Assembly (NCBI GenBank): GCA_001799575.1 | Contig: MGTT01000017.1 | Coordinates: 3,735 to 61,361 of the forward strand | DNA length: 57,627 nt | From: Elusimicrobia bacterium GWA2_56_46 | Lineage (GTDB): Bacteria > Elusimicrobiota > Elusimicrobia > Elusimicrobiales > UBA9959 | Direction of reading: 5' to 3' | Part shown: piece by piece, positions 1 to 57,627 of the stretch | How the letters are laid out: every line of letters starts with the position of its first letter | Numbering within the stretch: position 1 is the stretch's first letter | Position numbers and translations under genes: made by a program | The notes under the pieces: generated by a model | Databases searched by the model: none | What the model saw: the letters and a program-made list of their open reading frames with translations, nothing else | What the model was told of the DNA's origin: nothing

Positions 1-61
1 TAGCGCTCCCCTACCATACTATGCGCATTCGTGCCCCGTTATTTGCATCCTGTTTTTTGCG

Positions 62-98
62 TTGTCATTTTTCCGGAAAAATGGTATTATAATACCAT
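62..98 (+). promoter_or_regulatory. Promoter with palindromic operator for the rimP operon
   Basis: A -35 box TTGTCA (62-67) is followed by a 17-bp spacer and the -10 box TATTAT (85-90), preceded by TGG as in an extended -10. The -10 box lies inside a perfect 18-bp palindrome, ATGGTATTATAATACCAT (81-98), so a dimeric regulator could bind across it. The predicted transcript would start near 97 and carry a leader of about 58 nt before rimP. The promoter is inferred from consensus; the palindrome is seen directly. Confidence 0.6.
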
Positions 99-154
99 AG
101 GTGGCTGAAGTTCGGCCGCTTTTTTTTATAAAAGAAGGCCTTTCGGGGATATTT

Positions 155-634
155 ATGCAAAAAGAGCGCATTGAGAAAGAGACGGAGCCGTTATTCACGG
201 AGAACGGTTTTGAGCTTGTGGATCTTAAAGTGCTCAGGCAGGGGCCCAAGTTCCTGCTCCAGTTTTTTATAGACCGGGTGGAAGGCGGAGTGTCGCTGGA
301 AGACTGCGGCGTTATGAGCGATAAGATCGGTTCCTATCTGGATATGAGCGGCGTTCTTGAGGGCGGCTATATCCTTGAGGTCTCTTCCCCCGGGGTGGAC
401 CGGGTGCTGAGGAAAGAAAAAGATTTCCTCAAATTCAAGGGCGAAAAAGTTAAACTCAGGCTCAAAAAGCCGGTGAACAACGCCCGCGTTTATTACGGAG
501 ATCTGCTGGATTTTAAGGACGGGAAAGTCCTTTTGAGCGGCGGTCTCGCGTTCGATCTCAATGAGATCGATGAAGCGAGGCTTAACCCCGGCGACGACGA
601 AATATTAAGAAAACACAATCAGATTCGGGATTAA
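155..634 (+). CDS. rimP: Ribosome maturation factor RimP
   Basis: A 159-residue protein of usual RimP length. RimP binds the 30S subunit during late assembly. It begins MQKERIEKETEPLF and contains the family-like stretches GFELVDLKV and LEVSSPGVDRVL; the C-terminal half (GEKVKLRLKKPV) fits the SH3-like domain. The frame stays open upstream to 101, but the ATG at 155 gives the normal N-terminus. It opens a co-directional run with nusA and infB, the standard bacterial order. Its stop codon (632-634) lies inside a heptamer repeat array. Confidence 0.93.
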   Translation: MQKERIEKETEPLFTENGFELVDLKVLRQGPKFLLQFFIDRVEGGVSLEDCGVMSDKIGSYLDMSGVLEGGYILEVSSPGVDRVLRKEKDFLKFKGEKVKLRLKKPVNNARVYYGDLLDFKDGKVLLSGGLAFDLNEIDEARLNPGDDEILRKHNQIRD

Positions 635-701
635 AGATTCAAGATTTAAGATCGGACGGGAGCTCGTTCAATCTTCAATCCGGAATCCGGAATCTTAAAT
701 C
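622..701. repeat. GATTNNN heptamer arrays in inverted pair
   Basis: Five consecutive 7-bp units (GATTCGG, GATTAAA, GATTCAA, GATTTAA, GATCGGA) occupy 622-656. Five more in the opposite orientation (TTCAATC twice, CGGAATC twice, TTAAATC) occupy 667-701. The two halves could pair as a long imperfect stem in the rimP-nusA spacer. The first array contains the rimP stop codon, and the second ends just before the nusA ribosome-binding site. A related array lies at 35798-35825. Confidence 0.8.
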
Positions 702-719
702 GTTAAAGAGGAAAAAGAT

Positions 720-2093
720 ATGAACAAAGAAAATACTTTCAAGAGCAAGACCGAACTTATCCTGGCGCTGGAGCAGCTGGAACGGGAAAAGAATATAAAA
801 AGGGACGACGTCTTCAAGACTATCACCGACGCCCTTGTTTCGGCCCTCCGTAAATATTTCGGCAAGACTTCGCAGATCGCGGCCACCATCGATCCCGATA
901 CGGGCGAGATGTGCGGCTATCTGGTGAAAAAGGTCGTGAAAGAGGTATTTACGCCCGAGATAGAGATCAGCGAGGAAGAGGCCGTCAAGTACGAGCCTTC
1001 GGCCAAGCTCGACGAAGAGGTAAATATTCCGGTGGATATCCAGGACTTCTCCCGCATCGCCGCCCAGACGGCGAAGCAGGTGCTCATCCAGAAGATCAGG
1101 GAAATTGAAAAAGTGAAGCTATTCGACGAATTCAAGCCCCGCGAGGGAGAGATCGTCACCGGCCTGGTGCACCATATCGCCGGCCGCGATATTTTCGTGG
1201 ATCTTGGCAAGACCGAAGCCGTTCTGCCCTATTCCGAACAGATCCGGCGCGAGCATTACACCATCAATCAGCGCGTGCGCGCCATCATCCACCGCGTCGA
1301 CAAGGAGAATAAGGGCCTCCAGATAGTCCTCTCGCGCGCCTCCATCGCTTTCCTCAAGGGCCTGTTCGAGGCGGAAGTCCCCGAGATAGCGGAAAAGGTC
1401 GTCGAGATCTCGGACGTGGTTCGCGATCCCGGCTTCAGATCAAAGGTGGTGGTGAAGAGCAATTCCTCAAAGGTGGATCCCGTCGGCGCCTGCGTCGGCA
1501 TCCGCGGTTCCCGCATCCGCGTTATCATGGCGGAGCTTTCCAACGAGAAGATAGATCTTATTCCTTACACCGAGGAGCCGCTGCATATGCTGGCCAAATC
1601 GTTCTCCCCCGCCACGGTGCTTTCCGTCAGGGTGATTGATAAGGCTTCCAAAAAGGCGCTGATCATCGTGCCCGACGACCAGTTGGCGATCGCCATAGGC
1701 CGGGAAGGGCAGAACATAAAACTGGTGTCCAGGCTCACGGGCTGGGAGCTGGAAGTGAAATCGGAAGGGCAGAAAGTGGAGGAAGCCAAAAAAACCAACG
1801 ATATGGCCGTTCAGGATCTGCTGAAAGTAGACGGCATCGGCGCCAAAGTGGCCGATACCCTGGTTAAGCTGGGCATGTCCGATATCCGCAAGATCGCCGG
1901 GTTCACGGTGGAGGATCTGTGCGCTCTGGAAGGGATAGGCGAGAAGACGGCCCAGAAGATCGTTTCCGGCGCCAATAAATTCCTGGAAGAAAACCCCGGT
2001 TACGGCAACAAAACCGCGCCCTCGGCGGCCCCCAAGGTTTTGGAAAACAAAGAGGTACAAGAAAATGAGTCTAAAGAAACAGAAAGCAAATGA
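720..2093 (+). CDS. nusA: Transcription termination/antitermination factor NusA
   Basis: A 457-residue NusA that binds RNA polymerase and modulates pausing, termination and antitermination. Domains in order: the N-terminal polymerase-binding domain (about 1-125), S1 (about 135-200, with GEIVTGLVHHIAGRDIFVDLG), two KH domains (about 230-345, the second with GREGQNIKLVSRLTGW), and a C-terminal helix-hairpin-helix region (about 365-430, with VDGIGAKVADTL and LEGIGEKTAQKI). A GAGGAAAAA ribosome-binding site precedes the ATG. Its 3' end overlaps infB by 29 nt in another frame. Confidence 0.97.
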   Translation: MNKENTFKSKTELILALEQLEREKNIKRDDVFKTITDALVSALRKYFGKTSQIAATIDPDTGEMCGYLVKKVVKEVFTPEIEISEEEAVKYEPSAKLDEEVNIPVDIQDFSRIAAQTAKQVLIQKIREIEKVKLFDEFKPREGEIVTGLVHHIAGRDIFVDLGKTEAVLPYSEQIRREHYTINQRVRAIIHRVDKENKGLQIVLSRASIAFLKGLFEAEVPEIAEKVVEISDVVRDPGFRSKVVVKSNSSKVDPVGACVGIRGSRIRVIMAELSNEKIDLIPYTEEPLHMLAKSFSPATVLSVRVIDKASKKALIIVPDDQLAIAIGREGQNIKLVSRLTGWELEVKSEGQKVEEAKKTNDMAVQDLLKVDGIGAKVADTLVKLGMSDIRKIAGFTVEDLCALEGIGEKTAQKIVSGANKFLEENPGYGNKTAPSAAPKVLENKEVQENESKETESK

Positions 2094-4479
2094 CGATTTG
2101 ACCGGAAAAACAAAGAAAAAATCCGCGGCTAAGCCGGCTGCCGCCGAAAACTCGGAAAAAAAGCCCGTGAAGAAAGCCGTAAAAAAGGCCCAGCCGGAAA
2201 AAGCCGGGGAAAGCGCCGCCGCGCCGGCAAAGGCAAAGAAGCCGGGCGTGGTGAAAGCCAAAAAAAACAAAGCCGCGGAGCCGGTCGAAGCGGTCAAGGA
2301 AGAGGTAAAGCCGCCGCAGCCTCCGAAGCGTCTCATTATTTCCATTTCAAGGCCCGAGGGGTACGTCCCTCCCCCTCAGCCCGCCAAGCCGGAAGTCACG
2401 CCCCCCCCGCCCGCTCCTCCGGTCGTTACGCCCGCACCCGTGCCGGCGCCCGCTGTCAGCGCGGCGCCCGTCATTCCTCCGCAGCCCGCGAAGCCGGACA
2501 TTCCGCCGTCGGGCTCCGTTTACAGGCCCGCCGCCTCGGCCCAGCCGCATAGACCCGCCGCTCACGCTTTCAGACCGTCGTCCGCGCCCGCGCATCCGTC
2601 CCAGCCGGCAAAACACGCCGCGCCGCAGACGCCGGCGCAGCCCGTGAAACCCGCCGCCCCTGTTCCCGCGGCGGGCGCCAAATCCGTCCCGGCTCCCGCG
2701 CCGGTGGAACCTAAGGAGCTTCAGAAACTAAAAGTTTCCACCCAGGTCGTGGTCCGCGAACTGGCGGAAAAAATGAACGTCAAACCCACCGACTATATAA
2801 AAAAACTTATGAGCATGGGCGTGTTCGCCACCATTAATCAGCGCCTCGATCCCGACGTGGCTACACTTGTCGCCGTGGATTACGGCTATGATCTTGAGAT
2901 CGTGCCCATATTCGACGAGGAAGCCGCGGAAGTAGTGGAAACCGAAAAGCCGGAGAACCTTAAGCCCCGTTATCCCATAGTGACGATCATGGGCCATGTC
3001 GACCACGGCAAAACCACTCTCCTCGACGCTCTCCGGGAATCCAACGTGGTGGACTCCGAGGCCGGGCAGATAACCCAGCATATCGGGGCTTACATGGTTT
3101 CCACCCCCAGGGGCAAGATAACCATTCTGGACACCCCGGGCCATGAAGCTTTCACGGCCATGCGGGCGCACGGCGTCAAGATAACCGATATCGTCATACT
3201 GGTGGTCTCCGCGGTGGACGGCGTCATGCCCCAGACGCTAGAAGCCGTCAACCATGCCAAGGCGGCCAATGTCCCGATCATCGTGGCTATCAATAAGATG
3301 GATCTGCCGACGGCCAATCCGCAGGACATAAAGCAGCGCCTGGCCAATATCGGACTCAATCCCGAGGATTGGGGCGGCTCCACGGTAATGGTGGAGATCT
3401 CGGCCAAGAAACGCACCAACCTGGATAAACTTCTGGAATTGGTCAGCATCCAGGCCGAGATGATGGAACTGAAGGCCAACCCCGACAAGATGGGCTCCGG
3501 CATAGTGATCGAATCGCGGCTGGATTCCCAAAAAGGCATCGTGGCGACCGTGATCACTGAGAGCGGAACTATTAAAGTGGGAGACCCGTTCGTAGTCGGA
3601 ACCTCGCACGGCAAAGTGCGCGCCCTTGTGAACGACCGGGGAGCGCGCCTTGAACGGATCGGGCCGAGCGAACCGGCGGAACTCCTGGGTATAGGCGGGC
3701 AGCTCCCGCACGCGGGAGATATCTTCAAGATCTACGCGACCGAAAAAGAAGCCCGCCACGTGGCGGAAAAGAGAAAGCTGCACAAACGCGAAGAATCCCT
3801 GATACATCAGAAACATGTCAGTCTGCTCTCGCTGAAGTCCCAGGTCGACCAGAAACTCCTGAAGAACCTTAACGTCGTCCTCAAAACCGACGTCTTCGGT
3901 TCGCTCCAGGCCATTAAGGATTCTTTGGAAAAGCTGAGCAACCAGGAAGTTGCCATCCGCATCCTCCACTCCGGCGTCGGGAATATCACCGAATCGGACG
4001 TGCTTTTGGCGAAAGCCTCGGATGCCGTCATCTTCGGCTTCCACGTGGACGCGGATTCCAAGGTAAAAGAGGAAGCGAAAGCTTCCGGAGTGGAAATCCG
4101 GACGTATAAGATCATTTATGATCTTATTGAGGACATCAAGGCCGCGATGAGCGGTCTACTTGAGCCGGAAGTGGTAGAGACCGTCACCGGCCGGGCGGAG
4201 ATCCAGCAGATCTTCGACCTGAGTTCAGGAAAAGTCGCAGGCTCGCTGGTCAAAGAAGGTAAAGTAGTCCGCGGCCAGCCGGTCCGGCTGCTCCGGGGAA
4301 AAGATACGGTCTACACCGGAAAGATCTCCGGCCTGAAACGTTTCAAGGAAGACGTGAAAGAAGTGGAAAAAGGCCTGGAATGCGGGATCCTGCTGGAAGG
4401 GTACAGGAATTTCCAGACAGGGGATATATTGGAGGCCGTCACCCGGGAAGAGAGAGTGAGAAGGATACGCCCGGCGTAA
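2065..4479 (+). CDS. infB: Translation initiation factor IF-2
   Basis: An 804-residue IF-2, the GTPase that brings initiator tRNA to the ribosome. The first ~215 residues are a lysine/alanine/proline-rich low-complexity region. An IF2_N-like segment follows ([19 protein letters not shown]), then the G domain with GHVDHGKT (near residue 311), DTPGHEAF and NKMD, and the C-terminal domains. The start ATG lies inside nusA with AAAGAGG upstream, which suggests translational coupling. The long Pro/Ala-rich tail is common in GC-rich lineages. Confidence 0.97.
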
Positions 4480-4481
4480 TT

Positions 4482-4838
4482 ATGTTTAAACGAACCGACC
4501 GGCTCAAAGAGCTTTTTTTGCGCGAGGTGAGCCTGGCGCTTCAGGATGTGCACGGCCTTAATTCCCGCGGCATCGTCACTATCACCGGAGTGGAGCTGGT
4601 GGACGACGGCAAGATGCTGCACGTTTATTTCTCCGTCTTCGGTCACGATAAAGCCTGGACCGAAGCCCTGTTGACCAGATCTATATACCTTATCAGGGCC
4701 GCGCTTAAGAAACGCCTCAGGCTCAGAACCATTCCGGCGATAATGTTCAAGCATGATCCCACGCCGGAGGCGGCGGCCAGAATAGAGACTCTTTTCGACA
4801 AGATAAGAGCCGAAAAGAAAGATGGCCGCCCGGGGTAA
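4482..4838 (+). CDS. rbfA: Ribosome-binding factor A
   Basis: A 118-residue RbfA, a single KH-like domain protein needed for 16S 5'-end maturation and 30S assembly. It begins MFKRTDRLKELFLREVSLAL and contains GIVTITGVELVDDGKMLHVYFSVFG, close to the family pattern. The frame is open further upstream, but the ATG at 4482, two bases after the infB stop, gives the expected N-terminus and implies coupling. The position after infB is canonical. Confidence 0.93.
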   Translation: MFKRTDRLKELFLREVSLALQDVHGLNSRGIVTITGVELVDDGKMLHVYFSVFGHDKAWTEALLTRSIYLIRAALKKRLRLRTIPAIMFKHDPTPEAAARIETLFDKIRAEKKDGRPG

Positions 4839-4915
4839 ACCGTCCCCGACGGCGGCGCCGACAAAAGGCCGTCTGATGGGCATAGCCCTTGATACGGCAC
4901 AGCCATAGGCTAGTA

Positions 4916-5899
4916 ATGAAAACACCGGATCTTGAGCAGGAATTCAAAAAACTAGAGGAAATAATAGTGGCTGGCGGGAGTTTTTTCCTGGCCGGGCATC
5001 TGAATCCCGACGGGGACACTCTCGGCAGTATGCTGGCCATTTCTTCCGTGCTGAGGCGTCTTGGCAAAAAAGTTTATCTTTTTTCCAGCGATCCGGTGCC
5101 GGAAAATCTCGGTTTCCTCCCCCACGCCGGGAGCATCAGGATCGGGCGTGTGCCGCAAAAAAAACGCTTCGATGCCGCCATACTGCTGGAGTGTTCCACC
5201 CCCGCGCGCGGCGGGGATCTTTCCTCCGTCCTCAAACACGCCGGGAAAGTGGTGAATATCGACCACCACAAGACTTCCGAATTATACGGCGATGTCAATA
5301 TCGTGGAGCCGCATTCTTCCTCCACGGCCGAGATAATTTACAGGCTTTTTTACAGTATGAACGTGCATATCACCAAGACCGAAGCCGCCTGTCTTTACGT
5401 GGGGATAGTGACCGACACGGGTCGTTTTCATTTTCCGGCCACCAGCCCCCGCACTCTGGAGGTGGCTTCGCGGCTGCTGGAAACGGGTTTTAAATTCTCC
5501 AGGATCAACGATCTGCTTTACGCCTCCAAATCAGCCCCGGCGCTCAAGATCCTCGGACGGGCGCTGGAGAGCCTTGAGCTGCTCAGCGGCGGCCGGGTGG
5601 CCGTAATGACGCTCAGGACTTCGGACTTCACCGATTTCGACGCCGCGCCCGAGCATACCGAGAATGTCATAAATTACGGAATGATGGCGCCGGGCGTGAA
5701 ATTAGCCGTTCTTTTCAGGGAGGAAGAGGGCCGCATAGGCGTTACTTTCCGTTCCAGGGGCCACGCGGACGTCAGTTCTCTGGCCAAGATCTTCGGCGGT
5801 GGAGGCCATAAAAACGCCTCCGGCTGCAAGATAAAGGCCGGCATGGAGGAAACCAGAACAAAAGTCCTGGCCGAGATCCAGAAGCTCCTGGCCGCCTGA
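4916..5899 (+). CDS. nrnA: Bifunctional oligoribonuclease/pAp phosphatase NrnA (DHH family)
   Basis: A DHH/DHHA1 phosphoesterase of 327 residues. NrnA-type enzymes degrade nanoRNAs and dephosphorylate 3'-phosphoadenosine 5'-phosphate. Visible motifs are the metal-binding GHLNPDGDTLGS, NIDHHKTS, and the DHHA1 signature GGGGHKNASGC near the C-terminus. An in-frame TTG at 4889 is possible, but the ATG at 4916 gives the normal N-terminus and has a nearby AGG. It lies between rbfA and truB, a common placement. Confidence 0.9.
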   Translation: MKTPDLEQEFKKLEEIIVAGGSFFLAGHLNPDGDTLGSMLAISSVLRRLGKKVYLFSSDPVPENLGFLPHAGSIRIGRVPQKKRFDAAILLECSTPARGGDLSSVLKHAGKVVNIDHHKTSELYGDVNIVEPHSSSTAEIIYRLFYSMNVHITKTEAACLYVGIVTDTGRFHFPATSPRTLEVASRLLETGFKFSRINDLLYASKSAPALKILGRALESLELLSGGRVAVMTLRTSDFTDFDAAPEHTENVINYGMMAPGVKLAVLFREEEGRIGVTFRSRGHADVSSLAKIFGGGGHKNASGCKIKAGMEETRTKVLAEIQKLLAA

Positions 5900-5914
5900 T
5901 TCTTAATCTGCCAT

Positions 5915-6631
5915 ATGAAACCCGCTTCCCCCCAGATTTCAGGCCTTTTGCTTTTTGACAAGCCTAAAGGCATAACCTCGCACGACGCCGTGGATCTTCT
6001 GCGCCGCCGTTTTAACTTCAAGAAAATAGGGCACACCGGCACCCTGGATCCAATGGCCACCGGGCTCCTGGTCATGCTGATGGGTTCCGCCACCAAGTAC
6101 CAGGCCAAACTTCAGAGCTGCGTCAAAGTATACAGCGGCGTCGTAACTCTGGGAGTGGAAACCGACACCTGGGACGCCGAAGGGAAAGTCCTCAGGGAAA
6201 CGCCTGTGGCGGGCATTACGCAGGAAAAGATAAAGAACGTTATCGGCTTTTTCACCGGCAAGGTCGTCCAGCAGGTGCCGTCATTTTCCGCCGTACGCTA
6301 TAAAGGCACGCATCTTTACAAACTGGCCCGCAAGAACAGCGCGGTTCCGGCCATCCGCCGCGAGGTCAATATTAAGTGGAACAGGTACTCTTTTAAAGAG
6401 CCGTCGCTTAAGTTCGAGGTGGAATGTTCAGGCGGCACTTACGTGCGCTCCATCGCCTATGAAATAGGCCGCATGCTCGGTACCGGGGGTCATTTGAGCG
6501 AATTGCGCCGGCTTAGCGTGAACCGCTGGACAGTGGCGGACGCCCTGGACAGGGAAACTCTTCAGGAACTTCCGCTTGATAGTCTTAAGGCCAGACTGCT
6601 GGAAGTTCCTCCTGACCTGAAAAATCTATAA
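5915..6631 (+). CDS. truB: tRNA pseudouridine-55 synthase TruB
   Basis: A 238-residue TruB, which makes the T-loop pseudouridine 55 of tRNA. The N-terminal GLLLFDKPKGITSHDAVD and the catalytic-Asp motif HTGTLDPMATGLL are plain, as is the later SGGTYVRSIAYEIG. It is shorter than enzymes with a C-terminal PUA domain and appears to lack it, as in several lineages. It starts 15 bp after nrnA. Confidence 0.95.
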   Translation: MKPASPQISGLLLFDKPKGITSHDAVDLLRRRFNFKKIGHTGTLDPMATGLLVMLMGSATKYQAKLQSCVKVYSGVVTLGVETDTWDAEGKVLRETPVAGITQEKIKNVIGFFTGKVVQQVPSFSAVRYKGTHLYKLARKNSAVPAIRREVNIKWNRYSFKEPSLKFEVECSGGTYVRSIAYEIGRMLGTGGHLSELRRLSVNRWTVADALDRETLQELPLDSLKARLLEVPPDLKNL

Positions 6632-6690
6632 AACCTGAAATTTCGGTTGAAGCCGCCCGCCCAAACGGATATTTATGAAATTAGTTTTTC

Positions 6691-6718
6691 ATCCCTCATC
6701 CCTCATCCCTCATCCTTC
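6691..6718. repeat. ATCCCTC heptamer array
   Basis: Three perfect ATCCCTC units and one ATCCTTC, end to end, lie in the truB-ribF spacer (6632-6747). The same heptamer, in the GAGGGAT register of the same strand's complement, recurs inside nuoN at 33616-33650. I see no other feature in this spacer. Confidence 0.85.
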
Positions 6719-6747
6719 CAAATTCCGGCTGAGGAATTTGGGCTGAT

Positions 6748-7632
6748 ATGCCCGTATTCCTTACTATCGGCACTTACGACGGGGTGCATCTCGGTCACCA
6801 GAAGATCATCAGGGCGCTTATCCGGGAAAGCCTGAAGAGGGGCCTGGACAGCTCTCTCGCCTATTTCCCCCTGCCGCCCAGGTTTTTTTTCTCCGGGGAA
6901 AAGGAAAATTGTCTTATCACCCTGCCGGGGGAGCGCGAGGAGCGGATCCGGCGCCTGGGGGTGAAAAATATCGCCAGAATTCCGTTTAACAACGCGCTGG
7001 CGGAGATGAGCGCGGAGGCTTTTTTTGACAAGATAATCCTGAACGCCCGCTCCGCCCGGGGGCTGTGCGTAGGCCGTGATTTTGCCCTCGGCAAAGACCG
7101 TAAAGGCGACCTCGTTTTTCTCAGGAGGCGCTGCGCCTCGGCGGGAGTCGGGTTTAAGGCGATACCTTTTGCCGTTTTCAAAGGCAGCAAGATCTCTTCT
7201 TCGCTTATCCGCGCTTTTCTCAGGAAAGGCCGAGTGGAACCGGCCGCCAGGTGTCTGGGATGGAACTATTCCGTCTCCGGAAAAGTGGTCAGGGGGGCTG
7301 GCCTGGGCCGCCGTCTGGGATTTCCGACCGCCAACATAGGCGCCCACCCGGCCAAGATCCTGCCGCCAGGCATCTTCGCCGTGAGAGTACGGCTGGGAGA
7401 CGAAATGTTTTATGGAGTGGCCAACGTGGGACGGCGCCCGACCGTGGCGGCTTCCGCCGCCCCCCTGCTTTTGGAAGTCCATATACTGGATTTTGACCGG
7501 AATATTTACGGGCGCAGGCTGGAAGTGGAATTCCTGCGGCGCCTGCGGCCCGAAAGAAAATTCAGTTCCAGGGAAGCCCTCCGAAGGCAGATATTTAAAG
7601 ATGTAAAAACAGCACGGCAATTTTTACAGTAA
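6748..7632 (+). CDS. ribF: Bifunctional riboflavin kinase/FAD synthetase
   Basis: A 294-residue RibF. The N-terminal nucleotidyltransferase domain shows IGTYDGVHLGHQKII and KGSKISSSLIR, and the C-terminal riboflavin kinase domain shows GRRLGFPTANIG and YGVANVGRRPTV. It converts riboflavin to FMN and then FAD. Its products would serve the flavoproteins in this window (Etf, acyl-CoA dehydrogenase, NuoF). Its TAA stop lies within a heptamer repeat array. No strong ribosome-binding site is visible at the ATG, so the start is probable rather than certain. Confidence 0.94.
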   Translation: MPVFLTIGTYDGVHLGHQKIIRALIRESLKRGLDSSLAYFPLPPRFFFSGEKENCLITLPGEREERIRRLGVKNIARIPFNNALAEMSAEAFFDKIILNARSARGLCVGRDFALGKDRKGDLVFLRRRCASAGVGFKAIPFAVFKGSKISSSLIRAFLRKGRVEPAARCLGWNYSVSGKVVRGAGLGRRLGFPTANIGAHPAKILPPGIFAVRVRLGDEMFYGVANVGRRPTVAASAAPLLLEVHILDFDRNIYGRRLEVEFLRRLRPERKFSSREALRRQIFKDVKTARQFLQ

Positions 7633-7661
7633 CCAGTATTCAGTAACCGGTAACCAGTAAA
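7627..7661. repeat. CAGTAAC heptamer array
   Basis: Five 7-bp units, CAGTAAC, CAGTATT, CAGTAAC, CGGTAAC and CAGTAAA, run head to tail. The array includes the ribF stop codon and lies between the convergent ribF and amidohydrolase genes. Confidence 0.85.
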
Positions 7662-7716
7662 TATAGAAACTGGATAAATAATTAAAAAATTTATTACACC
7701 GGATATCGGGTAATGG

Positions 7717-9117
7717 CTATCGTAGCATCGTCTTTTTGCGGCGCAGGAACCGCCCTCCGGGCCTGTCGGGCTGGAGCAGTTCCCCCTCTTCGGCGATCAC
7801 TTCCCCTCTTAAAATAGTTTTTTTTGCCCAGCCGGAGAGTTTAAGGCCCTGGTAGGGCGAATAATCCGTATTGTGTTTGAGTTTTCTGAAATCCACCGGC
7901 GCGGACGCGGAGGGGTCTACGAGGGCGAAATCGGCGTCCGAGCCCGGCCTTATCACGCCTTTTTGCGGGTAAAGCCCCATGACCCTGGCGGGGTTTGCGG
8001 ATAAAATCCTCGCCAGCCCGGAAAGTTTTATGCGGCCCTCTTTGACCCCGAAAGTATAAATGAGCGGGAGCAAAGTCTGAGTGCCGGGCAGACCCATGTA
8101 AAGCCGGCCTATATCCCCCGCCCACTGGTCTTTCTGCCGGCGGGTAAAAGTGCAGTTGTCGGTCGCTACTACGCCCAGCGCGCCTTTATTAAAGGCCGTC
8201 CAGAGAGCTGCCGCGTCCCCGGCTGTTCTCACCGGCGGACAGGTGGCGTAGAGGTGTCCGTCCTTTCGTTTAAAGAGCGCTTCCCGGAGGAGCAGATATT
8301 GGGGACAGGTTTCTCCCAGGGCCCGTACGCCTTTGGCGCGCGCCCCGGCAATAAGTTCCGCGGAGACGCCGCTGGAAAGGTGGACGAAATAGATATTCCC
8401 TCCGGCGCGCCCCGCCAGAACCAGCGCCCGGCTTACGGCCTCCCACTCGGTGAAGTCCGGCCTTGAAAGGCGGTGCGCCTCCGCCCCGGGGCGTTTCTCA
8501 TGTCTTTCGCGCTCGACGAACAGATCGATCAGGGAACCGGACTCCGCATGGACGCAGACGAGCGCGCCGCTTTTTTTTGAAACTTCAAGCGCCTCAAAAA
8601 GTTCCGCGTCCGAGGACATGAGCCCTCTGGATCCGTACGCGGTGAAGAATTTGAAGCTGGTAACGCCCAGCGCCATCAGTTCCCTGATCTGCGCGGCCGG
8701 GTCGTAAAGTTGTTTCCACGAGGGAACAGCGGCGTGGAAACCGTAGTCCACGTGCATGAGGCCCTCGGCTTCCTCGATCCTCTCCTTAAGCCCGGTTCTC
8801 AACGGAACGCCGGGGCCCTGGCCCGTGTAGTCTATTACGGACGTGACGCCTCCGCAGGCCGCCGCCGCCGAGCCGGAGTAAAAATCGTCCGACGTCATGG
8901 CTCCGCCGCCCAGATGCAGGCTGTAGTGGACATGGGCGTCTATGATCCCGGGCAGAACGATGAGGCCGGCCGCGTCGATTACGCGGGCCGCGTTATATTC
9001 CCGGTGCGAAGGCCTGGAAAGACGCTTTATCACGCCTTTTGAGATAAAGATATCGGTTCGGGCCGGACCATTTTCCAGCACGGCCAGGCCGCCTTTGATT
9101 ACAAGATCGTATTTCAT
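7717..9117 (-). CDS. Dihydropyrimidinase/D-hydantoinase-like cyclic amidohydrolase
   Basis: A 466-residue amidohydrolase-superfamily protein. Metal-site features are DAHVHYSLHLGG, the likely carboxylated lysine in SFKFFTAYG, histidines in VHAESGS and YFVHLSSG, and the aspartate in ATDNCTFTRRQK. The DNCTF pattern is typical of dihydropyrimidinase and D-hydantoinase rather than dihydroorotase. It would hydrolyse a cyclic amide such as a dihydropyrimidine or hydantoin in the cytoplasm. No pyrimidine-catabolism partner is adjacent, so the substrate is open; allantoinase is an alternative. A heptamer array lies directly upstream. Confidence 0.82.
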   Translation of the reverse strand: MKYDLVIKGGLAVLENGPARTDIFISKGVIKRLSRPSHREYNAARVIDAAGLIVLPGIIDAHVHYSLHLGGGAMTSDDFYSGSAAAACGGVTSVIDYTGQGPGVPLRTGLKERIEEAEGLMHVDYGFHAAVPSWKQLYDPAAQIRELMALGVTSFKFFTAYGSRGLMSSDAELFEALEVSKKSGALVCVHAESGSLIDLFVERERHEKRPGAEAHRLSRPDFTEWEAVSRALVLAGRAGGNIYFVHLSSGVSAELIAGARAKGVRALGETCPQYLLLREALFKRKDGHLYATCPPVRTAGDAAALWTAFNKGALGVVATDNCTFTRRQKDQWAGDIGRLYMGLPGTQTLLPLIYTFGVKEGRIKLSGLARILSANPARVMGLYPQKGVIRPGSDADFALVDPSASAPVDFRKLKHNTDYSPYQGLKLSGWAKKTILRGEVIAEEGELLQPDRPGGRFLRRKKTMLR

Positions 9118-9124
9118 ATAAAAA

Positions 9125-9158
9125 AGTGATCAGTGACTAGTGGTTGTGGCTAGTGATG
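9125..9158. repeat. AGTGRTY heptamer array
   Basis: Units AGTGATC, AGTGACT, AGTGGTT, a 6-nt GTGGCT and AGTGATG run in register just upstream of the amidohydrolase start codon. The same family recurs at 37728-37748, 43137-43150 and 44882-44902. Confidence 0.8.
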
Positions 9159-9188
9159 GGAATTTACCGATTGATCCTGATTGTCCGT

Positions 9189-9407
9189 TCAGTAATTTCG
9201 GTCAGGTACTTGCCGGTGGTGATGAGCGAAGATGATGTTGTAGGCCAGCCAGGTGGCGGAAATGAAAGTGAATCCGCACATAACGAGCCAGGCCCAGATG
9301 AGCCGGGGATCGTGTTCCGTCTGGAGGACGATATACGCCAGGAAACCGACGAAACCGGCGGAGATCACCCAGAAAACCCCGAAAACGGACTTGATAAAAG
9401 CGGCCAT
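9189..9407 (-). CDS. Small two-helix membrane protein, unknown function
   Basis: A 72-residue protein with two hydrophobic segments: about residues 8-27 (VFWVISAGFVGFLAYIVL) and about 38-60 (IWAWLVMCGFTFISATWLAY). The polar His-rich tail is HHHRQVPDRNY. I do not recognise the family. A strong promoter (TTGACA, 17 bp, TAGAAT) ends six bases before its ATG, which supports a real gene with a leaderless mRNA. Before the IS256 insertion it lay 31 bp downstream of the aspartate kinase stop. Function cannot be inferred. Confidence 0.65.
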   Translation of the reverse strand: MAAFIKSVFGVFWVISAGFVGFLAYIVLQTEHDPRLIWAWLVMCGFTFISATWLAYNIIFAHHHRQVPDRNY

Positions 9408-9413
9408 TGTTAG

Positions 9414-9442
9414 ATTCTATAGCTTTGCCGGTGTGCTGTCAA
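9414..9442 (-). promoter_or_regulatory. Sigma70-like promoter giving a leaderless transcript
   Basis: On the minus strand a perfect -35 box TTGACA (9442-9437) is followed by exactly 17 bp and the -10 box TAGAAT (9419-9414). Six bases then separate it from the ATG at 9407, so the usual start site would be the first base of the start codon. The ancestral aspartate kinase stop codon TGA overlaps the -35 box. The IS256 element inserted about 16 bp upstream of the -35 box, leaving the promoter intact. Confidence 0.7.
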
Positions 9443-9505
9443 TGCCGGGGACGATCGGGGTAATGTACGATAGTCTGTGTAATTTCTAGCTTGCAAAAAT
9501 AGTAG

Positions 9506-9553
9506 GGGTTATCCTCCAATGTAGTTGCTTAGAAAACACTAGGAGGATAACCC
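9506..9553 (+). promoter_or_regulatory. Hairpin sequestering the transposase ribosome-binding site
   Basis: GGGTTATCCTCC (9506-9517) and GGAGGATAACCC (9542-9553) are perfect 12-bp complements separated by 24 nt. The right arm contains the GGAGG ribosome-binding site for the ATG at 9556. In a transcript entering from outside, the site would be paired and translation blocked. This resembles protection against read-through expression known for IS10 and IS50. The pairing is seen directly; the function is inferred. Confidence 0.7.
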
Positions 9554-9555
9554 TT

Positions 9556-10743
9556 ATGAACAGTATACAGGAACTTTATTTTACCGACAAGGATCTTAAA
9601 GAGCGGCAGGCGCAAATCAAAGAGGATTTCTGGGGCGATCTAAAGTCGGAAACGCTCATAGCAGTCAAGCGATTACTGGAAACTACAATGGAAGTAGAAA
9701 TTCAGGATTTGGCGGGTGCGCGGCGCTGGGAACACAGCACCAAGCGTCTGAATTATCGAAACGGGTTCTACACCCGGAACCTTTGGACGCCGTATGGCTG
9801 GATAAACTCGCTGGCCGTGCCCCGGCTTCGCTCAGGCACGATGAGTTTTAAAACATTCAATAGATACCGGCAGCGGACGGAAGCGGTCAATCATCTTATG
9901 ATGGATATGTTCCTGGCCGGCGTGTCGACCCGAAAAGTTAAAGAAGTGCTGAAGCCGCTTTACGGTCAAAATATGGTCAGCGCCGCCACGGTGAGCGCCG
10001 TAACCAAAGTGCTGGATGGAGCAGTCGGAAAATATCACGCGAGAGCCCTCAGCGACGACTACAAGTTTTTATTCCTGGACGGGATTTATCTGAAGGCTAA
10101 AAGTCCCGTGAAGGCCAGGCGTAGGTGTATACTTGTGGCTTATGGGATAAAAGGAGACGGGACAAGGGAACTTATAGACTTCCGACTTGCCAGAAAAGGC
10201 GAATCCCAGGCTGCATGGGAATGTTTTCTTACCAGTATGCGAAACAGAGGATTTGAAGGCAACCATCTGGAATTAATCTCGATTGATGGCGGGAAGGGAA
10301 TGATGAACGCGCTGGATTTCATATTCCCGGATGTTCCGAAACAGCGCTGCTGGGCGCATAAACTCAGGAATGTGGCCAATCACCTGCCGAAGAAGCTGCA
10401 GAAAGCGTGCACAGGTCAGGCGAAGGGTATTTACGACGCGGAGAACTACGGACGGGCCATAAAAGCATTCAAAACTTGGGCAAAGATCTGGCGTCCTATT
10501 GTGCCCAAAGCCGTTGAATGCCTGGAAGGAGATCTTGAAGACCTGCTTAGGTTTTACGAGTGCCCGAAAGCGATGTGGATAAAGCTTAGGACGACGAATA
10601 TTATAGAGCGGGTATTCAGGGAAGTAAGGCGGCGGACGCGACCGATGAGTTGTTTTACCAACAGTAAAAGCGTGAAACGGATAATTTTTGCCATATTCAA
10701 CAGGCAAAATGTGATTTGGAAGGATAAACCCTTGGCGATGTAG
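9556..10743 (+). CDS. IS256-family (mutator-type) transposase
   Basis: A 395-residue DDE transposase of normal family length. Visible landmarks are the first acidic region FLFLDGIYLK, the stretch GDGTRELIDFRLARKGES, the second aspartate in LISIDGGKGMMNAL followed by RCWAHKLRN, and the C-terminal TTNIIERVFREVRRRTRPM containing the likely catalytic glutamate. The reading frame is intact from ATG to stop, so it is probably active. GGAGG precedes the start with 9-nt spacing but lies in a hairpin arm. Confidence 0.95.
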   Translation: MNSIQELYFTDKDLKERQAQIKEDFWGDLKSETLIAVKRLLETTMEVEIQDLAGARRWEHSTKRLNYRNGFYTRNLWTPYGWINSLAVPRLRSGTMSFKTFNRYRQRTEAVNHLMMDMFLAGVSTRKVKEVLKPLYGQNMVSAATVSAVTKVLDGAVGKYHARALSDDYKFLFLDGIYLKAKSPVKARRRCILVAYGIKGDGTRELIDFRLARKGESQAAWECFLTSMRNRGFEGNHLELISIDGGKGMMNALDFIFPDVPKQRCWAHKLRNVANHLPKKLQKACTGQAKGIYDAENYGRAIKAFKTWAKIWRPIVPKAVECLEGDLEDLLRFYECPKAMWIKLRTTNIIERVFREVRRRTRPMSCFTNSKSVKRIIFAIFNRQNVIWKDKPLAM

Positions 10744-10751
10744 GTGGAGCG

Positions 10752-10852
10752 GGTGACAGGCATGGGTTGGATCGGGCCGAGGAGGAACCGGCGCGAAGTC
10801 GCCGGGCCGGCCGCAGGCCCGATGGGCCCCATGCCTGGCAGGACCCGCGAAC
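10752..10852. repeat. Large hairpin module inside the IS, shared with repeat R3
   Basis: Nested inverted repeats: GCGGGT plus CAGGCATGGG on the left pair with CCCATGCCTG plus ACCCGC on the right; ATCGGGCC pairs with GGCCCGAT; and the tip is CCGGCG/CGCCGG around CGAAGT. The reverse complement of about 10759-10852 matches 57536-57627 closely, including GGGGCCCATCGGGCCTGCGG and GGCGACTTCGCGCCGGTTCC. It has no plausible coding content. It is either IS-derived or a repeat that has inserted into the IS. Confidence 0.8.
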
Positions 10853-10885
10853 CCTGCACTGGGAAATTACACAGAAGTCTTGACG

Positions 10886-11905
10886 TTACCGACGATCGGC
10901 GGTTTGGATGCGGGATTTGCGGGGCGCGTGCGGGATGAACGTTTCGTGCAGCGCCTTCAGCAGGGGTTCGCCATCCCGGAAAGCGGCGGTAAGGGTGAGC
11001 TTGCCCGGAGCACAGGTTATTTTCCTTAACCGATGTCCTTCGGCCGCGGCCGCCGCTTTTACCGTTTTTTTTATTCCCGGCGTATCCAGTTTTGAGCCTA
11101 TAAGACAGATCTCGGCCGATCGGCCGGTTTTTTTCATGGAAAAACAGATCACCCGCGGCCGTGCGCCGCCGTGGTCGAAGTCTCCGATCCTCGTGCCCTC
11201 CCCGTTCTCGAAAGAAGAGCGCAGGTGCAGGGGTATGCGGTATTTAGCGGCGTAGGTTATGGCCTGAAACTGCCTTACTTCGGCGCCGGAGCGCGCCAGT
11301 TCCAGCATCGCGGCGTAGGAGACCCTGGGGAGCTTTTTCGCCCGGGGTACTATGGCCGGGTTGGCGGTGTAGATCCCCCGCACATCCGTATAGAGTTCGC
11401 AGACACCGGCCTTGAGCGCCCGCGCCAGCGCCACCGCCGTCAGATCGGAACCGCCCCTGCCCAATGTCGTAATATCTCCGGATTTGTCCGCTCCCTGGAA
11501 GCCCGCCGCGACCACGATACGGCCTTTTTTGAGTTCCCGGAGTATTCGCGCGGGATTTACGGCGGTTATGCGGGCCGAGCCATGGACGGAGTCGGTTCTT
11601 ATTCCGGCCTGTATTCCGGAGAGAGAAACGGCTTTGACGCCCAGTCCGCTTATCGCCATGGCCATCAGAGCGGCGCTCACCGTTTCACCGGCGGAAAGCA
11701 GGACATCGCGCTCGCGCGCTTCCGCCCCGGTTGTTATAAGTCTGGAAAGGGCCAGCAGGTCGTCGGTCATGTCCGCCGGCGCGGATACCGCCATGACCAC
11801 CCCGGATCCGCCGGCGCGGATCCTGACCGCCCGTTCAGCCATTATCTTTATTTTTTCGGGCTCGGCCAGGGAACTGCCGCCGAATTTCATCACGATTATT
11901 TTCAT
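10886..11905 (-). CDS. lysC: Aspartate kinase, 3' end rewritten by IS insertion
   Basis: A 339-residue aspartokinase (aspartate to aspartyl-phosphate, first step to Lys/Thr/Met). N-terminal MKFGGSSLAEPEKI, FQGADKSGDITTLGRGGSDLTA and ELYTDVRGIYTANPAIV are typical catalytic-domain motifs. The C-terminus holds only a short ACT-like region (AEICLIGSKLDTPGI and later GEPLLKALHETF), shorter than the usual two ACT domains, so feedback control may differ. The TAA stop lies in the right end of the IS256 element. Removing the IS and one duplication restores an ending DRPRH-stop, so the insertion replaced three C-terminal residues with one. Confidence 0.88.
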   Translation of the reverse strand: MKIIVMKFGGSSLAEPEKIKIMAERAVRIRAGGSGVVMAVSAPADMTDDLLALSRLITTGAEARERDVLLSAGETVSAALMAMAISGLGVKAVSLSGIQAGIRTDSVHGSARITAVNPARILRELKKGRIVVAAGFQGADKSGDITTLGRGGSDLTAVALARALKAGVCELYTDVRGIYTANPAIVPRAKKLPRVSYAAMLELARSGAEVRQFQAITYAAKYRIPLHLRSSFENGEGTRIGDFDHGGARPRVICFSMKKTGRSAEICLIGSKLDTPGIKKTVKAAAAAEGHRLRKITCAPGKLTLTAAFRDGEPLLKALHETFIPHAPRKSRIQTADRR

Positions 11906-11930
11906 CAGGAACGCGCCGCCGGAAGCGGCG

Positions 11931-13286
11931 CTACACCATCGTGGCCGTGACCCGTATCACTTCTGAAAGCGTGGTGACGCCGCTGCGGGCTTTGCCTATG
12001 CCGTCCATCAGGAGGGTGCGCAGTTTGCCGGTCTGGACGGCCGTGCGCCGTATCATATCGGTGGGGTTGTGATCCAGCACCTGTTTGCGGATTTCCTCGT
12101 TCATGAGCATTAATTCGAAGATGCCGATACGGCCGAGGTAGCCGGTGTTCCGGCAGGCGGCGCAGCCTTTCTCAACCTTGTAGTCGGCGCCGGGTTTGAG
12201 GATCAGTTCCTTTATCATGTTTCCCTCTACGGGATCCATGTTCTTTACGAACTCGCTTACCACGGCTTCGGACGGGGGCGCGGCTTTCTGCGCGCATTGG
12301 GGGCACACCTTGCGCACCAGACGCTGCGACATGGCGCCCAGCATGGAGGAGGCTATGAGAAAAGGCGGAACACCCATCTCAAAAAGCCGTTCTATAATGC
12401 TTGGGGCGCTTATGGTATGGATGGTGGTGAAGAGCAGGTGGCCGGTCAAAGCGGAACGCAGGCTGATCTCCGCCGACTCGTAATCCCGGATCTCCCCCAC
12501 CATGATCACGTCCGGATCCTGCCGCAGGATGGTTCTGAGTCCCTCGGCCCAGGTGAATCCGGTCTTGGCGTTTATCTGCGCCTGGTTCACTCCCTCCAGA
12601 CGGTATTCCACGGGATCCTCAAGCGAGATGATGTTTATCATCGCCGTGTTGATGTTCTTGAGCATCGCGTAGAGCGAGGTGGTCTTGCCCGAGCCGGTGG
12701 AACCGGTGATGAAGAAAATCCCGTAAGGATTGCGGATTAGCTTTTTGATGATGACCAGGGATTCCTGATCCAGGCCCAGCTGATCCAGATCCAGGCCCAG
12801 CTGCTGCCTGTCCAGCACCCTTAAGACCAGTTTTTCCCCGTTAACGGTGGGGAAAGAGGAGACACGCACCTGAATGGCGCGGCCCGCTATCATCTTCTGG
12901 AAGCGGCCTTCCTCGTTCCTGAAAGAGGTGGGAGGTTCTGGATCGAACCCGGCCAGCACGCGGATGCGCTGGGTCAAAGGGATATCGGCGTTCTTGGGGG
13001 CGTGCAGCATATCCTGGAGAATTCCGTCCACGCGGAAACGGACGCGCAGATTGGCGCCCTGGTTTTCAATATGGACGTCGCTGGCCCGCTCCTGCACCGC
13101 GTGCTCAAGGATCATATCGCTTAGTTTTATGGCGAGGTCTATGCCGGGCGCCCTGCCCTTGGTCTTGAGCAGTTCCTGGTACGATTCCTCTATGCTGAGG
13201 CCGCCCGGCTGGGCGGGCGGCTGACCCGGCGGATGCGGCTGGCCGCCGGGCAATTGTTCTTCCGGCTTGTTTCCCCAAAATGCCAT
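11931..13286 (-). CDS. Type IV pilus/type II secretion assembly ATPase (PilB/GspE family)
   Basis: A 451-residue secretion ATPase that powers pilus or pseudopilus assembly at the inner membrane. A Pro/Gly-rich N-terminal stretch is followed by the N2-like region (ASDVHIENQGANLRVRFRVDG), Walker A GSTGSGKTTSLY (near residue 200), Walker B-like DPDVIMVGEIRD, the His box TGHLLFTTIHT, and a tetracysteine zinc site (CPQC, then CAAC). It is shorter than full PilB and lacks the N1 domain, so it could be GspE-like. AAGGAGCT precedes the ATG. No pilin or secretin genes are adjacent. A GC-rich hairpin (11913-11931) sits at its 3' end. Confidence 0.88.
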   Translation of the reverse strand: MAFWGNKPEEQLPGGQPHPPGQPPAQPGGLSIEESYQELLKTKGRAPGIDLAIKLSDMILEHAVQERASDVHIENQGANLRVRFRVDGILQDMLHAPKNADIPLTQRIRVLAGFDPEPPTSFRNEEGRFQKMIAGRAIQVRVSSFPTVNGEKLVLRVLDRQQLGLDLDQLGLDQESLVIIKKLIRNPYGIFFITGSTGSGKTTSLYAMLKNINTAMINIISLEDPVEYRLEGVNQAQINAKTGFTWAEGLRTILRQDPDVIMVGEIRDYESAEISLRSALTGHLLFTTIHTISAPSIIERLFEMGVPPFLIASSMLGAMSQRLVRKVCPQCAQKAAPPSEAVVSEFVKNMDPVEGNMIKELILKPGADYKVEKGCAACRNTGYLGRIGIFELMLMNEEIRKQVLDHNPTDMIRRTAVQTGKLRTLLMDGIGKARSGVTTLSEVIRVTATMV

Positions 13287-13314
13287 AAATTAGCTCCTTC
13301 TATCCCGCTTTCTA

Positions 13315-13800
13315 TTACTGCCTCGCCGGCTGGTTATATTCCACTTTCAGAATGTTCAGGATCTTTTCTCCGCTGGGAAGTTTGATCCGGACCCGGTCGC
13401 CGGCTTTGGCGCCCAGAAGTCCCTGGGCGAGAGGCGAACTGACCGAAATCCTGCCCTGGCCCGGGTCGGCCTCGTCCGCGCTGCCCAAAGTGTATACCAT
13501 CCGGTTCTTTGAGATCTCATCCACCATGGTGACCGTGGCGCCAAGCCGTATTTCATCCTTGTTGACTTCCAGGTTGTCCACCAGTTTTGCGGTGTGAAGC
13601 TTGGTCTGAAGAGCGTGTATGCGGTTGAGAACCATGCCGTGCCTTTCTTTCGCGGCATGGTAGCCGGCGTTTTCTTTCAGGTCTCCCTGCGCGCGAGTCT
13701 CTTCCACTTCGCGGGCGAGCTCCGTTTTTTCGTTATTGAGCCTTGCCAGCTCTTCTTTGAGCTTTTCATAGCCTTCTTTGGTCAAATATACTTCGGACAT
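13315..13800 (-). CDS. greA: Transcription elongation factor GreA
   Basis: A 161-residue GreA, which rescues backtracked RNA polymerase by stimulating transcript cleavage. The N-terminal coiled coil includes YLTKEGYEKLKEELARLNNEKT and the acidic tip region QGDLKENAGYHAAKERH. The C-terminal FKBP-like domain shows ISVSSPLAQGLLGAKAGD. GGGGGGCGGA lies just upstream of the ATG. It precedes the ATPase gene by 28 bp and may be co-transcribed with it. Confidence 0.95.
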   Translation of the reverse strand: MSEVYLTKEGYEKLKEELARLNNEKTELAREVEETRAQGDLKENAGYHAAKERHGMVLNRIHALQTKLHTAKLVDNLEVNKDEIRLGATVTMVDEISKNRMVYTLGSADEADPGQGRISVSSPLAQGLLGAKAGDRVRIKLPSGEKILNILKVEYNQPARQ

Positions 13801-13894
13801 CGGATCCGCCCCCCGTAACCGCGTTTTATAGCCTGCGCCTGAATCTGATTTTCCGGGTGTTCGGAGGAGGAAGGGCGCGGGGCAAAAAAATAAA

Positions 13895-13967
13895 TGGCAC
13901 CGAGTGGAATCGAACCACTGACCTAGCGCTTATGAAACGCCCGCTCTAACCCCTGAGCTACGGTGCC
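13895..13967 (-). tRNA. tRNA-Met (CAU anticodon)
   Basis: A complete 73-nt cloverleaf on the minus strand. The acceptor stem is GGCACCG/CGGTGCC with discriminator A; the D arm is GCTC/GAGC; the anticodon loop is TTCATAA, giving CAU; the T arm is AGTGG TTCGATT CCACT. Base pair 1-72 is G-C and the anticodon stem lacks three G-C pairs, so it is not initiator tRNA. Elongator Met is most likely; a lysidine-modified Ile-CAU tRNA cannot be excluded. CCA is not encoded. A run of T residues follows the 3' end and may aid termination. Confidence 0.93.
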
Positions 13968-14073
13968 AGTAACTCGGGCCTGTTTCACCACCGGGAGGTT
14001 TTTGAGGCCTTTCGGGTGGATTCTGCGCGTCAGGTCTCCACTGTCAATCGAAAACTAGTATACAAAAAAAGCA

Positions 14074-14102
14074 TTGTCAAAACAAACTATATTTCCTACA
14101 CT
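14074..14102 (+). promoter_or_regulatory. Candidate promoter for malic enzyme
   Basis: TTGTCA (14074-14079), a 17-bp spacer and TACACT (14097-14102) form a plausible sigma70 promoter. The predicted leader of about 60 nt ends in AAGGGG before the ATG at 14172. Confidence 0.5.
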
Positions 14103-14171
14103 TGGATTGAGCGTGACGGATCCGATTTACGGGCTGAAAACATCCGCGGAGAATCTAACAAGGGGCGCAAT

Positions 14172-15527
14172 ATGACCAAAAAAAACAGCGTGGCGGCCGT
14201 TAAAATATCCAAAGAGGAACTGCTTAAAAAGGCCAATAAACCGGCCGAGGAGGCGATGACCCTCCATCCTTTCTATAAAGGCAAGGTGGAAATAGTCCCC
14301 AAATGCTGCATCCGGGACATAAACGATTTTGCCATCTGGTACACCCCCGGAGTGGCCGCCGTCTGCAAGGATATACAGCGGAACCCGGAAAAGGTCTATG
14401 AGCATACCAACAAGGCCAATATGGTGGCCGTGGTTTCCGACGGCACCCGCGTTCTCGGCCTGGGGGATATAGGCCCGGAGGCGGGCTTGCCGGTCATGGA
14501 GGGCAAAGGTCTTCTGTTCAAGTATCTGGGCGGCGTGGACGCTTTCCCCATCTGCCTGGACACCAAGGATCCAGACGAGATCATAAAAACCGTCCGGTAC
14601 CTGGCCCCCAGTTTCGGCGGCATCAATCTGGAGGACATCGCTCAGCCTAAGTGCTTTTATATCCTGGACGAACTCCGCAAAACCATGGATATCCCGGTGT
14701 GGCATGACGACCAGCAGGGTACGGCCACGGTGTGCCTCGCCGGCCTTATCAACGCGCTTAAGATAGTCGGCAAGAAGATCGGGGACGTGAAGATAGTCCT
14801 GTTCGGGGCGGGCGCGGCCAATATCCGCATAGGCACTCTCTATATGTCCTACGGGGCCAAACCGGAAAATCTTATCTACGTGGATTCCAAGGGGATTCTC
14901 CACAAAGGCCGGACCGACCTTAAAGATCATAAAGAAAAATGGCATATGTGCAATATTACGAATGGCCGGCAACTGACGGGCCGGCTTGAGGACGCTCTGG
15001 CCGGCGCGGATGTCCTGAGCGCGGCTTCCACCCCCGGCCCCGACGTCATCAAAAAGGAATGGGTGGCTAAGATGAACAAGGACGCCATAGTATTCGTTAC
15101 CGCCAACCCTATCCCGGAAATGTGGCCCTGGGACGCGAAAGAAGCGGGAGCAAGGGTGGTCGCCACCGGCCGCTCGGACTTTGATAACCAGGTCAACAAC
15201 TCGCTGGGCTTCCCCGGGATATTTCGCGGCGCCCTCGACGTTCACGCAAGGACTATCACCGACGATATGTGCATAGCCGCGGCCGAAGCCCTTGCCGGCT
15301 ATGCGGAGAAGAAAGGGATGGACGAAAATTATATCATGCCCAGGATGGATGAGCCGGAAGTATTCATCGAAGAGGCCGTCGCGGTCGGCATGAAGGCGAT
15401 AGAGCAGGGGCTTGCCAGAAAGATCCTGACCAGGGACGAGCTGCGCAGGAGCGCGGAATTACACATCCGCCGCGCCATCAGGGACAGGGATATCCGTCAG
15501 AAAGACGGGATCGTGAAGCTGCCCTGA
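14172..15527 (+). CDS. Malic enzyme (malate dehydrogenase, decarboxylating)
   Basis: A 451-residue malic enzyme converting malate to pyruvate and CO2 with NAD(P) reduction. Motifs are AIWYTPGVAAVCKDI, VSDGTRVLGLGDIGPEAG, the substrate-loop VWHDDQQGTATV, and the nucleotide-binding GAGAANIRIG, in which Asn replaces the usual second Gly of GAGAAG. The frame is open to 14016, but ATG 14172 with AAGGGG upstream gives the expected N-terminus. It is probably monocistronic and convergent with the sensor gene. Cofactor preference cannot be read confidently. Confidence 0.93.
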   Translation: MTKKNSVAAVKISKEELLKKANKPAEEAMTLHPFYKGKVEIVPKCCIRDINDFAIWYTPGVAAVCKDIQRNPEKVYEHTNKANMVAVVSDGTRVLGLGDIGPEAGLPVMEGKGLLFKYLGGVDAFPICLDTKDPDEIIKTVRYLAPSFGGINLEDIAQPKCFYILDELRKTMDIPVWHDDQQGTATVCLAGLINALKIVGKKIGDVKIVLFGAGAANIRIGTLYMSYGAKPENLIYVDSKGILHKGRTDLKDHKEKWHMCNITNGRQLTGRLEDALAGADVLSAASTPGPDVIKKEWVAKMNKDAIVFVTANPIPEMWPWDAKEAGARVVATGRSDFDNQVNNSLGFPGIFRGALDVHARTITDDMCIAAAEALAGYAEKKGMDENYIMPRMDEPEVFIEEAVAVGMKAIEQGLARKILTRDELRRSAELHIRRAIRDRDIRQKDGIVKLP

Positions 15528-15551
15528 AAAAACAGTCCGGCCGTAAATTTT

Positions 15552-17309
15552 TCATTGGGACGCGCGTACCTGCCCGGTAAGATCGGCGAAAACGCAGTTC
15601 AGCTGTCTGAAACTGCCGTCCCTGTTGTAGGCGACGCAGCCGTTGAAAGAAAGATTGCGCTTTGTCCCGTCCTTTCGCGTTATTTCGGTCTTGATCCCGT
15701 CCACGGTGCCGTCGGCCATGCATTTCCGGAACGCTTCCCGGCAGTGTTCTCTGTTTCCGGGCGTCATGAAGTCCCATAAATACCGGCCCCTGATTTCGGC
15801 GGCCGAATACCCGAACGTTGTTTCCCAGGTTTTATTCACGGTCAGGATCTTCCCGTCGGAGTCCAGCGACTGGTAGCCCACCGGCGCTTTGTCGAAAAGC
15901 TCCTGGAAATACTCCTCCGACTCTTTCAGCGGAGTGATGTCGATCCACGAACCCGCCACTTCTCCCTCGGACTTTGAAGCGACTTTTAACTGGGAGTGTA
16001 TCCATAAATAGCCGCCGTTCTTTTTTTTAACGCGAAAATCCTGCGAAAGCGAGCCTTTCTCCAAAAGATCTTTTTTTCCGGCCTCCACACGGCTCACGTC
16101 CAGAGGATGAATATTGTTCTCCCGCCAGCCCGGCTGCAGCATCTCCACGGGCTCATAACCCAGCAGCCCCTGGGTATTTCCGCTTATCCATTCCGGGATG
16201 AAGCGTCCGTTAACGTAGCGCAGCGTAAAAAGTATTACGGGAGCCGCTTCCATTACGCGGGTCAGATGTCCGGCCGTGCGCGCGAGGGCGGCCTGGGTTT
16301 CGGAGCGCTTTTTTTCGGAGGCGATCGCGGCCAGGGCCAGGGAGACGCTCGCCTGGATCTCGCTGAGCAGTTTTATCTCCTCGCTTGTAAAAAAGAACGT
16401 TTCCGAGGAATATATGCTTAACACAGCCGCCAATTTTCCGTTTTCCAGAAGCGGAATAGCCGCGGAGGACCGGTATCCGCGTTCAAGCGCCCGAGCCCGC
16501 CAGGGAAACATTGCGGGGTCATTGGCGATATCCGGGCAAGTTCTTATTTCCCCGGTGGCGGCGGCCGTGCCCGTGGGGCCTTTTGAGGTGGCGCCCTCCA
16601 TGTCTATTTTCAGCGAGTCCAGGTACCCGCGGACGGTTCCGGCGGAATAAAACGGGATTATTCTGCCGACATCTTTGTCGGGGATGCCCGCCCAGGCCAT
16701 TTTAAAGCCTCCGTTATTTACCGCTATTTCGCAGATTTGGGAGAGCAGCTGTTCCGAATCTTTGATTTTAGCGGCCGCCAGATTGATCTGTGCCAGGAAA
16801 TTGTAAAGACGGAGGTTCTTTTTAAGCCCCGTCTCGGCCGCCTTGCGTTCGGTTACGTCTATGAAAGCGCAGTGGATCCGCTCAACGCCGCCGGTCTCGC
16901 CTTTTATGGAACTGAAGTTCAGGATAATATTTCTTTCGCTTCCTTTTTTTATGACAAAAGCCGTTTCAATATTTTCCAGGTAGCTTTTGTTCAGGGCGGC
17001 GGCGAAAGCCGCCGAAAATTTTCTTCTATCCGCCTCCGTTATGAACTCCTCCGCTCCCCGGCCGAGGAGTTCATCCGGCGCGTATCCGGAGAATACCGCG
17101 GCGGGTTTATTGGCTTCAACGATCCTGCCTTCGGGATCAAGGGCCAGGCAGGGAACAGGGGCGCAGTTGAACAGCGCCTTGTATTTTTTTCTCTCTGTTT
17201 CAATCTGTTTCCTGGCGGCCGCCAGTTCGCGCGCAAGTTCCGCTTTTTCCAGTTCCAGGATTCCATGGCCGCTTTCGGCCATAGGCATAAAACCGTCTTT
17301 ATCGGGCAC
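15552..17309 (-). CDS. PAS-GAF-PAS-PAS sensor protein without an output domain
   Basis: A 585-residue soluble sensor. Order: a coiled coil (about 10-45), PAS (about 45-160, ending HCAFIDVTERKAAE), GAF (about 180-330, with TGTAAATGEIRTCPDI), PAS/PAC (about 345-460, ending GSWIDITPLKESEE), PAS (about 465-580, ending NCVFADLTGQ). It stops with no histidine kinase, GGDEF or other effector. The likely start is GTG at 17309, with AAAGGAGG four bases upstream; an upstream in-frame TTG overlaps the ribosome-binding site and is unlikely. The next gene is convergent, so no frameshifted kinase follows. Confidence 0.8.
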   Translation of the reverse strand: MPDKDGFMPMAESGHGILELEKAELARELAAARKQIETERKKYKALFNCAPVPCLALDPEGRIVEANKPAAVFSGYAPDELLGRGAEEFITEADRRKFSAAFAAALNKSYLENIETAFVIKKGSERNIILNFSSIKGETGGVERIHCAFIDVTERKAAETGLKKNLRLYNFLAQINLAAAKIKDSEQLLSQICEIAVNNGGFKMAWAGIPDKDVGRIIPFYSAGTVRGYLDSLKIDMEGATSKGPTGTAAATGEIRTCPDIANDPAMFPWRARALERGYRSSAAIPLLENGKLAAVLSIYSSETFFFTSEEIKLLSEIQASVSLALAAIASEKKRSETQAALARTAGHLTRVMEAAPVILFTLRYVNGRFIPEWISGNTQGLLGYEPVEMLQPGWRENNIHPLDVSRVEAGKKDLLEKGSLSQDFRVKKKNGGYLWIHSQLKVASKSEGEVAGSWIDITPLKESEEYFQELFDKAPVGYQSLDSDGKILTVNKTWETTFGYSAAEIRGRYLWDFMTPGNREHCREAFRKCMADGTVDGIKTEITRKDGTKRNLSFNGCVAYNRDGSFRQLNCVFADLTGQVRASQ

Positions 17310-17444
17310 AATTCCTCCTTTCAATCCCCCCGCGGGGAATCAGAATTTGGATTTTTGCGGGAAGCCTTACTTGAAGCGGTTTTCAGCGCCCCCCCGGCGC
17401 CGAACGCGGACATCAGCCTATTGAAGCATACCAACGGGGAAAAG

Positions 17445-18647
17445 TCAAAAATTTTTCACGCGCCGGAATTCTTTGATCAGGGCCGGAACTATCTCCAAGG
17501 CGTCGCCCACGATGCCGTAAGTGGCGGCTTTGAAGATCGGCGCGTCCGGGTCTTTGTTTATGGCCACTATTATCTTTGACGACTGCATGCCTATCAGGTG
17601 CTGGATCTGGCCCGAGATGCCGCAGGCTATGTAGAGTTTCGGACAGACGGTCTTGCCGGTCTGCCCGACCTGATGCGAGTACGGGATCCAATCCGAATCC
17701 ACGGCGCTTCTGGACGCGCCGACGGCGCCGTTAAGAACCACGGCGAGTTCCTTTATCATGGCGAAGTTTTCCGGTCCGCCCATGCCGCGGCCGCCGGCCA
17801 CTACGACATCGGCTTCCGTCAGATTGACGGTTTCCTCTATTTCCGCCATCACTCCGAGCAGTTTTGTGCGGGAGATCATCACGGTTTCGGGATAGTTCTT
17901 TCTTATAATTTCGGCCGCGCGCGTTTCGCAAATTTCGGCTTCTTTCATGACCTTGTGGCGGATCGTAGCCATCTGGGGCCTGTGGTTCGGCGTTATGATG
18001 GTGGCCATGATATTGCCGCCGAACGCCGGCCGGGTCTGCAAAAGGAGCCTTTCCTTTTCGTCTATATCCAGTCCGGTGCAATCGGCCGTCAGGCCGGTTT
18101 TTATTTTCACGGCGACGCGGGCTGCCAGGCTTCTGCCGATAGTTGTGGCGCCGCAGAGCAGAATTTCAGGAGCGTATTCTTCGACAAGCCGCGCCAGGAC
18201 TTCCGTATACGGATCATCCTGATACACGCCCAAAGCGGGGTTATCCACCAGGTAGATCCTGTCCACGCCGCGGGCCGAGAGTTCCGACGCTCTGGGCTCT
18301 ATACCGCTCCCAAGGACGACCGCGCAGAGTTTTACGCCCAGTTTTTTGGCGAGTTTGGCCCCTTCCCCCAGAAGTTCGAAAGACACCGGCTGTATGACGC
18401 CTTTTTTCTGCTCGCAGAAAACCCAGACGTCCTTGTACCTGGACAGATCCTTTTTTTGCTCCGTGTCTTTGCGCAGTTCTATGGCGTCGAATTTGCATAC
18501 CGCAATGCACGCGCCGCAGAGCGTGCATTTCTCCGGATCGATGACGGCTTTCGGGCCGGCCATGCGGATGGCGCCGAATGGGCACACCGCCGCGCAGAGC
18601 GCGCAGCCGGCGCATTTATCCGGGAATATCATTATGGAGCCCGCCAT
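17445..18647 (-). CDS. etfA: Electron transfer flavoprotein alpha subunit with N-terminal 2[4Fe-4S] ferredoxin domain
   Basis: A 400-residue EtfA. Residues 1-60 form a ferredoxin-like domain with two CxxCxxCxxxCP-type clusters ([12 protein letters not shown] and [12 protein letters not shown]). The EtfA core follows, with the C-terminal FAD-binding [13 protein letters not shown] and [16 protein letters not shown]. Such ferredoxin-extended EtfA occurs in anaerobe complexes, including the caffeyl-CoA reductase of Acetobacterium. It starts one base after the etfB stop and pairs with it and the acyl-CoA dehydrogenase upstream. A bifurcating role is possible but unproven. Confidence 0.93.
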
Positions 18648-18648
18648 T

Positions 18649-19431
18649 TTATATCACCACGCCTTTCAGCAGCCCGACCAGCTTTTTGGAAACGTCCCCG
18701 GCGCAGCCTTTAAGGATCTCGCCCCCTTTTCTAGGCGGGGGCGTGAAGATTTTTGCCACGCGCGTGGGGGAGCCGTCCAGCCCCAACGATCCGGGATCCG
18801 CCTCAAGGTCGTCCGCTGTCCACCTGATTATTTTCGCGGATTTGGCCCGCATCAGGCCCTTTAGCGACGGCAGGCGCGGCGTGTTGATCTCTTTTACAAC
18901 GGTAAGGAGGCAGGGAAGCGGGGTTTCGATTATATCATAACCCTCTTCCGTCATGCGTTCCACCTTTGCCGCATTCACGGAGACATCTTCGATCTTCTTT
19001 ACGAAAGCGACTTGCGGTATGTCCAGATGGACGGAGATGCCGGGGCCGACCTGCGCGGTGTCCCCGTCGGATGCCTGTTTCCCGCACAGAACGACGTCAA
19101 AAGCGCCGATCTTCCTTATCGCGGCCGCGAGCGTATAACTCGTGGCCCAGGTGTCGGAACCGGCGAACTTCCTATCGCTCACCAGCACAGCCTCGTCGCA
19201 GCCCAGCGAGAGCGCTTCTTTCAGCGCTTTCTCCGCCTGAGGCGGGCCCATGGTGAGAGCGGTGACTTTTCCGGAGAGGCGCTCTTTCAGACGGACGGCT
19301 TCTTCTATGGCGTAAGTGTCGAACGGGTTTATGACGCTCTCCACCCCGTCCCGGATGAGCGTATTCGTCACCGGATCTATCCTGATCTCGGTAGTGTTCG
19401 GCACCTGTTTTATGCAGACGATGATATTCAT
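18649..19431 (-). CDS. etfB: Electron transfer flavoprotein beta subunit
   Basis: A 260-residue EtfB. N-terminal MNIIVCIKQVPNTTEIRIDP, the nucleotide-binding CGKQASDGDTAQVGP, and a region resembling the family signature (VERMTEEGYDIIETPLPCLLTV) are visible. With EtfA it would shuttle electrons from the neighbouring acyl-CoA dehydrogenase. Whether it holds FAD (bifurcating) or AMP cannot be decided by eye. It sits 19 bp downstream of the dehydrogenase gene and is coupled to etfA. Confidence 0.95.
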   Translation of the reverse strand: MNIIVCIKQVPNTTEIRIDPVTNTLIRDGVESVINPFDTYAIEEAVRLKERLSGKVTALTMGPPQAEKALKEALSLGCDEAVLVSDRKFAGSDTWATSYTLAAAIRKIGAFDVVLCGKQASDGDTAQVGPGISVHLDIPQVAFVKKIEDVSVNAAKVERMTEEGYDIIETPLPCLLTVVKEINTPRLPSLKGLMRAKSAKIIRWTADDLEADPGSLGLDGSPTRVAKIFTPPPRKGGEILKGCAGDVSKKLVGLLKGVVI

Positions 19432-19450
19432 ACGGACAGACCGGACGCTT

Positions 19451-20617
19451 TCAGTCCCGAGATTGCCTCTTCAGGCTCTCTTTGATCATATTGGCGGCTA
19501 TGACGTTGCGCTGAACCTGGCTTGTGCCCTCATAGATCTGGGTGATCTTGGCGTCGCGCATATATTTTTCCACCGGGTATTCCCTCATGTAGCCGTAACC
19601 TCCGAAGATCTGGACGGCGTCCGTGGTCACGCGCATCGCGACCTCGCTTGCGAAAAGTTTCGCCATGGCGGATTCTTTGGCCACTGATTTCGCGCCTGAG
19701 TCCACCATGCGGGCCGCGGCGTACACAAGCGCGCGCGCCGCCTCTACCTGCGTGCCCATATCCGCCAGCATATGCTGGATGCCCTGGAAACCGGAGATAG
19801 GCTGGCCGAACTGGACTCGGGTCCTGGCGTATTCCACGGCGTGGTCAAGCGCGCCCTGCGCTATGCCGACAGCCTGGGCCGCCACTCCCGGCCTGGAACT
19901 GTCGAATGTTTTCATCGCCACTATGAATCCCATTCCCTCTTTTGAGATAAGGTTGGAGGCGGGAACCTCGCAGTCGGTGAAAATAACCTCGCGCGTCGCC
20001 GAGGCCCGTATTCCCAGCTTTTTTTCCTTTTTCCCGAAGCTCAGGCCCTTCGCGCCTTTTTCCACGATGAACGCGCTCGCGCCCCGCGCGCCCTTGGCTT
20101 TATCCGTGAGGGCTATCACGGTATATATTTCGGCCTCGCCCGCGTTGGTTATCCACTGCTTGGTTCCGTTCAGAATGTAGCGGTCGCCATCTTTCCGGGC
20201 GGTCGTTTTTATCGATCCCGCATCCGATCCCGCCCCCGCCTCGGTTATGCAGAAAGCTGCCAGTTTCTTGCCTTTCGCTATGTCCGGCAGGAACCTTTTT
20301 TTCTGCTCTTCCGAGCCGTACAGAAGTATCGGGATAGCGCCCAGGCCGGTTCCCGCGAACCCGAGCGCTATGCCTCCGCAGGCGCGGGACAATTCCTCGG
20401 TCACAAGGCACATATCCAGGATGCCGCCACCCAGGCCTCCGTATTGCTCCGGGATATAGACGCCGAAGAGATCGCTTTCGGCCAGTATTTTCATTACCGG
20501 CCAGGCGAATTCTTCGGTCTCGTCGTAATGGGCCGCGACCGGCTTTATTTTCTCGTCCGCTATTTTCTTAGCGAGATCCCGTGTCATCGTCTGCTGTTCG
20601 GTCAAAAAATAATCCAT
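19451..20617 (-). CDS. Acyl-CoA dehydrogenase
   Basis: A 388-residue FAD-dependent acyl-CoA dehydrogenase of short-chain type and length. It begins [20 protein letters not shown]. Motifs include [29 protein letters not shown], and the C-terminal [23 protein letters not shown] with [10 protein letters not shown]; the catalytic base is expected in the YEGTS region. The start is ATG 20617 with AAGGAG seven bases upstream, not the in-frame codon at 20653. It heads a three-gene operon with etfB and etfA. Substrate chain length is unknown. Confidence 0.94.
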
Positions 20618-20666
20618 GGATCGGCTCCTTGATAGTCCTGAAAAGCGTCGCATTCCTACAGCTATA

Positions 20667-20704
20667 ATACAAAAAAGAGGGCCGGCCTAAAAAGCCGGCC
20701 CTTT
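20667..20704 (-). terminator. Rho-independent terminator of the secreted-protein gene
   Basis: On the minus strand an 8-bp stem GGGCCGGC/GCCGGCCC with loop TTTTTAG is followed by TCTTTTTT. It lies about 25 bp after the stop of the gene ending at 20729. Flanking A and T runs make it potentially bidirectional. Confidence 0.88.
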
Positions 20705-20728
20705 TCCAACCGCGACTGAGGCTTAGGA

Positions 20729-21394
20729 TTACAGCGCGGTGTTGGGAACGCTGGGAGGACAGCCGTGGAAAGGCACCCAGGGCGGCGTAGACGGGAAAGG
20801 ATTGGGTTTGGTTATCCAGGAGCCGTCCTTGCACTGATATGAGCAGGAGTTGACGGTGTCTATCACCAGCGAGCAATAATCCTGCGCGCCACCTTTTGCG
20901 TCGGCGGCTTTGGCCTGGGGAGTGAGTCGGAATTCGCTGAGAACAAGGTCTTCCCTGTATTTGTACGCCGGAGTGATCTGTTTCAAACTGAGGAACTGGC
21001 CCCAGAGACATACTTCAAAAACCTCGGTCTGGCCGGGGTTCAGCGTGCGCGGTTCGGTTATCACTATCCGGACGTCTTCCCTGTAAACGTTGGTGTGGGG
21101 AAAGCAGATCTGGCCCGGAGGGTAGCCCGTGTTCTGGCAGTCCTGGTACATTTCCGTGCTTGAGAGCCGGACCGTTGGGGAGGTCAGCGGGCTTGTTTCC
21201 GTGAAAGTTATTTTTTTGCAGTCCCGGAAAGTATAAGAGGGCACTATGAATTTGGCCTCCGGAGCCTTAACTTCGGAAACGGACGCTTCCTCCACAATGT
21301 TCCGTACGTTCACGCCCTGGTCGAAGTTAACTTCGGCCGAAGCGAACCGGCTTAACGACAGCAGCACGACAGCGCATATTGTTGATCTCATCAT
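20729..21394 (-). CDS. Secreted cysteine-containing protein of unknown function
   Basis: A 221-residue protein with a signal peptide (MMRSTICAVVLLSLSRFASA). The mature part contains eight or so cysteines (DCKKI, YQDCQNTG, GQICFP, FEVCLWG, DYCSLV, NSCSYQCKDGS, GCPPS), suggesting disulfides in the periplasm or at the surface, and a proline-rich C-terminus. I do not recognise the family. AAAGGAGA precedes two consecutive ATG codons. It has its own terminator, so it is probably monocistronic. Confidence 0.75.
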   Translation of the reverse strand: MMRSTICAVVLLSLSRFASAEVNFDQGVNVRNIVEEASVSEVKAPEAKFIVPSYTFRDCKKITFTETSPLTSPTVRLSSTEMYQDCQNTGYPPGQICFPHTNVYREDVRIVITEPRTLNPGQTEVFEVCLWGQFLSLKQITPAYKYREDLVLSEFRLTPQAKAADAKGGAQDYCSLVIDTVNSCSYQCKDGSWITKPNPFPSTPPWVPFHGCPPSVPNTAL

Positions 21395-21502
21395 CAGTAT
21401 TCTCCTTTGTGATTCGATATTAATCTACCCCGATACTACGTTCCTATTCTACAATTTTTTGGCGGGCAATAGAATAGATTTGAATTCCAGCTTTCCCGCG
21501 GC

Positions 21503-22195
21503 CTACTTGTCGGCCCATTTATAGCCGAGTCCCGTTACCGGCTCAATGCAGTCCGCGTAACGCCCCAGTTTGGATTTCAGCCGGTGAATCGTCACTTTTA
21601 TGGTGTCTCTCGTAGCTATGGCGTTTAATCCCCAGACGGCTTCCGCTATAAACGCATATTCCAAAATACGCTCTTCCCGTCTGAGAAACATCGCCAGCAG
21701 GGCGAATTCCTTGGGCAGAAGATCCGCTTTTTCCCCGTCCACAGTGACATCGCCGGTGTCGAAATTTAGAGTGAGGCCTCCGGAAACAAGAACCTTATCA
21801 GTTTTCCCCTGGTGATAACACCGGCGCAGGAGCGCGTCGATGCGGGCCAGCAGCTCATTATTCGAACACGGTTTTACGATGTAATCGTCGGCGCCGGTTT
21901 TCAGGGACTCCACTTTATGAAATTCGTCCCTTACGGAGGTAAGCATTATCAGCGGAATGCTGGCGGTTACAGGGTCATCTTTCAGTATTTTACAGAACTG
22001 CATACCGGAAAGACCGGGCAGCCCCATGTCCGAAATTATCAGTTCCGGTTTATGATCTTTAAGCCACTCAAGCGCGCTGTTGGCGTCGGTAAAGGCTATA
22101 GGAAAGTGTCCGGCTTCCGTTAAAAGGCCGCATACCAGAGCGGAAATATTTTCATCGTCCTCTATTATTAAAATTTTTGCTTTCGAGATCGGCAT
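21503..22195 (-). CDS. OmpR/PhoB-family response regulator
   Basis: A 230-residue two-domain regulator. The receiver (about 5-120) has the acidic pair in IIEDDEN, the phosphoacceptor Asp in LIISDMGLPGLSG, the Thr/Ser switch in IMLTSVRDE, and Lys in YIVKPCSNNEL. The C-terminal winged helix (about 135-228) has LLPKEFALLAMFLRREERIL and RDTIKVTIHRLKSKLG. It should bind tandem direct repeats; the 11-bp repeats at 29570-29613 are a candidate target. AAGGCGG lies upstream of the ATG. No cognate kinase is adjacent. Confidence 0.92.
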   Translation of the reverse strand: MPISKAKILIIEDDENISALVCGLLTEAGHFPIAFTDANSALEWLKDHKPELIISDMGLPGLSGMQFCKILKDDPVTASIPLIMLTSVRDEFHKVESLKTGADDYIVKPCSNNELLARIDALLRRCYHQGKTDKVLVSGGLTLNFDTGDVTVDGEKADLLPKEFALLAMFLRREERILEYAFIAEAVWGLNAIATRDTIKVTIHRLKSKLGRYADCIEPVTGLGYKWADK

Positions 22196-22341
22196 GGCCC
22201 GCCTTATTGGAGAAGTTCTTTCCGCAGTATTTTAGCAGAAAGGCGCTCCTGTCGTAAATGCTTGCTTGCGCGCGGAATCTGCCGCAGGATTTAAACGGTA
22301 AGAACCGGACAAAAAGGCCGGCGCCGGACTTTGCCAATGAT

Positions 22342-25300
22342 TTATTTCACCACGGAGACCTTTTTTATCTTCTTCTTGCCGTCATGCTCGAAGTAAACCA
22401 GGTACAGGCCGCTTGCCGCTTTCCGCTCCGCCTTGTTGCGTCCGTACCACACGGCAAGGCCTGCGGAGTTGGCTTTCCCCTCCCACACCAGTTCACCGTT
22501 CAAGGTGTAGATCTTAACAGTAGTCCCCTCCGGCACGCCGTCCAGGCTCACCTGCGTATGGCCCTTATTGGGATAGAACGGGTTGGGATAGATCCGTGCG
22601 CTGTCCAGGTTGGTGCCGGCGGCCAGTACCATCACCTGGAACAGGGAGAAATGGGTGGTCCGTCCGGATACTGTGTTCCGCTCGGGATAAGACACGGACT
22701 CAAGGGGTATCCAGCCCCTGGAGCTCTCATCGTAGCGGGCGAGCACCAGCTTTGTGCGATCCACCCCGGCCATTTCGGCGTCGGTATAGGTAACCTCCAA
22801 AGTGGCCGCTTTCGCGGGCTGCACCGCCTGATCAAGGGTTATCTCCAGACCTACGCCGGTGGACTTAAGGCCCCCGTTCTGGACGGGATCCACGGGGGGC
22901 AGAGCGTTAGGCACCTTTAAGCTCAGCACGACTTCGCCGGCAAAGGACGCGGCCGGGATGCTGACGCTCATCGGGCGCTCTATAGCGGAATTACTCGCTA
23001 TCAGCGCCGCGCTGGCGGGAACGACAGTGCTTACAGCCACTACTCTGCCGGACTGTGAAGCGTCTTTTGAGACCGTGACGCGTACAACAGCGCTGCTTCC
23101 GATATTGCCCGCCGCATCGTAGGCTCTGGCCTGTAGAGTGTGCTGTCCGTCCGCGACCGTGCTGAAGTTCCAGGGGAAAGCATACGGAGGCGAAATCGCC
23201 GCGCCCAATAGCGCGCTGTCGGCGTAAAACTCGACTTTGGTTACTCCGACATTGTCGGAGGCGTCGGCCGTAACGGCCACGACATTCGACGGCTTCTGCT
23301 CCGCGAGCGCCCGGTAGGCGTTGATCCTTCCATAAGTCCAATACGTGCCGGTTCCGGGGATGTATTCGGCGGAGGCTTCGATCTGTTTGCGGACGCAGAC
23401 GTTATCGGAGCATATCCCGCTGGACCAGATCATGGCGGCCAGGCCGGCGACGATAGGAGAGGCGTAGGATGTGCCGTTGCCGGTTTCATAGCCGTCCACG
23501 GCCGTGGGATAGACGGACGCGGAAAAGACCGCGGCGCCGGGGGCGGCGACGCTCACCCAGGAGCCGTGGTTGGAGAAAGAGGCCTTCGCGTCATCCTTGT
23601 CGGTGGCCGCCACCGAGATGACGTTTCCGTAGGCCGCCGGATAAAATTTAGCGTTCGTGTTGCTGTTCCCGGCCGCGGCGACGATGACCGCGCCTTTTGA
23701 CCAGGCGTAATTTACCGCGTCTTCCAGCGCGGCCGAGTAGTTGCTGCCCCCCAGGCTCAGGTTGATAACCTTGGCGCCGCCGTCCGCCGCCCACCGCACC
23801 CCTTCGGCTACCGCGGAATAGGGGCCCGAGCAGTTGTCCGATAATACCGTTACGTCCAGCAGCGGGGAGTTGTACGCCACGCCCGCGCCGCCTTTCCCGT
23901 TGTTGCCGCTGGCGGCCGCAAGGCCGGCCACGAAAGTGCCATGTTTGCAGCCGGTCGCGCCCGCGAACACTTTTCTCGCGCTTACCTTTCCGGTGAGATC
24001 GGGGTGGCTGTCCGCGACGCCGGAGTCCACGATGGCTATTTTTACGCCGCTGGCACCGGCGGTCATGTCCCAGGCGCTTGCCTTCGTCCCGGCGGCCGCC
24101 GTTATGAAGAGATGCCACTGTTTGTCGAGGAGCGGGTCGTTCGTGCGGCCCACGGCTTGCGCGATATAATCCGGCTCGGCATAGAGGACGTCCGGATCCT
24201 GCGAGTAGCTACGGACGGCGTCCAGCACGGTGCCGGAGGCGACGCGCACGATCTGGACATCTATGCCGGAGATCTGTGAGACCGCGCTTGTGCCGGCGGC
24301 GGCGTGGGCGGTTCTCATGGCCGCGGCGCCCAGCCCGGACTTGAACTTGACCAGCACGGTGTCGGAGATAAAGTCGGAGGGGTCGGCGGACGAGAGCGTG
24401 AAAGCGGTCCGGGCAGGCTCCACATAGGCCGCCGGGCCGGACTGGGTCCCCCGCGCCGGAACGACCGCCCAGTCGGAGGGCGAGGTGATCTTTACGGAGG
24501 GTTTGGCGGTGTCCGCCGCGGCGGCGGAGGAATAGGCCGAGAGATTTCCGGCACCGTCATAGGCCCGTATCCGCGCGTGATACGTGGAACCCGCGACCAG
24601 CCCGGCCGCTCTGGTGGATACCACCAGTCCCACATCCCGGTTTTTCCACCCCGCCACGTAGCTAGTGAAGCCGCTGTCTGGAGAAATATCCACCCTATAT
24701 CCCTCCAATTCGCTTCCGCCGTTGTCCGTGGCGGGATCCCAGGACAGAGTTATGGAACGCTCGCCTTTTGCGAGGGCCGGATTTCGCGGAGCGGACGGCG
24801 CGGTATGATCCAGATACCCTTCTACGAGGGTATAGCCGGAGTTGTATTCGCCTGCGAACTGCGGATTGAATTTGGGATTCCCGGACTTTTCCCGTGTCGT
24901 ATAAAGCACATATTCCGCCAGTTCTCCCAGTTCAACGCCGCCGTTGCGCTGTTTCCCCTCAAAGCCGTCGCCCGATCCGCTTATTCCGGTCCAGACCGCG
25001 TAGGTAAAAGAGTTGCCCACGTTGGGATCGCCGGTCGCGCCGGAAAGTTGTTCGGCCGAAACGGCCGTCAAAACGACCAGGTTCCTTCCTGAGCGGCTTC
25101 GTCCCTGCCAGGATCCGGGCGACGCTTTTAGCGCGTCCGCAAGATATCCTGAATGGCACGCCATGGTAAGCGCTATTACGTCGCGCGCCGGAAGGCCTGC
25201 GATCATACCGGCCAGTTCATTCCAGGTTATGGTCGTGGGTTCAGGCCCTGAAAAATTCAGTATTATCCCGGACGCGCCGCCGTGAGTATGGGAATACATG

Positions 25301-28300
25301 ACGAAAGTATCGTTGGGTCCCAGGTTCGCTTTATAATATGCGAGGCGGCTCTTGATGGAGGCTACGCTGACCTGGCTGGCATCGCTGATGATCTCCGTTT
25401 CAAAGGCCGGACGCGCCATTGAGCCGAAAGCGAACGCCACTTTGGCGACCGATTGTTTCATCCGGGCGGTCTGGTCGGGAGGGTCGTCCGGTTTGGAAGT
25501 GCCGAAAGCGAACAGTATCCTCCGCCGGCTTGTTTCAGCCGAAACCGTTCCGCTGTATGGCGAAAGGTTGCCGTTCCCGTCGCGGGCACGTATGCGGGCG
25601 TAGTAAACGGTTCCGGAAATAAGTCCCGCGGCCGTGAGGGATGTGACAAGGCCGACATCCTTGTTCTGATAGCCTGCGGCGAAAGAGGAAAAATCTGGCG
25701 AAGAAGATATATCCATCCGATACCCGGCCAGGCCGCTGCCTCCCGCGTCCGTGGATGCCGACCAGCTAAGATCAACACTCCGGTCTTTTCCCGTGGCCCG
25801 CAATCCCGTTGGCGCCGAAGGCGGCGTAGAGTCTATGGATGACGATATGGGCGTAGCGGTAAGGGAGAGCGCGCTTGCCTCGACATCGTTCGAATATCCC
25901 CCCCAGATCTCCCAGCCCAGAAGAATCTGGGATACATGATAATCCGACGTGTTGAAGGACTGCCCGTAGTTGGTTTTCAGGGCTTTCAAAGCGTTCGTCA
26001 GTATCTCGATCGCGTCCACCGAATAGTCCACTCTCTGGCCGCGTTTAAGCGACGGATATAGGGGGGAAGAATAGACTACCTGTCCGAACTGATCCGGCAT
26101 GATCCACTCCGCGTTGTTCACATGAGACGTCCCGTCCTCGGAGTAAAACATCGGCACGAGGGCGAAGATCGTATTCGCGTTGATCGTTCCCCCTGTGGAA
26201 GGCACTGTCTTGGTAAGCACGAATGTCATGTAGAAAAGCTCATGGTTCGGGAAGGATGTGCTCCAACTGCCGCCAGGGCACTGCTCTCCTGTTTTCGCGC
26301 TGTTGTTCAGGAGTATAGATCCGGAAAATAGCATCTTGCTGTATCGTCCGACACGGAATTTACCCTGGGAATCGGTGGGATCCTTGATGTCCTGTCCGAT
26401 CAGAAAATGCGGCCAGTTCGTCGCCGGATCGCCGTATTTAGGACGGGCGCCGTTCTGATCCGGAAGCGACAAATTACACCCGGATCGCCACTCTTTGGCG
26501 GTATCAATGCGCCACCCGATCCTGCCGCCGCCGTAATTGAGGAATTGCTTCGAGCCATCGCTTGAGCTGTAGGTCATCGGAGAGGAGCCAGAGGGAGTAG
26601 CCGGATTGTCGCAGAAGTATGTTTTTTCGGCTATTTCCCAAAACAGCCAGCTGGCGTTTGAGAGCGACGGGCTTCTGGCCGCCCATCGGGATTTGCAGAT
26701 GGTATCTTCCGCATCCGGATATGTATTAGCCCAGCCATGCTGCACGCCGAGAGCGAATGAAGGATCGGCGAACAACTGTCCGGATACGGGCGCGTTCCCG
26801 CTGGTGACGGCCGTGACCGACGCTGATTGCGCGGACACGTTGCCCGCCGCGTCGTAAGCGGCCACAGTGTAGGAATAGGCGGTGGAAGGCGACAAACCTG
26901 TGTTCTGGAACGATGTCCCGGCGCTGGTTCCTATCTGCGCGCCGCCCCGGTACACCTTGTACCCCGCGACGCCGGTGTTGTCGGTAGAAGCGGCCCAACT
27001 GAGGTTGATCTGCGAGGAAGAAACAGCCGAGGCATTAAGTCCCTGCGGAGCGGACGGTGGCGTTATGTCCTGCGTAACATTGTTCACCGTAATACTTACA
27101 GAGGCGCTGATCCCGATATTGCCCGCCGCGTCGTAGGCCTTCGCCTGCAGGCTGTGCACTCCGTTTGCCAACGGCTTAGTGTCCAGCGTGAATGAATACG
27201 GACTTGCGGTATCGGTATTCTTCAACACCCCGTCCAGATAAAACTCCACCTTCGAAACGCCGGTATTGTCGGAGGCGTTGGCCGATATGGTTATGGTTCC
27301 GGAAACGGTGGAACCGTTGGCCGGCGCGGTTATGGATACCGTCGGCGGCGTGTCTACGGGCGCAGCGCAGGTAATCGTGTTTATTGAATTAGGATTGGAC
27401 AACAAGGCAAGCGGAACGCTCCCGACTACCGCGCCGTTGGCGTTTATACTACCGACGTAGGGATATAGAACGTGGCGTCTGCCATCTTTCAACGATGCCG
27501 GCGTTGAAAATACGAATCCGTGCGCCGCGGAGCCGCCGCACTGCTGCGCCACGCCGGCTTCGCGCGCGGCGTTGGCGGTAACATTTCCAAGCAGGATCCC
27601 CTGCCCTGCCGGGCCGTCCGCGTAGAAAGTAACCGTCAAGGCGGATGGATACCTGTCCGGATCGCACACCCACCCTACGCTCGCGTTGCAATCCGAACCT
27701 TCGTGCCAACCCACCGGCGCCGCGTCCCGTACGACGTTGTTCACCGTAACGCTTATAGAGGCGCTGGTTCCGGCATTGCCCGCGGCGTCGTAGGCTTTAG
27801 CCTGTAGCGTATAAACGCCGTTCGACACCTGCGTAGTATCCAGCGGGAACGAATACGGCGCCGCCGTAAGCGTCTTTATCAACACGCCGTTGGAATAAAA
27901 CTCCACTTTAGAAACACCCACATTGTCGGAAGCGCTGGCGGATATGGTTATACTGCCGGAAACAGCGGCTCCGTTGGCCGGAGCGCTTATGGCTACTGTG
28001 GGGGCTGTGGTGTCCGCGGCGGCACAGGTGAAAAACTGCGCGGCCGGAGTCGCCGGCCGGACCAGCAATGGGTTATCGTTTGAGTCCGGGTTAATACCGT
28101 AAACATAGATTTGGTGCGTTTTACCGTCTTTCAACGAAACCGGCGTCGCGAAAGAGAACCCGTGATTAGAGTACCCGCCGCATTGGGCTCCGACAGCGGC
28201 TTCACGGACCAGATTGGCGGTGCTTTCCCCCAGGAAAGTGCCAGAGGGGTGAGGCGCATCCGCGTAGAAGTGCACCTTGATCGGCGTGGAATAATGATCC

Positions 28301-28470
28301 GGGTCGCAGGCCCAGCCCAGGCTCACCTCGCAGGTCGAGACATCGTGCCAGCCCTTGGGGATCTGGTCCGCGGCGGCATTTGCCGCCATGATGAGCGTCG
28401 CCAATAAAGTGAAAAGGCCGGCCAGGCATCCGCGCGGATAATTAGTTTTACAGTCACGTTTTATTCTCAT
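22342..28470 (-). CDS. Giant secreted protein with clan-CD-like cysteine peptidase, subtilisin domain, Ig/FN3 modules and type IX-like C-terminal tail
   Basis: A 2042-residue exported protein. In order: signal peptide (about 1-35); two copies of a Cys-containing ~115-residue module beginning GWH with GWACDPD or GWVCDPD, each followed by an Ig-like domain (VSKVEFY, LQAKAYDAAGN); FN3; a ~320-residue unrecognised Cys-rich region; FN3; a caspase/legumain-like domain with His in MYSHTHGG (near 1062) and Cys in MACHSGYL (near 1104); FN3; an S8 domain with propeptide-like DTVLVKFKSGLG, Asp in IVDSGV (near 1480), His in KHGTFVAG (near 1511) and Ser in GTSYASPIVAG (near 1670); Ig-like; a ZU5-like segment; and a tail with IYPNPFYPN and ASGLYLVYF, ending in a Lys-rich strand. 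The tail resembles type IX sorting domains. It lies 30 bp after a PorV-like gene. Confidence 0.85.
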   Translation of the reverse strand: MRIKRDCKTNYPRGCLAGLFTLLATLIMAANAAADQIPKGWHDVSTCEVSLGWACDPDHYSTPIKVHFYADAPHPSGTFLGESTANLVREAAVGAQCGGYSNHGFSFATPVSLKDGKTHQIYVYGINPDSNDNPLLVRPATPAAQFFTCAAADTTAPTVAISAPANGAAVSGSITISASASDNVGVSKVEFYSNGVLIKTLTAAPYSFPLDTTQVSNGVYTLQAKAYDAAGNAGTSASISVTVNNVVRDAAPVGWHEGSDCNASVGWVCDPDRYPSALTVTFYADGPAGQGILLGNVTANAAREAGVAQQCGGSAAHGFVFSTPASLKDGRRHVLYPYVGSINANGAVVGSVPLALLSNPNSINTITCAAPVDTPPTVSITAPANGSTVSGTITISANASDNTGVSKVEFYLDGVLKNTDTASPYSFTLDTKPLANGVHSLQAKAYDAAGNIGISASVSITVNNVTQDITPPSAPQGLNASAVSSSQINLSWAASTDNTGVAGYKVYRGGAQIGTSAGTSFQNTGLSPSTAYSYTVAAYDAAGNVSAQSASVTAVTSGNAPVSGQLFADPSFALGVQHGWANTYPDAEDTICKSRWAARSPSLSNASWLFWEIAEKTYFCDNPATPSGSSPMTYSSSDGSKQFLNYGGGRIGWRIDTAKEWRSGCNLSLPDQNGARPKYGDPATNWPHFLIGQDIKDPTDSQGKFRVGRYSKMLFSGSILLNNSAKTGEQCPGGSWSTSFPNHELFYMTFVLTKTVPSTGGTINANTIFALVPMFYSEDGTSHVNNAEWIMPDQFGQVVYSSPLYPSLKRGQRVDYSVDAIEILTNALKALKTNYGQSFNTSDYHVSQILLGWEIWGGYSNDVEASALSLTATPISSSIDSTPPSAPTGLRATGKDRSVDLSWSASTDAGGSGLAGYRMDISSSPDFSSFAAGYQNKDVGLVTSLTAAGLISGTVYYARIRARDGNGNLSPYSGTVSAETSRRRILFAFGTSKPDDPPDQTARMKQSVAKVAFAFGSMARPAFETEIISDASQVSVASIKSRLAYYKANLGPNDTFVMYSHTHGGASGIILNFSGPEPTTITWNELAGMIAGLPARDVIALTMACHSGYLADALKASPGSWQGRSRSGRNLVVLTAVSAEQLSGATGDPNVGNSFTYAVWTGISGSGDGFEGKQRNGGVELGELAEYVLYTTREKSGNPKFNPQFAGEYNSGYTLVEGYLDHTAPSAPRNPALAKGERSITLSWDPATDNGGSELEGYRVDISPDSGFTSYVAGWKNRDVGLVVSTRAAGLVAGSTYHARIRAYDGAGNLSAYSSAAAADTAKPSVKITSPSDWAVVPARGTQSGPAAYVEPARTAFTLSSADPSDFISDTVLVKFKSGLGAAAMRTAHAAAGTSAVSQISGIDVQIVRVASGTVLDAVRSYSQDPDVLYAEPDYIAQAVGRTNDPLLDKQWHLFITAAAGTKASAWDMTAGASGVKIAIVDSGVADSHPDLTGKVSARKVFAGATGCKHGTFVAGLAAASGNNGKGGAGVAYNSPLLDVTVLSDNCSGPYSAVAEGVRWAADGGAKVINLSLGGSNYSAALEDAVNYAWSKGAVIVAAAGNSNTNAKFYPAAYGNVISVAATDKDDAKASFSNHGSWVSVAAPGAAVFSASVYPTAVDGYETGNGTSYASPIVAGLAAMIWSSGICSDNVCVRKQIEASAEYIPGTGTYWTYGRINAYRALAEQKPSNVVAVTADASDNVGVTKVEFYADSALLGAAISPPYAFPWNFSTVADGQHTLQARAYDAAGNIGSSAVVRVTVSKDASQSGRVVAVSTVVPASAALIASNSAIERPMSVSIPAASFAGEVVLSLKVPNALPPVDPVQNGGLKSTGVGLEITLDQAVQPAKAATLEVTYTDAEMAGVDRTKLVLARYDESSRGWIPLESVSYPERNTVSGRTTHFSLFQVMVLAAGTNLDSARIYPNPFYPNKGHTQVSLDGVPEGTTVKIYTLNGELVWEGKANSAGLAVWYGRNKAERKAASGLYLVYFEHDGKKKIKKVSVVK

Positions 28471-28500
28471 AAAAAAGCCGCCTTGACCATTATAGGAATT

Positions 28501-29547
28501 TTATCTGAAGAAGTAAGCCAGCCTGTCGTCATCGGCATTGCGTTTCGCGGTTCGCTGCCCGTATCTGTTGTATTTGCTCTCCGCGTCGCTGCGCGCGCCG
28601 CCGAATTTCATCGTCAGCGAGATCCGGTGCGCGATCCCGAGATCCCCGAACGGAACCACCGCGTAATCCACGGCCATATTCTTCACCACCACCCCGAGTC
28701 CGCCGCTTATGCCGTTTATCCCGGAGATATCGCCCATGGTAAGACTGTTGGCGCCGAAGCGCAGCAGCACGCGCATATCGTCGTCTTTATAGGCAGTATG
28801 CTCCGTCCCGGCGCAGAGATACGGGGCGTTGCCGCGGGGCGCCACGAGATCCGCGGCGATAAGCCAGTTTTTGGCTATACTCAGCGCGCCGCCCGCTTTA
28901 AAGGTAGTGGGTAACGGATCGCTTTCTTTATCGAACTTCATACCGCCGCCCAGGTTCTGCGCCACCAGGGCGAGCCTTAAAACCTTACCCCCCACGCCGG
29001 TCTTGGCGGATATCCCGGCGTCAAAAGCGAAAGCGCTGGCTTTTTCTATGATCTTGGAACTTATATATTTACCGCTTATCCCGGCCTGGTAAGCCCCCTT
29101 CTCCGCGCCAAGGGCCTCCAGGTCGGCCGCGTAGGACAGGGTGCCGGCGTAATCTCGGGGCTGGTAGTTCCCCAGGCTGTTGCCTGAGGCGTCCGTATGC
29201 TCCACACTGCCCCCGTTCATATAGGCGACCGCGCCGCCGAACGCGGAAGAGCCGTTTGAATGGGTGAACGAGAGGTAATCAAAGCTTATATCGGCCAGGT
29301 AGCTTGAGTGCATGAACATCACCGAAAGCTCCGGCGCGCGCACAAGGCCGGCGGGGTTCCAGGATACCGCCGAAGCGTCCGCGGCCACCGCCGAGTACGC
29401 CCCTGACATTCCCACCGCCCGGGCGCCCATTCCCATAGTGAGGAACGCCGCCCCGGTGGTGCCTTTGGCGCCGGAATTAAAATCCCCGGCCGCCAGGTTT
29501 GTCCAGGCGGCGAGGGTGGCTATCAGCAGGGCGGCCAGGGTCTTCAT
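28501..29547 (-). CDS. PorV/PorQ (UPF0164)-like outer-membrane beta-barrel protein
   Basis: A 348-residue protein with a signal peptide (MKTLAALLIATLAAWTNLAAG). The N-terminal signature is GAAFLTMGMGARAVGMSGAY then DASAVSWNPAGL, followed by alternating barrel-like strands to RISLTMKFGG. This pattern is typical of PorV/PorQ-type 14-strand barrels. In type IX secretion PorV carries cargo tails to the surface attachment complex. The gene directly downstream encodes a protein with such a tail, so they are likely partners. A -10 box ends six bases before its ATG, with four 11-bp repeats upstream. Confidence 0.82.
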   Translation of the reverse strand: MKTLAALLIATLAAWTNLAAGDFNSGAKGTTGAAFLTMGMGARAVGMSGAYSAVAADASAVSWNPAGLVRAPELSVMFMHSSYLADISFDYLSFTHSNGSSAFGGAVAYMNGGSVEHTDASGNSLGNYQPRDYAGTLSYAADLEALGAEKGAYQAGISGKYISSKIIEKASAFAFDAGISAKTGVGGKVLRLALVAQNLGGGMKFDKESDPLPTTFKAGGALSIAKNWLIAADLVAPRGNAPYLCAGTEHTAYKDDDMRVLLRFGANSLTMGDISGINGISGGLGVVVKNMAVDYAVVPFGDLGIAHRISLTMKFGGARSDAESKYNRYGQRTAKRNADDDRLAYFFR

Positions 29548-29553
29548 ACCAAT

Positions 29554-29613
29554 AGTATAAGACCATGCGGTTAAACTGCGGTTATACCGCGGTTACAGTT
29601 TGGTTACAGTTTT
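29554..29613 (-). promoter_or_regulatory. Activator-type promoter with four 11-bp direct repeats
   Basis: On the plus strand the units are GTTAAACTGCG (29570-29580), GTTATACCGCG (29581-29591), GTTACAGTTTG (29592-29602) and GTTACAGTTTT (29603-29613). Read on the minus strand they become 7-bp words CTGTAAC, CTGTAAC, GTATAAC, GTTTAAC with 4-bp spacers, the architecture of a Pho box bound by PhoB/OmpR proteins. A -10 box TATACT (29559-29554) follows with no good -35; the repeats occupy that position. The -10 box ends six bases before the ATG at 29547. The repeats are seen; regulator identity is inferred. Confidence 0.75.
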
Positions 29614-29741
29614 TGGAGTCTTTGGAACCGAACGAAATCAGGCGGGCGCGGCGATTTTATCCGTCCCCGCCTTTTATGATATATTCATAAGAAAGGGCGG
29701 CCAGATAGCCGGTTGCTTGCGGGATCCTGCGTTCGTAAACT

Positions 29742-31178
29742 ATGAGACTGAAGACCGTTTTTTTTCTGAGTCTGGCGGCGATGGCCTCGCCGGCGGTGTT
29801 CCTCGCCGGCGCGTGGAGCGCGGGCCGCCATAATTGCATCCCTGGCATTTTAATCGTGGTGGCGGCGGCGGGATTCGCTTCGGCCCTGGCTTTTTCGGCG
29901 CTGGTTTTTAAGCGCGTTCTCCGGCCATTGAACGACATGACGGACGCCGCGCGGCGATTTTTCAACGCGGGTTACCGCCTTGACGCGGTTATTCCGCGGG
30001 CCGGCCGGCCGGAGCTCCGGGATCTCGCCGGCTCGCTCAACCGCATGATGCTTGAATTGCAGTCTTACCGCGCTTTCCAGATCAGCCAGATAATGGAAGA
30101 AAAAAACAAGGCCCAGGCCCTTATAGACACCATCTCCGACGGTGTCATCCTGGTGGATGAGCTGGGCGGGATCATCTATTCCAATCAGGCGGCGCTCGCC
30201 CTGCTGGGAATACCCAGGGTGTCACCGGAGGTGGTTCTCCCCGCCGCCATAAAAAACGAGGTCTTTGCGCGGGAATTCGCCGCCATCCTGGCTTCCGGGG
30301 AAAAATTTTTAAGGTCGGAAGCGGAGATAAAGCTTCCAGCGGCCCCGGAAGACGGGGAGCCGACGGTCAGGAATTACGGCATTATGGCGAGCCGGTTCTT
30401 CCTTGCCACTCTCAAACGCCAGGGCCGTGTGGTCATACTGCGCGACATTACCAACGAAAAAGAGCTTGAAAAAACAAAAGAGGCCTTTTTCCACATGATA
30501 ACGCACGATATGCGGTCGCCGCTGGCCACGATCCAGGGCTACGCGGAAATCCTGAGGCGCAAGCTCCCGCAGTCCCCCGAGACGGAGAAGTATTTCAAAA
30601 GCATGGTTTATTCTTCCAGGCGCCTGCGCGGCATGATAGATGACATCCTTAATACCACCGATCTGCAGCGGGGCGTCATGGCGATGACGCTGGAGAAGGT
30701 CTGCGCCAACGCCCTGATAGCGCGTGTCGCAGAGCAGCACGAGCCTGTGACCACTCCCAAGAAGATCACGGTGAGCATACAGCCTTTGCCGCAGGAATTG
30801 GAATTTATCGCCGACGCCGCGCTTATGGAACGGGTTCTGACCAACCTTGTTCTCAATGCTCTCCGATCCACCCCCGCCGGAGGAACCATCACCCTTGGCG
30901 TTTCCCAGGACGCGGAGAACGTGCTGTTCTGGGTCGGGGACACCGGGCCTGCCATGCCCGATGACAAACGCGGGACGATTTTCGAGCAATATTCACGGAT
31001 GGAAAAGCAGAGCGGCCAGAGCATGGGACTTGGTCTGGCTATGTGCAAGATGATGGTGGAACTTCATAAAGGCCGGATCTGGGTGGAATCTGAAGCGGGC
31101 AAAGGCAGTAAATTCCTCTTTACGATTTCAAAGAGCCTTAAGGCTTCAAGCGCATCTCAAGCGAAAACGCTTGATTGA
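29742..31178 (+). CDS. Membrane sensor histidine kinase (HAMP-PAS-HisKA-HATPase)
   Basis: A 478-residue kinase. Two transmembrane segments (about 5-24 and 34-56) enclose a very short periplasmic loop. Then come HAMP-like (about 57-110), PAS (about 125-235), HisKA with phosphoacceptor in HMITHDMRSPL (near residue 252), and HATPase with N box NLVLNALRSTPAGG, G1 box VGDTGPAMPDD and G2 box GLGLAMCKMM. The G1 box differs from the usual DNGPGI. The short loop suggests membrane or cytoplasmic sensing. A receiver gene follows, so the two may form a pathway. No clear ribosome-binding site is visible. Confidence 0.92.
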   Translation: MRLKTVFFLSLAAMASPAVFLAGAWSAGRHNCIPGILIVVAAAGFASALAFSALVFKRVLRPLNDMTDAARRFFNAGYRLDAVIPRAGRPELRDLAGSLNRMMLELQSYRAFQISQIMEEKNKAQALIDTISDGVILVDELGGIIYSNQAALALLGIPRVSPEVVLPAAIKNEVFAREFAAILASGEKFLRSEAEIKLPAAPEDGEPTVRNYGIMASRFFLATLKRQGRVVILRDITNEKELEKTKEAFFHMITHDMRSPLATIQGYAEILRRKLPQSPETEKYFKSMVYSSRRLRGMIDDILNTTDLQRGVMAMTLEKVCANALIARVAEQHEPVTTPKKITVSIQPLPQELEFIADAALMERVLTNLVLNALRSTPAGGTITLGVSQDAENVLFWVGDTGPAMPDDKRGTIFEQYSRMEKQSGQSMGLGLAMCKMMVELHKGRIWVESEAGKGSKFLFTISKSLKASSASQAKTLD

Positions 31179-31192
31179 GGCCGTGTTTTTTT
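31142..31192 (+). terminator. Terminator overlapping the histidine kinase 3' end
   Basis: An outer stem GGCTTCAA (31142-31149)/TTGAGGCC (31175-31182) encloses an inner stem CAAGCG/CGCTTG with an AAAA loop, followed by seven T residues (31186-31192). The hairpin is encoded by the last codons of the kinase and includes its stop. It may limit read-through into the receiver gene. Confidence 0.65.
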
Positions 31193-31234
31193 GGTTTATT
31201 TAACTGTTAGTCGTACCTATTCTGGAGGACTTTG

Positions 31235-31612
31235 ATGCTGAAAATGCTCATCGTGGATGATAATACGGAATTCAAGACCATGGTCTCGTGTTATTTTACC
31301 GACCTGAATTACACGGTTGAGCTGGCGGACAACGGCCGCGAAGGTCTGCAAAAAGTCAGGACGTTCAAGCCCGATATCATCCTTCTGGATATTATGATGC
31401 CGGATATCGGCGGTATCGAGGTGTTGAGAGAGCTTCAGACTTATGACGATGTCAGTCAGGTTCCGGTCATCGTCATCACCGGCACTTATTTCGACAAGAA
31501 CATGAGCGAACTTTTCCGCCAGGAGCCCAATTGCAAAGAATTCCTGGCCAAGACCACGGAACTCTCCTACCTCGCCAAGAAAGTGGCCGCCCTCGTAAAA
31601 AAATCCCTGTAA
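31235..31612 (+). CDS. Single-domain response regulator (receiver only)
   Basis: A 125-residue CheY-like receiver with no output domain. The acidic pocket is in MLIVDDNTEF, the phosphoacceptor Asp in IILLDIMMPDIGG, the switch Thr in VIVITGTYF, and the conserved Lys is expected in EFLAKTTEL. The start is ATG 31235 with GGAGG six bases upstream, not the in-frame TTG at 31232. It follows the histidine kinase by 56 bp and could be its phosphate acceptor or a relay component. Confidence 0.9.
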   Translation: MLKMLIVDDNTEFKTMVSCYFTDLNYTVELADNGREGLQKVRTFKPDIILLDIMMPDIGGIEVLRELQTYDDVSQVPVIVITGTYFDKNMSELFRQEPNCKEFLAKTTELSYLAKKVAALVKKSL

Positions 31613-31629
31613 ATCCAGGTACCCCAAGT

Positions 31630-31695
31630 GGAAAAATGGCGGCAGGCTGCCAGTTCGGAGCCACCCCTCCACCGATACCCTGCCGCCATCCTCCC
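31630..31695. repeat. Palindromic element R1 (short form)
   Basis: A 66-bp element with ends GGAAAAATGGCGGCAGG (31630-31646) and the complement of GGGAGGATGGCGGCAGG (31679-31695); the inner 11 bp match perfectly. The interior, CTGCCAGTTCGG joined to GCCACCCCTCC and CGATACC, equals that of R2 with the central hairpin removed. It lies 17 bp after the receiver gene. Confidence 0.85.
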
Positions 31696-31708
31696 ATATA
31701 ATTAGCCT

Positions 31709-31881
31709 GAATCCTGCAGTTGGAAGCGGTTTCCATAGGAAAATCAGGCGGACAGAATCATTCTGCAGGATTCCCCGCGAAGCGGGCGTCGGGCCCAGCG
31801 CTATGCGCGCCCGGCCCGACGAGGTGTATGCCTCCCGGAGGGCGCCCGCTGTGCGGGCGGAAAGTTGCAACCGCAACTTTC
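31709..31881. repeat. Array of consecutive perfect hairpins
   Basis: GAATCCTGCAG (31709-31719) is inverted at 31763-31773, bounding a 65-bp unit. Then come CCCGC-GAA-GCGGG (31774-31786), CGTCGGGCC/GGCCCGACG (31787-31795 and 31813-31821), CCTCC/GGAGG (about 31831-31841), GCCCGC-TGT-GCGGGC (about 31844-31858), and GAAAGTTGC-AACC-GCAACTTTC (31860-31881). It could be a structured RNA or stacked small mobile palindromes. I do not recognise an RNA family. Confidence 0.65.
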
Positions 31882-31936
31882 AGGTTAGCGGGCAAAAGTT
31901 AAATTATTAGCCAAACTGAGCCTGGCTCCTTTTTAA

Positions 31937-32320
31937 TCATTTAAGTTTATGGAGCTTGATGTCTTTCATGGGGTAGTGCTTGTGGTTGAAGGTGAAGAGT
32001 TCTGCGCCGTTAATGCGCGCCGCCGCGGCGATCAGTGCGTCGGCTATGTCTACGCCGTGGCTTTTGTGGAATTGGCGCAGATAGCGGCCGGCTTTTTCTC
32101 CGATCTCGTCGGTGATAGGAACTGATCTGCAGGCGGAGAAAAGCGCTTCGGCCTTCCCGCTTTCTCCTTCACGGATGCCGTGGTATATTTCAGCTTTAGA
32201 TACGGGGGTGTAAAGCGCCGCGCGCCCGGATTCGCACAGGCTGATGACTTCCCCGGCGACTTCTTCGTTGCCGCGTAGGATCTCTATGATGACATCGGAG
32301 TCGAGTAGTATGTCATGCAT
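31937..32320 (-). CDS. vapC: PIN-domain toxin, VapC family
   Basis: A 127-residue PIN-domain ribonuclease. Acidic metal-binding residues are visible in LLDSDVIIEIL (Asp), SKAEIYHGI (Glu) and VDIADALIAAAA (Asp), followed by the typical ending LFTFNHKHYP. VapC toxins cleave tRNA or rRNA to arrest growth. It overlaps the antitoxin gene upstream by 8 nt and would be co-transcribed. All key residues appear present, so it is probably functional. Confidence 0.92.
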   Translation of the reverse strand: MHDILLDSDVIIEILRGNEEVAGEVISLCESGRAALYTPVSKAEIYHGIREGESGKAEALFSACRSVPITDEIGEKAGRYLRQFHKSHGVDIADALIAAAARINGAELFTFNHKHYPMKDIKLHKLK

Positions 32321-32591
32321 GCGGCTTCCTCTTTAGCCGCCGCAGCCGCTCCAGACGCGTTCCTTTGCGCAGCTTCCGCACATAATCCGCAGTATCCCCT
32401 ATATCCTTGCGGTCTTTCCATATGCCGCACGCCGCTCTTACGGCGGATTCAAAATCTCCGGGCCGGCTGCCCAGATATTTCCGGTCAAGCGCGCTCCTTA
32501 TCAACTCCGACATGGACTGATGGGTGCGGAAGCTCAACGCGTGCAGTGTTCTCCACTGCTCCGTTGAAAGATATATTTGTGTTCGTCTCAT
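32313..32591 (-). CDS. vapB: Ribbon-helix-helix antitoxin of the VapBC pair
   Basis: A 92-residue basic protein whose N-terminus MRRTQIYLSTEQWRTLHALS followed by HQSMSELIRSAL fits a ribbon-helix-helix DNA-binding fold. The C-terminus (LRKGTRLERLRRLKRK) is very basic and probably binds the toxin. The ATG overlaps a perfect 19-bp palindrome and a near-consensus promoter, consistent with autorepression and a leaderless mRNA. No ribosome-binding site exists upstream. Confidence 0.88.
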   Translation of the reverse strand: MRRTQIYLSTEQWRTLHALSFRTHQSMSELIRSALDRKYLGSRPGDFESAVRAACGIWKDRKDIGDTADYVRKLRKGTRLERLRRLKRKPHA

Positions 32592-32627
32592 GATGTATAC
32601 TATACATCACATTCGCGGCGCTGTCAA
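32591..32627 (-). promoter_or_regulatory. vapBC promoter and palindromic operator
   Basis: On the minus strand a perfect TTGACA (32627-32622) is followed by 17 bp and TATAGT (32604-32599), with seven bases to the ATG at 32591. The palindrome TGATGTATACTATACATCA (32591-32609) has two perfect 9-bp half-sites around one base. It covers the -10 box, start site and first base of the start codon. This is the expected autoregulation site for a ribbon-helix-helix antitoxin. Confidence 0.85.
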
Positions 32628-32654
32628 TGGGCTGTCGATCATTTACAGATGTAA

Positions 32655-32784
32655 GGAAGAATAGCGGCAGGGTATCGTTGGAGGGGTGGCGATGGAGAGC
32701 CTTTTTGTCCCGCAGGCTTCCGAGGGAAGCAAAAAGGCTCTCCGTCGACAGGACCCCGAACTGGCAGCCTGCCGCTATTTTTCC
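32655..32784. repeat. Palindromic element R2 (long form)
   Basis: A 130-bp element whose 17-bp ends, GGAAGAATAGCGGCAGG (32655-32671) and the complement of GGAAAAATAGCGGCAGG (32768-32784), differ at one position. The centre is a hairpin with a perfect 14-bp stem (GGAGAGCCTTTTTG/CAAAAAGGCTCTCC) tipped by GCTTCC/GGAAGC. It ends five bases beyond the nuoN stop. Relative to R1, the variable base in ATrGCGG is changed to A at both ends, preserving pairing. Confidence 0.88.
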
Positions 32785-32789
32785 TATTT

Positions 32790-34235
32790 TCAGAATATAG
32801 CCGCGGCTTGGGCCAGGCGGAGGAGCGGGGCGGAGAAGATACCGAGGGCGGTTACGGCTAGGGCGAGCAGGATCAGGGCCAGGTTCATAGCCCTTGAGGG
32901 CCGCGCGTGCAGCGCTGTGTGCTCCTTTTCCATGTACATCGCCGTCAGTACGCGCAGATAGTAATACACCGATACGGCGCTCATCACCAGCGCTATCACC
33001 ACCAGCCAAACGCAGCCCGCCTTAAGCGCCGCCGTGAAAACGTAGAACTTGCCGAAAAACCCGGCCAGAGGCGGGATCCCCGCAAGCGAAAGAATAAAGA
33101 CGGCCATCGCCCCCGCCAGCCAGGGATGCCGCCCCGAAAACCCGTCCAGATCTTTAACCGTTATCCCGCGCTCGTCCTTTTCCACCGCCGCGATAACCGC
33201 GAAAGCGCCCATCGTGGCCAGAGCGTACACGGCGAGATAATACAGCACCGCTTTCAACCCCTCGCTCCCCCCGAAAAATCCGGCGGAGATATAGCCCGCG
33301 TGGGCGATGCTGGAGTAACCCAGCAGACGCTTAAGGTTCTGCTGGGGCAGAGCCATCAGGTTGCCGAGAACCATTGTTACGACCGCCAGCCCCCAGAAGA
33401 TCTCTCTGAACTGCGCGGAGCCCGCCGTCAGGACGTAGAGACGGTAAAGGATCAGGATCCCGCCGGCCTTAACGGCAGCGCCCATGAAGGCGGAGACGGG
33501 TGTGGGCGCGCCCTCGTAAACGTCGGGCACCCACATATGGAAAGGAACCAGGGCCGCTTTGAACGAGAAACCGGCTATCAGGAATATGAACCCCGTAGAT
33601 GTCAGGGGGTGTAAAGAGGGATGAGGGATGAGGGATGAGGGATGAGAGAACGGGAGGGCGGACTGTATGGCTTCAAAGTTGAGCGTGCCCAGAGTCCCGT
33701 AAACCAGCGCGATACCCATGACCAGCATACCGGTGCCCAGGGAGCCCAGCAGAAAATATTTATACCCCGCCTCGGCGCCCGCCGGACTGCGGTTGATGGC
33801 CGCGAGCGCGTAAAGGCAGACTGAAAGCAACTCCACGGCGATGAATACGGTCAGGAGTTCTCCGGCGGAAACCAGCAGCATGAGGCCTAAAGCGGCCAGC
33901 GCCAGCAGAAAGTAATATTCCCCCGCTCCCGGCAGCCCCCCGCGCGCGCGGAGCGAGAGCAGGACGGTGAAAGCCAGCGCCGTCAGGAAGAACGGCCACA
34001 GGTAATTGGTGAAAGGGCTTAAGGTCAGCGCTCCGCTGAACAGGGAAATGGAATCCGGGCCCGATGCCGGAAAAACGGCCAGCAGCGCCAGCGCGGCGCC
34101 CAGCACCGCCAGGCCGGGGCGGGCATCGTCCTTTCCGGCGATCATCGGGAGGAACAGGGCGGCCAGCGCAGCCGCCGTCAGGGTCAGAGGAACGGCCAGC
34201 GAGCGCATAAAATGTGACGCTGTTTCGGGATTCAT
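32790..34235 (-). CDS. nuoN: NADH-quinone oxidoreductase subunit N
   Basis: A 481-residue antiporter-like membrane subunit of complex I with about 14 hydrophobic segments. LVPFHMWVPDVYEGAPTPVSAFM and SIAHAGYISAGFF are characteristic; the lysine in FKAALVPFH is part of the proton path. A soluble loop shortly before it (near residues 197-209, HPSSLIPHPSLHP) is encoded by a heptamer repeat array and is probably an insertion. It overlaps nuoM by 4 nt and ends the operon; repeat R2 follows its stop. Confidence 0.96.
   Translation of the reverse strand: MNPETASHFMRSLAVPLTLTAAALAALFLPMIAGKDDARPGLAVLGAALALLAVFPASGPDSISLFSGALTLSPFTNYLWPFFLTALAFTVLLSLRARGGLPGAGEYYFLLALAALGLMLLVSAGELLTVFIAVELLSVCLYALAAINRSPAGAEAGYKYFLLGSLGTGMLVMGIALVYGTLGTLNFEAIQSALPFSHPSSLIPHPSLHPLTSTGFIFLIAGFSFKAALVPFHMWVPDVYEGAPTPVSAFMGAAVKAGGILILYRLYVLTAGSAQFREIFWGLAVVTMVLGNLMALPQQNLKRLLGYSSIAHAGYISAGFFGGSEGLKAVLYYLAVYALATMGAFAVIAAVEKDERGITVKDLDGFSGRHPWLAGAMAVFILSLAGIPPLAGFFGKFYVFTAALKAGCVWLVVIALVMSAVSVYYYLRVLTAMYMEKEHTALHARPSRAMNLALILLALAVTALGIFSAPLLRLAQAAAIF
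33616..33650. repeat. GAGGGAT heptamer array inside nuoN
   Basis: Four perfect GAGGGAT units and one GAGAGAA lie within the nuoN reading frame. On the coding strand the 7-bp period cycles through three frames, giving the His/Pro/Ser-rich loop SHPSSLIPHPSLHP. The same heptamer is intergenic at 6691-6718. Confidence 0.9.
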
Positions 34236-35788
34236 CGGCGCTCCTTGTTCGTGGCTTGAGGTTTGTGACTGCCGCGCTCTCCGGCTAGCGCGCTCTCCGG
34301 CTTTTGGACGGCGGTCACGTAGGTCCTAACCGCCGCGTCTATCTTTCTCAGGAAAGGCGCGGGATATATGCCGATCAAAATTATAAAGGCCAGCAGCGGC
34401 AGCATATACGCCCATTCCCTGGCGTTCAGATCCGGCAGGCGCTTATTTTCCTCATGCGTCACCGGGCCGAAGACCACGCGCTGGTACATCCCAAGCATAT
34501 AGACCGCGGAGAGTATCACGCCCGAGACCGCCGCCGCCGACAGCCACGGGTACGTCCTGAAAGAGCCGAAAAGCACAAGGAATTCCCCCACGAAACCGTT
34601 CAGCCCCGGCAGCCCTATGGAAGACAGCATGACGATCATGAAGACGGCCGAAAAACCGGGCATGGCTTTCGCCAGACCGCCATAATCCTCTATCATGCGG
34701 GTATGGCGCCTTTCGTACAGGATGCCCACTATAAGGAAGAGAGCGCCGGTGCTCAGGCCGTGGTTCACCATCTGCAAAACCGCGCCTGAAACCGCCGCGG
34801 GCTCAAAGGCCGCGATACCAAGTACGATCAGGCCCATGTGGGCCACGGAGGAATAGGCCACCATCTTTTTCATATCGGGCTGGCTCCACGCCACGAGCGA
34901 GCCATACACTACGCCTATAACCCCCAGCAGGGCCAGCCAGGGCGCGAAACTCTGCGCCGCCGCGGGGAACATCGGTACGGCGAAACGCAGGTAGCCGTAG
35001 ACGCCCATCTTCAGGAGCACGCCGGCCAGGATCACGCTGCCGGCCGTGGGGGCTTCGACATGGGCGTCCGGCAGCCAGGTATGGAAAGGGAAGAGCGGAA
35101 CCTTGATGGCGAACGCCAGGGCGAATGTCGCGCACAGCCAGAGCTGGGTCTTGAGCGGAAAAGCCGTTCCGCAGAAGTCCGCGAGGGCGAAAGAATAAGT
35201 CCCGAACTGGGCTTTGTGGGCGAGATAGACGAAAATTATAGCGGCCAGCATCAGCACGCTGCCCAGCATCGTGTAAATGAAGAATTTGAGCGCCGCGTAA
35301 ACGCGCCTGTGCCCGCCCCATACTCCGATAAGAAAATACATCGGTATAAGCATCGCTTCCCAGAAAACATAGAACAGGAAAACGTCCATGGCCGCGAACA
35401 CGCCCATCATACCGGTCTGTAGCGCCAGCAGAGAAGCGTAGAAAGCTTTCTGATGCTCCTGTATGGAGTTGAACGAGGCCAGGATAGCCAGCGGCGTGAG
35501 GAAAGCGGTGAGCATCAGCATAAGCAGGCTTATGCCGTCCACGCCCAGCCGGTAGTTTATCCCCCAGTCCGGCAGCCAGGGTTTATTGACCGCGAACTGC
35601 ATGGCGGCGTCGGCCGCGTCAAAGGCGAAGTAGAGGCGCAGCGAGAAGAGGAGCGCCGCCGCCGAAATTCCTAACGCCAGATTTTTTATCAGGCCGGTCT
35701 TTTCTTTGGGGACGAAAAGCAGGGCCAGCGCCCCCGCCAGCGGCAGCGTTATTATTATCGTCAATAGGTTCGCGTCAATAAATTGCAT
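34232..35788 (-). CDS. nuoM: NADH-quinone oxidoreductase subunit M
   Basis: A 518-residue antiporter-like subunit of the membrane arm. Characteristic segments are YVFWEAMLIPMYFLIGVWGG, containing the conserved glutamate, and FAIKVPLFPFHTWLPDAHVE, containing the conserved lysine, then VAYSSVAHMGLIVLGI. It is complete and contributes one proton-pumping channel. It overlaps nuoN by 4 nt and is separated from nuoL by 38 bp containing a heptamer array. Confidence 0.97.
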   Translation of the reverse strand: MQFIDANLLTIIITLPLAGALALLFVPKEKTGLIKNLALGISAAALLFSLRLYFAFDAADAAMQFAVNKPWLPDWGINYRLGVDGISLLMLMLTAFLTPLAILASFNSIQEHQKAFYASLLALQTGMMGVFAAMDVFLFYVFWEAMLIPMYFLIGVWGGHRRVYAALKFFIYTMLGSVLMLAAIIFVYLAHKAQFGTYSFALADFCGTAFPLKTQLWLCATFALAFAIKVPLFPFHTWLPDAHVEAPTAGSVILAGVLLKMGVYGYLRFAVPMFPAAAQSFAPWLALLGVIGVVYGSLVAWSQPDMKKMVAYSSVAHMGLIVLGIAAFEPAAVSGAVLQMVNHGLSTGALFLIVGILYERRHTRMIEDYGGLAKAMPGFSAVFMIVMLSSIGLPGLNGFVGEFLVLFGSFRTYPWLSAAAVSGVILSAVYMLGMYQRVVFGPVTHEENKRLPDLNAREWAYMLPLLAFIILIGIYPAPFLRKIDAAVRTYVTAVQKPESALAGERGSHKPQATNKERR

Positions 35789-35797
35789 ACTTAACTC

Positions 35798-35825
35798 CGC
35801 AATCTCAAATCTTAAATCTTGAATC
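35798..35825. repeat. GATTNNN heptamer array between nuoL and nuoM
   Basis: Four units (CGCAATC, TCAAATC, TTAAATC, TTGAATC) run to two bases from the nuoL stop. On the minus strand they read GATTCAA, GATTTAA, GATTTGA, GATTGCG, the same family as the rimP-nusA spacer. Confidence 0.85.
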
Positions 35826-35826
35826 G

Positions 35827-37719
<1,893 letters not shown>

Positions 37720-37727
37720 ATTAAAAC

Positions 37728-37748
37728 AGTGATCAGTGGTTAGTGGTC
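37728..37748. repeat. AGTGRTY heptamer array between nuoK and nuoL
   Basis: AGTGATC, AGTGGTT and AGTGGTC run head to tail nine bases upstream of nuoL. The rest of the spacer (37749-37798) contains an AGCGGCC/GGTGAAC-type degenerate continuation. Confidence 0.85.
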
Positions 37749-37798
37749 AGAATTAGAATACTTTCGGAACCGGTGCTGTTCACCGGCCGCTGCTCCCA

Positions 37799-38098
37799 TT
37801 ATCCTTTTAGGTTCCGTATCTCGTCTATATCCAGCGTCTTTAAATTGCGGGCCAGCAGGATGATCAGGGCCAGGCCGACGCCCGCTTCCGCCGCCGCCAC
37901 GGCGAAAATCATCAGAATGAAGATCTGGGGTTCGGGCGAGCCGCTGAGTTTCGCAAAAGCGGCCAGGGCCAGGTTGGCGGCGTTGAGCATCAGTTCCGCG
38001 AACATTAGCAGCACGATGGTGTTCTTGTGCGTAAGAAAACCCGCCGCCGCCAGCGCGAACAGGATAAAACTTAAAACCAGCAGATGTTCAAAAGGCAT
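37799..38098 (-). CDS. nuoK: NADH-quinone oxidoreductase subunit K
   Basis: A 99-residue three-helix membrane subunit of normal length. MFAELMLNAANLALAAF carries the conserved glutamate of helix 2 and AVAAAEAGVGLALIILL that of helix 3. The frame is open far upstream, but ATG 38098, five bases after the nuoJ stop, gives the canonical protein MPFEHLLVLS. Confidence 0.95.
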   Translation of the reverse strand: MPFEHLLVLSFILFALAAAGFLTHKNTIVLLMFAELMLNAANLALAAFAKLSGSPEPQIFILMIFAVAAAEAGVGLALIILLARNLKTLDIDEIRNLKG

Positions 38099-38103
38099 AA
38101 GGG

Positions 38104-38595
38104 TTAAATTTTCCTCTTTGCCGCCGCGACTGCGCCCACGATGCCGGCCAGTATCAGCAGGGACAGCAGTTCGAACTGAAAGGCGTAAGGGCCGAAAAGC
38201 AGGGCCGACAGGCGCTGAACGCTTTCCTGCGAGAAAGCTATGTCCAGGCGCGTTCTGAACGTCAGCGCTATCTGTATAAGTTCCGCCAGCAGGATGGCCG
38301 CGCCCGACAGCCCGGCCAGCCTCAGGAAAGTCGGCCGCTGCTGCTTTTCCCGCCCGGCGGCGAATGGCAGCGTGTTGATGGCGATGATGAAAAGCGACAT
38401 GATCGCGCCGGCGTAAATAATGACCTGCAGGAAAGCGATCAACTGGGCGCTCAAAAGTATATAGATCCCGGCGGTGGCTATCAGGACGGCCAGCATGGCC
38501 AGGGCCGCGCGCAGAGGCTCGGTCTGCGACAGCATCGCCAGGGTTCCGGCGGCCGCCAGGCCCCCCAGCGCGTATATAGCTATTTTGTGCATCAT
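38104..38595 (-). CDS. nuoJ: NADH-quinone oxidoreductase subunit J
   Basis: A 163-residue membrane subunit with five predicted helices. The motif LQVIIYAGAIMSLFIIAI is typical. Two ATG codons (38595 and 38592) give MMHKIAIYALGG; the long open frame upstream lies within nuoI and is spurious. It fits between nuoI and nuoK. Confidence 0.94.
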   Translation of the reverse strand: MMHKIAIYALGGLAAAGTLAMLSQTEPLRAALAMLAVLIATAGIYILLSAQLIAFLQVIIYAGAIMSLFIIAINTLPFAAGREKQQRPTFLRLAGLSGAAILLAELIQIALTFRTRLDIAFSQESVQRLSALLFGPYAFQFELLSLLILAGIVGAVAAAKRKI

Positions 38596-38609
38596 AAATT
38601 TTCCCGGCT

Positions 38610-39167
38610 CTACCCCCGCCCAATTCCTTTTCCGCCCTGGGCCAGTCTGTTTGCGGCGCCTTTCAGCGACGGTTCGCCGGGCAGATTCCTGAAAAGCTTT
38701 TCCCTGGTCAGATACATCTCTTCCCGTTTCAGGGCGCCGCCCGGGATCTCTTCGGTGTCCATGGCTATGGCGTCCTCGGGGCAGGCCTCGACGCACATGC
38801 CGCACACTACGCACCTGGCAAGATCCACGTCGAACACGGCGGGGTATTTTTCAACAGGATTCGCCTGATATTCCGCCGCCTCGATATGGATACAATTCGC
38901 CGGGCAGGCTGTGGCGCACAAAAAACAGGCCACGCATTTCGGCGAGCCGTCGGCCCGGACTTTGAGCCTGTGGCGGGTGCGGCGCTTTGCGGCGTATTCC
39001 AGCGGCCGCTTCACCTCGGGATACTGCACCGTGATCAGCCCTTTTGGATTAAAAAGGTTCCTGAAAAAATGTCCGGAAGTCACGAGGAAACCCTTGAAGA
39101 TCTCCCAGATGTAAAGGCGTTCAAGGAGGTTAAGGGGCCTGTTGTCGACCTTTTTTATCTCGATCAT
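38610..39167 (-). CDS. nuoI: NADH-quinone oxidoreductase subunit I
   Basis: A 185-residue peripheral-arm subunit with two [4Fe-4S] motifs, CVACFLCATACP (near residue 78) and CVVCGMCVEACPEDAI (near 118), which hold clusters N6a and N6b. The N-terminal amphipathic region (LLERLYIWEIFKGF) anchors to the membrane arm. It overlaps nuoH by 4 nt. The C-terminus is about 20 residues longer than minimal forms and Gly/Lys-rich. Confidence 0.96.
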   Translation of the reverse strand: MIEIKKVDNRPLNLLERLYIWEIFKGFLVTSGHFFRNLFNPKGLITVQYPEVKRPLEYAAKRRTRHRLKVRADGSPKCVACFLCATACPANCIHIEAAEYQANPVEKYPAVFDVDLARCVVCGMCVEACPEDAIAMDTEEIPGGALKREEMYLTREKLFRNLPGEPSLKGAANRLAQGGKGIGRG

Positions 39168-40285
39168 ATAAGCGTCAGCGCCAACCCGGTTATAAGAATA
39201 TTAAGAAGCGAGAGCGGCAGGATCCCCTGCCAGGCCAGTTTCATCACCTGGTCGAAACGGAAGCGGGGCACGGTCCAGCGGAGCGTCATCAGCGCCCAGC
39301 ACATGAACGCCGTCTTGGCGGCGAAAGCGCCCATCTGCGCCAGCGCCGTTAAATAGGGGTGCACGGGTAACGCTAAACCGCCGGGGAACAGGAAGCCGGC
39401 TTCCTCCAGGAACGGCACCTGCCAGCCGCCCAGGAAAAGCGTCACGGCCAGCATGGAGATAAGAATGATCTCGATGAATTCGGCGAACATGAAAACGGCG
39501 AAGCGCATGGAACTGTATTCCATGAAATAGCCGATGATCTCCGATTCTCCCTCCACCACGTCGAAAGGCGTGCGTTTGTTCTCCGCGATGGCGGCGGCCA
39601 GGAAAAGTATGAAAGCCGGAAACTGGTAGACCACCCCCCAGGCCGGGATGAAGCCGAAAAGAAGCTTCCCCTGTTCCCGGACTATCTGCTGGAGATCGGC
39701 GGTGCCGTAGATCATCAGCAGGCCGATCAGCGTCAGGCCGAGCACGACTTCGTAGGAGATCATCTGGGCCGCGCCGCGCAGGGCGCCGAGCAGGGCGAAA
39801 TTGGATTTTGACGACCAGCCGGCCAGAAAAGTCCCGTAGATGGCGAAGCCGGAAACCGCCAGCGCGTAGAGCAGCCCGAGCGGGAATCGGGCGATGACCA
39901 GTTCCACTCTGAGGCCCATGACGTCCACGTAATTGCCGAACGGTATCACGGCGAACGCGGCCAGCACCGGTACGAGCGTGAGGACGGGCGCCAGCGTGAA
40001 CAGGACTTTATCGGCCCGGGCCGGAACGAAATCCTCTTTCATCATCAGTTTTATGCCGTCGGCTATCGGATGGAACAGGCCCAGCAGCGTGAAACCGAAA
40101 ATAGAGGCGCGGTTGGGGCCGACGCGATCCTGCATCAGCGAGCTGAGTTTTCTTTCCACCCAGGTGAGAAAAGCCGTGAAGCCCATAACGGCGCCAAGCA
40201 GAAAGCCGATCTTCACCGCGGTTATCGCCGTAAACAGGAGAAGATCAAGGTTTAAAAGCGAAATAACGGGCTTAAATTTTTCCAT
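39164..40285 (-). CDS. nuoH: NADH-quinone oxidoreductase subunit H
   Basis: A 373-residue membrane subunit forming the quinone entry site. FLTWVERKLSSLMQDRVGPNRA, the acidic loop FDVVEGESEIIGYFMEYSSMRFA and ALRGAAQMISYEV are diagnostic. The start is ATG 40285 (MEKFKPVISLL). Codons upstream to 40372 would translate a palindromic repeat and nuoG sequence and are rejected. Confidence 0.96.
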   Translation of the reverse strand: MEKFKPVISLLNLDLLLFTAITAVKIGFLLGAVMGFTAFLTWVERKLSSLMQDRVGPNRASIFGFTLLGLFHPIADGIKLMMKEDFVPARADKVLFTLAPVLTLVPVLAAFAVIPFGNYVDVMGLRVELVIARFPLGLLYALAVSGFAIYGTFLAGWSSKSNFALLGALRGAAQMISYEVVLGLTLIGLLMIYGTADLQQIVREQGKLLFGFIPAWGVVYQFPAFILFLAAAIAENKRTPFDVVEGESEIIGYFMEYSSMRFAVFMFAEFIEIILISMLAVTLFLGGWQVPFLEEAGFLFPGGLALPVHPYLTALAQMGAFAAKTAFMCWALMTLRWTVPRFRFDQVMKLAWQGILPLSLLNILITGLALTLI

Positions 40286-40297
40286 AAGATAACTTCT

Positions 40298-40355
40298 GTC
40301 ATTCCCGCGTGCTTTTAGCGGCAATGGATCCCGGCTTACAGATCGCCGGGATGAC
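40298..40355. repeat. Dispersed palindromic repeat forming the nuoG 3' end
   Basis: GTCATTCCCGCG (40298-40309) and CGCCGGGATGAC (40344-40355) are imperfect inverted ends around TGGATCCCGGCTTACAGATC. This resembles a widespread bacterial palindrome class. It overlaps the end of nuoG, and its coding-strand translation (VIPAICKPGSIAAKSTRE) supplies the last 18 residues and stop codon. Confidence 0.8.
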
Positions 40356-41861
40356 GGATTTACCGAGTGCATATTCCGAAAGTTTGGCGCTCATCGCTTT
40401 CGTGTCTTCTATCTTTATCGGCGCGCCGGTATAGGACGAGATCTTGCTCAGAACCAGCCACAGTGGCTGCACGCCTTCGGGCGCGGCCACGGCGGCGGCG
40501 GTCTTCTGGATACGGCCCTTGTAGTTCACAAAATGCCCTTCGGTCTCGAAGTATGAAGCATAGGGCAGGACGCAGTCCGAATCAAAATCGAGGTCGCTCT
40601 TGGCCAGCGCCAGGATGACCGTCGGGATATTGGAGAGGTCGCGGAGTTTTTCCCGCAGGGAATTCAGCGCCCTGGCCTCGGCCACTATCAGTTTGATCCT
40701 GCCTGAATTTATCAGCCCGATCAGCGCGTTCTGATCCAGTCCGCCGTATCGCGCTCTTAAAAGTTTAAGTCCGTTGGCGTTGGGCGTCTGGTCTTTATTT
40801 ATCAGGATGCCGTCTTTCACGCCCTGTTCACAGGAAAAATCCAGGCAGAGGGCGCCTGTTTTTATGGAGCCTGAAGCCAGTTCCGCGATCGCAAGATTAT
40901 CTTCAAGGGATAAATAGGGAGAACCAAGCACGGCCACCGACTCCGGTCCGGCTCTGTGCGCGGCGTCATCTATCAGGTGCGCGGCTTGTCTTAGCGCGGG
41001 TTCCGGTTCCATACTGCCTTTTTTTATCCTGGCCTTGCTCAGGCGGTCTCCGGCCCGGAGAACTTTATAGGTCATCCGGCCGCGGTCGCACAGCCAGGTG
41101 TTTGTTTCGGGATTCGGTGCGGGCATAAGACGGTGTACTATGCCTTCGTTATGGTGTACCTCTATGTTACAGCCGGCCGCGCAGCCGGTGCAGATGCTGC
41201 CGGTCTTTTTAAGAAACCAGACGCGGGCTTTGAAGCGAAAATCCCTGGAAGTAAAAGCGCCCACCGGGCAGATGTCGGCGATATTAAGGGAATAATCGTT
41301 ATCCACGCCCTTTCCTTCTTTCATATCTATAAAGGAGGCGTCATTGCGTCCCGAAACCGTCAGTTCGCCGGTCCGGGTTACTTCATCGCAGAAACGAACG
41401 CAGCGGGTGCAGAGAATGCAGCGTTCATTGTCCAGTGTCAGATACTTGCCGGCGGCGCGGCGCTTGGAGCGGCGGATCTTGTCCCCGGGTGCGATCCGGC
41501 TTTTATGGAGACCGTGATCCATATAATAATCCTGCAGGAAGCATTCCCCCGCCTGGTCGCAGATGGGGCAGTCCACGGGATGGTTGATGAGCAGATATTC
41601 AAGCACGTCCCTGCGGGCCTTTTTGACGGCGGGCGTATCCGTGCGGACCGCCATGCCGTCGGCGATTTCGGTGGCGCAGGCTATCTGCAGCTTTGCCGTC
41701 TTTTCCACTTCCACCACGCACATACGGCAGGTGCCGGAAACGGGAAGCGAGGGATGGTAGCAGTAGCGCGGAATATAGACGCCCAGCGCCTGGGCCGCCT
41801 GGAGGATGGTGGCGCCTTTCGGCATCTCGATCGTTTTACCGTCAATGGTCAGTTTGGGCAT
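40299..41861 (-). CDS. nuoG: NADH-quinone oxidoreductase subunit G
   Basis: A 520-residue iron-sulfur subunit. The N-terminal ferredoxin domain has RYCYHPSLPVSGTCRMC and CATEIADG ([2Fe-2S]), then DCPICDQAGECFLQDY and CILCTRCVRFCDEV. The molybdopterin-like domain begins with the Cys-rich ICTGCAAGCNIEVHH, which may hold an extra cluster. It is shorter than the 900-residue enterobacterial form, as in many phyla. The extreme C-terminus derives from a palindromic repeat. Confidence 0.95.
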   Translation of the reverse strand: MPKLTIDGKTIEMPKGATILQAAQALGVYIPRYCYHPSLPVSGTCRMCVVEVEKTAKLQIACATEIADGMAVRTDTPAVKKARRDVLEYLLINHPVDCPICDQAGECFLQDYYMDHGLHKSRIAPGDKIRRSKRRAAGKYLTLDNERCILCTRCVRFCDEVTRTGELTVSGRNDASFIDMKEGKGVDNDYSLNIADICPVGAFTSRDFRFKARVWFLKKTGSICTGCAAGCNIEVHHNEGIVHRLMPAPNPETNTWLCDRGRMTYKVLRAGDRLSKARIKKGSMEPEPALRQAAHLIDDAAHRAGPESVAVLGSPYLSLEDNLAIAELASGSIKTGALCLDFSCEQGVKDGILINKDQTPNANGLKLLRARYGGLDQNALIGLINSGRIKLIVAEARALNSLREKLRDLSNIPTVILALAKSDLDFDSDCVLPYASYFETEGHFVNYKGRIQKTAAAVAAPEGVQPLWLVLSKISSYTGAPIKIEDTKAMSAKLSEYALGKSVIPAICKPGSIAAKSTRE

Positions 41862-41882
41862 TGCATTAAGTCGAACGGTTCT

Positions 41883-43121
41883 TTATGGCTTTCCTTTTGC
41901 GTGCGCTTCGAATTCCGGGCGGAACTTGGTTATAAAGCTCATCACCGGCATGGCCAGGGCGTCGCCGAGGGGACAGAGAGTCCGGGCCAGCATATTCTCG
42001 GCTATGGAGTAGACCAGATCCACGTCGGTTTCTCTGGCTTCCCCTTTTTCCATCTTCGCAAGGAGTTTCTCTATCCATCCGCCGCCCTCGCGGCAGGGCG
42101 TGCACTGGCCGCAGGATTCATGATGGTAGAATCCGGCCAGCACCAGCAGGGTTTCCACCATGCAGGCTTTGTCGTCGATAATAATGATGCCGCCCGAGCC
42201 CAGCATGGAGCCGGCCTGCTGAACCGATTCGTAATCCAGGTTCATTTTCAGCGCTTCCCCGGCGGTGAGCACCGGCACCGAGGAACCGCCCGGTATGACG
42301 GCTTTGAGGACGGAGCCTTCCAGCATGCCGCCGGCGTATTCTTCCAGGAATTTTTTGAACGGCATCCCCAGTTCTATTTCGTAGACGCCGGGTTTTTTTA
42401 CCGGCCCGCTTACGGAGAAAAGCTTGGTTCCGGCGCTCTTCCCGGCGCCAAGCCCGGCATACCAGTCTCCGCCTTTTTCTATAATGGCCGGCACCGAAGC
42501 CAGGGTCTCCACGTTGTTTATGACCGTGGGACAGCCGAAAAGTCCGACCACGGCGGGGAACGGAGGTTTCAGGCGCGGAAGTCCTCTCTTGCCCTCTATG
42601 GATTCCAGGAGCGCGGTTTCTTCGCCGCAGATGTAGGCGCCGGCTCCCCTGTGGGTTATAATTTCCAGGTCGAAGCCTGAATTTAAAATATTTTTTCCGA
42701 TAAATCCCCGTTGGGCCGCTTCCCGGACCGCGTTTTTCAGAAGTTCCGCTTCTTCGGCGAATTCCCCCCGGATATAGACGTAGCACTGTTTCGCGCCGAT
42801 GGCGTAAGAGGAGATCGTCAGGCCTTCCACAAGGAGATGCGGGTTTTTGCGCAGCAGTTCCCGATCCTTGAAAGTTCCGGGCTCGCTCTCGTCGGCGTTA
42901 CAGACAAGATATCTCGGTTTCGGATTGGTTTTTGGGATAAAAGACCATTTCAGCCCGGTGGGAAAGCCCGCGCCGCCGCGGCCGCGCAGATTGGATTTTT
43001 TAACTTCAGCGGTCACGTCTTCGGGCTTCATAGCGAAAGCTTTTTTAAGCGCCCGGTAGCCGCCCGCTTTTATGTAGGTTTCGATATCCGGCGCCGCAAC
43101 ATTTAGAAGTATCTTTTCCAT
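41883..43121 (-). CDS. nuoF: NADH-quinone oxidoreductase subunit F (NADH/FMN-binding)
   Basis: A 412-residue catalytic subunit that oxidises [19 protein letters not shown] and [14 protein letters not shown] bind NADH and [19 protein letters not shown] is conserved, and [12 protein letters not shown] with a later TLCPLGD holds cluster N3. The start is ATG 43121; an in-frame GTG at 43139 lies next to a heptamer array and is less likely. NuoF, E and G form the electron-input module, implying NADH as donor. Confidence 0.97.
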
Positions 43122-43136
43122 CTTCAATATTCCCGT

Positions 43137-43150
43137 CACTAACCACTAAT
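43137..43150. repeat. AGTGRTY heptamer pair at the nuoE/nuoF junction
   Basis: CACTAAC and CACTAAT (minus strand ATTAGTG, GTTAGTG) lie end to end and contain the nuoE stop codon TAG. Confidence 0.65.
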
Positions 43151-43637
43151 CGCTATTGTTCTCGGCGCGCAGCTCCGCCAGAAGCCGGTCTGTTTTTTCC
43201 ACGGTCATGTTCTCGTGGTATGTTTCGTTCACCGCGATCACGGGGGCCGTCCCGCAGGAACCGAGGCATTCCACCGCGGACAGCGTAAACAGCCCGTCTT
43301 CGGTGGTTTCGCCTTCTTTTATATTCAGCTTATCTTCGAGATGACGCAGCATCCCGGCCGCTCCGGCGAAGTGGCAGGAGATATTGCGGCAGACCTGTAA
43401 GTGGAATCTGCCCATTGGAAGCCGGTTGAACATTGTGTAGAAAGTGACTACGCCTTTAACGCGGGCGTAGGGGATATTAAGGCGGGCGCCAAGGGCGTCC
43501 ATGGCTTCTTCCGGGATCCAGCCGGCTTCCTTCTGCATTTCATGCAGAGCCGGTATCAGCACCGCCTCTTTTTGCGGATAGATCTTCAGCAGTCTGTCTA
43601 TCTCCGCCAGCGTTCTTTCCGAGATCTTGTAAGCCAT
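43146..43637 (-). CDS. nuoE: NADH-quinone oxidoreductase subunit E
   Basis: A 163-residue thioredoxin-fold subunit carrying the [2Fe-2S] cluster N1a. The ligands are in VCRNISCHFAG and ECLGSCGTAP. The start ATG 43637 lies two bases past the nuoD stop, with AAAGGTG as ribosome-binding site within the end of nuoD. The stop codon lies in a heptamer repeat. Confidence 0.95.
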   Translation of the reverse strand: MAYKISERTLAEIDRLLKIYPQKEAVLIPALHEMQKEAGWIPEEAMDALGARLNIPYARVKGVVTFYTMFNRLPMGRFHLQVCRNISCHFAGAAGMLRHLEDKLNIKEGETTEDGLFTLSAVECLGSCGTAPVIAVNETYHENMTVEKTDRLLAELRAENNSD

Positions 43638-43639
43638 TG

Positions 43640-44857
43640 TCACCTTTCTAATTCCCCTCCGATCATATTTATCATGCCGAAAGTGGAGATGATATCGGCG
43701 ATGTAACCGCCCTTTATGAGTTTTGAAAGCCCGGCCACAAGCGGGAAGCACGGAGGGCGCACGCGCACCCGGTATGGTTTTCCCGAACCGTCGCTTACGA
43801 CATAATAGCCCAGCTCTCCGTTGCCGCCCTCCACCGCCTGGTAAACTTCCCCGGCCGGGGGCTTCACGCCCTCGAAGGTAAGCTTAAAGTGGGCCATCAG
43901 GGCCTCTATGTTCCCGTAGACTTCCTCTTTCGCCGGCAGGCTTACGTTGAAGTCGGGGTGGCGGATGGGGCCTTCGGGGATCTGCGCGAGGGCCTGTTCC
44001 ACGATCCGCATACTCTGGTTCATTTCCTCCATGCGCACCAGGTAACGGTCGTAATTGTCTCCGCTGCCGCCCACGGGGACCGTGAAATCAAAACGGTCGT
44101 AGACCAGGTAAGGCGCCGCCTTGCGCACATCATAGGGAACACCGCAGGCGCGCAGGACGGGGCCGGTGAAAGACAGCGCTATGGCGTCCTGCTTCGAAAT
44201 GACGCCTGTGCCGCGCATACGATCCACGAAGATCCGGTTGCGCGTGAGGAGTTTATCGGCGTCGCCAAGGTTTTTGCGCACTTTCCGGAACGCTTCGGCT
44301 GTTCCGGCCCTGAAATCCGGCGGGAGGTCGCCGGTCACTCCGCCGATGCGGGTATAGGCCGGCGTCACGCGGCCGCCGGATACGGCATCGGTCAGGCGGT
44401 AAAGACATTCCCTGGCGTTTATCAGATAAAAATAAACGGTGAAAGCGCCCTGCTCCATGGCGTTGGCGCCAATGCAGGTGAGATGGTCCTGAAGGCGGCC
44501 CAGTTCGGACATTATGACGCGGAGGTATTTGCAGCGTTCCGGGGTTTCTATATCCAGCAGTTTTTCTACGGCCAGCGAGAAACCGGCGTTATTGATAAAG
44601 GGCGACACATAGTTGAGGCGGTCGGTATAGGGTATGACCTGGTTATAGGTGACGTTCTCGCAGGTTTTTTCGAAGCCGCGGTGCAGGTATCCTATCTCAA
44701 CGTCGGCTTCCGCTACTCTTTCCCCTTCCACCGTCAGGAGAATGCGCACAATGCCGTGCATGGCCGGATGCGAAGGCCCCATGTTGAGGATCATGCGTCC
44801 TTCGCCCAGGTCTTCCACGCTCCAGTTCTTAGGCAGCTCGGCGTTCTTTGTTCCCAT
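43640..44857 (-). CDS. nuoD: NADH-quinone oxidoreductase subunit D
   Basis: A 405-residue 49-kDa-type subunit lining the quinone cavity. MGPSHPAMHGIVRILL, YLHRGFEK, and the C-terminal PCFPLVAGLSKLIKGG with ADIISTFGMINMIGGELER are characteristic. ATG 44857 is preferred over an in-frame GTG at 44887, which lies within a heptamer array. It is separate from nuoC, not fused. Confidence 0.96.
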   Translation of the reverse strand: MGTKNAELPKNWSVEDLGEGRMILNMGPSHPAMHGIVRILLTVEGERVAEADVEIGYLHRGFEKTCENVTYNQVIPYTDRLNYVSPFINNAGFSLAVEKLLDIETPERCKYLRVIMSELGRLQDHLTCIGANAMEQGAFTVYFYLINARECLYRLTDAVSGGRVTPAYTRIGGVTGDLPPDFRAGTAEAFRKVRKNLGDADKLLTRNRIFVDRMRGTGVISKQDAIALSFTGPVLRACGVPYDVRKAAPYLVYDRFDFTVPVGGSGDNYDRYLVRMEEMNQSMRIVEQALAQIPEGPIRHPDFNVSLPAKEEVYGNIEALMAHFKLTFEGVKPPAGEVYQAVEGGNGELGYYVVSDGSGKPYRVRVRPPCFPLVAGLSKLIKGGYIADIISTFGMINMIGGELER

Positions 44858-44881
44858 TAAAATTGTCTCTTGCTGTACTCC

Positions 44882-44902
44882 GACCACTGTTCACTGACCA
44901 CT
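44882..44902. repeat. GACCACT heptamer array between nuoC and nuoD
   Basis: GACCACT, GTTCACT and GACCACT run head to tail; on the minus strand they read AGTGGTC, AGTGAAC, AGTGGTC. The array fills much of the 49-bp nuoC-nuoD spacer. Confidence 0.85.
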
Positions 44903-44906
44903 TTCA

Positions 44907-45380
44907 TCAATCCCTGTGCGGCAGCCTCGGCTGTCTTTTGTCCAGCGGGTAATCCCGGCGCAGCGGGTGGCCCTCAAAAGTGTCGTACATCAGGATCCTC
45001 CGCAGATCCGGATGTCCTTCGAATTTTATGCCGAACATATCGTAGACTTCGCGCTCGAACCAGTTTGCGCCGCTCCACAGCGGCGTCAGTGAGGCGATAA
45101 CCGGGTTCTGGCCGCCGACCGGGGCTTTCAGACGCAGGCGCAGGTTGGCGGAGAGGGAGAAGAAATGATAGACCATTTCAAAGCGTTCCTCCCGGCCCGG
45201 ATAATCCACGGCGGTGAGATCCATCAGAAATTCGAAACCGAGTCCGTCGCGCAGATATCCGGCCACTTCCAGCAGCGCTTCCCGTTTTATGACCACGGTC
45301 TCGTCACCCCGGAAAGCGTGCGAGTCCGTGACATATTCCGGGAATTTCTCTTTGATCGTACGAGTAACGTGTTGATTCAT
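44907..45380 (-). CDS. nuoC: NADH-quinone oxidoreductase subunit C
   Basis: A 157-residue 30-kDa-type subunit. LTAVDYPGREERFEMVYHF and the signature FEREVYDMFGIKFEGHPDLRRI are clear. It overlaps nuoB by 4 nt and ends just before a heptamer array. Confidence 0.96.
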   Translation of the reverse strand: MNQHVTRTIKEKFPEYVTDSHAFRGDETVVIKREALLEVAGYLRDGLGFEFLMDLTAVDYPGREERFEMVYHFFSLSANLRLRLKAPVGGQNPVIASLTPLWSGANWFEREVYDMFGIKFEGHPDLRRILMYDTFEGHPLRRDYPLDKRQPRLPHRD

Positions 45381-45862
45381 CTGTATTTTTTATCCAGAAC
45401 GGATTCTTTGGAAACCTTGTCCTGCAGTTTCATCAGGGCGTCCAGCACGGCCTCCGGGCGCGGCGGACAGCCCGGAATATAAATATCCACCGGGATGATC
45501 TTGTCTATCCCCTGGACGACGGCGTAATTGTCGTAGAAACCCCCGGAGGTGGCGCACACGCCGAAAGAGACCACCCATTTCGGCTCGCACATCTGGTCGT
45601 AGACGCGTTTCAGGACGGGGGCCAGTTTCTCGTTCACGGTTCCCACCACAAAGAGGACGTCGGCCTGTCTGGGCGAGAACCGGGGAAATTCGGCGCCGAA
45701 GCGGGCGATGTCGTAAGTGGAAGCCCAGACGGACATGAACTCCATGCCGCAGCAGGCGGTTACGAAAGGATACTGAAAAAAGGAGTATTTGCGCGCCCAG
45801 TTTACGGCGTCGTCCACGCGGGAGGTGAAGAACGAGTGTCCGAAGACGGTTTCTAATCCCAT
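45377..45862 (-). CDS. nuoB: NADH-quinone oxidoreductase subunit B
   Basis: A 161-residue PSST-type subunit with cluster N2. Adjacent cysteines in TACCGMEFM, then CEPKWVVSFGVCATSGG and YIPGCPPRPEA, supply the ligands. It overlaps nuoA by 10 nt and nuoC by 4 nt, implying tight coupling. Confidence 0.97.
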   Translation of the reverse strand: MGLETVFGHSFFTSRVDDAVNWARKYSFFQYPFVTACCGMEFMSVWASTYDIARFGAEFPRFSPRQADVLFVVGTVNEKLAPVLKRVYDQMCEPKWVVSFGVCATSGGFYDNYAVVQGIDKIIPVDIYIPGCPPRPEAVLDALMKLQDKVSKESVLDKKYR

Positions 45863-46206
45863 TGCAGCGCTCCTTTCTTAACGGCATAGACGAGGGCGGC
45901 GAACAGGATGGAGATGAATCCGGCCATGGCGAGGAGGCCCTGGAGTCCGAGGCCGCGGAAAGAGACCGCCCAGGGGTACAGGAAAACCACTTCGATATCG
46001 AACATGACGAAGAGGACGGCTGTCAGATAGAAGTTGACGGAGACCGAACTTCTGGACGGCTGGGCGGGCGGCATCCCGCATTCGAACGGTTCGGATTTTA
46101 TGCGGGTGCTTTTTTTTGGCCCGAACAGCATGGCGGCGAGAAGCATTCCGGCTGCTGTCGCCAGTCCGAACCCCATCGTCATAAAAACGGCCAGATATTG
46201 CCTCAT
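45853..46206 (-). CDS. nuoA: NADH-quinone oxidoreductase subunit A
   Basis: A 117-residue three-helix membrane subunit. EPFECGMPP and the acidic helix VMFDIEVVFLYPWAV are diagnostic. It is first in the 14-gene operon. A promoter-like TTGGCG, 16 bp, TAGAAT ends nine bases before its ATG, so the leader would be very short. Confidence 0.96.
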   Translation of the reverse strand: MRQYLAVFMTMGFGLATAAGMLLAAMLFGPKKSTRIKSEPFECGMPPAQPSRSSVSVNFYLTAVLFVMFDIEVVFLYPWAVSFRGLGLQGLLAMAGFISILFAALVYAVKKGALQWD

Positions 46207-46215
46207 TCAGCCTAC

Positions 46216-46243
46216 ATTCTACCAAAATAACCCGGCTCGCCAA
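46216..46243 (-). promoter_or_regulatory. Candidate promoter of the nuo operon
   Basis: On the minus strand TTGGCG (46243-46238), a 16-bp spacer and TAGAAT (46221-46216), preceded by TGG as an extended -10. Nine bases separate it from the nuoA ATG. Predicted start within about 2 nt of the coding region. Confidence 0.55.
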
Positions 46244-46268
46244 ATTAGTTCTTTTAATCAGGAATTAA

Positions 46269-46285
46269 GCCGCGGTAATACGGAG
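46269..46285 (+). other. 17-nt match to the 16S rRNA 530-loop sequence
   Basis: GCCGCGGTAATACGGAG equals the near-universal 16S segment around E. coli positions 517-533. Flanking bases do not match, so this is not an rRNA gene fragment of useful length. It lies in the 178-bp gap between nuoA and the esterase gene, upstream of the candidate nuo promoter. Confidence 0.5.
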
Positions 46286-46384
46286 ATTTGGAATAGGCAA
46301 TGCCTGGCATACTATCACATCAGCATATCGGGGAGGGTTATTTCGGGGTGGTGGTAACGGGCGTAGGCCGGAATATTTCCGAAC

Positions 46385-47182
46385 TCATATGAATTTATTG
46401 ATCCTCCGTTCCGGGCCCGTTAATTTCAGCAGGCCGCCGTCGAACCGCACCCCCTCCCTGAAGTGAGTCAGAAATTTCCGCATTTGGGCTTTCCAGGTAT
46501 TCCAGTCATGCGGCCAATTCTCGTCCCAGGGGTCGTACCAGCAGGTTATGGATTTGCTGCCGGCTATTTCGGCCAGCTCGCGGGACTGGTCGTTAAACTG
46601 TTCCCAGGCCCCGCGGCCGTGTGAAATCACCATATAGCCTGAGCGGAGCCGCGAAAGCGTCTTCTCGTCGGTGAGGCCGGGCAGGTAGCTTAACGGTTCG
46701 TTGAAATAAATACCCGCGTCCGAATATCCCCCCAGCTCGGTTTTCGTGCTGTAAAGTCCGCTCAGGCACAGGGCGGAGTCAAAACAGCCTGGAAACTTGA
46801 GAAAGAAATTGGCGGCGTGAAACGCGCCGAAGCTTACCCCGGCGGCCAGGAACTTTTCGGAAATGCCGCAGGTGTCGGACAGGAAGCGCGTCGTTTCATC
46901 CGTTATGCAGGCCTCGTATTGCGCGTGCCGCAGCCCTATCCACTCATCTCTTATCGGTTTGTGCCAGCTTTCCCAGTCGCGGCCGTCCACCGCGAATATG
47001 CGGATCTCCCCGTGCATTATGAAATCCTGCACGGCTTCTATCAGTCCCTGGTCTTCGTAATCGTAGAATCTTCCGTTGGAAGTAGGGAAGAACATGACCG
47101 GCTTTCCCGCAAAGCCGTAGGATTTTAGTTCAAAATCCTGTCCCAGGCGCCCGCTGTGGAATTTATGATAATTGATTTCCAT
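46385..47182 (-). CDS. Putative alpha/beta-hydrolase esterase
   Basis: A 265-residue protein resembling the esterase D/feruloyl-esterase-like hydrolases. The nucleophile elbow is AAGVSFGAFHAANFF (serine near residue 117); a candidate acid lies in WYDPWDENWPHDW, and the His in WPHDWNTW is a plausible third residue. No signal peptide is visible, so it is cytoplasmic. It is transcribed divergently from an ATP-grasp gene with only 24 bp between start codons, suggesting joint function. The substrate is unknown. Confidence 0.78.
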   Translation of the reverse strand: MEINYHKFHSGRLGQDFELKSYGFAGKPVMFFPTSNGRFYDYEDQGLIEAVQDFIMHGEIRIFAVDGRDWESWHKPIRDEWIGLRHAQYEACITDETTRFLSDTCGISEKFLAAGVSFGAFHAANFFLKFPGCFDSALCLSGLYSTKTELGGYSDAGIYFNEPLSYLPGLTDEKTLSRLRSGYMVISHGRGAWEQFNDQSRELAEIAGSKSITCWYDPWDENWPHDWNTWKAQMRKFLTHFREGVRFDGGLLKLTGPERRINKFI

Positions 47183-47206
47183 GATATACTATAATACCAA
47201 TTACCT
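47183..47206. promoter_or_regulatory. 24-bp divergent promoter region
   Basis: The start codons of the esterase (-) and ATP-grasp (+) genes are separated by only 24 bp. Within it TATAAT (47190-47195) faces right, 11 bases from the ATG. On the other strand TGGTATTAT, an extended -10, faces left, eight bases from the ATG. Any -35 boxes would lie inside the opposite gene; none is convincing. Confidence 0.55.
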
Positions 47207-48367
47207 ATGAATTTCGTCTTCCTCTCCCCGTCGTTTCCGGCTAACTATTACCTTTTTTGCGCCGCTCTGAAAAAGGAAGGCGTCAACGTTCTGGGCATAG
47301 GCGAACCGTCTTTCGGGGAATTGCGAACCGAGCTCCGGGAATCCCTGGCCTGGTACTGCCAGGTCGGGGATCTGCGCGACCGCGCCCAGGTGGGCGGCGC
47401 CATGCGCTTCCTGTCCGGGCGCTTCGGGACAATAGACAGGATCGATTCCCTGAACGAATATTGGCTTGAAACCGAGGCGCAATTGCGCACCGAATTTGGG
47501 ATCTCCGGCATTCAGGCCGCCGATGTGGCGGGAGTGCGCCGTAAATCCCTGATGAAAAAAGTTTTTGCCCTGGCCGGGATACCTCATGCCCGCGGCCGCC
47601 TGGTTTCCGATGCCGGGCAGGCTCATGAACTGGCCGGCGAACTTAACTTTCCCATTGTCGTGAAACCGGACGACGGCATGGGCGCGGAATTCACCTACCG
47701 GCTGAATTCCCCGCCGGATCTGGATCGTTTTTTAGACGGCAAGCCGAACAGGGATTTTATCATGGAGGAATTTATAGACGGCGGCATAGTGACTTTCGAC
47801 GGCCTGGCCGGTCCGGACGGCGGGATAGTTTTCTGCACTTCGCATGTCTATGGGCAGGGCGTGATGGAGGCCGTCCTGGCTGATATGCATATTTCCTACT
47901 ATTCCCTGAGGGAGATCCCCCCCGATATCATGGCCGCGGGGCAAAAACTTGTAAAAGGATTCAATGTCAGGGAGCGGTTCTTCCATTTTGAATTTTTCCG
48001 CCGCCCCGACGGGACGCTTTGCGCCCTGGAGGTAAACATCCGGCCTCCGGGCGGCATGACAATGGATATGTTCAACTACGCCTGCGATATAGATATGTAC
48101 GCCGTCTGGGCTGGCATGATGGCGCGCGGCGCCGTCCGGCTGGAGTACAGCCGGAAATATTACTGCGGCTACGCCGGCAGAAAGAACCGTCTCAGCTACG
48201 CGTATTCGCACGACGAGGTGCTTAACCGCCTGGGCGGCCTGATAATACATCATGAGGGACTTCCTCCCATCCTGGCCAGGGCCATGGGCGATATCGGTTA
48301 TCTTATGCGCGCCGGCGCACGCGGCGAAGTGGAAAACGCCGTAAATTTCATACAGGAACTAAAATAG
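47207..48367 (+). CDS. ATP-grasp domain ligase
   Basis: A 386-residue ATP-grasp enzyme. A preATP-grasp Rossmann-like region (1-100) is followed by KSLMKKVFALAGIPHARGRL, the ATP-binding lysine in FPIVVKPDDGMGAEFTY, FIMEEFIDGGIVTFDGLA, and the metal-binding HFEFFRRPDGTLCALEVNIR. Such enzymes join a carboxylate to an amine or thiol through an acyl-phosphate. Neither substrate can be read from the sequence. Its divergent esterase neighbour may release or edit the same metabolite. Confidence 0.85.
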   Translation: MNFVFLSPSFPANYYLFCAALKKEGVNVLGIGEPSFGELRTELRESLAWYCQVGDLRDRAQVGGAMRFLSGRFGTIDRIDSLNEYWLETEAQLRTEFGISGIQAADVAGVRRKSLMKKVFALAGIPHARGRLVSDAGQAHELAGELNFPIVVKPDDGMGAEFTYRLNSPPDLDRFLDGKPNRDFIMEEFIDGGIVTFDGLAGPDGGIVFCTSHVYGQGVMEAVLADMHISYYSLREIPPDIMAAGQKLVKGFNVRERFFHFEFFRRPDGTLCALEVNIRPPGGMTMDMFNYACDIDMYAVWAGMMARGAVRLEYSRKYYCGYAGRKNRLSYAYSHDEVLNRLGGLIIHHEGLPPILARAMGDIGYLMRAGARGEVENAVNFIQELK

Positions 48368-48369
48368 TT

Positions 48370-48398
48370 TTGACTGCCCGCCGTTAATCTTGTATTAT
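48370..48398 (+). promoter_or_regulatory. Cold-shock gene promoter
   Basis: TTGACT (48370-48375), exactly 17 bp, then TATTAT (48393-48398). The leader of about 50 nt contains the hairpin GCTGAAG/CTTCAGC (48418-48424 and 48431-48437) directly before the AAAGGA ribosome-binding site, a placement that could make translation temperature-sensitive. Confidence 0.7.
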
Positions 48399-48454
48399 AT
48401 AGATGGTTAATATAAGGGCTGAAGCTGTGACTTCAGCGAAAGGAATGTAAACAA

Positions 48455-48658
48455 ATGACGAAAGGAAAAGTGAAGTGGTTTAACGACAAAAAGGGTTACG
48501 GTTTCATCACTCCCGACGAAGGCGGCGCGGAGCTTTTTGTGCATCACCAGGATATACAGGGCGACGGCTTCAAAACGCTGGCGGAAGGACAGGCCGTGCA
48601 GTTTGAAGTGGCCCAGGGCGAAAAGGGCCCCAAAGCCACAAAAGTCGTTAAACTGTAA
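48455..48658 (+). CDS. Cold-shock domain protein
   Basis: A 67-residue single-OB-fold cold-shock protein of usual length. The RNP1 motif KGYGFITPD and RNP2-like ELFVHHQDI are present; FVHHQDI replaces the more usual FVHFSDI. It binds single-stranded nucleic acid as an RNA chaperone. It is monocistronic, with its own promoter and a strong terminator. Confidence 0.96.
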
Positions 48659-48675
48659 AGCCAGACTTTACAAAC

Positions 48676-48705
48676 AAAAAACCCGCTTAACCGCGGGTTT
48701 TTTTA
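48676..48705 (+). terminator. Rho-independent terminator after the cold-shock gene
   Basis: Stem ACCCGC/GCGGGT with loop TTAACC, extended by A-T pairs, followed by seven T residues. The A run on the other side makes it potentially bidirectional, also serving the convergent Hpt gene. Confidence 0.93.
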
Positions 48706-48762
48706 TTTAGGCGCCCGCACAATCCATGCATCCTTGAAGCGCCATGTTTCTATCATAACGGT

Positions 48763-49062
48763 TTACCCGTATACGATCTCCAGATTTTCAAGATAATCCT
48801 TAAGTTCCGCGAGGCGCGCGGCTACTCCGGCGGAGTCGCCGGCCAGCGCCAGCGCCTCAACCTGTTTTCCCAGTTCGGAAATACGGTCGAAGCCATAGCC
48901 GCCGCCGGAGCCGGAAAGTTTGTGCCCGGCCTTTCTTAACGACTCCAGGTCTCCGGCCGAGTGGAGCGCGAAAAGCTCCGGAATTTCCCTGCGTCTTGTC
49001 TCAAGGTAGCCGGGGATAATATCGCTCAGATCTTTGTCTATAGAAACCTTGTATTTTGCCAT
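48763..49062 (-). CDS. Histidine phosphotransfer (Hpt) domain protein
   Basis: A 99-residue Hpt protein. The phosphorylated histidine is in KAGHKLSGSGGGYGFDRISELG, followed by a helical C-terminal half. It would relay phosphate between a hybrid kinase and a receiver. It is the last gene of the run, 33 bp after a two-receiver protein that is its likely partner. No kinase is adjacent. Confidence 0.85.
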   Translation of the reverse strand: MAKYKVSIDKDLSDIIPGYLETRRREIPELFALHSAGDLESLRKAGHKLSGSGGGYGFDRISELGKQVEALALAGDSAGVAARLAELKDYLENLEIVYG

Positions 49063-49095
49063 AATCTACGCTGTCCGGATCCGTCGCCGGGGAAT

Positions 49096-49908
49096 TTATA
49101 GATACTCTCGGATCTTTTCCAGCAGCGCCTCTTTTTTAACCGGTTTAACCAGATAATCCGTGCAGCCCGCGTCCAGGCATTCCCTGATCTTCACGGGGTC
49201 GTTGTGCGCGCTGAAAGCCACCACCGGAACCGTTTTTCCCTCCGCCATGCCCCGCAGCGCCCTTACCGCGGTAAGCCCGTCCATCATGGGCATCTGGAGA
49301 TCCATAAGCACAAGAGAAAAAATTGTCCGGCCGAATATCTCCAGGGCTTCTTTCCCGTTAGCGGCATTGTAAAGCCGCAGCCCTGTTTCTCCCCGCAGGT
49401 ACGCTTCCAGAAGCGAAATATTGTCTGGGTTATCGTCGGCGACCAGAACCTTTAGCCTGGGATCCAGCCACTTATCCAGCGCGTCATAAATCATGCTTTT
49501 TTTCACGGGCTTGGTTATATGGGCATTCATGCCGGATGAAAGCGATTTCGCGATATCGCTGTCCTGGCCGTGCGCCGTAAGAGCGATGATGGGGGTTCCC
49601 TTGTAGGCCTCAATTTTACGAAGCTGGAAGACGGTTTCGTAGCCGTCCATTTCCGGCATCTGGATATCCATGAAGACCAGATCGTAGTCGAATACGGCGC
49701 ATTTTTCAAGCGCCAGCCGGCCGTTGGCCGCTATATCCGGTTTATAGCCGGCATGCTCCAGCATCAGCCGCGTCAGGTTCTGGTTATCCACGTTATCCTC
49801 GACCACCAGGATACGCAGGTGTGAACGGCCGCTTCCGGGCCTTGCCGGCGCCGCATTTAGCGGATCCTCTTTGTTTTTGCCGCCGCCCCGGTTAAACCAC
49901 TCGATCAT
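49096..49908 (-). CDS. Tandem two-receiver response regulator
   Basis: A 270-residue protein with two complete receivers and no output domain. REC1 (about 30-145) has VVEDNVDNQ, LVFMDIQMPEMDG, ALTAHG and ITKPVKK. REC2 (about 148-268) has LVADDNPDN, LVLMDLQMPMMDG, AFSAHN and LVKPVKK. The arrangement looks like the detached C-terminal part of a hybrid kinase, with the Hpt gene downstream. A run of nine G residues sits two bases before the ATG. Confidence 0.88.
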   Translation of the reverse strand: MIEWFNRGGGKNKEDPLNAAPARPGSGRSHLRILVVEDNVDNQNLTRLMLEHAGYKPDIAANGRLALEKCAVFDYDLVFMDIQMPEMDGYETVFQLRKIEAYKGTPIIALTAHGQDSDIAKSLSSGMNAHITKPVKKSMIYDALDKWLDPRLKVLVADDNPDNISLLEAYLRGETGLRLYNAANGKEALEIFGRTIFSLVLMDLQMPMMDGLTAVRALRGMAEGKTVPVVAFSAHNDPVKIRECLDAGCTDYLVKPVKKEALLEKIREYL

Positions 49909-49909
49909 A

Positions 49910-49918
49910 CCCCCCCCC
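49910..49918 (-). repeat. Nine-base poly-G tract at a ribosome-binding site
   Basis: Nine consecutive C residues on the plus strand (G on the coding strand) end one base before the ATG at 49908. It occupies the ribosome-binding position. Slippage would alter spacing without changing frame. A hairpin with CGCGAA/TTCGCG lies immediately upstream. Confidence 0.75.
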
Positions 49919-49960
49919 GCGAATACGGTTCGCGGCGGCTTATGCCTGGCATGGCCAGGC

Positions 49961-50482
49961 TCAGCCGCGCCGCCCTTTCGCCATGATCATATAGATCAGG
50001 ATGGCGCTGGCGGCGGAGAAAAAGAGCGCGGCCGCCCCGCCGATCAGTCTGTGAAACAACGGAACAAAGCGGAGCGCGGCCCAGATGCCAGCGGCGCCGC
50101 CCAGGAGCGAAATCACAAGCATAGCCCATAGCGTGAATTCGCTGTTGGCTGCGGCCATAGCCGTATAGATCTCCCTTAAGCTGAGCTTTTCGTCGCTCAG
50201 ATGGCACTGCGCGGATAGTTTGCCGGCGCCGTAGTAATACCAGATGTAGAGCGGGGGTATCAGCAGCAGGAAGACATAACCGCGGCCGGTGAGAACCGGC
50301 ACGATTGCCAGCGAGAGGAAAGCGCCGATGTAATAGCGCCTGAGGAACGCGCGGAGCCTGGATTCCGTTTCCGCATTTTCCAGGATCCGGCCTTTACCGA
50401 CCGCGCCCAGCGGATAGAAAACCGTCCTGCCCATGCCGTCCTTTTTGAAACTGCTGTTTATCAGGCCGTCAAGATATCCCAT
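49961..50482 (-). CDS. Membrane protein of unknown function
   Basis: A 173-residue protein with a basic N-terminal cytoplasmic part and four hydrophobic segments: about 51-66, 68-84, 116-135 and 144-165. The central linker (CHLSDEKLSLREIYTAMAAAN) is amphipathic. I do not recognise a family. AAAGAGG precedes the start, nine bases after the rnc stop, so it is probably in the rnc operon. A long palindrome around AGCCTGGCCATGCCAGGC begins at its stop codon and may terminate transcription. Confidence 0.75.
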   Translation of the reverse strand: MGYLDGLINSSFKKDGMGRTVFYPLGAVGKGRILENAETESRLRAFLRRYYIGAFLSLAIVPVLTGRGYVFLLLIPPLYIWYYYGAGKLSAQCHLSDEKLSLREIYTAMAAANSEFTLWAMLVISLLGGAAGIWAALRFVPLFHRLIGGAAALFFSAASAILIYMIMAKGRRG

Positions 50483-50491
50483 ATCGCCTCT

Positions 50492-51172
50492 TTAAGGATG
50501 GATCTCGTGGTTCTCCAGGTAATCAAGGGCGGTTTTCGCCGCCGCCTGCTGGGCCTCTTTCTTGTTTCTGCCCGAGCCCATGCCCAGCGTTTTTTTCCCT
50601 ATCCGAACCCGGACGGTGAACACTTTGTCGTGTTCCGGGCCTTCGGTGGTCATGATCTCGTATTCCGGCGGTTTTTTGTGGCGCTTCTGGATGACTTCCT
50701 GGAGCACGCTCTTGTAGTCCTGTTCTTCCATCCCGCCCATATCCTGCGCGTGGAGCCGGCACTCTACGAATTCAGCCGCGGGCTTGAGCCCCCCGTCCAG
50801 ATAGATGGCGCCGATGAGCGCCTCTAAGCAGTTGGAAAGAATACTGCCGCGCTTCTTGCCGCCGGTCTGGTGTTCGCCCGCGCCCAAAAAGACATGCTCG
50901 CCCAGATTCAGCGCCGCGGCCCAGTCCGCGAGATTGGCGCGTGAAACCAGCACCGACTTTACTTTGGAAAGGTAGCCCTCGTCCTGCGCGGGGTGTTCGT
51001 TAAAAAGATAACAGGACACGATCAGGCCGAGAACGCTGTCGCCCAGAAATTCAAGCCTTTCGTTATGCCCGGCGCGATCCCGTTCGGTCGAAAACGACTT
51101 GTGGGTAAGGGCTTCCCTGAGCAGTTCTTTGTTCCTGAAAGTGTAGCCTATCGCTCTTTCAATGGAGTCCAT
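50492..51172 (-). CDS. rnc: Ribonuclease III
   Basis: A 226-residue double-strand-specific RNase for rRNA and mRNA processing. The catalytic signature is NERLEFLGDSVLGLIVS, with LEALIGAIYLDGG later in the RNase III domain. The C-terminal dsRNA-binding domain (about 155-222) shows DYKSVLQEVIQK and GSGRNKKEAQQAAAKTAL. It follows acpP across a spacer with CCCTNNN heptamers. No ribosome-binding site is obvious at the ATG. Confidence 0.96.
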   Translation of the reverse strand: MDSIERAIGYTFRNKELLREALTHKSFSTERDRAGHNERLEFLGDSVLGLIVSCYLFNEHPAQDEGYLSKVKSVLVSRANLADWAAALNLGEHVFLGAGEHQTGGKKRGSILSNCLEALIGAIYLDGGLKPAAEFVECRLHAQDMGGMEEQDYKSVLQEVIQKRHKKPPEYEIMTTEGPEHDKVFTVRVRIGKKTLGMGSGRNKKEAQQAAAKTALDYLENHEIHP

Positions 51173-51224
51173 TTTTGAAAGGGCAAAGGTGTCAGGGCAG
51201 AGGATCCAGGGTGAGAAGTTCCTT

Positions 51225-51259
51225 GCCTCTCCCCTAAACCCTCTCCCCTGTACCCTGCC
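51225..51259. repeat. CCCTNNN heptamer array between acpP and rnc
   Basis: GCCTCTC, CCCTAAA, CCCTCTC, CCCTGTA and CCCTGCC run in register in the 92-bp spacer. Another member of the 7-bp-period class, with different sequence. Confidence 0.75.
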
Positions 51260-51264
51260 CGGGC

Positions 51265-51519
51265 TCAGTCTTTCTTGGACAGCTTGTCCTTGATATAGGT
51301 GACGGCTTCTCCGACGGTCTTTATCTTCTCGGCGTCTTCGTCAGGGATCTCAACGTCGAATTCCTCTTCCAGGGCCATGACGAGTTCCACGGTGTCCAGG
51401 GAATCGGCTCCCAGATCCTGCACGAACTGCGACTGGGGCGTGACCTCGCCGAGATCCACCGCCAGCTGCGTTACGATGATCTTTTTCACTCTCTCTTCCA
51501 GGTTTTCTGCTACTGCCAT
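51265..51519 (-). CDS. acpP: Acyl carrier protein
   Basis: An 84-residue ACP with the phosphopantetheine serine in [19 protein letters not shown]. It carries growing acyl chains in fatty-acid synthesis and supplies PlsX. ATG 51519 has GGAGG at good spacing; the open frame upstream is not used. It lies between fabG and rnc, a common order. Confidence 0.97.
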
Positions 51520-51579
51520 TATTCCTCCATTGTTGCGTTTGATATTTTCACCCGCCGCTCGGGTTCGCGGTTCCATTCC

Positions 51580-52326
51580 TCACATATATATGCCGCCGTT
51601 CACGGCGAGGACCTGCCCCGTGATATACGGGGAATCTTCGCCCGCCAGAAAGAGCACGGCCTTGGCGACATCGTCACCCGAGCCCAGGCGGCCGAGCGGG
51701 ACCATCTCAAGAAGCCTGGCTTTGGCCTCCTCCGGGAAACCGTCGGTCATGGCCGTGCGGATATAACCGGGAGCCACGGCGTTGACCAGCACCTGGCGGG
51801 AAGCGAATTCCCGCGCCAGAGATTTGGTCAGGCCTATAAGGCCGGCCTTGGAAGCCGCGTAATTGGCCTGGCCCGCGTTCCCGGATTGTCCGACTACGGA
51901 AGCGATATTTATGATGCGGCCGCTCCGCAGGCGGAGCATGCTCCTCGAAGCCGCTTTCGCCATAAGGAACGCGCCTTTCAGATTAACGTCAAGTACCGCC
52001 TGAAAATCTTCCTCTTTCATCCGGAGCACAAGGTTGTCCCTGGCGACGCCGGCGTTGTTAACCAGCACGTCCAGCTTCCCGAAAGCTTTAAATGTTTCTT
52101 CCAGGCTGCGCTCGCAGTCCTTGTAATCCGTGACATCCGCGGCCAGCGCCAGCGTCCTGGCCCCCGTTTCCCCGGCGATCGCCGCCGCCGCGGCCTTGAC
52201 GCCTTCGGCGCTTACGTCGGTCATGACCACGTCCGCGCCCTCGGCGGCGAACGCTCTGGCTATATCATAGCCGATCCCGCGCTGGGCGCCGGTGACAAGG
52301 GCCACTTTGTTTTCAAAGCGTTTCAT
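51580..52326 (-). CDS. fabG: 3-oxoacyl-[acyl-carrier-protein] reductase
   Basis: A 248-residue short-chain dehydrogenase. The NADPH-binding TGAQRGIGYDIA, NNAGVARDN, and catalytic Ser/Tyr/Lys (IASVVGQSGNAGQANYAASKAG) are present, and the C-terminal SPYITGQVLAVNGGIYM is typical of FabG. It reduces beta-ketoacyl-ACP. It starts three bases after plsX. fabH, fabD and fabF are absent from the cluster. Confidence 0.95.
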   Translation of the reverse strand: MKRFENKVALVTGAQRGIGYDIARAFAAEGADVVMTDVSAEGVKAAAAAIAGETGARTLALAADVTDYKDCERSLEETFKAFGKLDVLVNNAGVARDNLVLRMKEEDFQAVLDVNLKGAFLMAKAASRSMLRLRSGRIINIASVVGQSGNAGQANYAASKAGLIGLTKSLAREFASRQVLVNAVAPGYIRTAMTDGFPEEAKARLLEMVPLGRLGSGDDVAKAVLFLAGEDSPYITGQVLAVNGGIYM

Positions 52327-52329
52327 CGT

Positions 52330-53361
52330 TCACTCGTTGTCCGCCGTTTTGGCGGCCGAGATCTGGTCTTTGACCTGCTCCATATGCTTCCGGATCTTTT
52401 CCACCATGCCGGAACCCGCCAGATCTCCCGCGGCCTTGATGGCGTTGAATATAGCTTTAGGGCTGGCCTTGCCGTGGCAGATGAGCACCACGCCGTTGAC
52501 GCCCAGAAGCGGCGCGCCGCCGTATTCGTCGGGGTTCATTTTTTTCTTCAGGTCTGAGAAGATCTTTTTCATCAGCAGCGCGCCTATTTTGTAGGTGAAC
52601 TTGCTCCTGATCTGTTCCTTGAGTATGGCGAAGATGGTTCTGGCCAGACCTTCGGAGAGCTTCAGCGCCACGTTGCCGGTGAAGCCGTCGGTGACGACCA
52701 CGTCGGCCTCACCCGCCGGCAGGTCTCCGCCCTCCACCGGACCTTTGAAATTTATACCCACGTTCTTCAGGAGCGGGAGCGTCTCGGAGACCAGCGCGTT
52801 GCCCTTGGTTTCCTCTTCGCCTATGGACAGCAGGCCTACGGAGGGATTTTCCACGCCGAAGCGCAGCCGCATGAAAATGGAACCCATAATGGCGAACTGA
52901 ACCAGATGCCAGGGTTTGGAGTCCATGTTGGCGCCGGCGTCCAGCAGGAGAGAGGAGCCCTTGAGCGTGGGATAGGGTATGGCGATAGCCGGGCGTATGA
53001 TGCCGGGGATACGTTTCAGTTTCAGAAGTGAGGCCACCATTACGGCGCCGGAATTTCCGGCGGAAATAAAGGCGTCGGCTTTGCCGTCCCTTACGAGTTC
53101 TGCTCCCACCATCAGCGAGGAATCGGGCTTGGAACGGCATTCTTCCACCGGTTCTTTCCCCATCTCCACGATCTGGGCGGCGTGCACGATCCTGAGCTTT
53201 TCGGAAAGTGCCGCGCCCCGGCGGCGCAGTTCCTCCCGTATCTCCGGGTCGCGGCCGACCAGTATTATCTCATGCGGCAGCCGGGCCGCGGCCAGAACGG
53301 CCCCGTCGAGATTGGGCTTAAGCCCGAAATCGCCGCCATGAGCGTCAAGCGCTATTTTCAT
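52330..53361 (-). CDS. plsX: Phosphate acyltransferase PlsX
   Basis: A 343-residue enzyme converting acyl-ACP to acyl-phosphate for phospholipid synthesis. MKIALDAHGGDFG, SAGNSGAVMVASLLKL, and VTDGFTGNVALKLSEGLA are diagnostic. Its ATG shares a base with the rpmF stop (TAATG), implying translational coupling. Confidence 0.96.
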   Translation of the reverse strand: MKIALDAHGGDFGLKPNLDGAVLAAARLPHEIILVGRDPEIREELRRRGAALSEKLRIVHAAQIVEMGKEPVEECRSKPDSSLMVGAELVRDGKADAFISAGNSGAVMVASLLKLKRIPGIIRPAIAIPYPTLKGSSLLLDAGANMDSKPWHLVQFAIMGSIFMRLRFGVENPSVGLLSIGEEETKGNALVSETLPLLKNVGINFKGPVEGGDLPAGEADVVVTDGFTGNVALKLSEGLARTIFAILKEQIRSKFTYKIGALLMKKIFSDLKKKMNPDEYGGAPLLGVNGVVLICHGKASPKAIFNAIKAAGDLAGSGMVEKIRKHMEQVKDQISAAKTADNE

Positions 53362-53570
53362 TACTTGGGATTCTGTTCGTCCGTCTTTTTTTCCTTCCTG
53401 ACGACCTCTATCTTGCCGTTATAGGCGCCGCAGGAGGCGCAGACCCGGTGGGGCAGGCGCATCGCCCCGCACTGGGGACAGGAAGAAAGGGTTTTGGTTT
53501 CCAGTTTCCAGTTCGCCGCTCTTCTGGAATCTCTTCTTGCCGGGGAATGTTTTCTTTTTGGATTAGGCAT
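53361..53570 (-). CDS. rpmF: Ribosomal protein bL32
   Basis: A 69-residue bL32. MPNPKRKHSPARRDSRRA is the family N-terminus, and the four-cysteine zinc ribbon (CPQCGAMRLPHRVCASCG) is intact. AGGAGC lies upstream of the ATG. The yceD-rpmF-plsX order is widely conserved. Confidence 0.96.
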   Translation of the reverse strand: MPNPKRKHSPARRDSRRAANWKLETKTLSSCPQCGAMRLPHRVCASCGAYNGKIEVVRKEKKTDEQNPK

Positions 53571-53629
53571 ATTAGTCGCTCCTGTATCTGTCGTGAAGTG
53601 TGACGCGCGAAACTTTAAAAGCGGCGGAA

Positions 53630-54139
53630 TTACTTTGCGCGCTTTTTTTTGACCGGCTCTCCCAACGCTCTGAACGGATTTTCTTTCCCGTTCTCTTTAA
53701 ATCCTTCTCCGTGTCCCGCCGGGCAGCCGCAGACTTTCAGATTAAGATCGGCTCCGCAGGCCGCGCAAAGCCCTTTGCACGCCGGCGCGCAAAGCGGCTT
53801 CAGCGGCGGCATAAGCGCCACGGATTCGGCCAGCGCGCCGCTCACGTCTATAGATTCTACCGCATCTTCATACAGCTCGTCAAAGGTTTCGGAGAATTCC
53901 GCCGTGAAAAGAACGCCGCAGCGGGCGCACTCCAGCCGCAGGGCGGCCCGCACCGCGCCATCAAGCAGAATAGAGCCGCCGCCGACGGAGAAAACAAGAT
54001 CCGCGGACGCTTTTGCGACTTCGGCCGGCGCCTCCAGCACGCCGGCAAAAAGTCCGGGATCGAGCTTCCTGCTGACCGTTAAGCCGCCCTTTTCCCTGAT
54101 CTCCCCGGCGCTGAATATAAGTCCGCTGTCTTTCTCCAT
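53630..54139 (-). CDS. YceD/DUF177 family protein (23S rRNA accumulation protein)
   Basis: A 169-residue protein. LRLECARCGVLFTAEFSETFDELY and the C-terminal CKGLCAACGADLNLKVCGC match DUF177 and include four to five metal-type cysteines. Family members are linked to 23S rRNA processing. It precedes rpmF, the usual arrangement. Confidence 0.9.
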   Translation of the reverse strand: MEKDSGLIFSAGEIREKGGLTVSRKLDPGLFAGVLEAPAEVAKASADLVFSVGGGSILLDGAVRAALRLECARCGVLFTAEFSETFDELYEDAVESIDVSGALAESVALMPPLKPLCAPACKGLCAACGADLNLKVCGCPAGHGEGFKENGKENPFRALGEPVKKKRAK

Positions 54140-54171
54140 AAAGTGGTATACGATATCATTAATCGTCCGCT

Positions 54172-55317
54172 TTAATCAATCCGCTTTTTCTTCAGAAGCT
54201 TCAGGTACAAAGCCTCCTGCTGCCGGACCATGTAGTCGATGTCAAATTCAGCGAGATCCGTGCCGGCGGCCCTGGCGGACATTTCCGCGCGTAAGGCGGG
54301 TTGCTCTATCAGTTCTTTCAGCCGCAGGCAGAAAGCGTCAAGATCGCCCGGCGCCACCGCGTAACCGTTGGCCCCATCGTAAAGGAGATCCGCGACGCCG
54401 TCGGTTTTGTAGCAGACGGAGGGCAGGCCGGTTCTGACGGCTTCCACCAGGCTCCTGGGCAGGCCTTCCCAGAGCGAGGTAAGCGCGAAGATGTCGGCGG
54501 CGGCCAGGATCTCCGCCGAGTCCATGCGCCAGCCCGGGAAAAGCAGGCGCCGCGCAAGGCCGGCCTCCGCGGCCTGGAGGCGCGCGGCTTCCAGGTTTTC
54601 TCCCCCTCCGACCAGCATGAATACCGCGTTCGGGTGCGCGCCGGACAGGCGCCTGGCGGCGGCGATAAAGTCGCCGGGGTTTTTCTGCGGTTTAAGATTG
54701 CCGAGGCTGACTATAAGCACGGCGTCTTCCGGCACTCCCAATTCGCGGCGTTTGGCGGCGCGGTCGGAGCGGGCCGGGTAGTCCCCGAGGCGGATCCCGC
54801 TGCGTATAAGCACGCATTCGCCTTGTTCGCAGAGGCCGTAGTCGCGGGCGTAATTCATGTTCGCGTTTGAAACGAAGACCAGGGCGTCGGAAAATAACGA
54901 ACACAGTTTTTCCAGCAGGATGAAGAAGCGTTTCAGCAGCGGGTGCTGGCGTTCATGAAAACCGAAGCCGTGAAAAGTGTGGATGATGACCGGCACTCCG
55001 GCCAGACGCGCCGCCAGCCGGCCGAGTATGCCCGCTTTGGAGGAATGCGTGTGCACGATCAGGGGGGCCTCGTTCCGGATTACGTTCCGGAGTTCCAGTA
55101 CTGCCAGAAAATCGTCCACGGGGCTTATCCGGCGGATCAGGCGGGAAACATAGGCGATGGAACCCGGCGGAACTTCCCCGTCCAGCGCGCCGCCGGGTCC
55201 CGCGATCAATTTAGCGTCGAAGAGTTTTTTATCGAGATGCGCCGCGGTATAGATCGTGTTGCGCTGGGCGCCGCCGAATTCAAGTTTGGTGATTATATGC
55301 AGGACTTTAACAGGCAT
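54172..55317 (-). CDS. Glycosyltransferase (GT4-type, GT-B fold)
   Basis: A 381-residue glycosyltransferase. N-terminal KVLHIITKLEFGGAQRNT (donor/acceptor Gly loop), IVHTHSSKAGILGRL, VSLGNLKPQKNPGDFI and the C-terminal nucleotide-sugar motif SLWEGLPRSLVEAVRTGLP are typical. It probably adds a sugar to an envelope glycan or lipid carrier. The start is ATG 55317; an upstream in-frame GTG overlaps an AGCGGTC-like heptamer region. Confidence 0.9.
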   Translation of the reverse strand: MPVKVLHIITKLEFGGAQRNTIYTAAHLDKKLFDAKLIAGPGGALDGEVPPGSIAYVSRLIRRISPVDDFLAVLELRNVIRNEAPLIVHTHSSKAGILGRLAARLAGVPVIIHTFHGFGFHERQHPLLKRFFILLEKLCSLFSDALVFVSNANMNYARDYGLCEQGECVLIRSGIRLGDYPARSDRAAKRRELGVPEDAVLIVSLGNLKPQKNPGDFIAAARRLSGAHPNAVFMLVGGGENLEAARLQAAEAGLARRLLFPGWRMDSAEILAAADIFALTSLWEGLPRSLVEAVRTGLPSVCYKTDGVADLLYDGANGYAVAPGDLDAFCLRLKELIEQPALRAEMSARAAGTDLAEFDIDYMVRQQEALYLKLLKKKRID

Positions 55318-55345
55318 TATGGATCCAGCCACCGGCCGCTGACCG

Positions 55346-57385
55346 CTATTTGTTAGGAAGCTTCTTTACCTTATATCCGGGGAAATAGTGGCGCAGAATT
55401 TCCAGGTAGCCGCTGCCGTAATTCTTCGCCATACCATGCCCTCCCAGCACGCAGTAACCGCGCCCGTCGCCGGTGCCGATGCCGCGCAGGAGAAAGTATT
55501 TCGGGTACTTCCCCTCGAAGACGGGCCTCATGGTGAACAGGGACGAGCGCAGCATCCCGGCGGCCAGCGCCCGCGAGATGGCTTCAAAACCTTCCAGTAC
55601 CAGGCTGCCGGCTGTGCCCTCAACGCGCAGGGTGAGCGCCCTGCCGCCGGGGCGCCGCTTCAGGACGTACATGGATCTGATGCGGCCGACCTTTGCCAGG
55701 CGGTTGACGCGGTTCTCTATCCATCCGGGTTCCAGCATCAGGGTCCAGGAAACGTCGGACGCCGCGGTTCTGTCATCGGCCAGGCACAGAAGATTGTCGG
55801 GAGGGGCTTTTAGCGTGAGGTAATAAAGGCTGAAAGGGGTCATGCGGCCCATGACGCGGCCATTGTCGTTGACTTCCGATTCCGTAAATCCGCCGCAGGC
55901 GGTATGGAAATCGACAGCCACGGGCGCGCCGTCTTTGGAGAGGACTTCGTCTCTGGTCGTCTCGACGGCCTTAAGCGCGGTTTCGTTTTCCGCCTGGAGG
56001 CCGGGGAAAGCCAGGCAGTGGGGCGAGTCGCAGATATCATAGTCGCGGCCGGCATGGTTTTTGGCGTTCTTAAGGCTGACAAGCTTCGAGCGGATAACGA
56101 CCGCCAGCGCTTTAAGCTCTTCCGGCTGTTTTCTCCCCACCGCCAGGCTTGAAACGATGGCGGGCACAATGGTTTCCAGAGGGGTCGTATTTACCGCGAT
56201 AAAGCCGCCGGGCCGGGCGAGAAGATTAAGCTCGCCGGCCGTTTCCCGGTCGCCGCGGTTGATCCCCCTTTGCGGCACGGGTTCGGGGCTTTTAATAAGG
56301 ATGACGCCTCCTTTTATCCTGGGCGTCAGGCGGAAAGAGTTGCGGGTGGAATGTATCACGGAGCCCATGTTGTCCCTTAGTTCGTAGATCCTGTTAAGGG
56401 GATTGTATTTCACGCTCCACTGCATATTGGCTTTACCCTCGCCTACGGCGCCGAGGCGGGAGTCCGTTATGACGAACGTGGTGTTGACGATGAAACTGAA
56501 TCCGGTAAGCGGGGCCGGTTCGCCCTTGGCGTCCGAGAAGAGCCCCACGCGGAGGAGGTTCCCGTCTCCGCGGTTCACCGGTTTGAGGTGCACGGGCCAG
56601 GCCATGCGGGTCCAGTAGAGAAGGTTGTCCAGCTTTCCTTTTATATATTTGGCCAGTTTGGAGGTCTTGTCCGCGGAGTATTCGTCTCCGGGATCCAGCT
56701 CCGAAAGGTTATAGTAAGTTTGCCAGGCCTGGAGGTAATAGCCGGATTTATCGTACAGCCTGGCGAGGTCTATCTCCGCCTGGATGTTGCGGGGATCGTA
56801 GGCAAGCGCCTCTTCCAGGAAAGTAACGGCATGCTGGCGTTTTTTAAGCGCTTCATATTGCGCGCTTATCACCCCTGCGGCTGGAGACAGCAGATAAGGA
56901 TACTTCTGATACACGGTCTGCAGTACCGAGGCGGCTTCAAGAGGCCCGCCGAGATGCGCCTCCGTCAGGGCCAGTCCAAAACGCGCCTGCTGCACGATAT
57001 CGGCTTCGCCGGTCATCGTTATGGTCTTTTCAAAGGCGGAGCGGGCCTCCGGATAGTTTTCCGCGCTTAAAAGGTTCCAGCCCTTTTCGAAAGCCAGGTA
57101 AGGATCTTCCGGAGCGAGGATCTCGCCCTTGGCGAGATAGGCGAGGGCCTCCTGGTTCCTTCCCAGTTCCGCCAGCAGAACCGAGATCTCTTTTATAGCG
57201 GAAAGGGTGAGGACGGTATCGGAGGAGCGGAAAGCCACGTATTCCAGCGAGCCGGCGGCGTCTTCAGGCCGGCCGTCGGCCCAGGCGGAGAAAGCTTCGC
57301 CCAGGGGTTTTAAAAGATTTTCTTCCGCGGCGGCGGGAGATGGCAGGGAAAGAGTCAAAAGTGTTATCAGCGGAAGATTGAACAT
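55346..57385 (-). CDS. TPR-containing SpoIID/LytB-domain secreted protein
   Basis: A 679-residue exported protein from ATG 57385 (signal MFNLPLITLLTLSLPSPAAA). Tetratricopeptide-like helices (about 20-220) are followed by a beta-rich linker and a SpoIID/LytB-like domain (about 380-675) with NTTPLETIVPAIVSSL, ALAVVIRSKL, VDFHTACGGFTESEV, and the C-terminal GRGYCVLGGHGMAKNYGSGY. SpoIID enzymes are lytic transglycosylases acting on denuded glycan, so a peptidoglycan role is likely. An in-frame TTG at 57424 coincides with a -35 box and is rejected as a start. Confidence 0.85.
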   Translation of the reverse strand: MFNLPLITLLTLSLPSPAAAEENLLKPLGEAFSAWADGRPEDAAGSLEYVAFRSSDTVLTLSAIKEISVLLAELGRNQEALAYLAKGEILAPEDPYLAFEKGWNLLSAENYPEARSAFEKTITMTGEADIVQQARFGLALTEAHLGGPLEAASVLQTVYQKYPYLLSPAAGVISAQYEALKKRQHAVTFLEEALAYDPRNIQAEIDLARLYDKSGYYLQAWQTYYNLSELDPGDEYSADKTSKLAKYIKGKLDNLLYWTRMAWPVHLKPVNRGDGNLLRVGLFSDAKGEPAPLTGFSFIVNTTFVITDSRLGAVGEGKANMQWSVKYNPLNRIYELRDNMGSVIHSTRNSFRLTPRIKGGVILIKSPEPVPQRGINRGDRETAGELNLLARPGGFIAVNTTPLETIVPAIVSSLAVGRKQPEELKALAVVIRSKLVSLKNAKNHAGRDYDICDSPHCLAFPGLQAENETALKAVETTRDEVLSKDGAPVAVDFHTACGGFTESEVNDNGRVMGRMTPFSLYYLTLKAPPDNLLCLADDRTAASDVSWTLMLEPGWIENRVNRLAKVGRIRSMYVLKRRPGGRALTLRVEGTAGSLVLEGFEAISRALAAGMLRSSLFTMRPVFEGKYPKYFLLRGIGTGDGRGYCVLGGHGMAKNYGSGYLEILRHYFPGYKVKKLPNK

Positions 57386-57395
57386 GACAGGAGTA

Positions 57396-57424
57396 AATCT
57401 AGCAATTCTAAAGGAGGTTTTCAA
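57396..57424 (-). promoter_or_regulatory. Promoter for the TPR-SpoIID gene
   Basis: TTGAAA (57424-57419), a 17-bp spacer and TAGATT (57401-57396) on the minus strand, with ten bases to the ATG at 57385. The predicted transcript would carry a leader of only about 3 nt. Confidence 0.6.
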
Positions 57425-57425
57425 T

Positions 57426-57510
57426 GACCGCGAAGCGGTCTTGTCGCGGTCTTAATTCTCCGCTAACTAGCCTACGTCATTGATGACAAGATTTCACCCA
57501 ATGGGTGAAA
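57426..57510. repeat. Two perfect palindromes upstream of repeat R3
   Basis: GACCGC-GAA-GCGGTC (57426-57440) contains the GCGAAGC core known to form very stable DNA mini-hairpins. TTTCACCC-AAT-GGGTGAAA follows at 57492-57510. No gene is credible in the last 200 bp of the window. Confidence 0.7.
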
Positions 57511-57513
57511 AAT

Positions 57514-57627
57514 GGAAAAATGGCGGCGGGCTGCGAGTTCGGGGGCCTGCCAGCCATGGGGCCCATCGGGCCTGCGGGGCCCGGCGACTTCGCGCCGGTT
57601 CCCCTCCGGCCCGATCCGACCCATGGC
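57514..57627. repeat. Palindromic element R3, cut by the window edge
   Basis: Begins GGAAAAATGGCGGCGGG (57514-57530) and continues CTGCGAGTTCGGGGGCCTG like R1 and R2. Its centre is different and matches the hairpin module inside the IS256 element (reverse complement of about 10759-10852). The right end lies beyond the window. Confidence 0.85.

Follow-up and report, generated by a model that had tools for sequence, protein, structure and literature searches.

A lineage-specific family of short hairpins with apparently exchangeable cores and its probable passenger copy in an IS256-family element of an Elusimicrobiota bacterium

Introduction

Palindromic repeats are common in bacteria, and their origin and upkeep are poorly understood. 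Among the best described systems, the BOX elements of pneumococcus are modular (boxA-boxB-boxC), whereas REP, BIME and REPIN elements, which are accompanied by RAYT transposases, are dispersed hairpins with a GGAG-type foot. The elements described here resemble BOX elements in being short intergenic hairpins that are assembled from modules and have a variable interior, but differ from them in that the same pair of arms can enclose any of several unrelated cores and in that an insertion sequence (IS) carries one of the elements. Like REP, BIME and REPIN, they are dispersed hairpins with a GGAG-like foot and with Y1 genes in some of the hosts; unlike these, they are longer, have structured cores and show no association with Y1 genes across genomes.

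BOX elements are also named in passages of PMC10969869, which cover two further systems of relevance. As in the Rickettsia palindromic elements (RPEs) of these passages, we find palindromes of about 100-150 bp and many families in one lineage; however, RPEs lie in-frame within genes and encode peptide, whereas the copies here are located mostly between genes and in each other. The IS-derived MITEs of the same source are likewise non-coding, inverted-repeat and numerous, but the free copies of the hairpin frame found in our IS lack the terminal repeats of this IS. A literature search across titles, the beginnings of abstracts and passages of PMC10969869 returned no description of the present hairpin elements.

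Here we analyse a window of 57,627 nt, that is, the entire stretch 3735-61361 of contig C17, from a genome of 2.66 Mb in 30 contigs whose relatives include the MAG Elusimicrobia bacterium UBA9634, so that the host is an Elusimicrobiota bacterium. A hairpin module in an IS of this window probably belongs to a lineage-specific family of short non-coding hairpins in which conserved arms (the frame) surround an exchangeable core; it was probably captured by an ancestor of the IS and has since been carried as a passenger, with the core exchanged via the arms and the folded strand under selection. With one frame holding two unrelated cores at a fixed place in the IS, one core occurring in several frames and pairing retained throughout, the system would allow core exchange, selection on the folded strand, and the pick-up and spread of a non-coding passenger by an IS to be studied in a natural experiment.

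Results and discussion

An IS256-family element with a hairpin module

The IS (Table 1) encodes a transposase of the Mutator/IS256 type, with the stop codon at 10741-10743, and is bounded by terminal inverted repeats that are identical at 20 of 28 positions after a 1-nt shift; the target duplication around it has the size of 8-9 bp that is characteristic of IS256. The duplication itself is observed and suggests that this intact copy moved with the module inside its ends. Subtraction of the 108-bp module from the 1,432 bp of the IS leaves about 1.32 kb, in agreement with the remark in the initial annotation that the IS would be about 1.3 kb without the module, a normal size for the family.

Table 1 Features of the window discussed in the text
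Feature	Coordinates	Strand	Remarks
Target-site duplication, left copy, GACGATCGG	9450..9458	.	9 bp; 8 bp if the IS starts at 9458; read directly and located by script
IS256-family insertion sequence	9459..10890	+	1,432 bp including the module; starts GGTAATG, ends GTTACC; terminal repeats and duplication
IS256-family transposase, intact	9556..10743	+	395 aa; Pfam Transposase_mut 1.2e-86; NCBIfam NF033543 2.3e-91
Hairpin module, putatively captured; frame 1 arms TGGAGCGGGTG / CCCGCGAAC with core A inside	10745..10852	+	108 bp; between stop codon and right terminal repeat
Core A, apparently exchangeable interior	10759..10838	+	Limits approximate, as the arms are common to other cores; other IS copies with this frame have core B here
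Right terminal repeat of the IS, reverse complement GGTAACGTCAAGACTTCTGTGTAATTTC	10863..10890	+	Read directly and by script
Target-site duplication, right copy, GACGATCGG	10891..10899	.	Read directly and located by script
Frame 2 arms without core	31625..31698	-	Repeat search
Frame 2 with a third core, C	32653..32785	+	Directly behind ORF 32790-34235 (-)
R3, frame 2 with core A	57542..57627	-	Apparent lack of one side due to the end of contig C17, which coincides with the last base of the window

The module matches the R3 element at the other end of the window in inverted orientation. A repeat search of the window aligned 10761-10808 with 57578-57625 (48 nt, 92%) and 10811-10846 with 57542-57577 (36 nt, 94%), and the local alignment score of the module and R3 was 68, whereas 200 mononucleotide shuffles of the module, scored against positions 20001-30000 of the window, reached at most 20. 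The inverted match that had been noted previously is thus confirmed, although the shared unit is wider than the originally delimited region of about 10759-10852, extending from right after the stop codon (10745) to 10852. The accompanying claim that the IS copy lacks the ends of the R family and shares the core alone holds for the outer stem of the R elements, which is indeed absent from the IS, but not for the arms: TGGAG-C-GGGTG / CCC-G-CGAAC in the IS and TGGAGGGGTG / CCCCCGAAC in the R elements are homologous arms, the former having an additional C and an additional G, which are opposite one another and would form a further pair. The module region has 52 matches in its own genome, many of them short or partial. 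Under a stricter pattern, 37 distinct elements with this core were found in all loci examined, 24 of these in the source genome, with the window copy, which is identical in context to that in locus L001, counted once.

Frames and cores of the hairpin family

The elements can be described as combinations of frames and cores, for which we coined the labels used here. Frame 1 is the frame inside the IS, and frame 2, that of the R elements, has an outer stem, GGCGGCGGG / CCCGCCGCC, around its arms. In five loci (L088, L098, L099, L105, L106), core C is enclosed by a third frame, of the type GTAAGTTTTACGGCGGGTG ... CAGGCCCCGCC, and in two more (L083, L094), frame 2 is nested in a frame of this type. 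Palindromes of the type AAAGGTGCCAGGCACCTTT / TTTTTCTGCTGAAAAAT occur beside many frame-3 elements as well as near a Y1_Tnp gene (L112).

Core A is found in the window IS and in R3, core B in relics of the IS and in genome G013, and core C in the window element at 32653-32785. In core D, the stem of core C carries a large insert (L115, L129), with L123, L133 and L152 containing a related form, and core E belongs to genus g11 (L119, L131, L132, L134). In one of the latter loci, L134 (G026:C66), the region of about 1640-4376 contains four core-E hairpins, all in one orientation and about 840-860 bp apart, a spacing that might suggest integron-like cassettes.

The frame-1 pattern yielded 31 hits in 7 of 37 genomes (11 in the source genome G000, 8 each in G003 and G013, and one each in G001, G016, G017 and G021), compared to a single hit for the reversed-pattern control. 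Frame 2 was matched 40 times in G000 (2 in the control), 18 times in G003, 8 in G002, 7 in G026, 4 in G013 and twice in G001. Further frame-2 matches in G022, G027, G036, G017, G021 and G055, and at least one in G032, resemble coding sequence that has no hairpin. The DNA of core A matched 4 of the 37 genomes, all from one genus. Outside the 37 genomes, a copy is present in another genus (L126, G034:C278), where core A in frame 1 occurs together with a core C like that of the source genus; contamination is possible in this 4.5-Mb MAG. For core C, a pattern survey of the loci examined gave 20 elements and a loosened pattern 38. When 198 genomes of the phylum were searched with a core C model, with at most 24 candidates scored per genome and the count accordingly a floor, the source genome alone matched, among 21 entries listed that include no other genomes of the same genus. 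The locus in G001 that is orthologous to the 32653 element is syntenic on the right side and rearranged on the left, and contains a different palindrome rather than a clean empty site. At 31702-31888, the window also harbors a dispersed, structured repeat of another, unrelated kind, about 187 bp in length, with many full and partial matches in the sister genomes G001 and G002 and no Rfam match at the gathering cut-off.

Exchange of cores between frames

Four relics of the IS (L029, L030, L063, L065) match the window copy to the left of about 10760 (86-92%) and to the right of about 10834 (84-91%), and between these matching flanks lies the unrelated core B. Core A joined to the IS end is found in G000 (the window, L001, L003, L020) and in G001 (L240). 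Conversely, the 37 core-A elements are distributed over several frames, with 7 in frame 1, 21 in frame 2 and 9 in others. Judging from these sequences, the core is exchangeable, given that core A occurs in different frames and different cores occupy the IS frame at the same junctions; the initial annotation had proposed, as one of two options, that the core moves independently of its frame, and to this extent the data bear it out.

Two small inserts in core A point in the same direction. Insert F is present in 2 of the 7 frame-1 copies, in 1 of the 21 frame-2 copies and in one copy in another frame, which also carries insert Z; the latter is otherwise found in one frame-1 and one frame-2 copy. 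As each insert is present or absent in both frames, in all four combinations, either the cores swapped frames or the inserts re-entered the same site, and repeated insertion of F or Z at one site could mimic core exchange. Insert F (GCCGNCTG...CATAG...CGGCAC...CATAG; L020, L046, L137, L162, L164, L167, L168, L182, L230, L240) contains two ATA-loop hairpins, the stems of which vary between copies yet stay paired, and is present as a tandem duplicate in L164.

In the IS, the existence of core-A and core-B copies with the same junctions suggests that the core was exchanged after its arrival. Recombination or gene conversion between hairpins via the shared arms GGGTGNC / GNCAGGNCCC would replace the interior and leave the frame in place. 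A more radical possibility, which we regard as tentative and rather unlikely, is that arms, cores and small inserts are separate families of hierarchical hairpin parasites that settle inside the hairpins of others such that the composite is still one hairpin; frame 2 in frame 3, core D in the stem of core C, and insert F in core A and in other contexts would be examples. This would require a process for which hairpin loops are the only targets or the only tolerated sites, possibly acting on RNA or single-stranded DNA, and the IS256 element would be merely one vehicle.

Folding, covariation and a possible role in transcription

The module folds at -67.3 kcal/mol, compared to a shuffled mean of -47.9 (z = -5.55). 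Core C shows extensive covariation: in an alignment of 36 of the 38 elements (the copy at 1671 in L092 was excluded for an internal deletion and that in L111 for a longer stem), 99.0% of the cells of 20 pairs are paired, and 12 pairs have changes on both sides. Such double changes account for 142 cells, compared to 46.7 in shuffled alignments, and the covariation score is 0.511 versus 0.162 shuffled and at most 0.106 when slid; the number of further pair types, 27 versus 26.7, shows no excess. The alignment for core A includes 22 of 26 elements (L009, L020, L025 and L046, which have large inserts, were excluded) and comprises 21 distinct sequences; 12 of the 32 pairs have changes on both sides, with 20 such cells versus 6.2 shuffled and a score of 0.111 versus 0.050 shuffled and at most 0.055 slid. 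The inner helix is invariant, and the pairs at columns 25-88, 27-86 and 28-85 are unpaired in 15-16 of the 21 sequences. For both cores, the shuffles keep the make-up of columns but not the relatedness among copies, so the significance is overstated.

One position in the arms is occupied by A-G or G-A in 32 of the 37 core-A and 29 of the 36 core-C copies and never by A-A; the remaining copies have standard pairs, except for one G-G. The combination of covarying stems with a retained A-G/G-A mismatch argues for selection on the folded strand, which would be RNA or single-stranded DNA. Counts of G-U versus A-C that might indicate the strand (23 versus 8 in core C, 4 versus 5 in core A) are too weak to use.

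Covariation could arise also without a selected structure, if template switching during replication renders the arms of palindromes complementary, a correction that is known for imperfect palindromes in E. coli (PMC7202029). Such correction would be expected to remove the A-G/G-A mismatch, but both this mismatch and an asymmetric inner loop (AA vs G) persist uncorrected in nearly all copies. Hence, as the sole explanation, template switching appears unlikely, although it could yield part of the covariation.

Equally doubtful is the view that the module is retained as a terminator of transcription or an insulator downstream of genes. The module does follow the transposase stop immediately, stop codons are also found within about 15 nt of the elements at 31625 and 32653 in the window, and in frame 2 a GC stem is followed by a terminal ATTTTTCC. 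However, a scan of the IS module detected no intrinsic terminator, that is, a GC stem followed by a T run, and among 55 elements, the neighboring ORFs are co-directional in 35 cases, convergent in 13 and divergent in 7, a weak 3' leaning only, in a survey based on rough calls of non-overlapping ORFs. Searches for known RNAs returned, with Rfam 15 at the gathering cut-off, only one tRNA in 10 sources; a relaxed threshold applied to 8 other sources yielded a tRNA and otherwise only weak matches below the cut-off, several of these to viral miRNA models, and ARAGORN predicted no tRNA in ten element loci.

Relationship to Y1 transposases

The hairpins could be REP-like elements that are moved by a Y1 (RAYT-type) transposase acting on single-stranded hairpins with a GGAG foot. 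The source genome does encode two Y1_Tnp genes, and both frame 1 and frame 2 have GGAG as their 5' foot. In frame 3, however, it is mostly missing, and the elements neither track Y1 genes across genomes nor adjoin them: G002 and G003 have 8 and 18 frame-2 hits but no Y1 gene (G003 being only 68% complete), G007 and G008 have 9 and 8 Y1 genes but no frame-2 hits, and the 1.5-kb flanks of the two Y1 genes in the source genome contained no element in a motif search. Mobilization by such an enzyme is therefore improbable. Inspection by eye revealed no clear target duplication around free copies, the edges of which are not fixed.

Origin of the module in the IS

A search of 61 genomes for the transposase gave a match in 11. 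In the IS of G026, with 80% transposase identity, the stop codon directly abuts the terminal repeat (AAACCCTTAAAATAAATTACACA) and there is no hairpin; G020 (62% identity) and four right ends in G018 likewise lead from the transposase end to the terminal repeat without one. G013, from the same genus as G026, has an IS with the module, in this case core B in frame 1 (L075/L180). The survey of IS256 homologues for the module covers the genomes named here; a further genome scan gave one locus. Because the closest relatives of the IS lack the module, it is not a normal 3' region of the IS.

The frame also occurs independently of the IS. Of the 31 frame-1 hits, 13 are joined to the IS right end, of which a script flagged 11 and inspection by eye added L162 and L028; the other 18 are not (7 in G003, 6 in G013 and one each in G000, G001, G016, G017 and G021). 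Compared with the terminal repeats of this IS alone, these free copies do not qualify as IS-derived MITEs. Given the free frame-1 copies, and frame 2 being the more common home of core A, capture by the IS is the simpler direction, and the simplest reading of the sequences is that an ancestor of the IS captured a free frame-1 hairpin, not the reverse. An ancestral IS256-family element would have gained the hairpin downstream of its transposase stop codon, ahead of the right terminal repeat, and would have carried it as a passenger ever since. No matched pair of empty and filled capture sites was found within one lineage, so that the exact junction of the captured element is inferred, and no target duplication is discernible at the capture junctions in the approximately 12 bp on the left (conserved IS sequence up to the left arm) or the approximately 9 bp on the right.

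These observations run against the earlier suggestion that the R elements took the core from an IS, as frame 1 is free of the IS in seven genomes. The refuting case named at that time, that all copies of this IS and its relatives in distant genomes carry the module as a normal 3' region and R3 is an IS remnant, fails on both counts: relatives without the module exist, and R3 is no such remnant. The proposed link to a likely active transposase survives for the passenger copy only, with its intact IS and 9-bp duplication, and not for the free elements. A view in which the hairpin belongs to the IS itself as a native 3' segment, perhaps regulating the transposase, and the R elements are decayed derivatives of IS ends, is very improbable and already largely refuted: all right ends of this IS lineage seen in G000 bear frame 1 or its remains, and the solo right ends L001, L003 and L020 retain it, but the closest IS relatives have no hairpin, most frame-1 hits have no IS end, and frame 2 possesses an outer stem of its own that is absent from the IS.

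The relics have a further peculiarity. Five of them (L029, L030, L062, L063, L065) share a similar internal deletion in the IS256 element, and all seem to lie inside a further repeat frame; four of the five contain a second frame-1 hairpin, of the core E type, on the other strand.

Follow-up and report, generated by a model that had tools for sequence, protein, structure and literature searches.

A clan CD domain and an Ig-nested subtilase in one exported modular protein of an Elusimicrobiota bacterium

Gingipains and other cargo proteases of the Bacteroidota type IX secretion system combine a signal peptide, Ig-like modules and a type A sorting tail with a protease domain of either clan CD or family S8, and in the examples known to us each polypeptide carries only one of these kinds. 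Two unrelated proteases within one bacterial polypeptide are described for alphaproteobacterial conflict systems, in which trypsin and S8 domains flank a NucA nuclease and a proteolytic cascade has been proposed (PMC7159879). In polymorphic toxins, in turn, processing domains of caspase-like or subtilisin type lie inside the chain (PMC3482391).

The window analyzed here, a stretch of 57,627 nucleotides from Elusimicrobia bacterium GWA2_56_46 (phylum Elusimicrobiota), encodes a protein that combines two enzymes, each of a known kind, in one chain. Translation of an open reading frame on the minus strand gives 2042 residues, which run from a signal-peptide-like start, clear by eye, through Ig/fn3 repeats, a clan CD domain, a fervidolysin-type prodomain and an S8 domain to a type IX-like sorting tail. 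The features, in chain order after the upstream neighbor, are as follows.

28501..29547, minus: PorV/PorQ-family outer membrane protein, 30 nt upstream on the same strand (NF033709)
22342..28470, minus: exported modular protein of 2042 aa with two protease domains (ORF and domain search)
28369..28470, minus: signal-peptide-like N-terminus, aa 1–34, basic, then hydrophobic, then ANAAADQ (read by eye)
27733..28365, minus: repeat unit 1, aa 36–246, cysteine-containing domain plus Big_7 Ig (Pfam)
27061..27732, minus: repeat unit 2, aa 247–470, cysteine-containing domain plus Big_7 Ig (Pfam)
26800..27060, minus: fn3 domain, aa 471–557 (PF00041 at 473–553)
25831..26802, minus: domain without family assignment, aa 557–880 (Pfam, PDB and phylum-genome searches)
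25534..25830, minus: fn3 domain preceding the clan CD domain, aa 881–979 (Pfam)
24811..25533, minus: clan CD (caspase–hemoglobinase fold) domain, aa 980–1220 (relatives, alignment, structure model)
25282..25284, minus: predicted catalytic His1063 (motif, invariant column H84)
25156..25158, minus: predicted catalytic Cys1105 (motif, invariant column C126)
24505..24807, minus: fn3 domain following the clan CD domain, aa 1222–1322 (Pfam)
24460..24516, minus: first strand of a Big_7 Ig, aa 1319–1337, separated from the rest by the prodomain–S8 insertion (profile and shuffle tests)
24169..24402, minus: fervidolysin-type prodomain, aa 1357–1434 (PF22148, E 3.7e-14)
23305..24150, minus: S8 subtilase catalytic domain, about aa 1441–1722 (Pfam, motifs, thermitase alignment)
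23065..23298, minus: rest of the split Big_7 Ig, aa 1725–1802, profile positions 18–70 only (profile)
22351..22593, minus: type IX (T9SS) type A-like C-terminal sorting domain, aa 1960–2040 (PF18962, TIGR04183)

An earlier note, drawn from the sequence alone, had proposed two unrelated protease domains in a single exported polypeptide, and this is borne out by Pfam, tblastn relatives, alignments, a structure model and the thermitase alignment. The S8 motifs lie at 1480–1485 (IVDSGV), 1509–1516 (KHGTFVAG) and 1666–1672 (GTSYASP), those of the clan CD dyad at 1059–1065 (YSHTHGG) and 1103–1110 (MACHSGYL); the spacing of about 420 residues given in the note agrees with the 419 that separate His1063 from Asp1482. 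Absent from that note were the type IX-like tail, the PorV-family neighbor, the nesting of S8 in an Ig domain and the domain at 557–880.

The signal-peptide-like start, Ig-like modules and type A-like tail are common to this protein and the Bacteroidota cargo proteases, but here both protease kinds occupy one chain, the phylum is a different one, and a C25 sortase was not found. The alphaproteobacterial proteins likewise join two unrelated proteases, yet pair S8 with trypsin rather than clan CD and place a nuclease in between, and in the section consulted they are described with neither an exported scaffold of Ig/fn3 modules nor a sorting tail (PMC7159879). Two-protease bacterial polypeptides of the trypsin–S8 type are thus already known, and the combination of clan CD with S8 is a variation on them. 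Like polymorphic toxins, the protein is large, exported and modular and has a caspase-like domain in its interior; unlike them, it contains both proteases and a C-terminal sorting tail and has no recognizable toxin domain (PMC3482391).

Within the N-terminal scaffold, the two repeat units are 59% identical. The domain at 557–880 found no match in Pfam, the PDB or 340 other genomes of the phylum; together with the N-terminal Ig/fn3 modules, it probably serves in binding substrate or the cell surface.

The clan CD domain

Clan CD peptidases, exemplified by legumain (C13), caspases and metacaspases (C14) and gingipains and PorU (C25), have the same dyad layout and fold as residues 980–1220. The isolated domain matches Peptidase_C13 (PF01650) weakly, at E 0.036 and 14.0 bits against a cut-off of 22.8, in an alignment spanning exactly the His/Cys region. 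Neither Peptidase C14 (PF00656) nor C25 (PF01364) was matched in the full protein, in the isolated domain or in a search of the organism's own genome; the same C25 search does detect such domains elsewhere in the phylum, in two genomes. Assignment to C13, C14 or C25 was rejected because no Pfam cut-off was reached; placement in clan CD, with no family assigned, is supported by sequence comparison and by the model.

Relatives of the domain were found by tblastn among 341 genomes of the phylum, down to E 6e-7, and their SGHG and DxCxSG motifs line up with His1063-Gly and Cys1105. Within YSHTHGG, the aligned histidine is His1063, not His1061. The His, the Gly that follows it, the Cys, the Ser and the Gly of the two motifs all fall in invariant columns, whereas two positions ahead of the catalytic Cys this domain has a Met in place of the acidic residue of the known families (Asp in its C14 relatives). 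One relative, L080, exceeds the Peptidase_C13 cut-off, and others exceed that of Peptidase_C14. L080, L081 and L082, from the same family of Elusimicrobiota, and L145, from the organism's own genome, are secreted-looking, stand-alone C13-like proteins whose His/Cys motifs align and whose nearby sequence is similar; each is a single domain of about 265–309 aa with neither S8 nor sorting tail, about 24% identical overall. A phylogenetic tree shows no specific grouping of these proteins with the domain studied here, which sits on a long branch of unsure placement.

An AlphaFold2 model built from a six-sequence alignment is of moderate confidence (pLDDT 64.3, pTM 0.69) and places His1063 and Cys1105 directly after strands 76–83 and 118–124 (domain numbering). 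With this model, the best Foldseek match has an E of 9e-6, and structure comparison gave Z scores of 13.3–15.7 over 174–194 residues among the 50 matches listed, the listed PDB entries being clan CD proteins: metacaspase 4 (Z 15.7), legumain (Z 14.6), and GPI transamidase and SAVED-CHAT (both Z 14.4). A single-sequence model was poor (pLDDT 40.7) and was left out of structure matching. The earlier note had read a clan-CD-like dyad from the sequence and suggested comparing a predicted structure with clan CD folds. The dyad motif stands, upheld by the aligned relatives, the weak C13 match and the structure matches, and the resemblance to metacaspase and legumain supports a caspase-like fold; relatives, alignment and fold together reject a chance motif match. 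The domain is best described as a predicted cysteine protease that would use His1063 and Cys1105.

The combination of this domain with S8 was not found in the 340 other genomes of the phylum, whose large S8 proteins contain no clan CD domain and whose large clan CD proteins lack a GTSxAxP serine motif; nor was such a polypeptide found in searches of open-licence papers. No other species was found to encode the protein. Scans of genome contigs with the clan CD domain alone as query, of plasmids by tblastn, and of viruses with alignment A2, the domain itself, L081 and L079 gave no matches, and a viral scan with alignment A3 gave two distant ones. Followed through its PorV neighbor, the locus leads to genome G112, where different reading frames and then the end of the contig come after a PorV that is 60% identical, and no protease ortholog was found.

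The subtilase and the Ig domain around it

The second protease is unambiguously an S8 subtilase by sequence. It matches PF00082 at E 2.1e-41 (142.6 bits, cut-off 21.8) and aligns with thermitase along its length (E 6e-66). The catalytic residues, Asp1482, His1510 and Ser1668 with the oxyanion Asn1602, are aligned and lie in their proper motifs; the complete triad of the earlier note is thereby confirmed. What the note had called a propeptide-like segment is a recognized prodomain, Fervidolysin_NPro-like, of the same family as that of fervidolysin-type subtilases.

In contrast to thermitase and fervidolysin, prodomain and S8 here are nested within an Ig domain of a 2042-residue chain that carries another protease upstream. 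The half that follows S8 matches Big_7 positions 18–70 alone, with 56.1 bits; when the residues before the prodomain are added, the match extends over positions 1–70 and rises to 71.2 bits. Compared with the first Ig of the protein, the piece preceding the prodomain scores above 5000 of 5000 shuffles. Prodomain and S8 are inserted in one Ig, between its first strand and its remainder, and therefore normal removal of the prodomain would break the polypeptide at a point that lies between the clan CD and S8 domains. Such removal would leave a split Ig that could clasp or release them.

The sorting tail and its PorV-family neighbor

The tail exceeds the curated cut-offs of both PF18962 (28.1 bits, cut-off 27) and TIGR04183 (28.0, cut-off 23), and the gene upstream exceeds that of NF033709 (142.8 bits, cut-off 90). 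This pairing recurs: of 20 genes with such tails in this genome, 10 have a PorV-family gene no more than 1 kb away, where 0.5 would be expected, and tails adjoin PorV at more loci in this and related genomes. The genome has 26 PorV-family matches, with 14 proteins over the cut-off, and tails and PorV are widespread across the phylum. On the evidence of these searches the type IX-like route is not complete: SprA-like matches, in one 1807-aa frame, are partial and below cut-off, and a C25 (PorU-type) sortase was not found in this genome. The location at the cell surface suggested in the earlier note gains indirect support from the tail, the adjacent PorV-family gene and the genome-wide pairing, which point to a protein that is probably surface-bound.

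Proposed processing and roles of the two proteases

Our overall reading, for which belief and doubt weigh about equally, is of a two-enzyme extracellular protease, exported by a type IX-like route, whose S8 domain splits the chain by a self-cut and whose Ig domain forms a clasp. Sec would take the protein out of the cytoplasm, and the type IX-like route, acting through the C-terminal sorting domain, would bring it to the cell surface with the PorV-family protein as likely shuttle. The thermitase-like S8 would be held inactive by its own prodomain until a self-cut at about residue 1440, where the N-terminus of mature thermitase falls. Given the insertion of prodomain and S8 within a single Ig, this cut would yield two chains, an N-terminal one carrying the clan CD protease and a C-terminal one carrying S8 and the tail. 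The Ig, to which one chain contributes the first strand and the other the remainder, could keep the chains joined or open, and opening would release the N-terminal chain; both proteases would then act on extracellular protein. The S8 cut would separate the proteases in the chain, and the split Ig could equally keep them together. Quite unlikely is a stricter version, an ordered two-protease program in which S8 maturation turns the Ig into a two-chain clasp that first holds and then releases the caspase-like protease from the surface. The earlier proposal that one protease activates or releases the other found no direct support, and an S8 with its own prodomain should mature by itself.

The two enzymes could instead be functionally unlinked, digesting extracellular protein independently on one scaffold in the manner of a modular hydrolase. 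Elsewhere in the phylum, each is found in the absence of the other, and the clan CD domain sits between paralogous fn3 domains (55% identical to each other), resembling an exchangeable cassette. Retention of a full S8 prodomain, however, leads us to expect some processing link, since its removal would cut between the proteases, and leaves this alternative possible but doubtful. Improbable, in our view, is a clan CD domain that cuts its own polypeptide to activate or release the S8 part, as in large exported or polymorphic toxins: it is internal and upstream of another enzyme domain, and for polymorphic toxins an auto-processing role of internal caspase-like domains has been proposed (PMC3482391), but the S8 prodomain makes such help unnecessary, and neither a cut site nor a cofactor-binding segment was identified. 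Slightly more improbable still is a clan CD domain that is catalytically dead or turned into a binding or regulatory module, with S8 as sole protease. Activity could have been lost or changed, because the domain is divergent, on its long branch, lacks the Asp before Cys and falls below every family cut-off, and loss of the dyad does occur, as in the relative L014 of the same phylum, where SGPG replaces SGHG; against this stand the invariant catalytic motifs. PorU is a clan CD enzyme that itself bears a sorting tail. That the domain replaces this known sortase (PMC5121618), missing from a genome rich in tails and PorV genes, as a sorting or transpeptidase enzyme is barely credible, for many members of the phylum have tails and PorV whereas the protein was found in this species alone, and the stand-alone L145 would be an equally good candidate.

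The locus places a caspase-fold protease in an exported, probably surface-bound, protein alongside a subtilisin. Bacterial relatives of caspases have mostly been discussed in the context of stress responses and cell death. The locus also points to a type IX-like export route in Elusimicrobiota, with numerous pairs of cargo and PorV genes and no C25 sortase found in this genome; to our knowledge, type IX secretion has been little described in this phylum. Should the two enzymes be functionally linked, the protein would offer a compact natural case of zymogen control by chain layout, in which maturation of one protease separates, or clasps, a second.

Layout of the polypeptide

The protein is encoded by a single uninterrupted open frame of 2042 residues (window 22342-28470, minus strand) in a source genome of 2.66 Mb that is 98.8% complete. 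Its domains are arranged as follows.

Domains of the 2042-residue protein (residue numbers; minus strand of the window)
N-terminus: signal-peptide-like start, judged by eye
36-246: repeat unit 1, cysteine-containing domain and Big_7 Ig
247-470: repeat unit 2, cysteine-containing domain and Big_7 Ig
471-557: fn3
557-880: domain with no Pfam or PDB match (window 25831-26802)
881-979: fn3 preceding the clan CD domain
980-1220: clan CD domain
1222-1322: fn3 following the clan CD domain
1319-1337: first strand of an Ig
1357-1434: fervidolysin-type prodomain (PF22148)
about 1441-1722: S8 (PF00082)
1725-1802: remainder of the split Ig
1960-2040: type IX-like sorting tail (PF18962, TIGR04183)

The two repeat units are 59% identical, and the fn3 domains on either side of the clan CD domain are paralogs with 55% identity. 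A stretch lacking a domain assignment separates the split Ig from the sorting tail.

Two protease domains in one chain

The S8 domain matches PF00082 with an E value of 2.1e-41 and retains all catalytic residues (Asp1482, His1510, Asn1602, and Ser1668). Its closest solved sequence relative is thermitase (E 6e-66), in an alignment spanning the catalytic domain. The preceding segment, described in an earlier note as propeptide-like, matches a known prodomain family (PF22148, E 3.7e-14). From an NDP motif at residues 1444-1446 and the known N-terminus of mature thermitase, we take that N-terminus to correspond to about residue 1440, and an S8 self-cut is therefore expected nearby.

The same note had proposed a domain with a clan-CD-like dyad. 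In isolation, this domain matches Peptidase_C13 below cut-off (E 0.036), over the His/Cys stretch. Relatives with E values down to 6e-7 were found among 341 genomes of the phylum Elusimicrobiota, to which the source genome belongs, and their alignments place His1063-Gly on an SGHG motif and Cys1105 on DxCxSG; of the related proteins, L080 passes the Pfam cut-off for C13, and L079 and L015 that for C14. A structure model built from a six-sequence alignment has a pLDDT of 64.3 and a pTM of 0.69, with ten-residue means of 85-91 in most strands and helices leading to both motifs and of 71 in the blocks containing His and Cys. Each of the two residues directly follows one of two neighbouring strands, in the order expected of the fold. 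PDB matches listed by Foldseek comprise metacaspases, MALT1, caspases, GPI transamidase, and legumain and its kin; a second structural alignment gave Z scores of 15.7 for metacaspase 4, 14.6 for legumain, and 14.4 for both GPI transamidase and SAVED-CHAT. Together, the aligned motifs of the relatives and the structural matches of the model support a caspase-like fold, assigned at the level of the clan and to no family within it.

A second clan CD protein is encoded in the same genome (L145:2578-3453); it is a stand-alone, secreted-looking, C13-like protein of 292 aa, and further genera of the same family have counterparts of it. In a tree, the clan CD domain studied here does not group with it, but lies on a long branch. 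Elsewhere, a C14-type relative (L014) has SGPG instead of SGHG at the catalytic histidine and is probably a dead copy.

The survey for the combination covered 341 phylum genomes, including the source genome, and absences hold at the sensitivity of the matches listed and the frames fetched. Among the matches listed, no second protein with clan CD and S8 domains was seen, the clan CD and S8 searches share no other frame, and none of the other 340 genomes yields a match to domain 557-880. Likewise, no clan CD domain occurs in the large S8 proteins fetched from the phylum, nor a GTSxAxP motif in the large clan CD proteins fetched.

The divided Ig and the probable route of export

Without its beginning, the Ig downstream of S8 matches only positions 18-70 of Big_7 (56.1 bits). 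The missing first strand was found ahead of the prodomain, and joining these residues to the downstream part yields a match to positions 1-70 (71.2 bits). Compared with the first Ig copy, the short upstream piece outscores 5000 of 5000 shuffles; compared with the second it does less well, and 19 of 5000 shuffles reach its score. These comparisons are most simply read as the insertion of a prodomain-S8 cassette into an Ig. No truncated Big_7 follows S8 in the S8 relatives examined, a set from which a motif filter had excluded some relatives.

At the C-terminus, the sorting tail exceeds the cut-offs of PF18962 and TIGR04183, and a PorV/PorQ-family gene lies 30 nt upstream of the protease gene (142.8 bits; cut-off 90). 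Genome-wide, there are 20 frames with a tail match (15 of them above cut-off) and 26 matches to the PorV family; 10 of the 20 tails have a PorV-family gene no more than 1 kb away, versus 0.5 expected, a count that excludes the present gene, whose PorV adjoins its start rather than its tail. This pairing suggests cargo with private PorV-type partners, and close relatives of the upstream PorV at other loci likewise adjoin tail-bearing genes. A 1807-aa frame carries two partial SprA-like matches, below cut-off. No C25 domain was found in the genome by a search that detects C25 in two other phylum genomes, and hence no PorU of known kind. The tail and the PorV pairing make surface delivery likely, with its machinery accounted for only in part by the SprA-like matches and the C25 result.

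Two very long open frames of this genome have matches to the tail: one of 6,998 residues has an above-cut-off tail (C20:113856-114101) and adjoins a PorV-family match, and one of 17,613 residues has a partial match below cut-off (C11:39513-39659). The PorV-protease pair itself is flanked by a HAMP/PAS/HisKA sensor kinase (29742-31178, plus strand) and an OmpR-type response regulator (21503-22195, minus strand).

Comparison with known systems and proposed working

A bacterial polypeptide with two proteases has a precedent in PMC7159879, where trypsin and S8 domains flank a NucA nuclease, whereas here S8 is joined to clan CD. Polymorphic toxins have been described with caspase-like processing domains in internal positions (PMC3482391), and a survey of prokaryotic caspase homologs reports many fusion architectures; its main text, figures excluded, contains neither "subtilase" nor "trypsin" (PMC3501461). 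No report of a clan CD-S8 polypeptide was found in the open-licence literature. Each of the two enzymes is of a known kind, and it is their combination in one chain that would be new.

Removal of subtilase prodomains by self-cutting is established. By this behaviour and the domain layout, the protein would most likely first be exported, and S8 would then mature itself near residue 1440. This cut would fall C-terminal to both the clan CD domain and the prodomain, so that the clan CD protease would end up on an N-terminal chain, and S8 with the sorting tail on a C-terminal one. Of the note's two suggestions, activation or release of one protease by the other, release is thus plausible, as the self-cut would separate the two, while activation finds no support. 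The divided Ig may hold both chains together, or may free the N-terminal chain.
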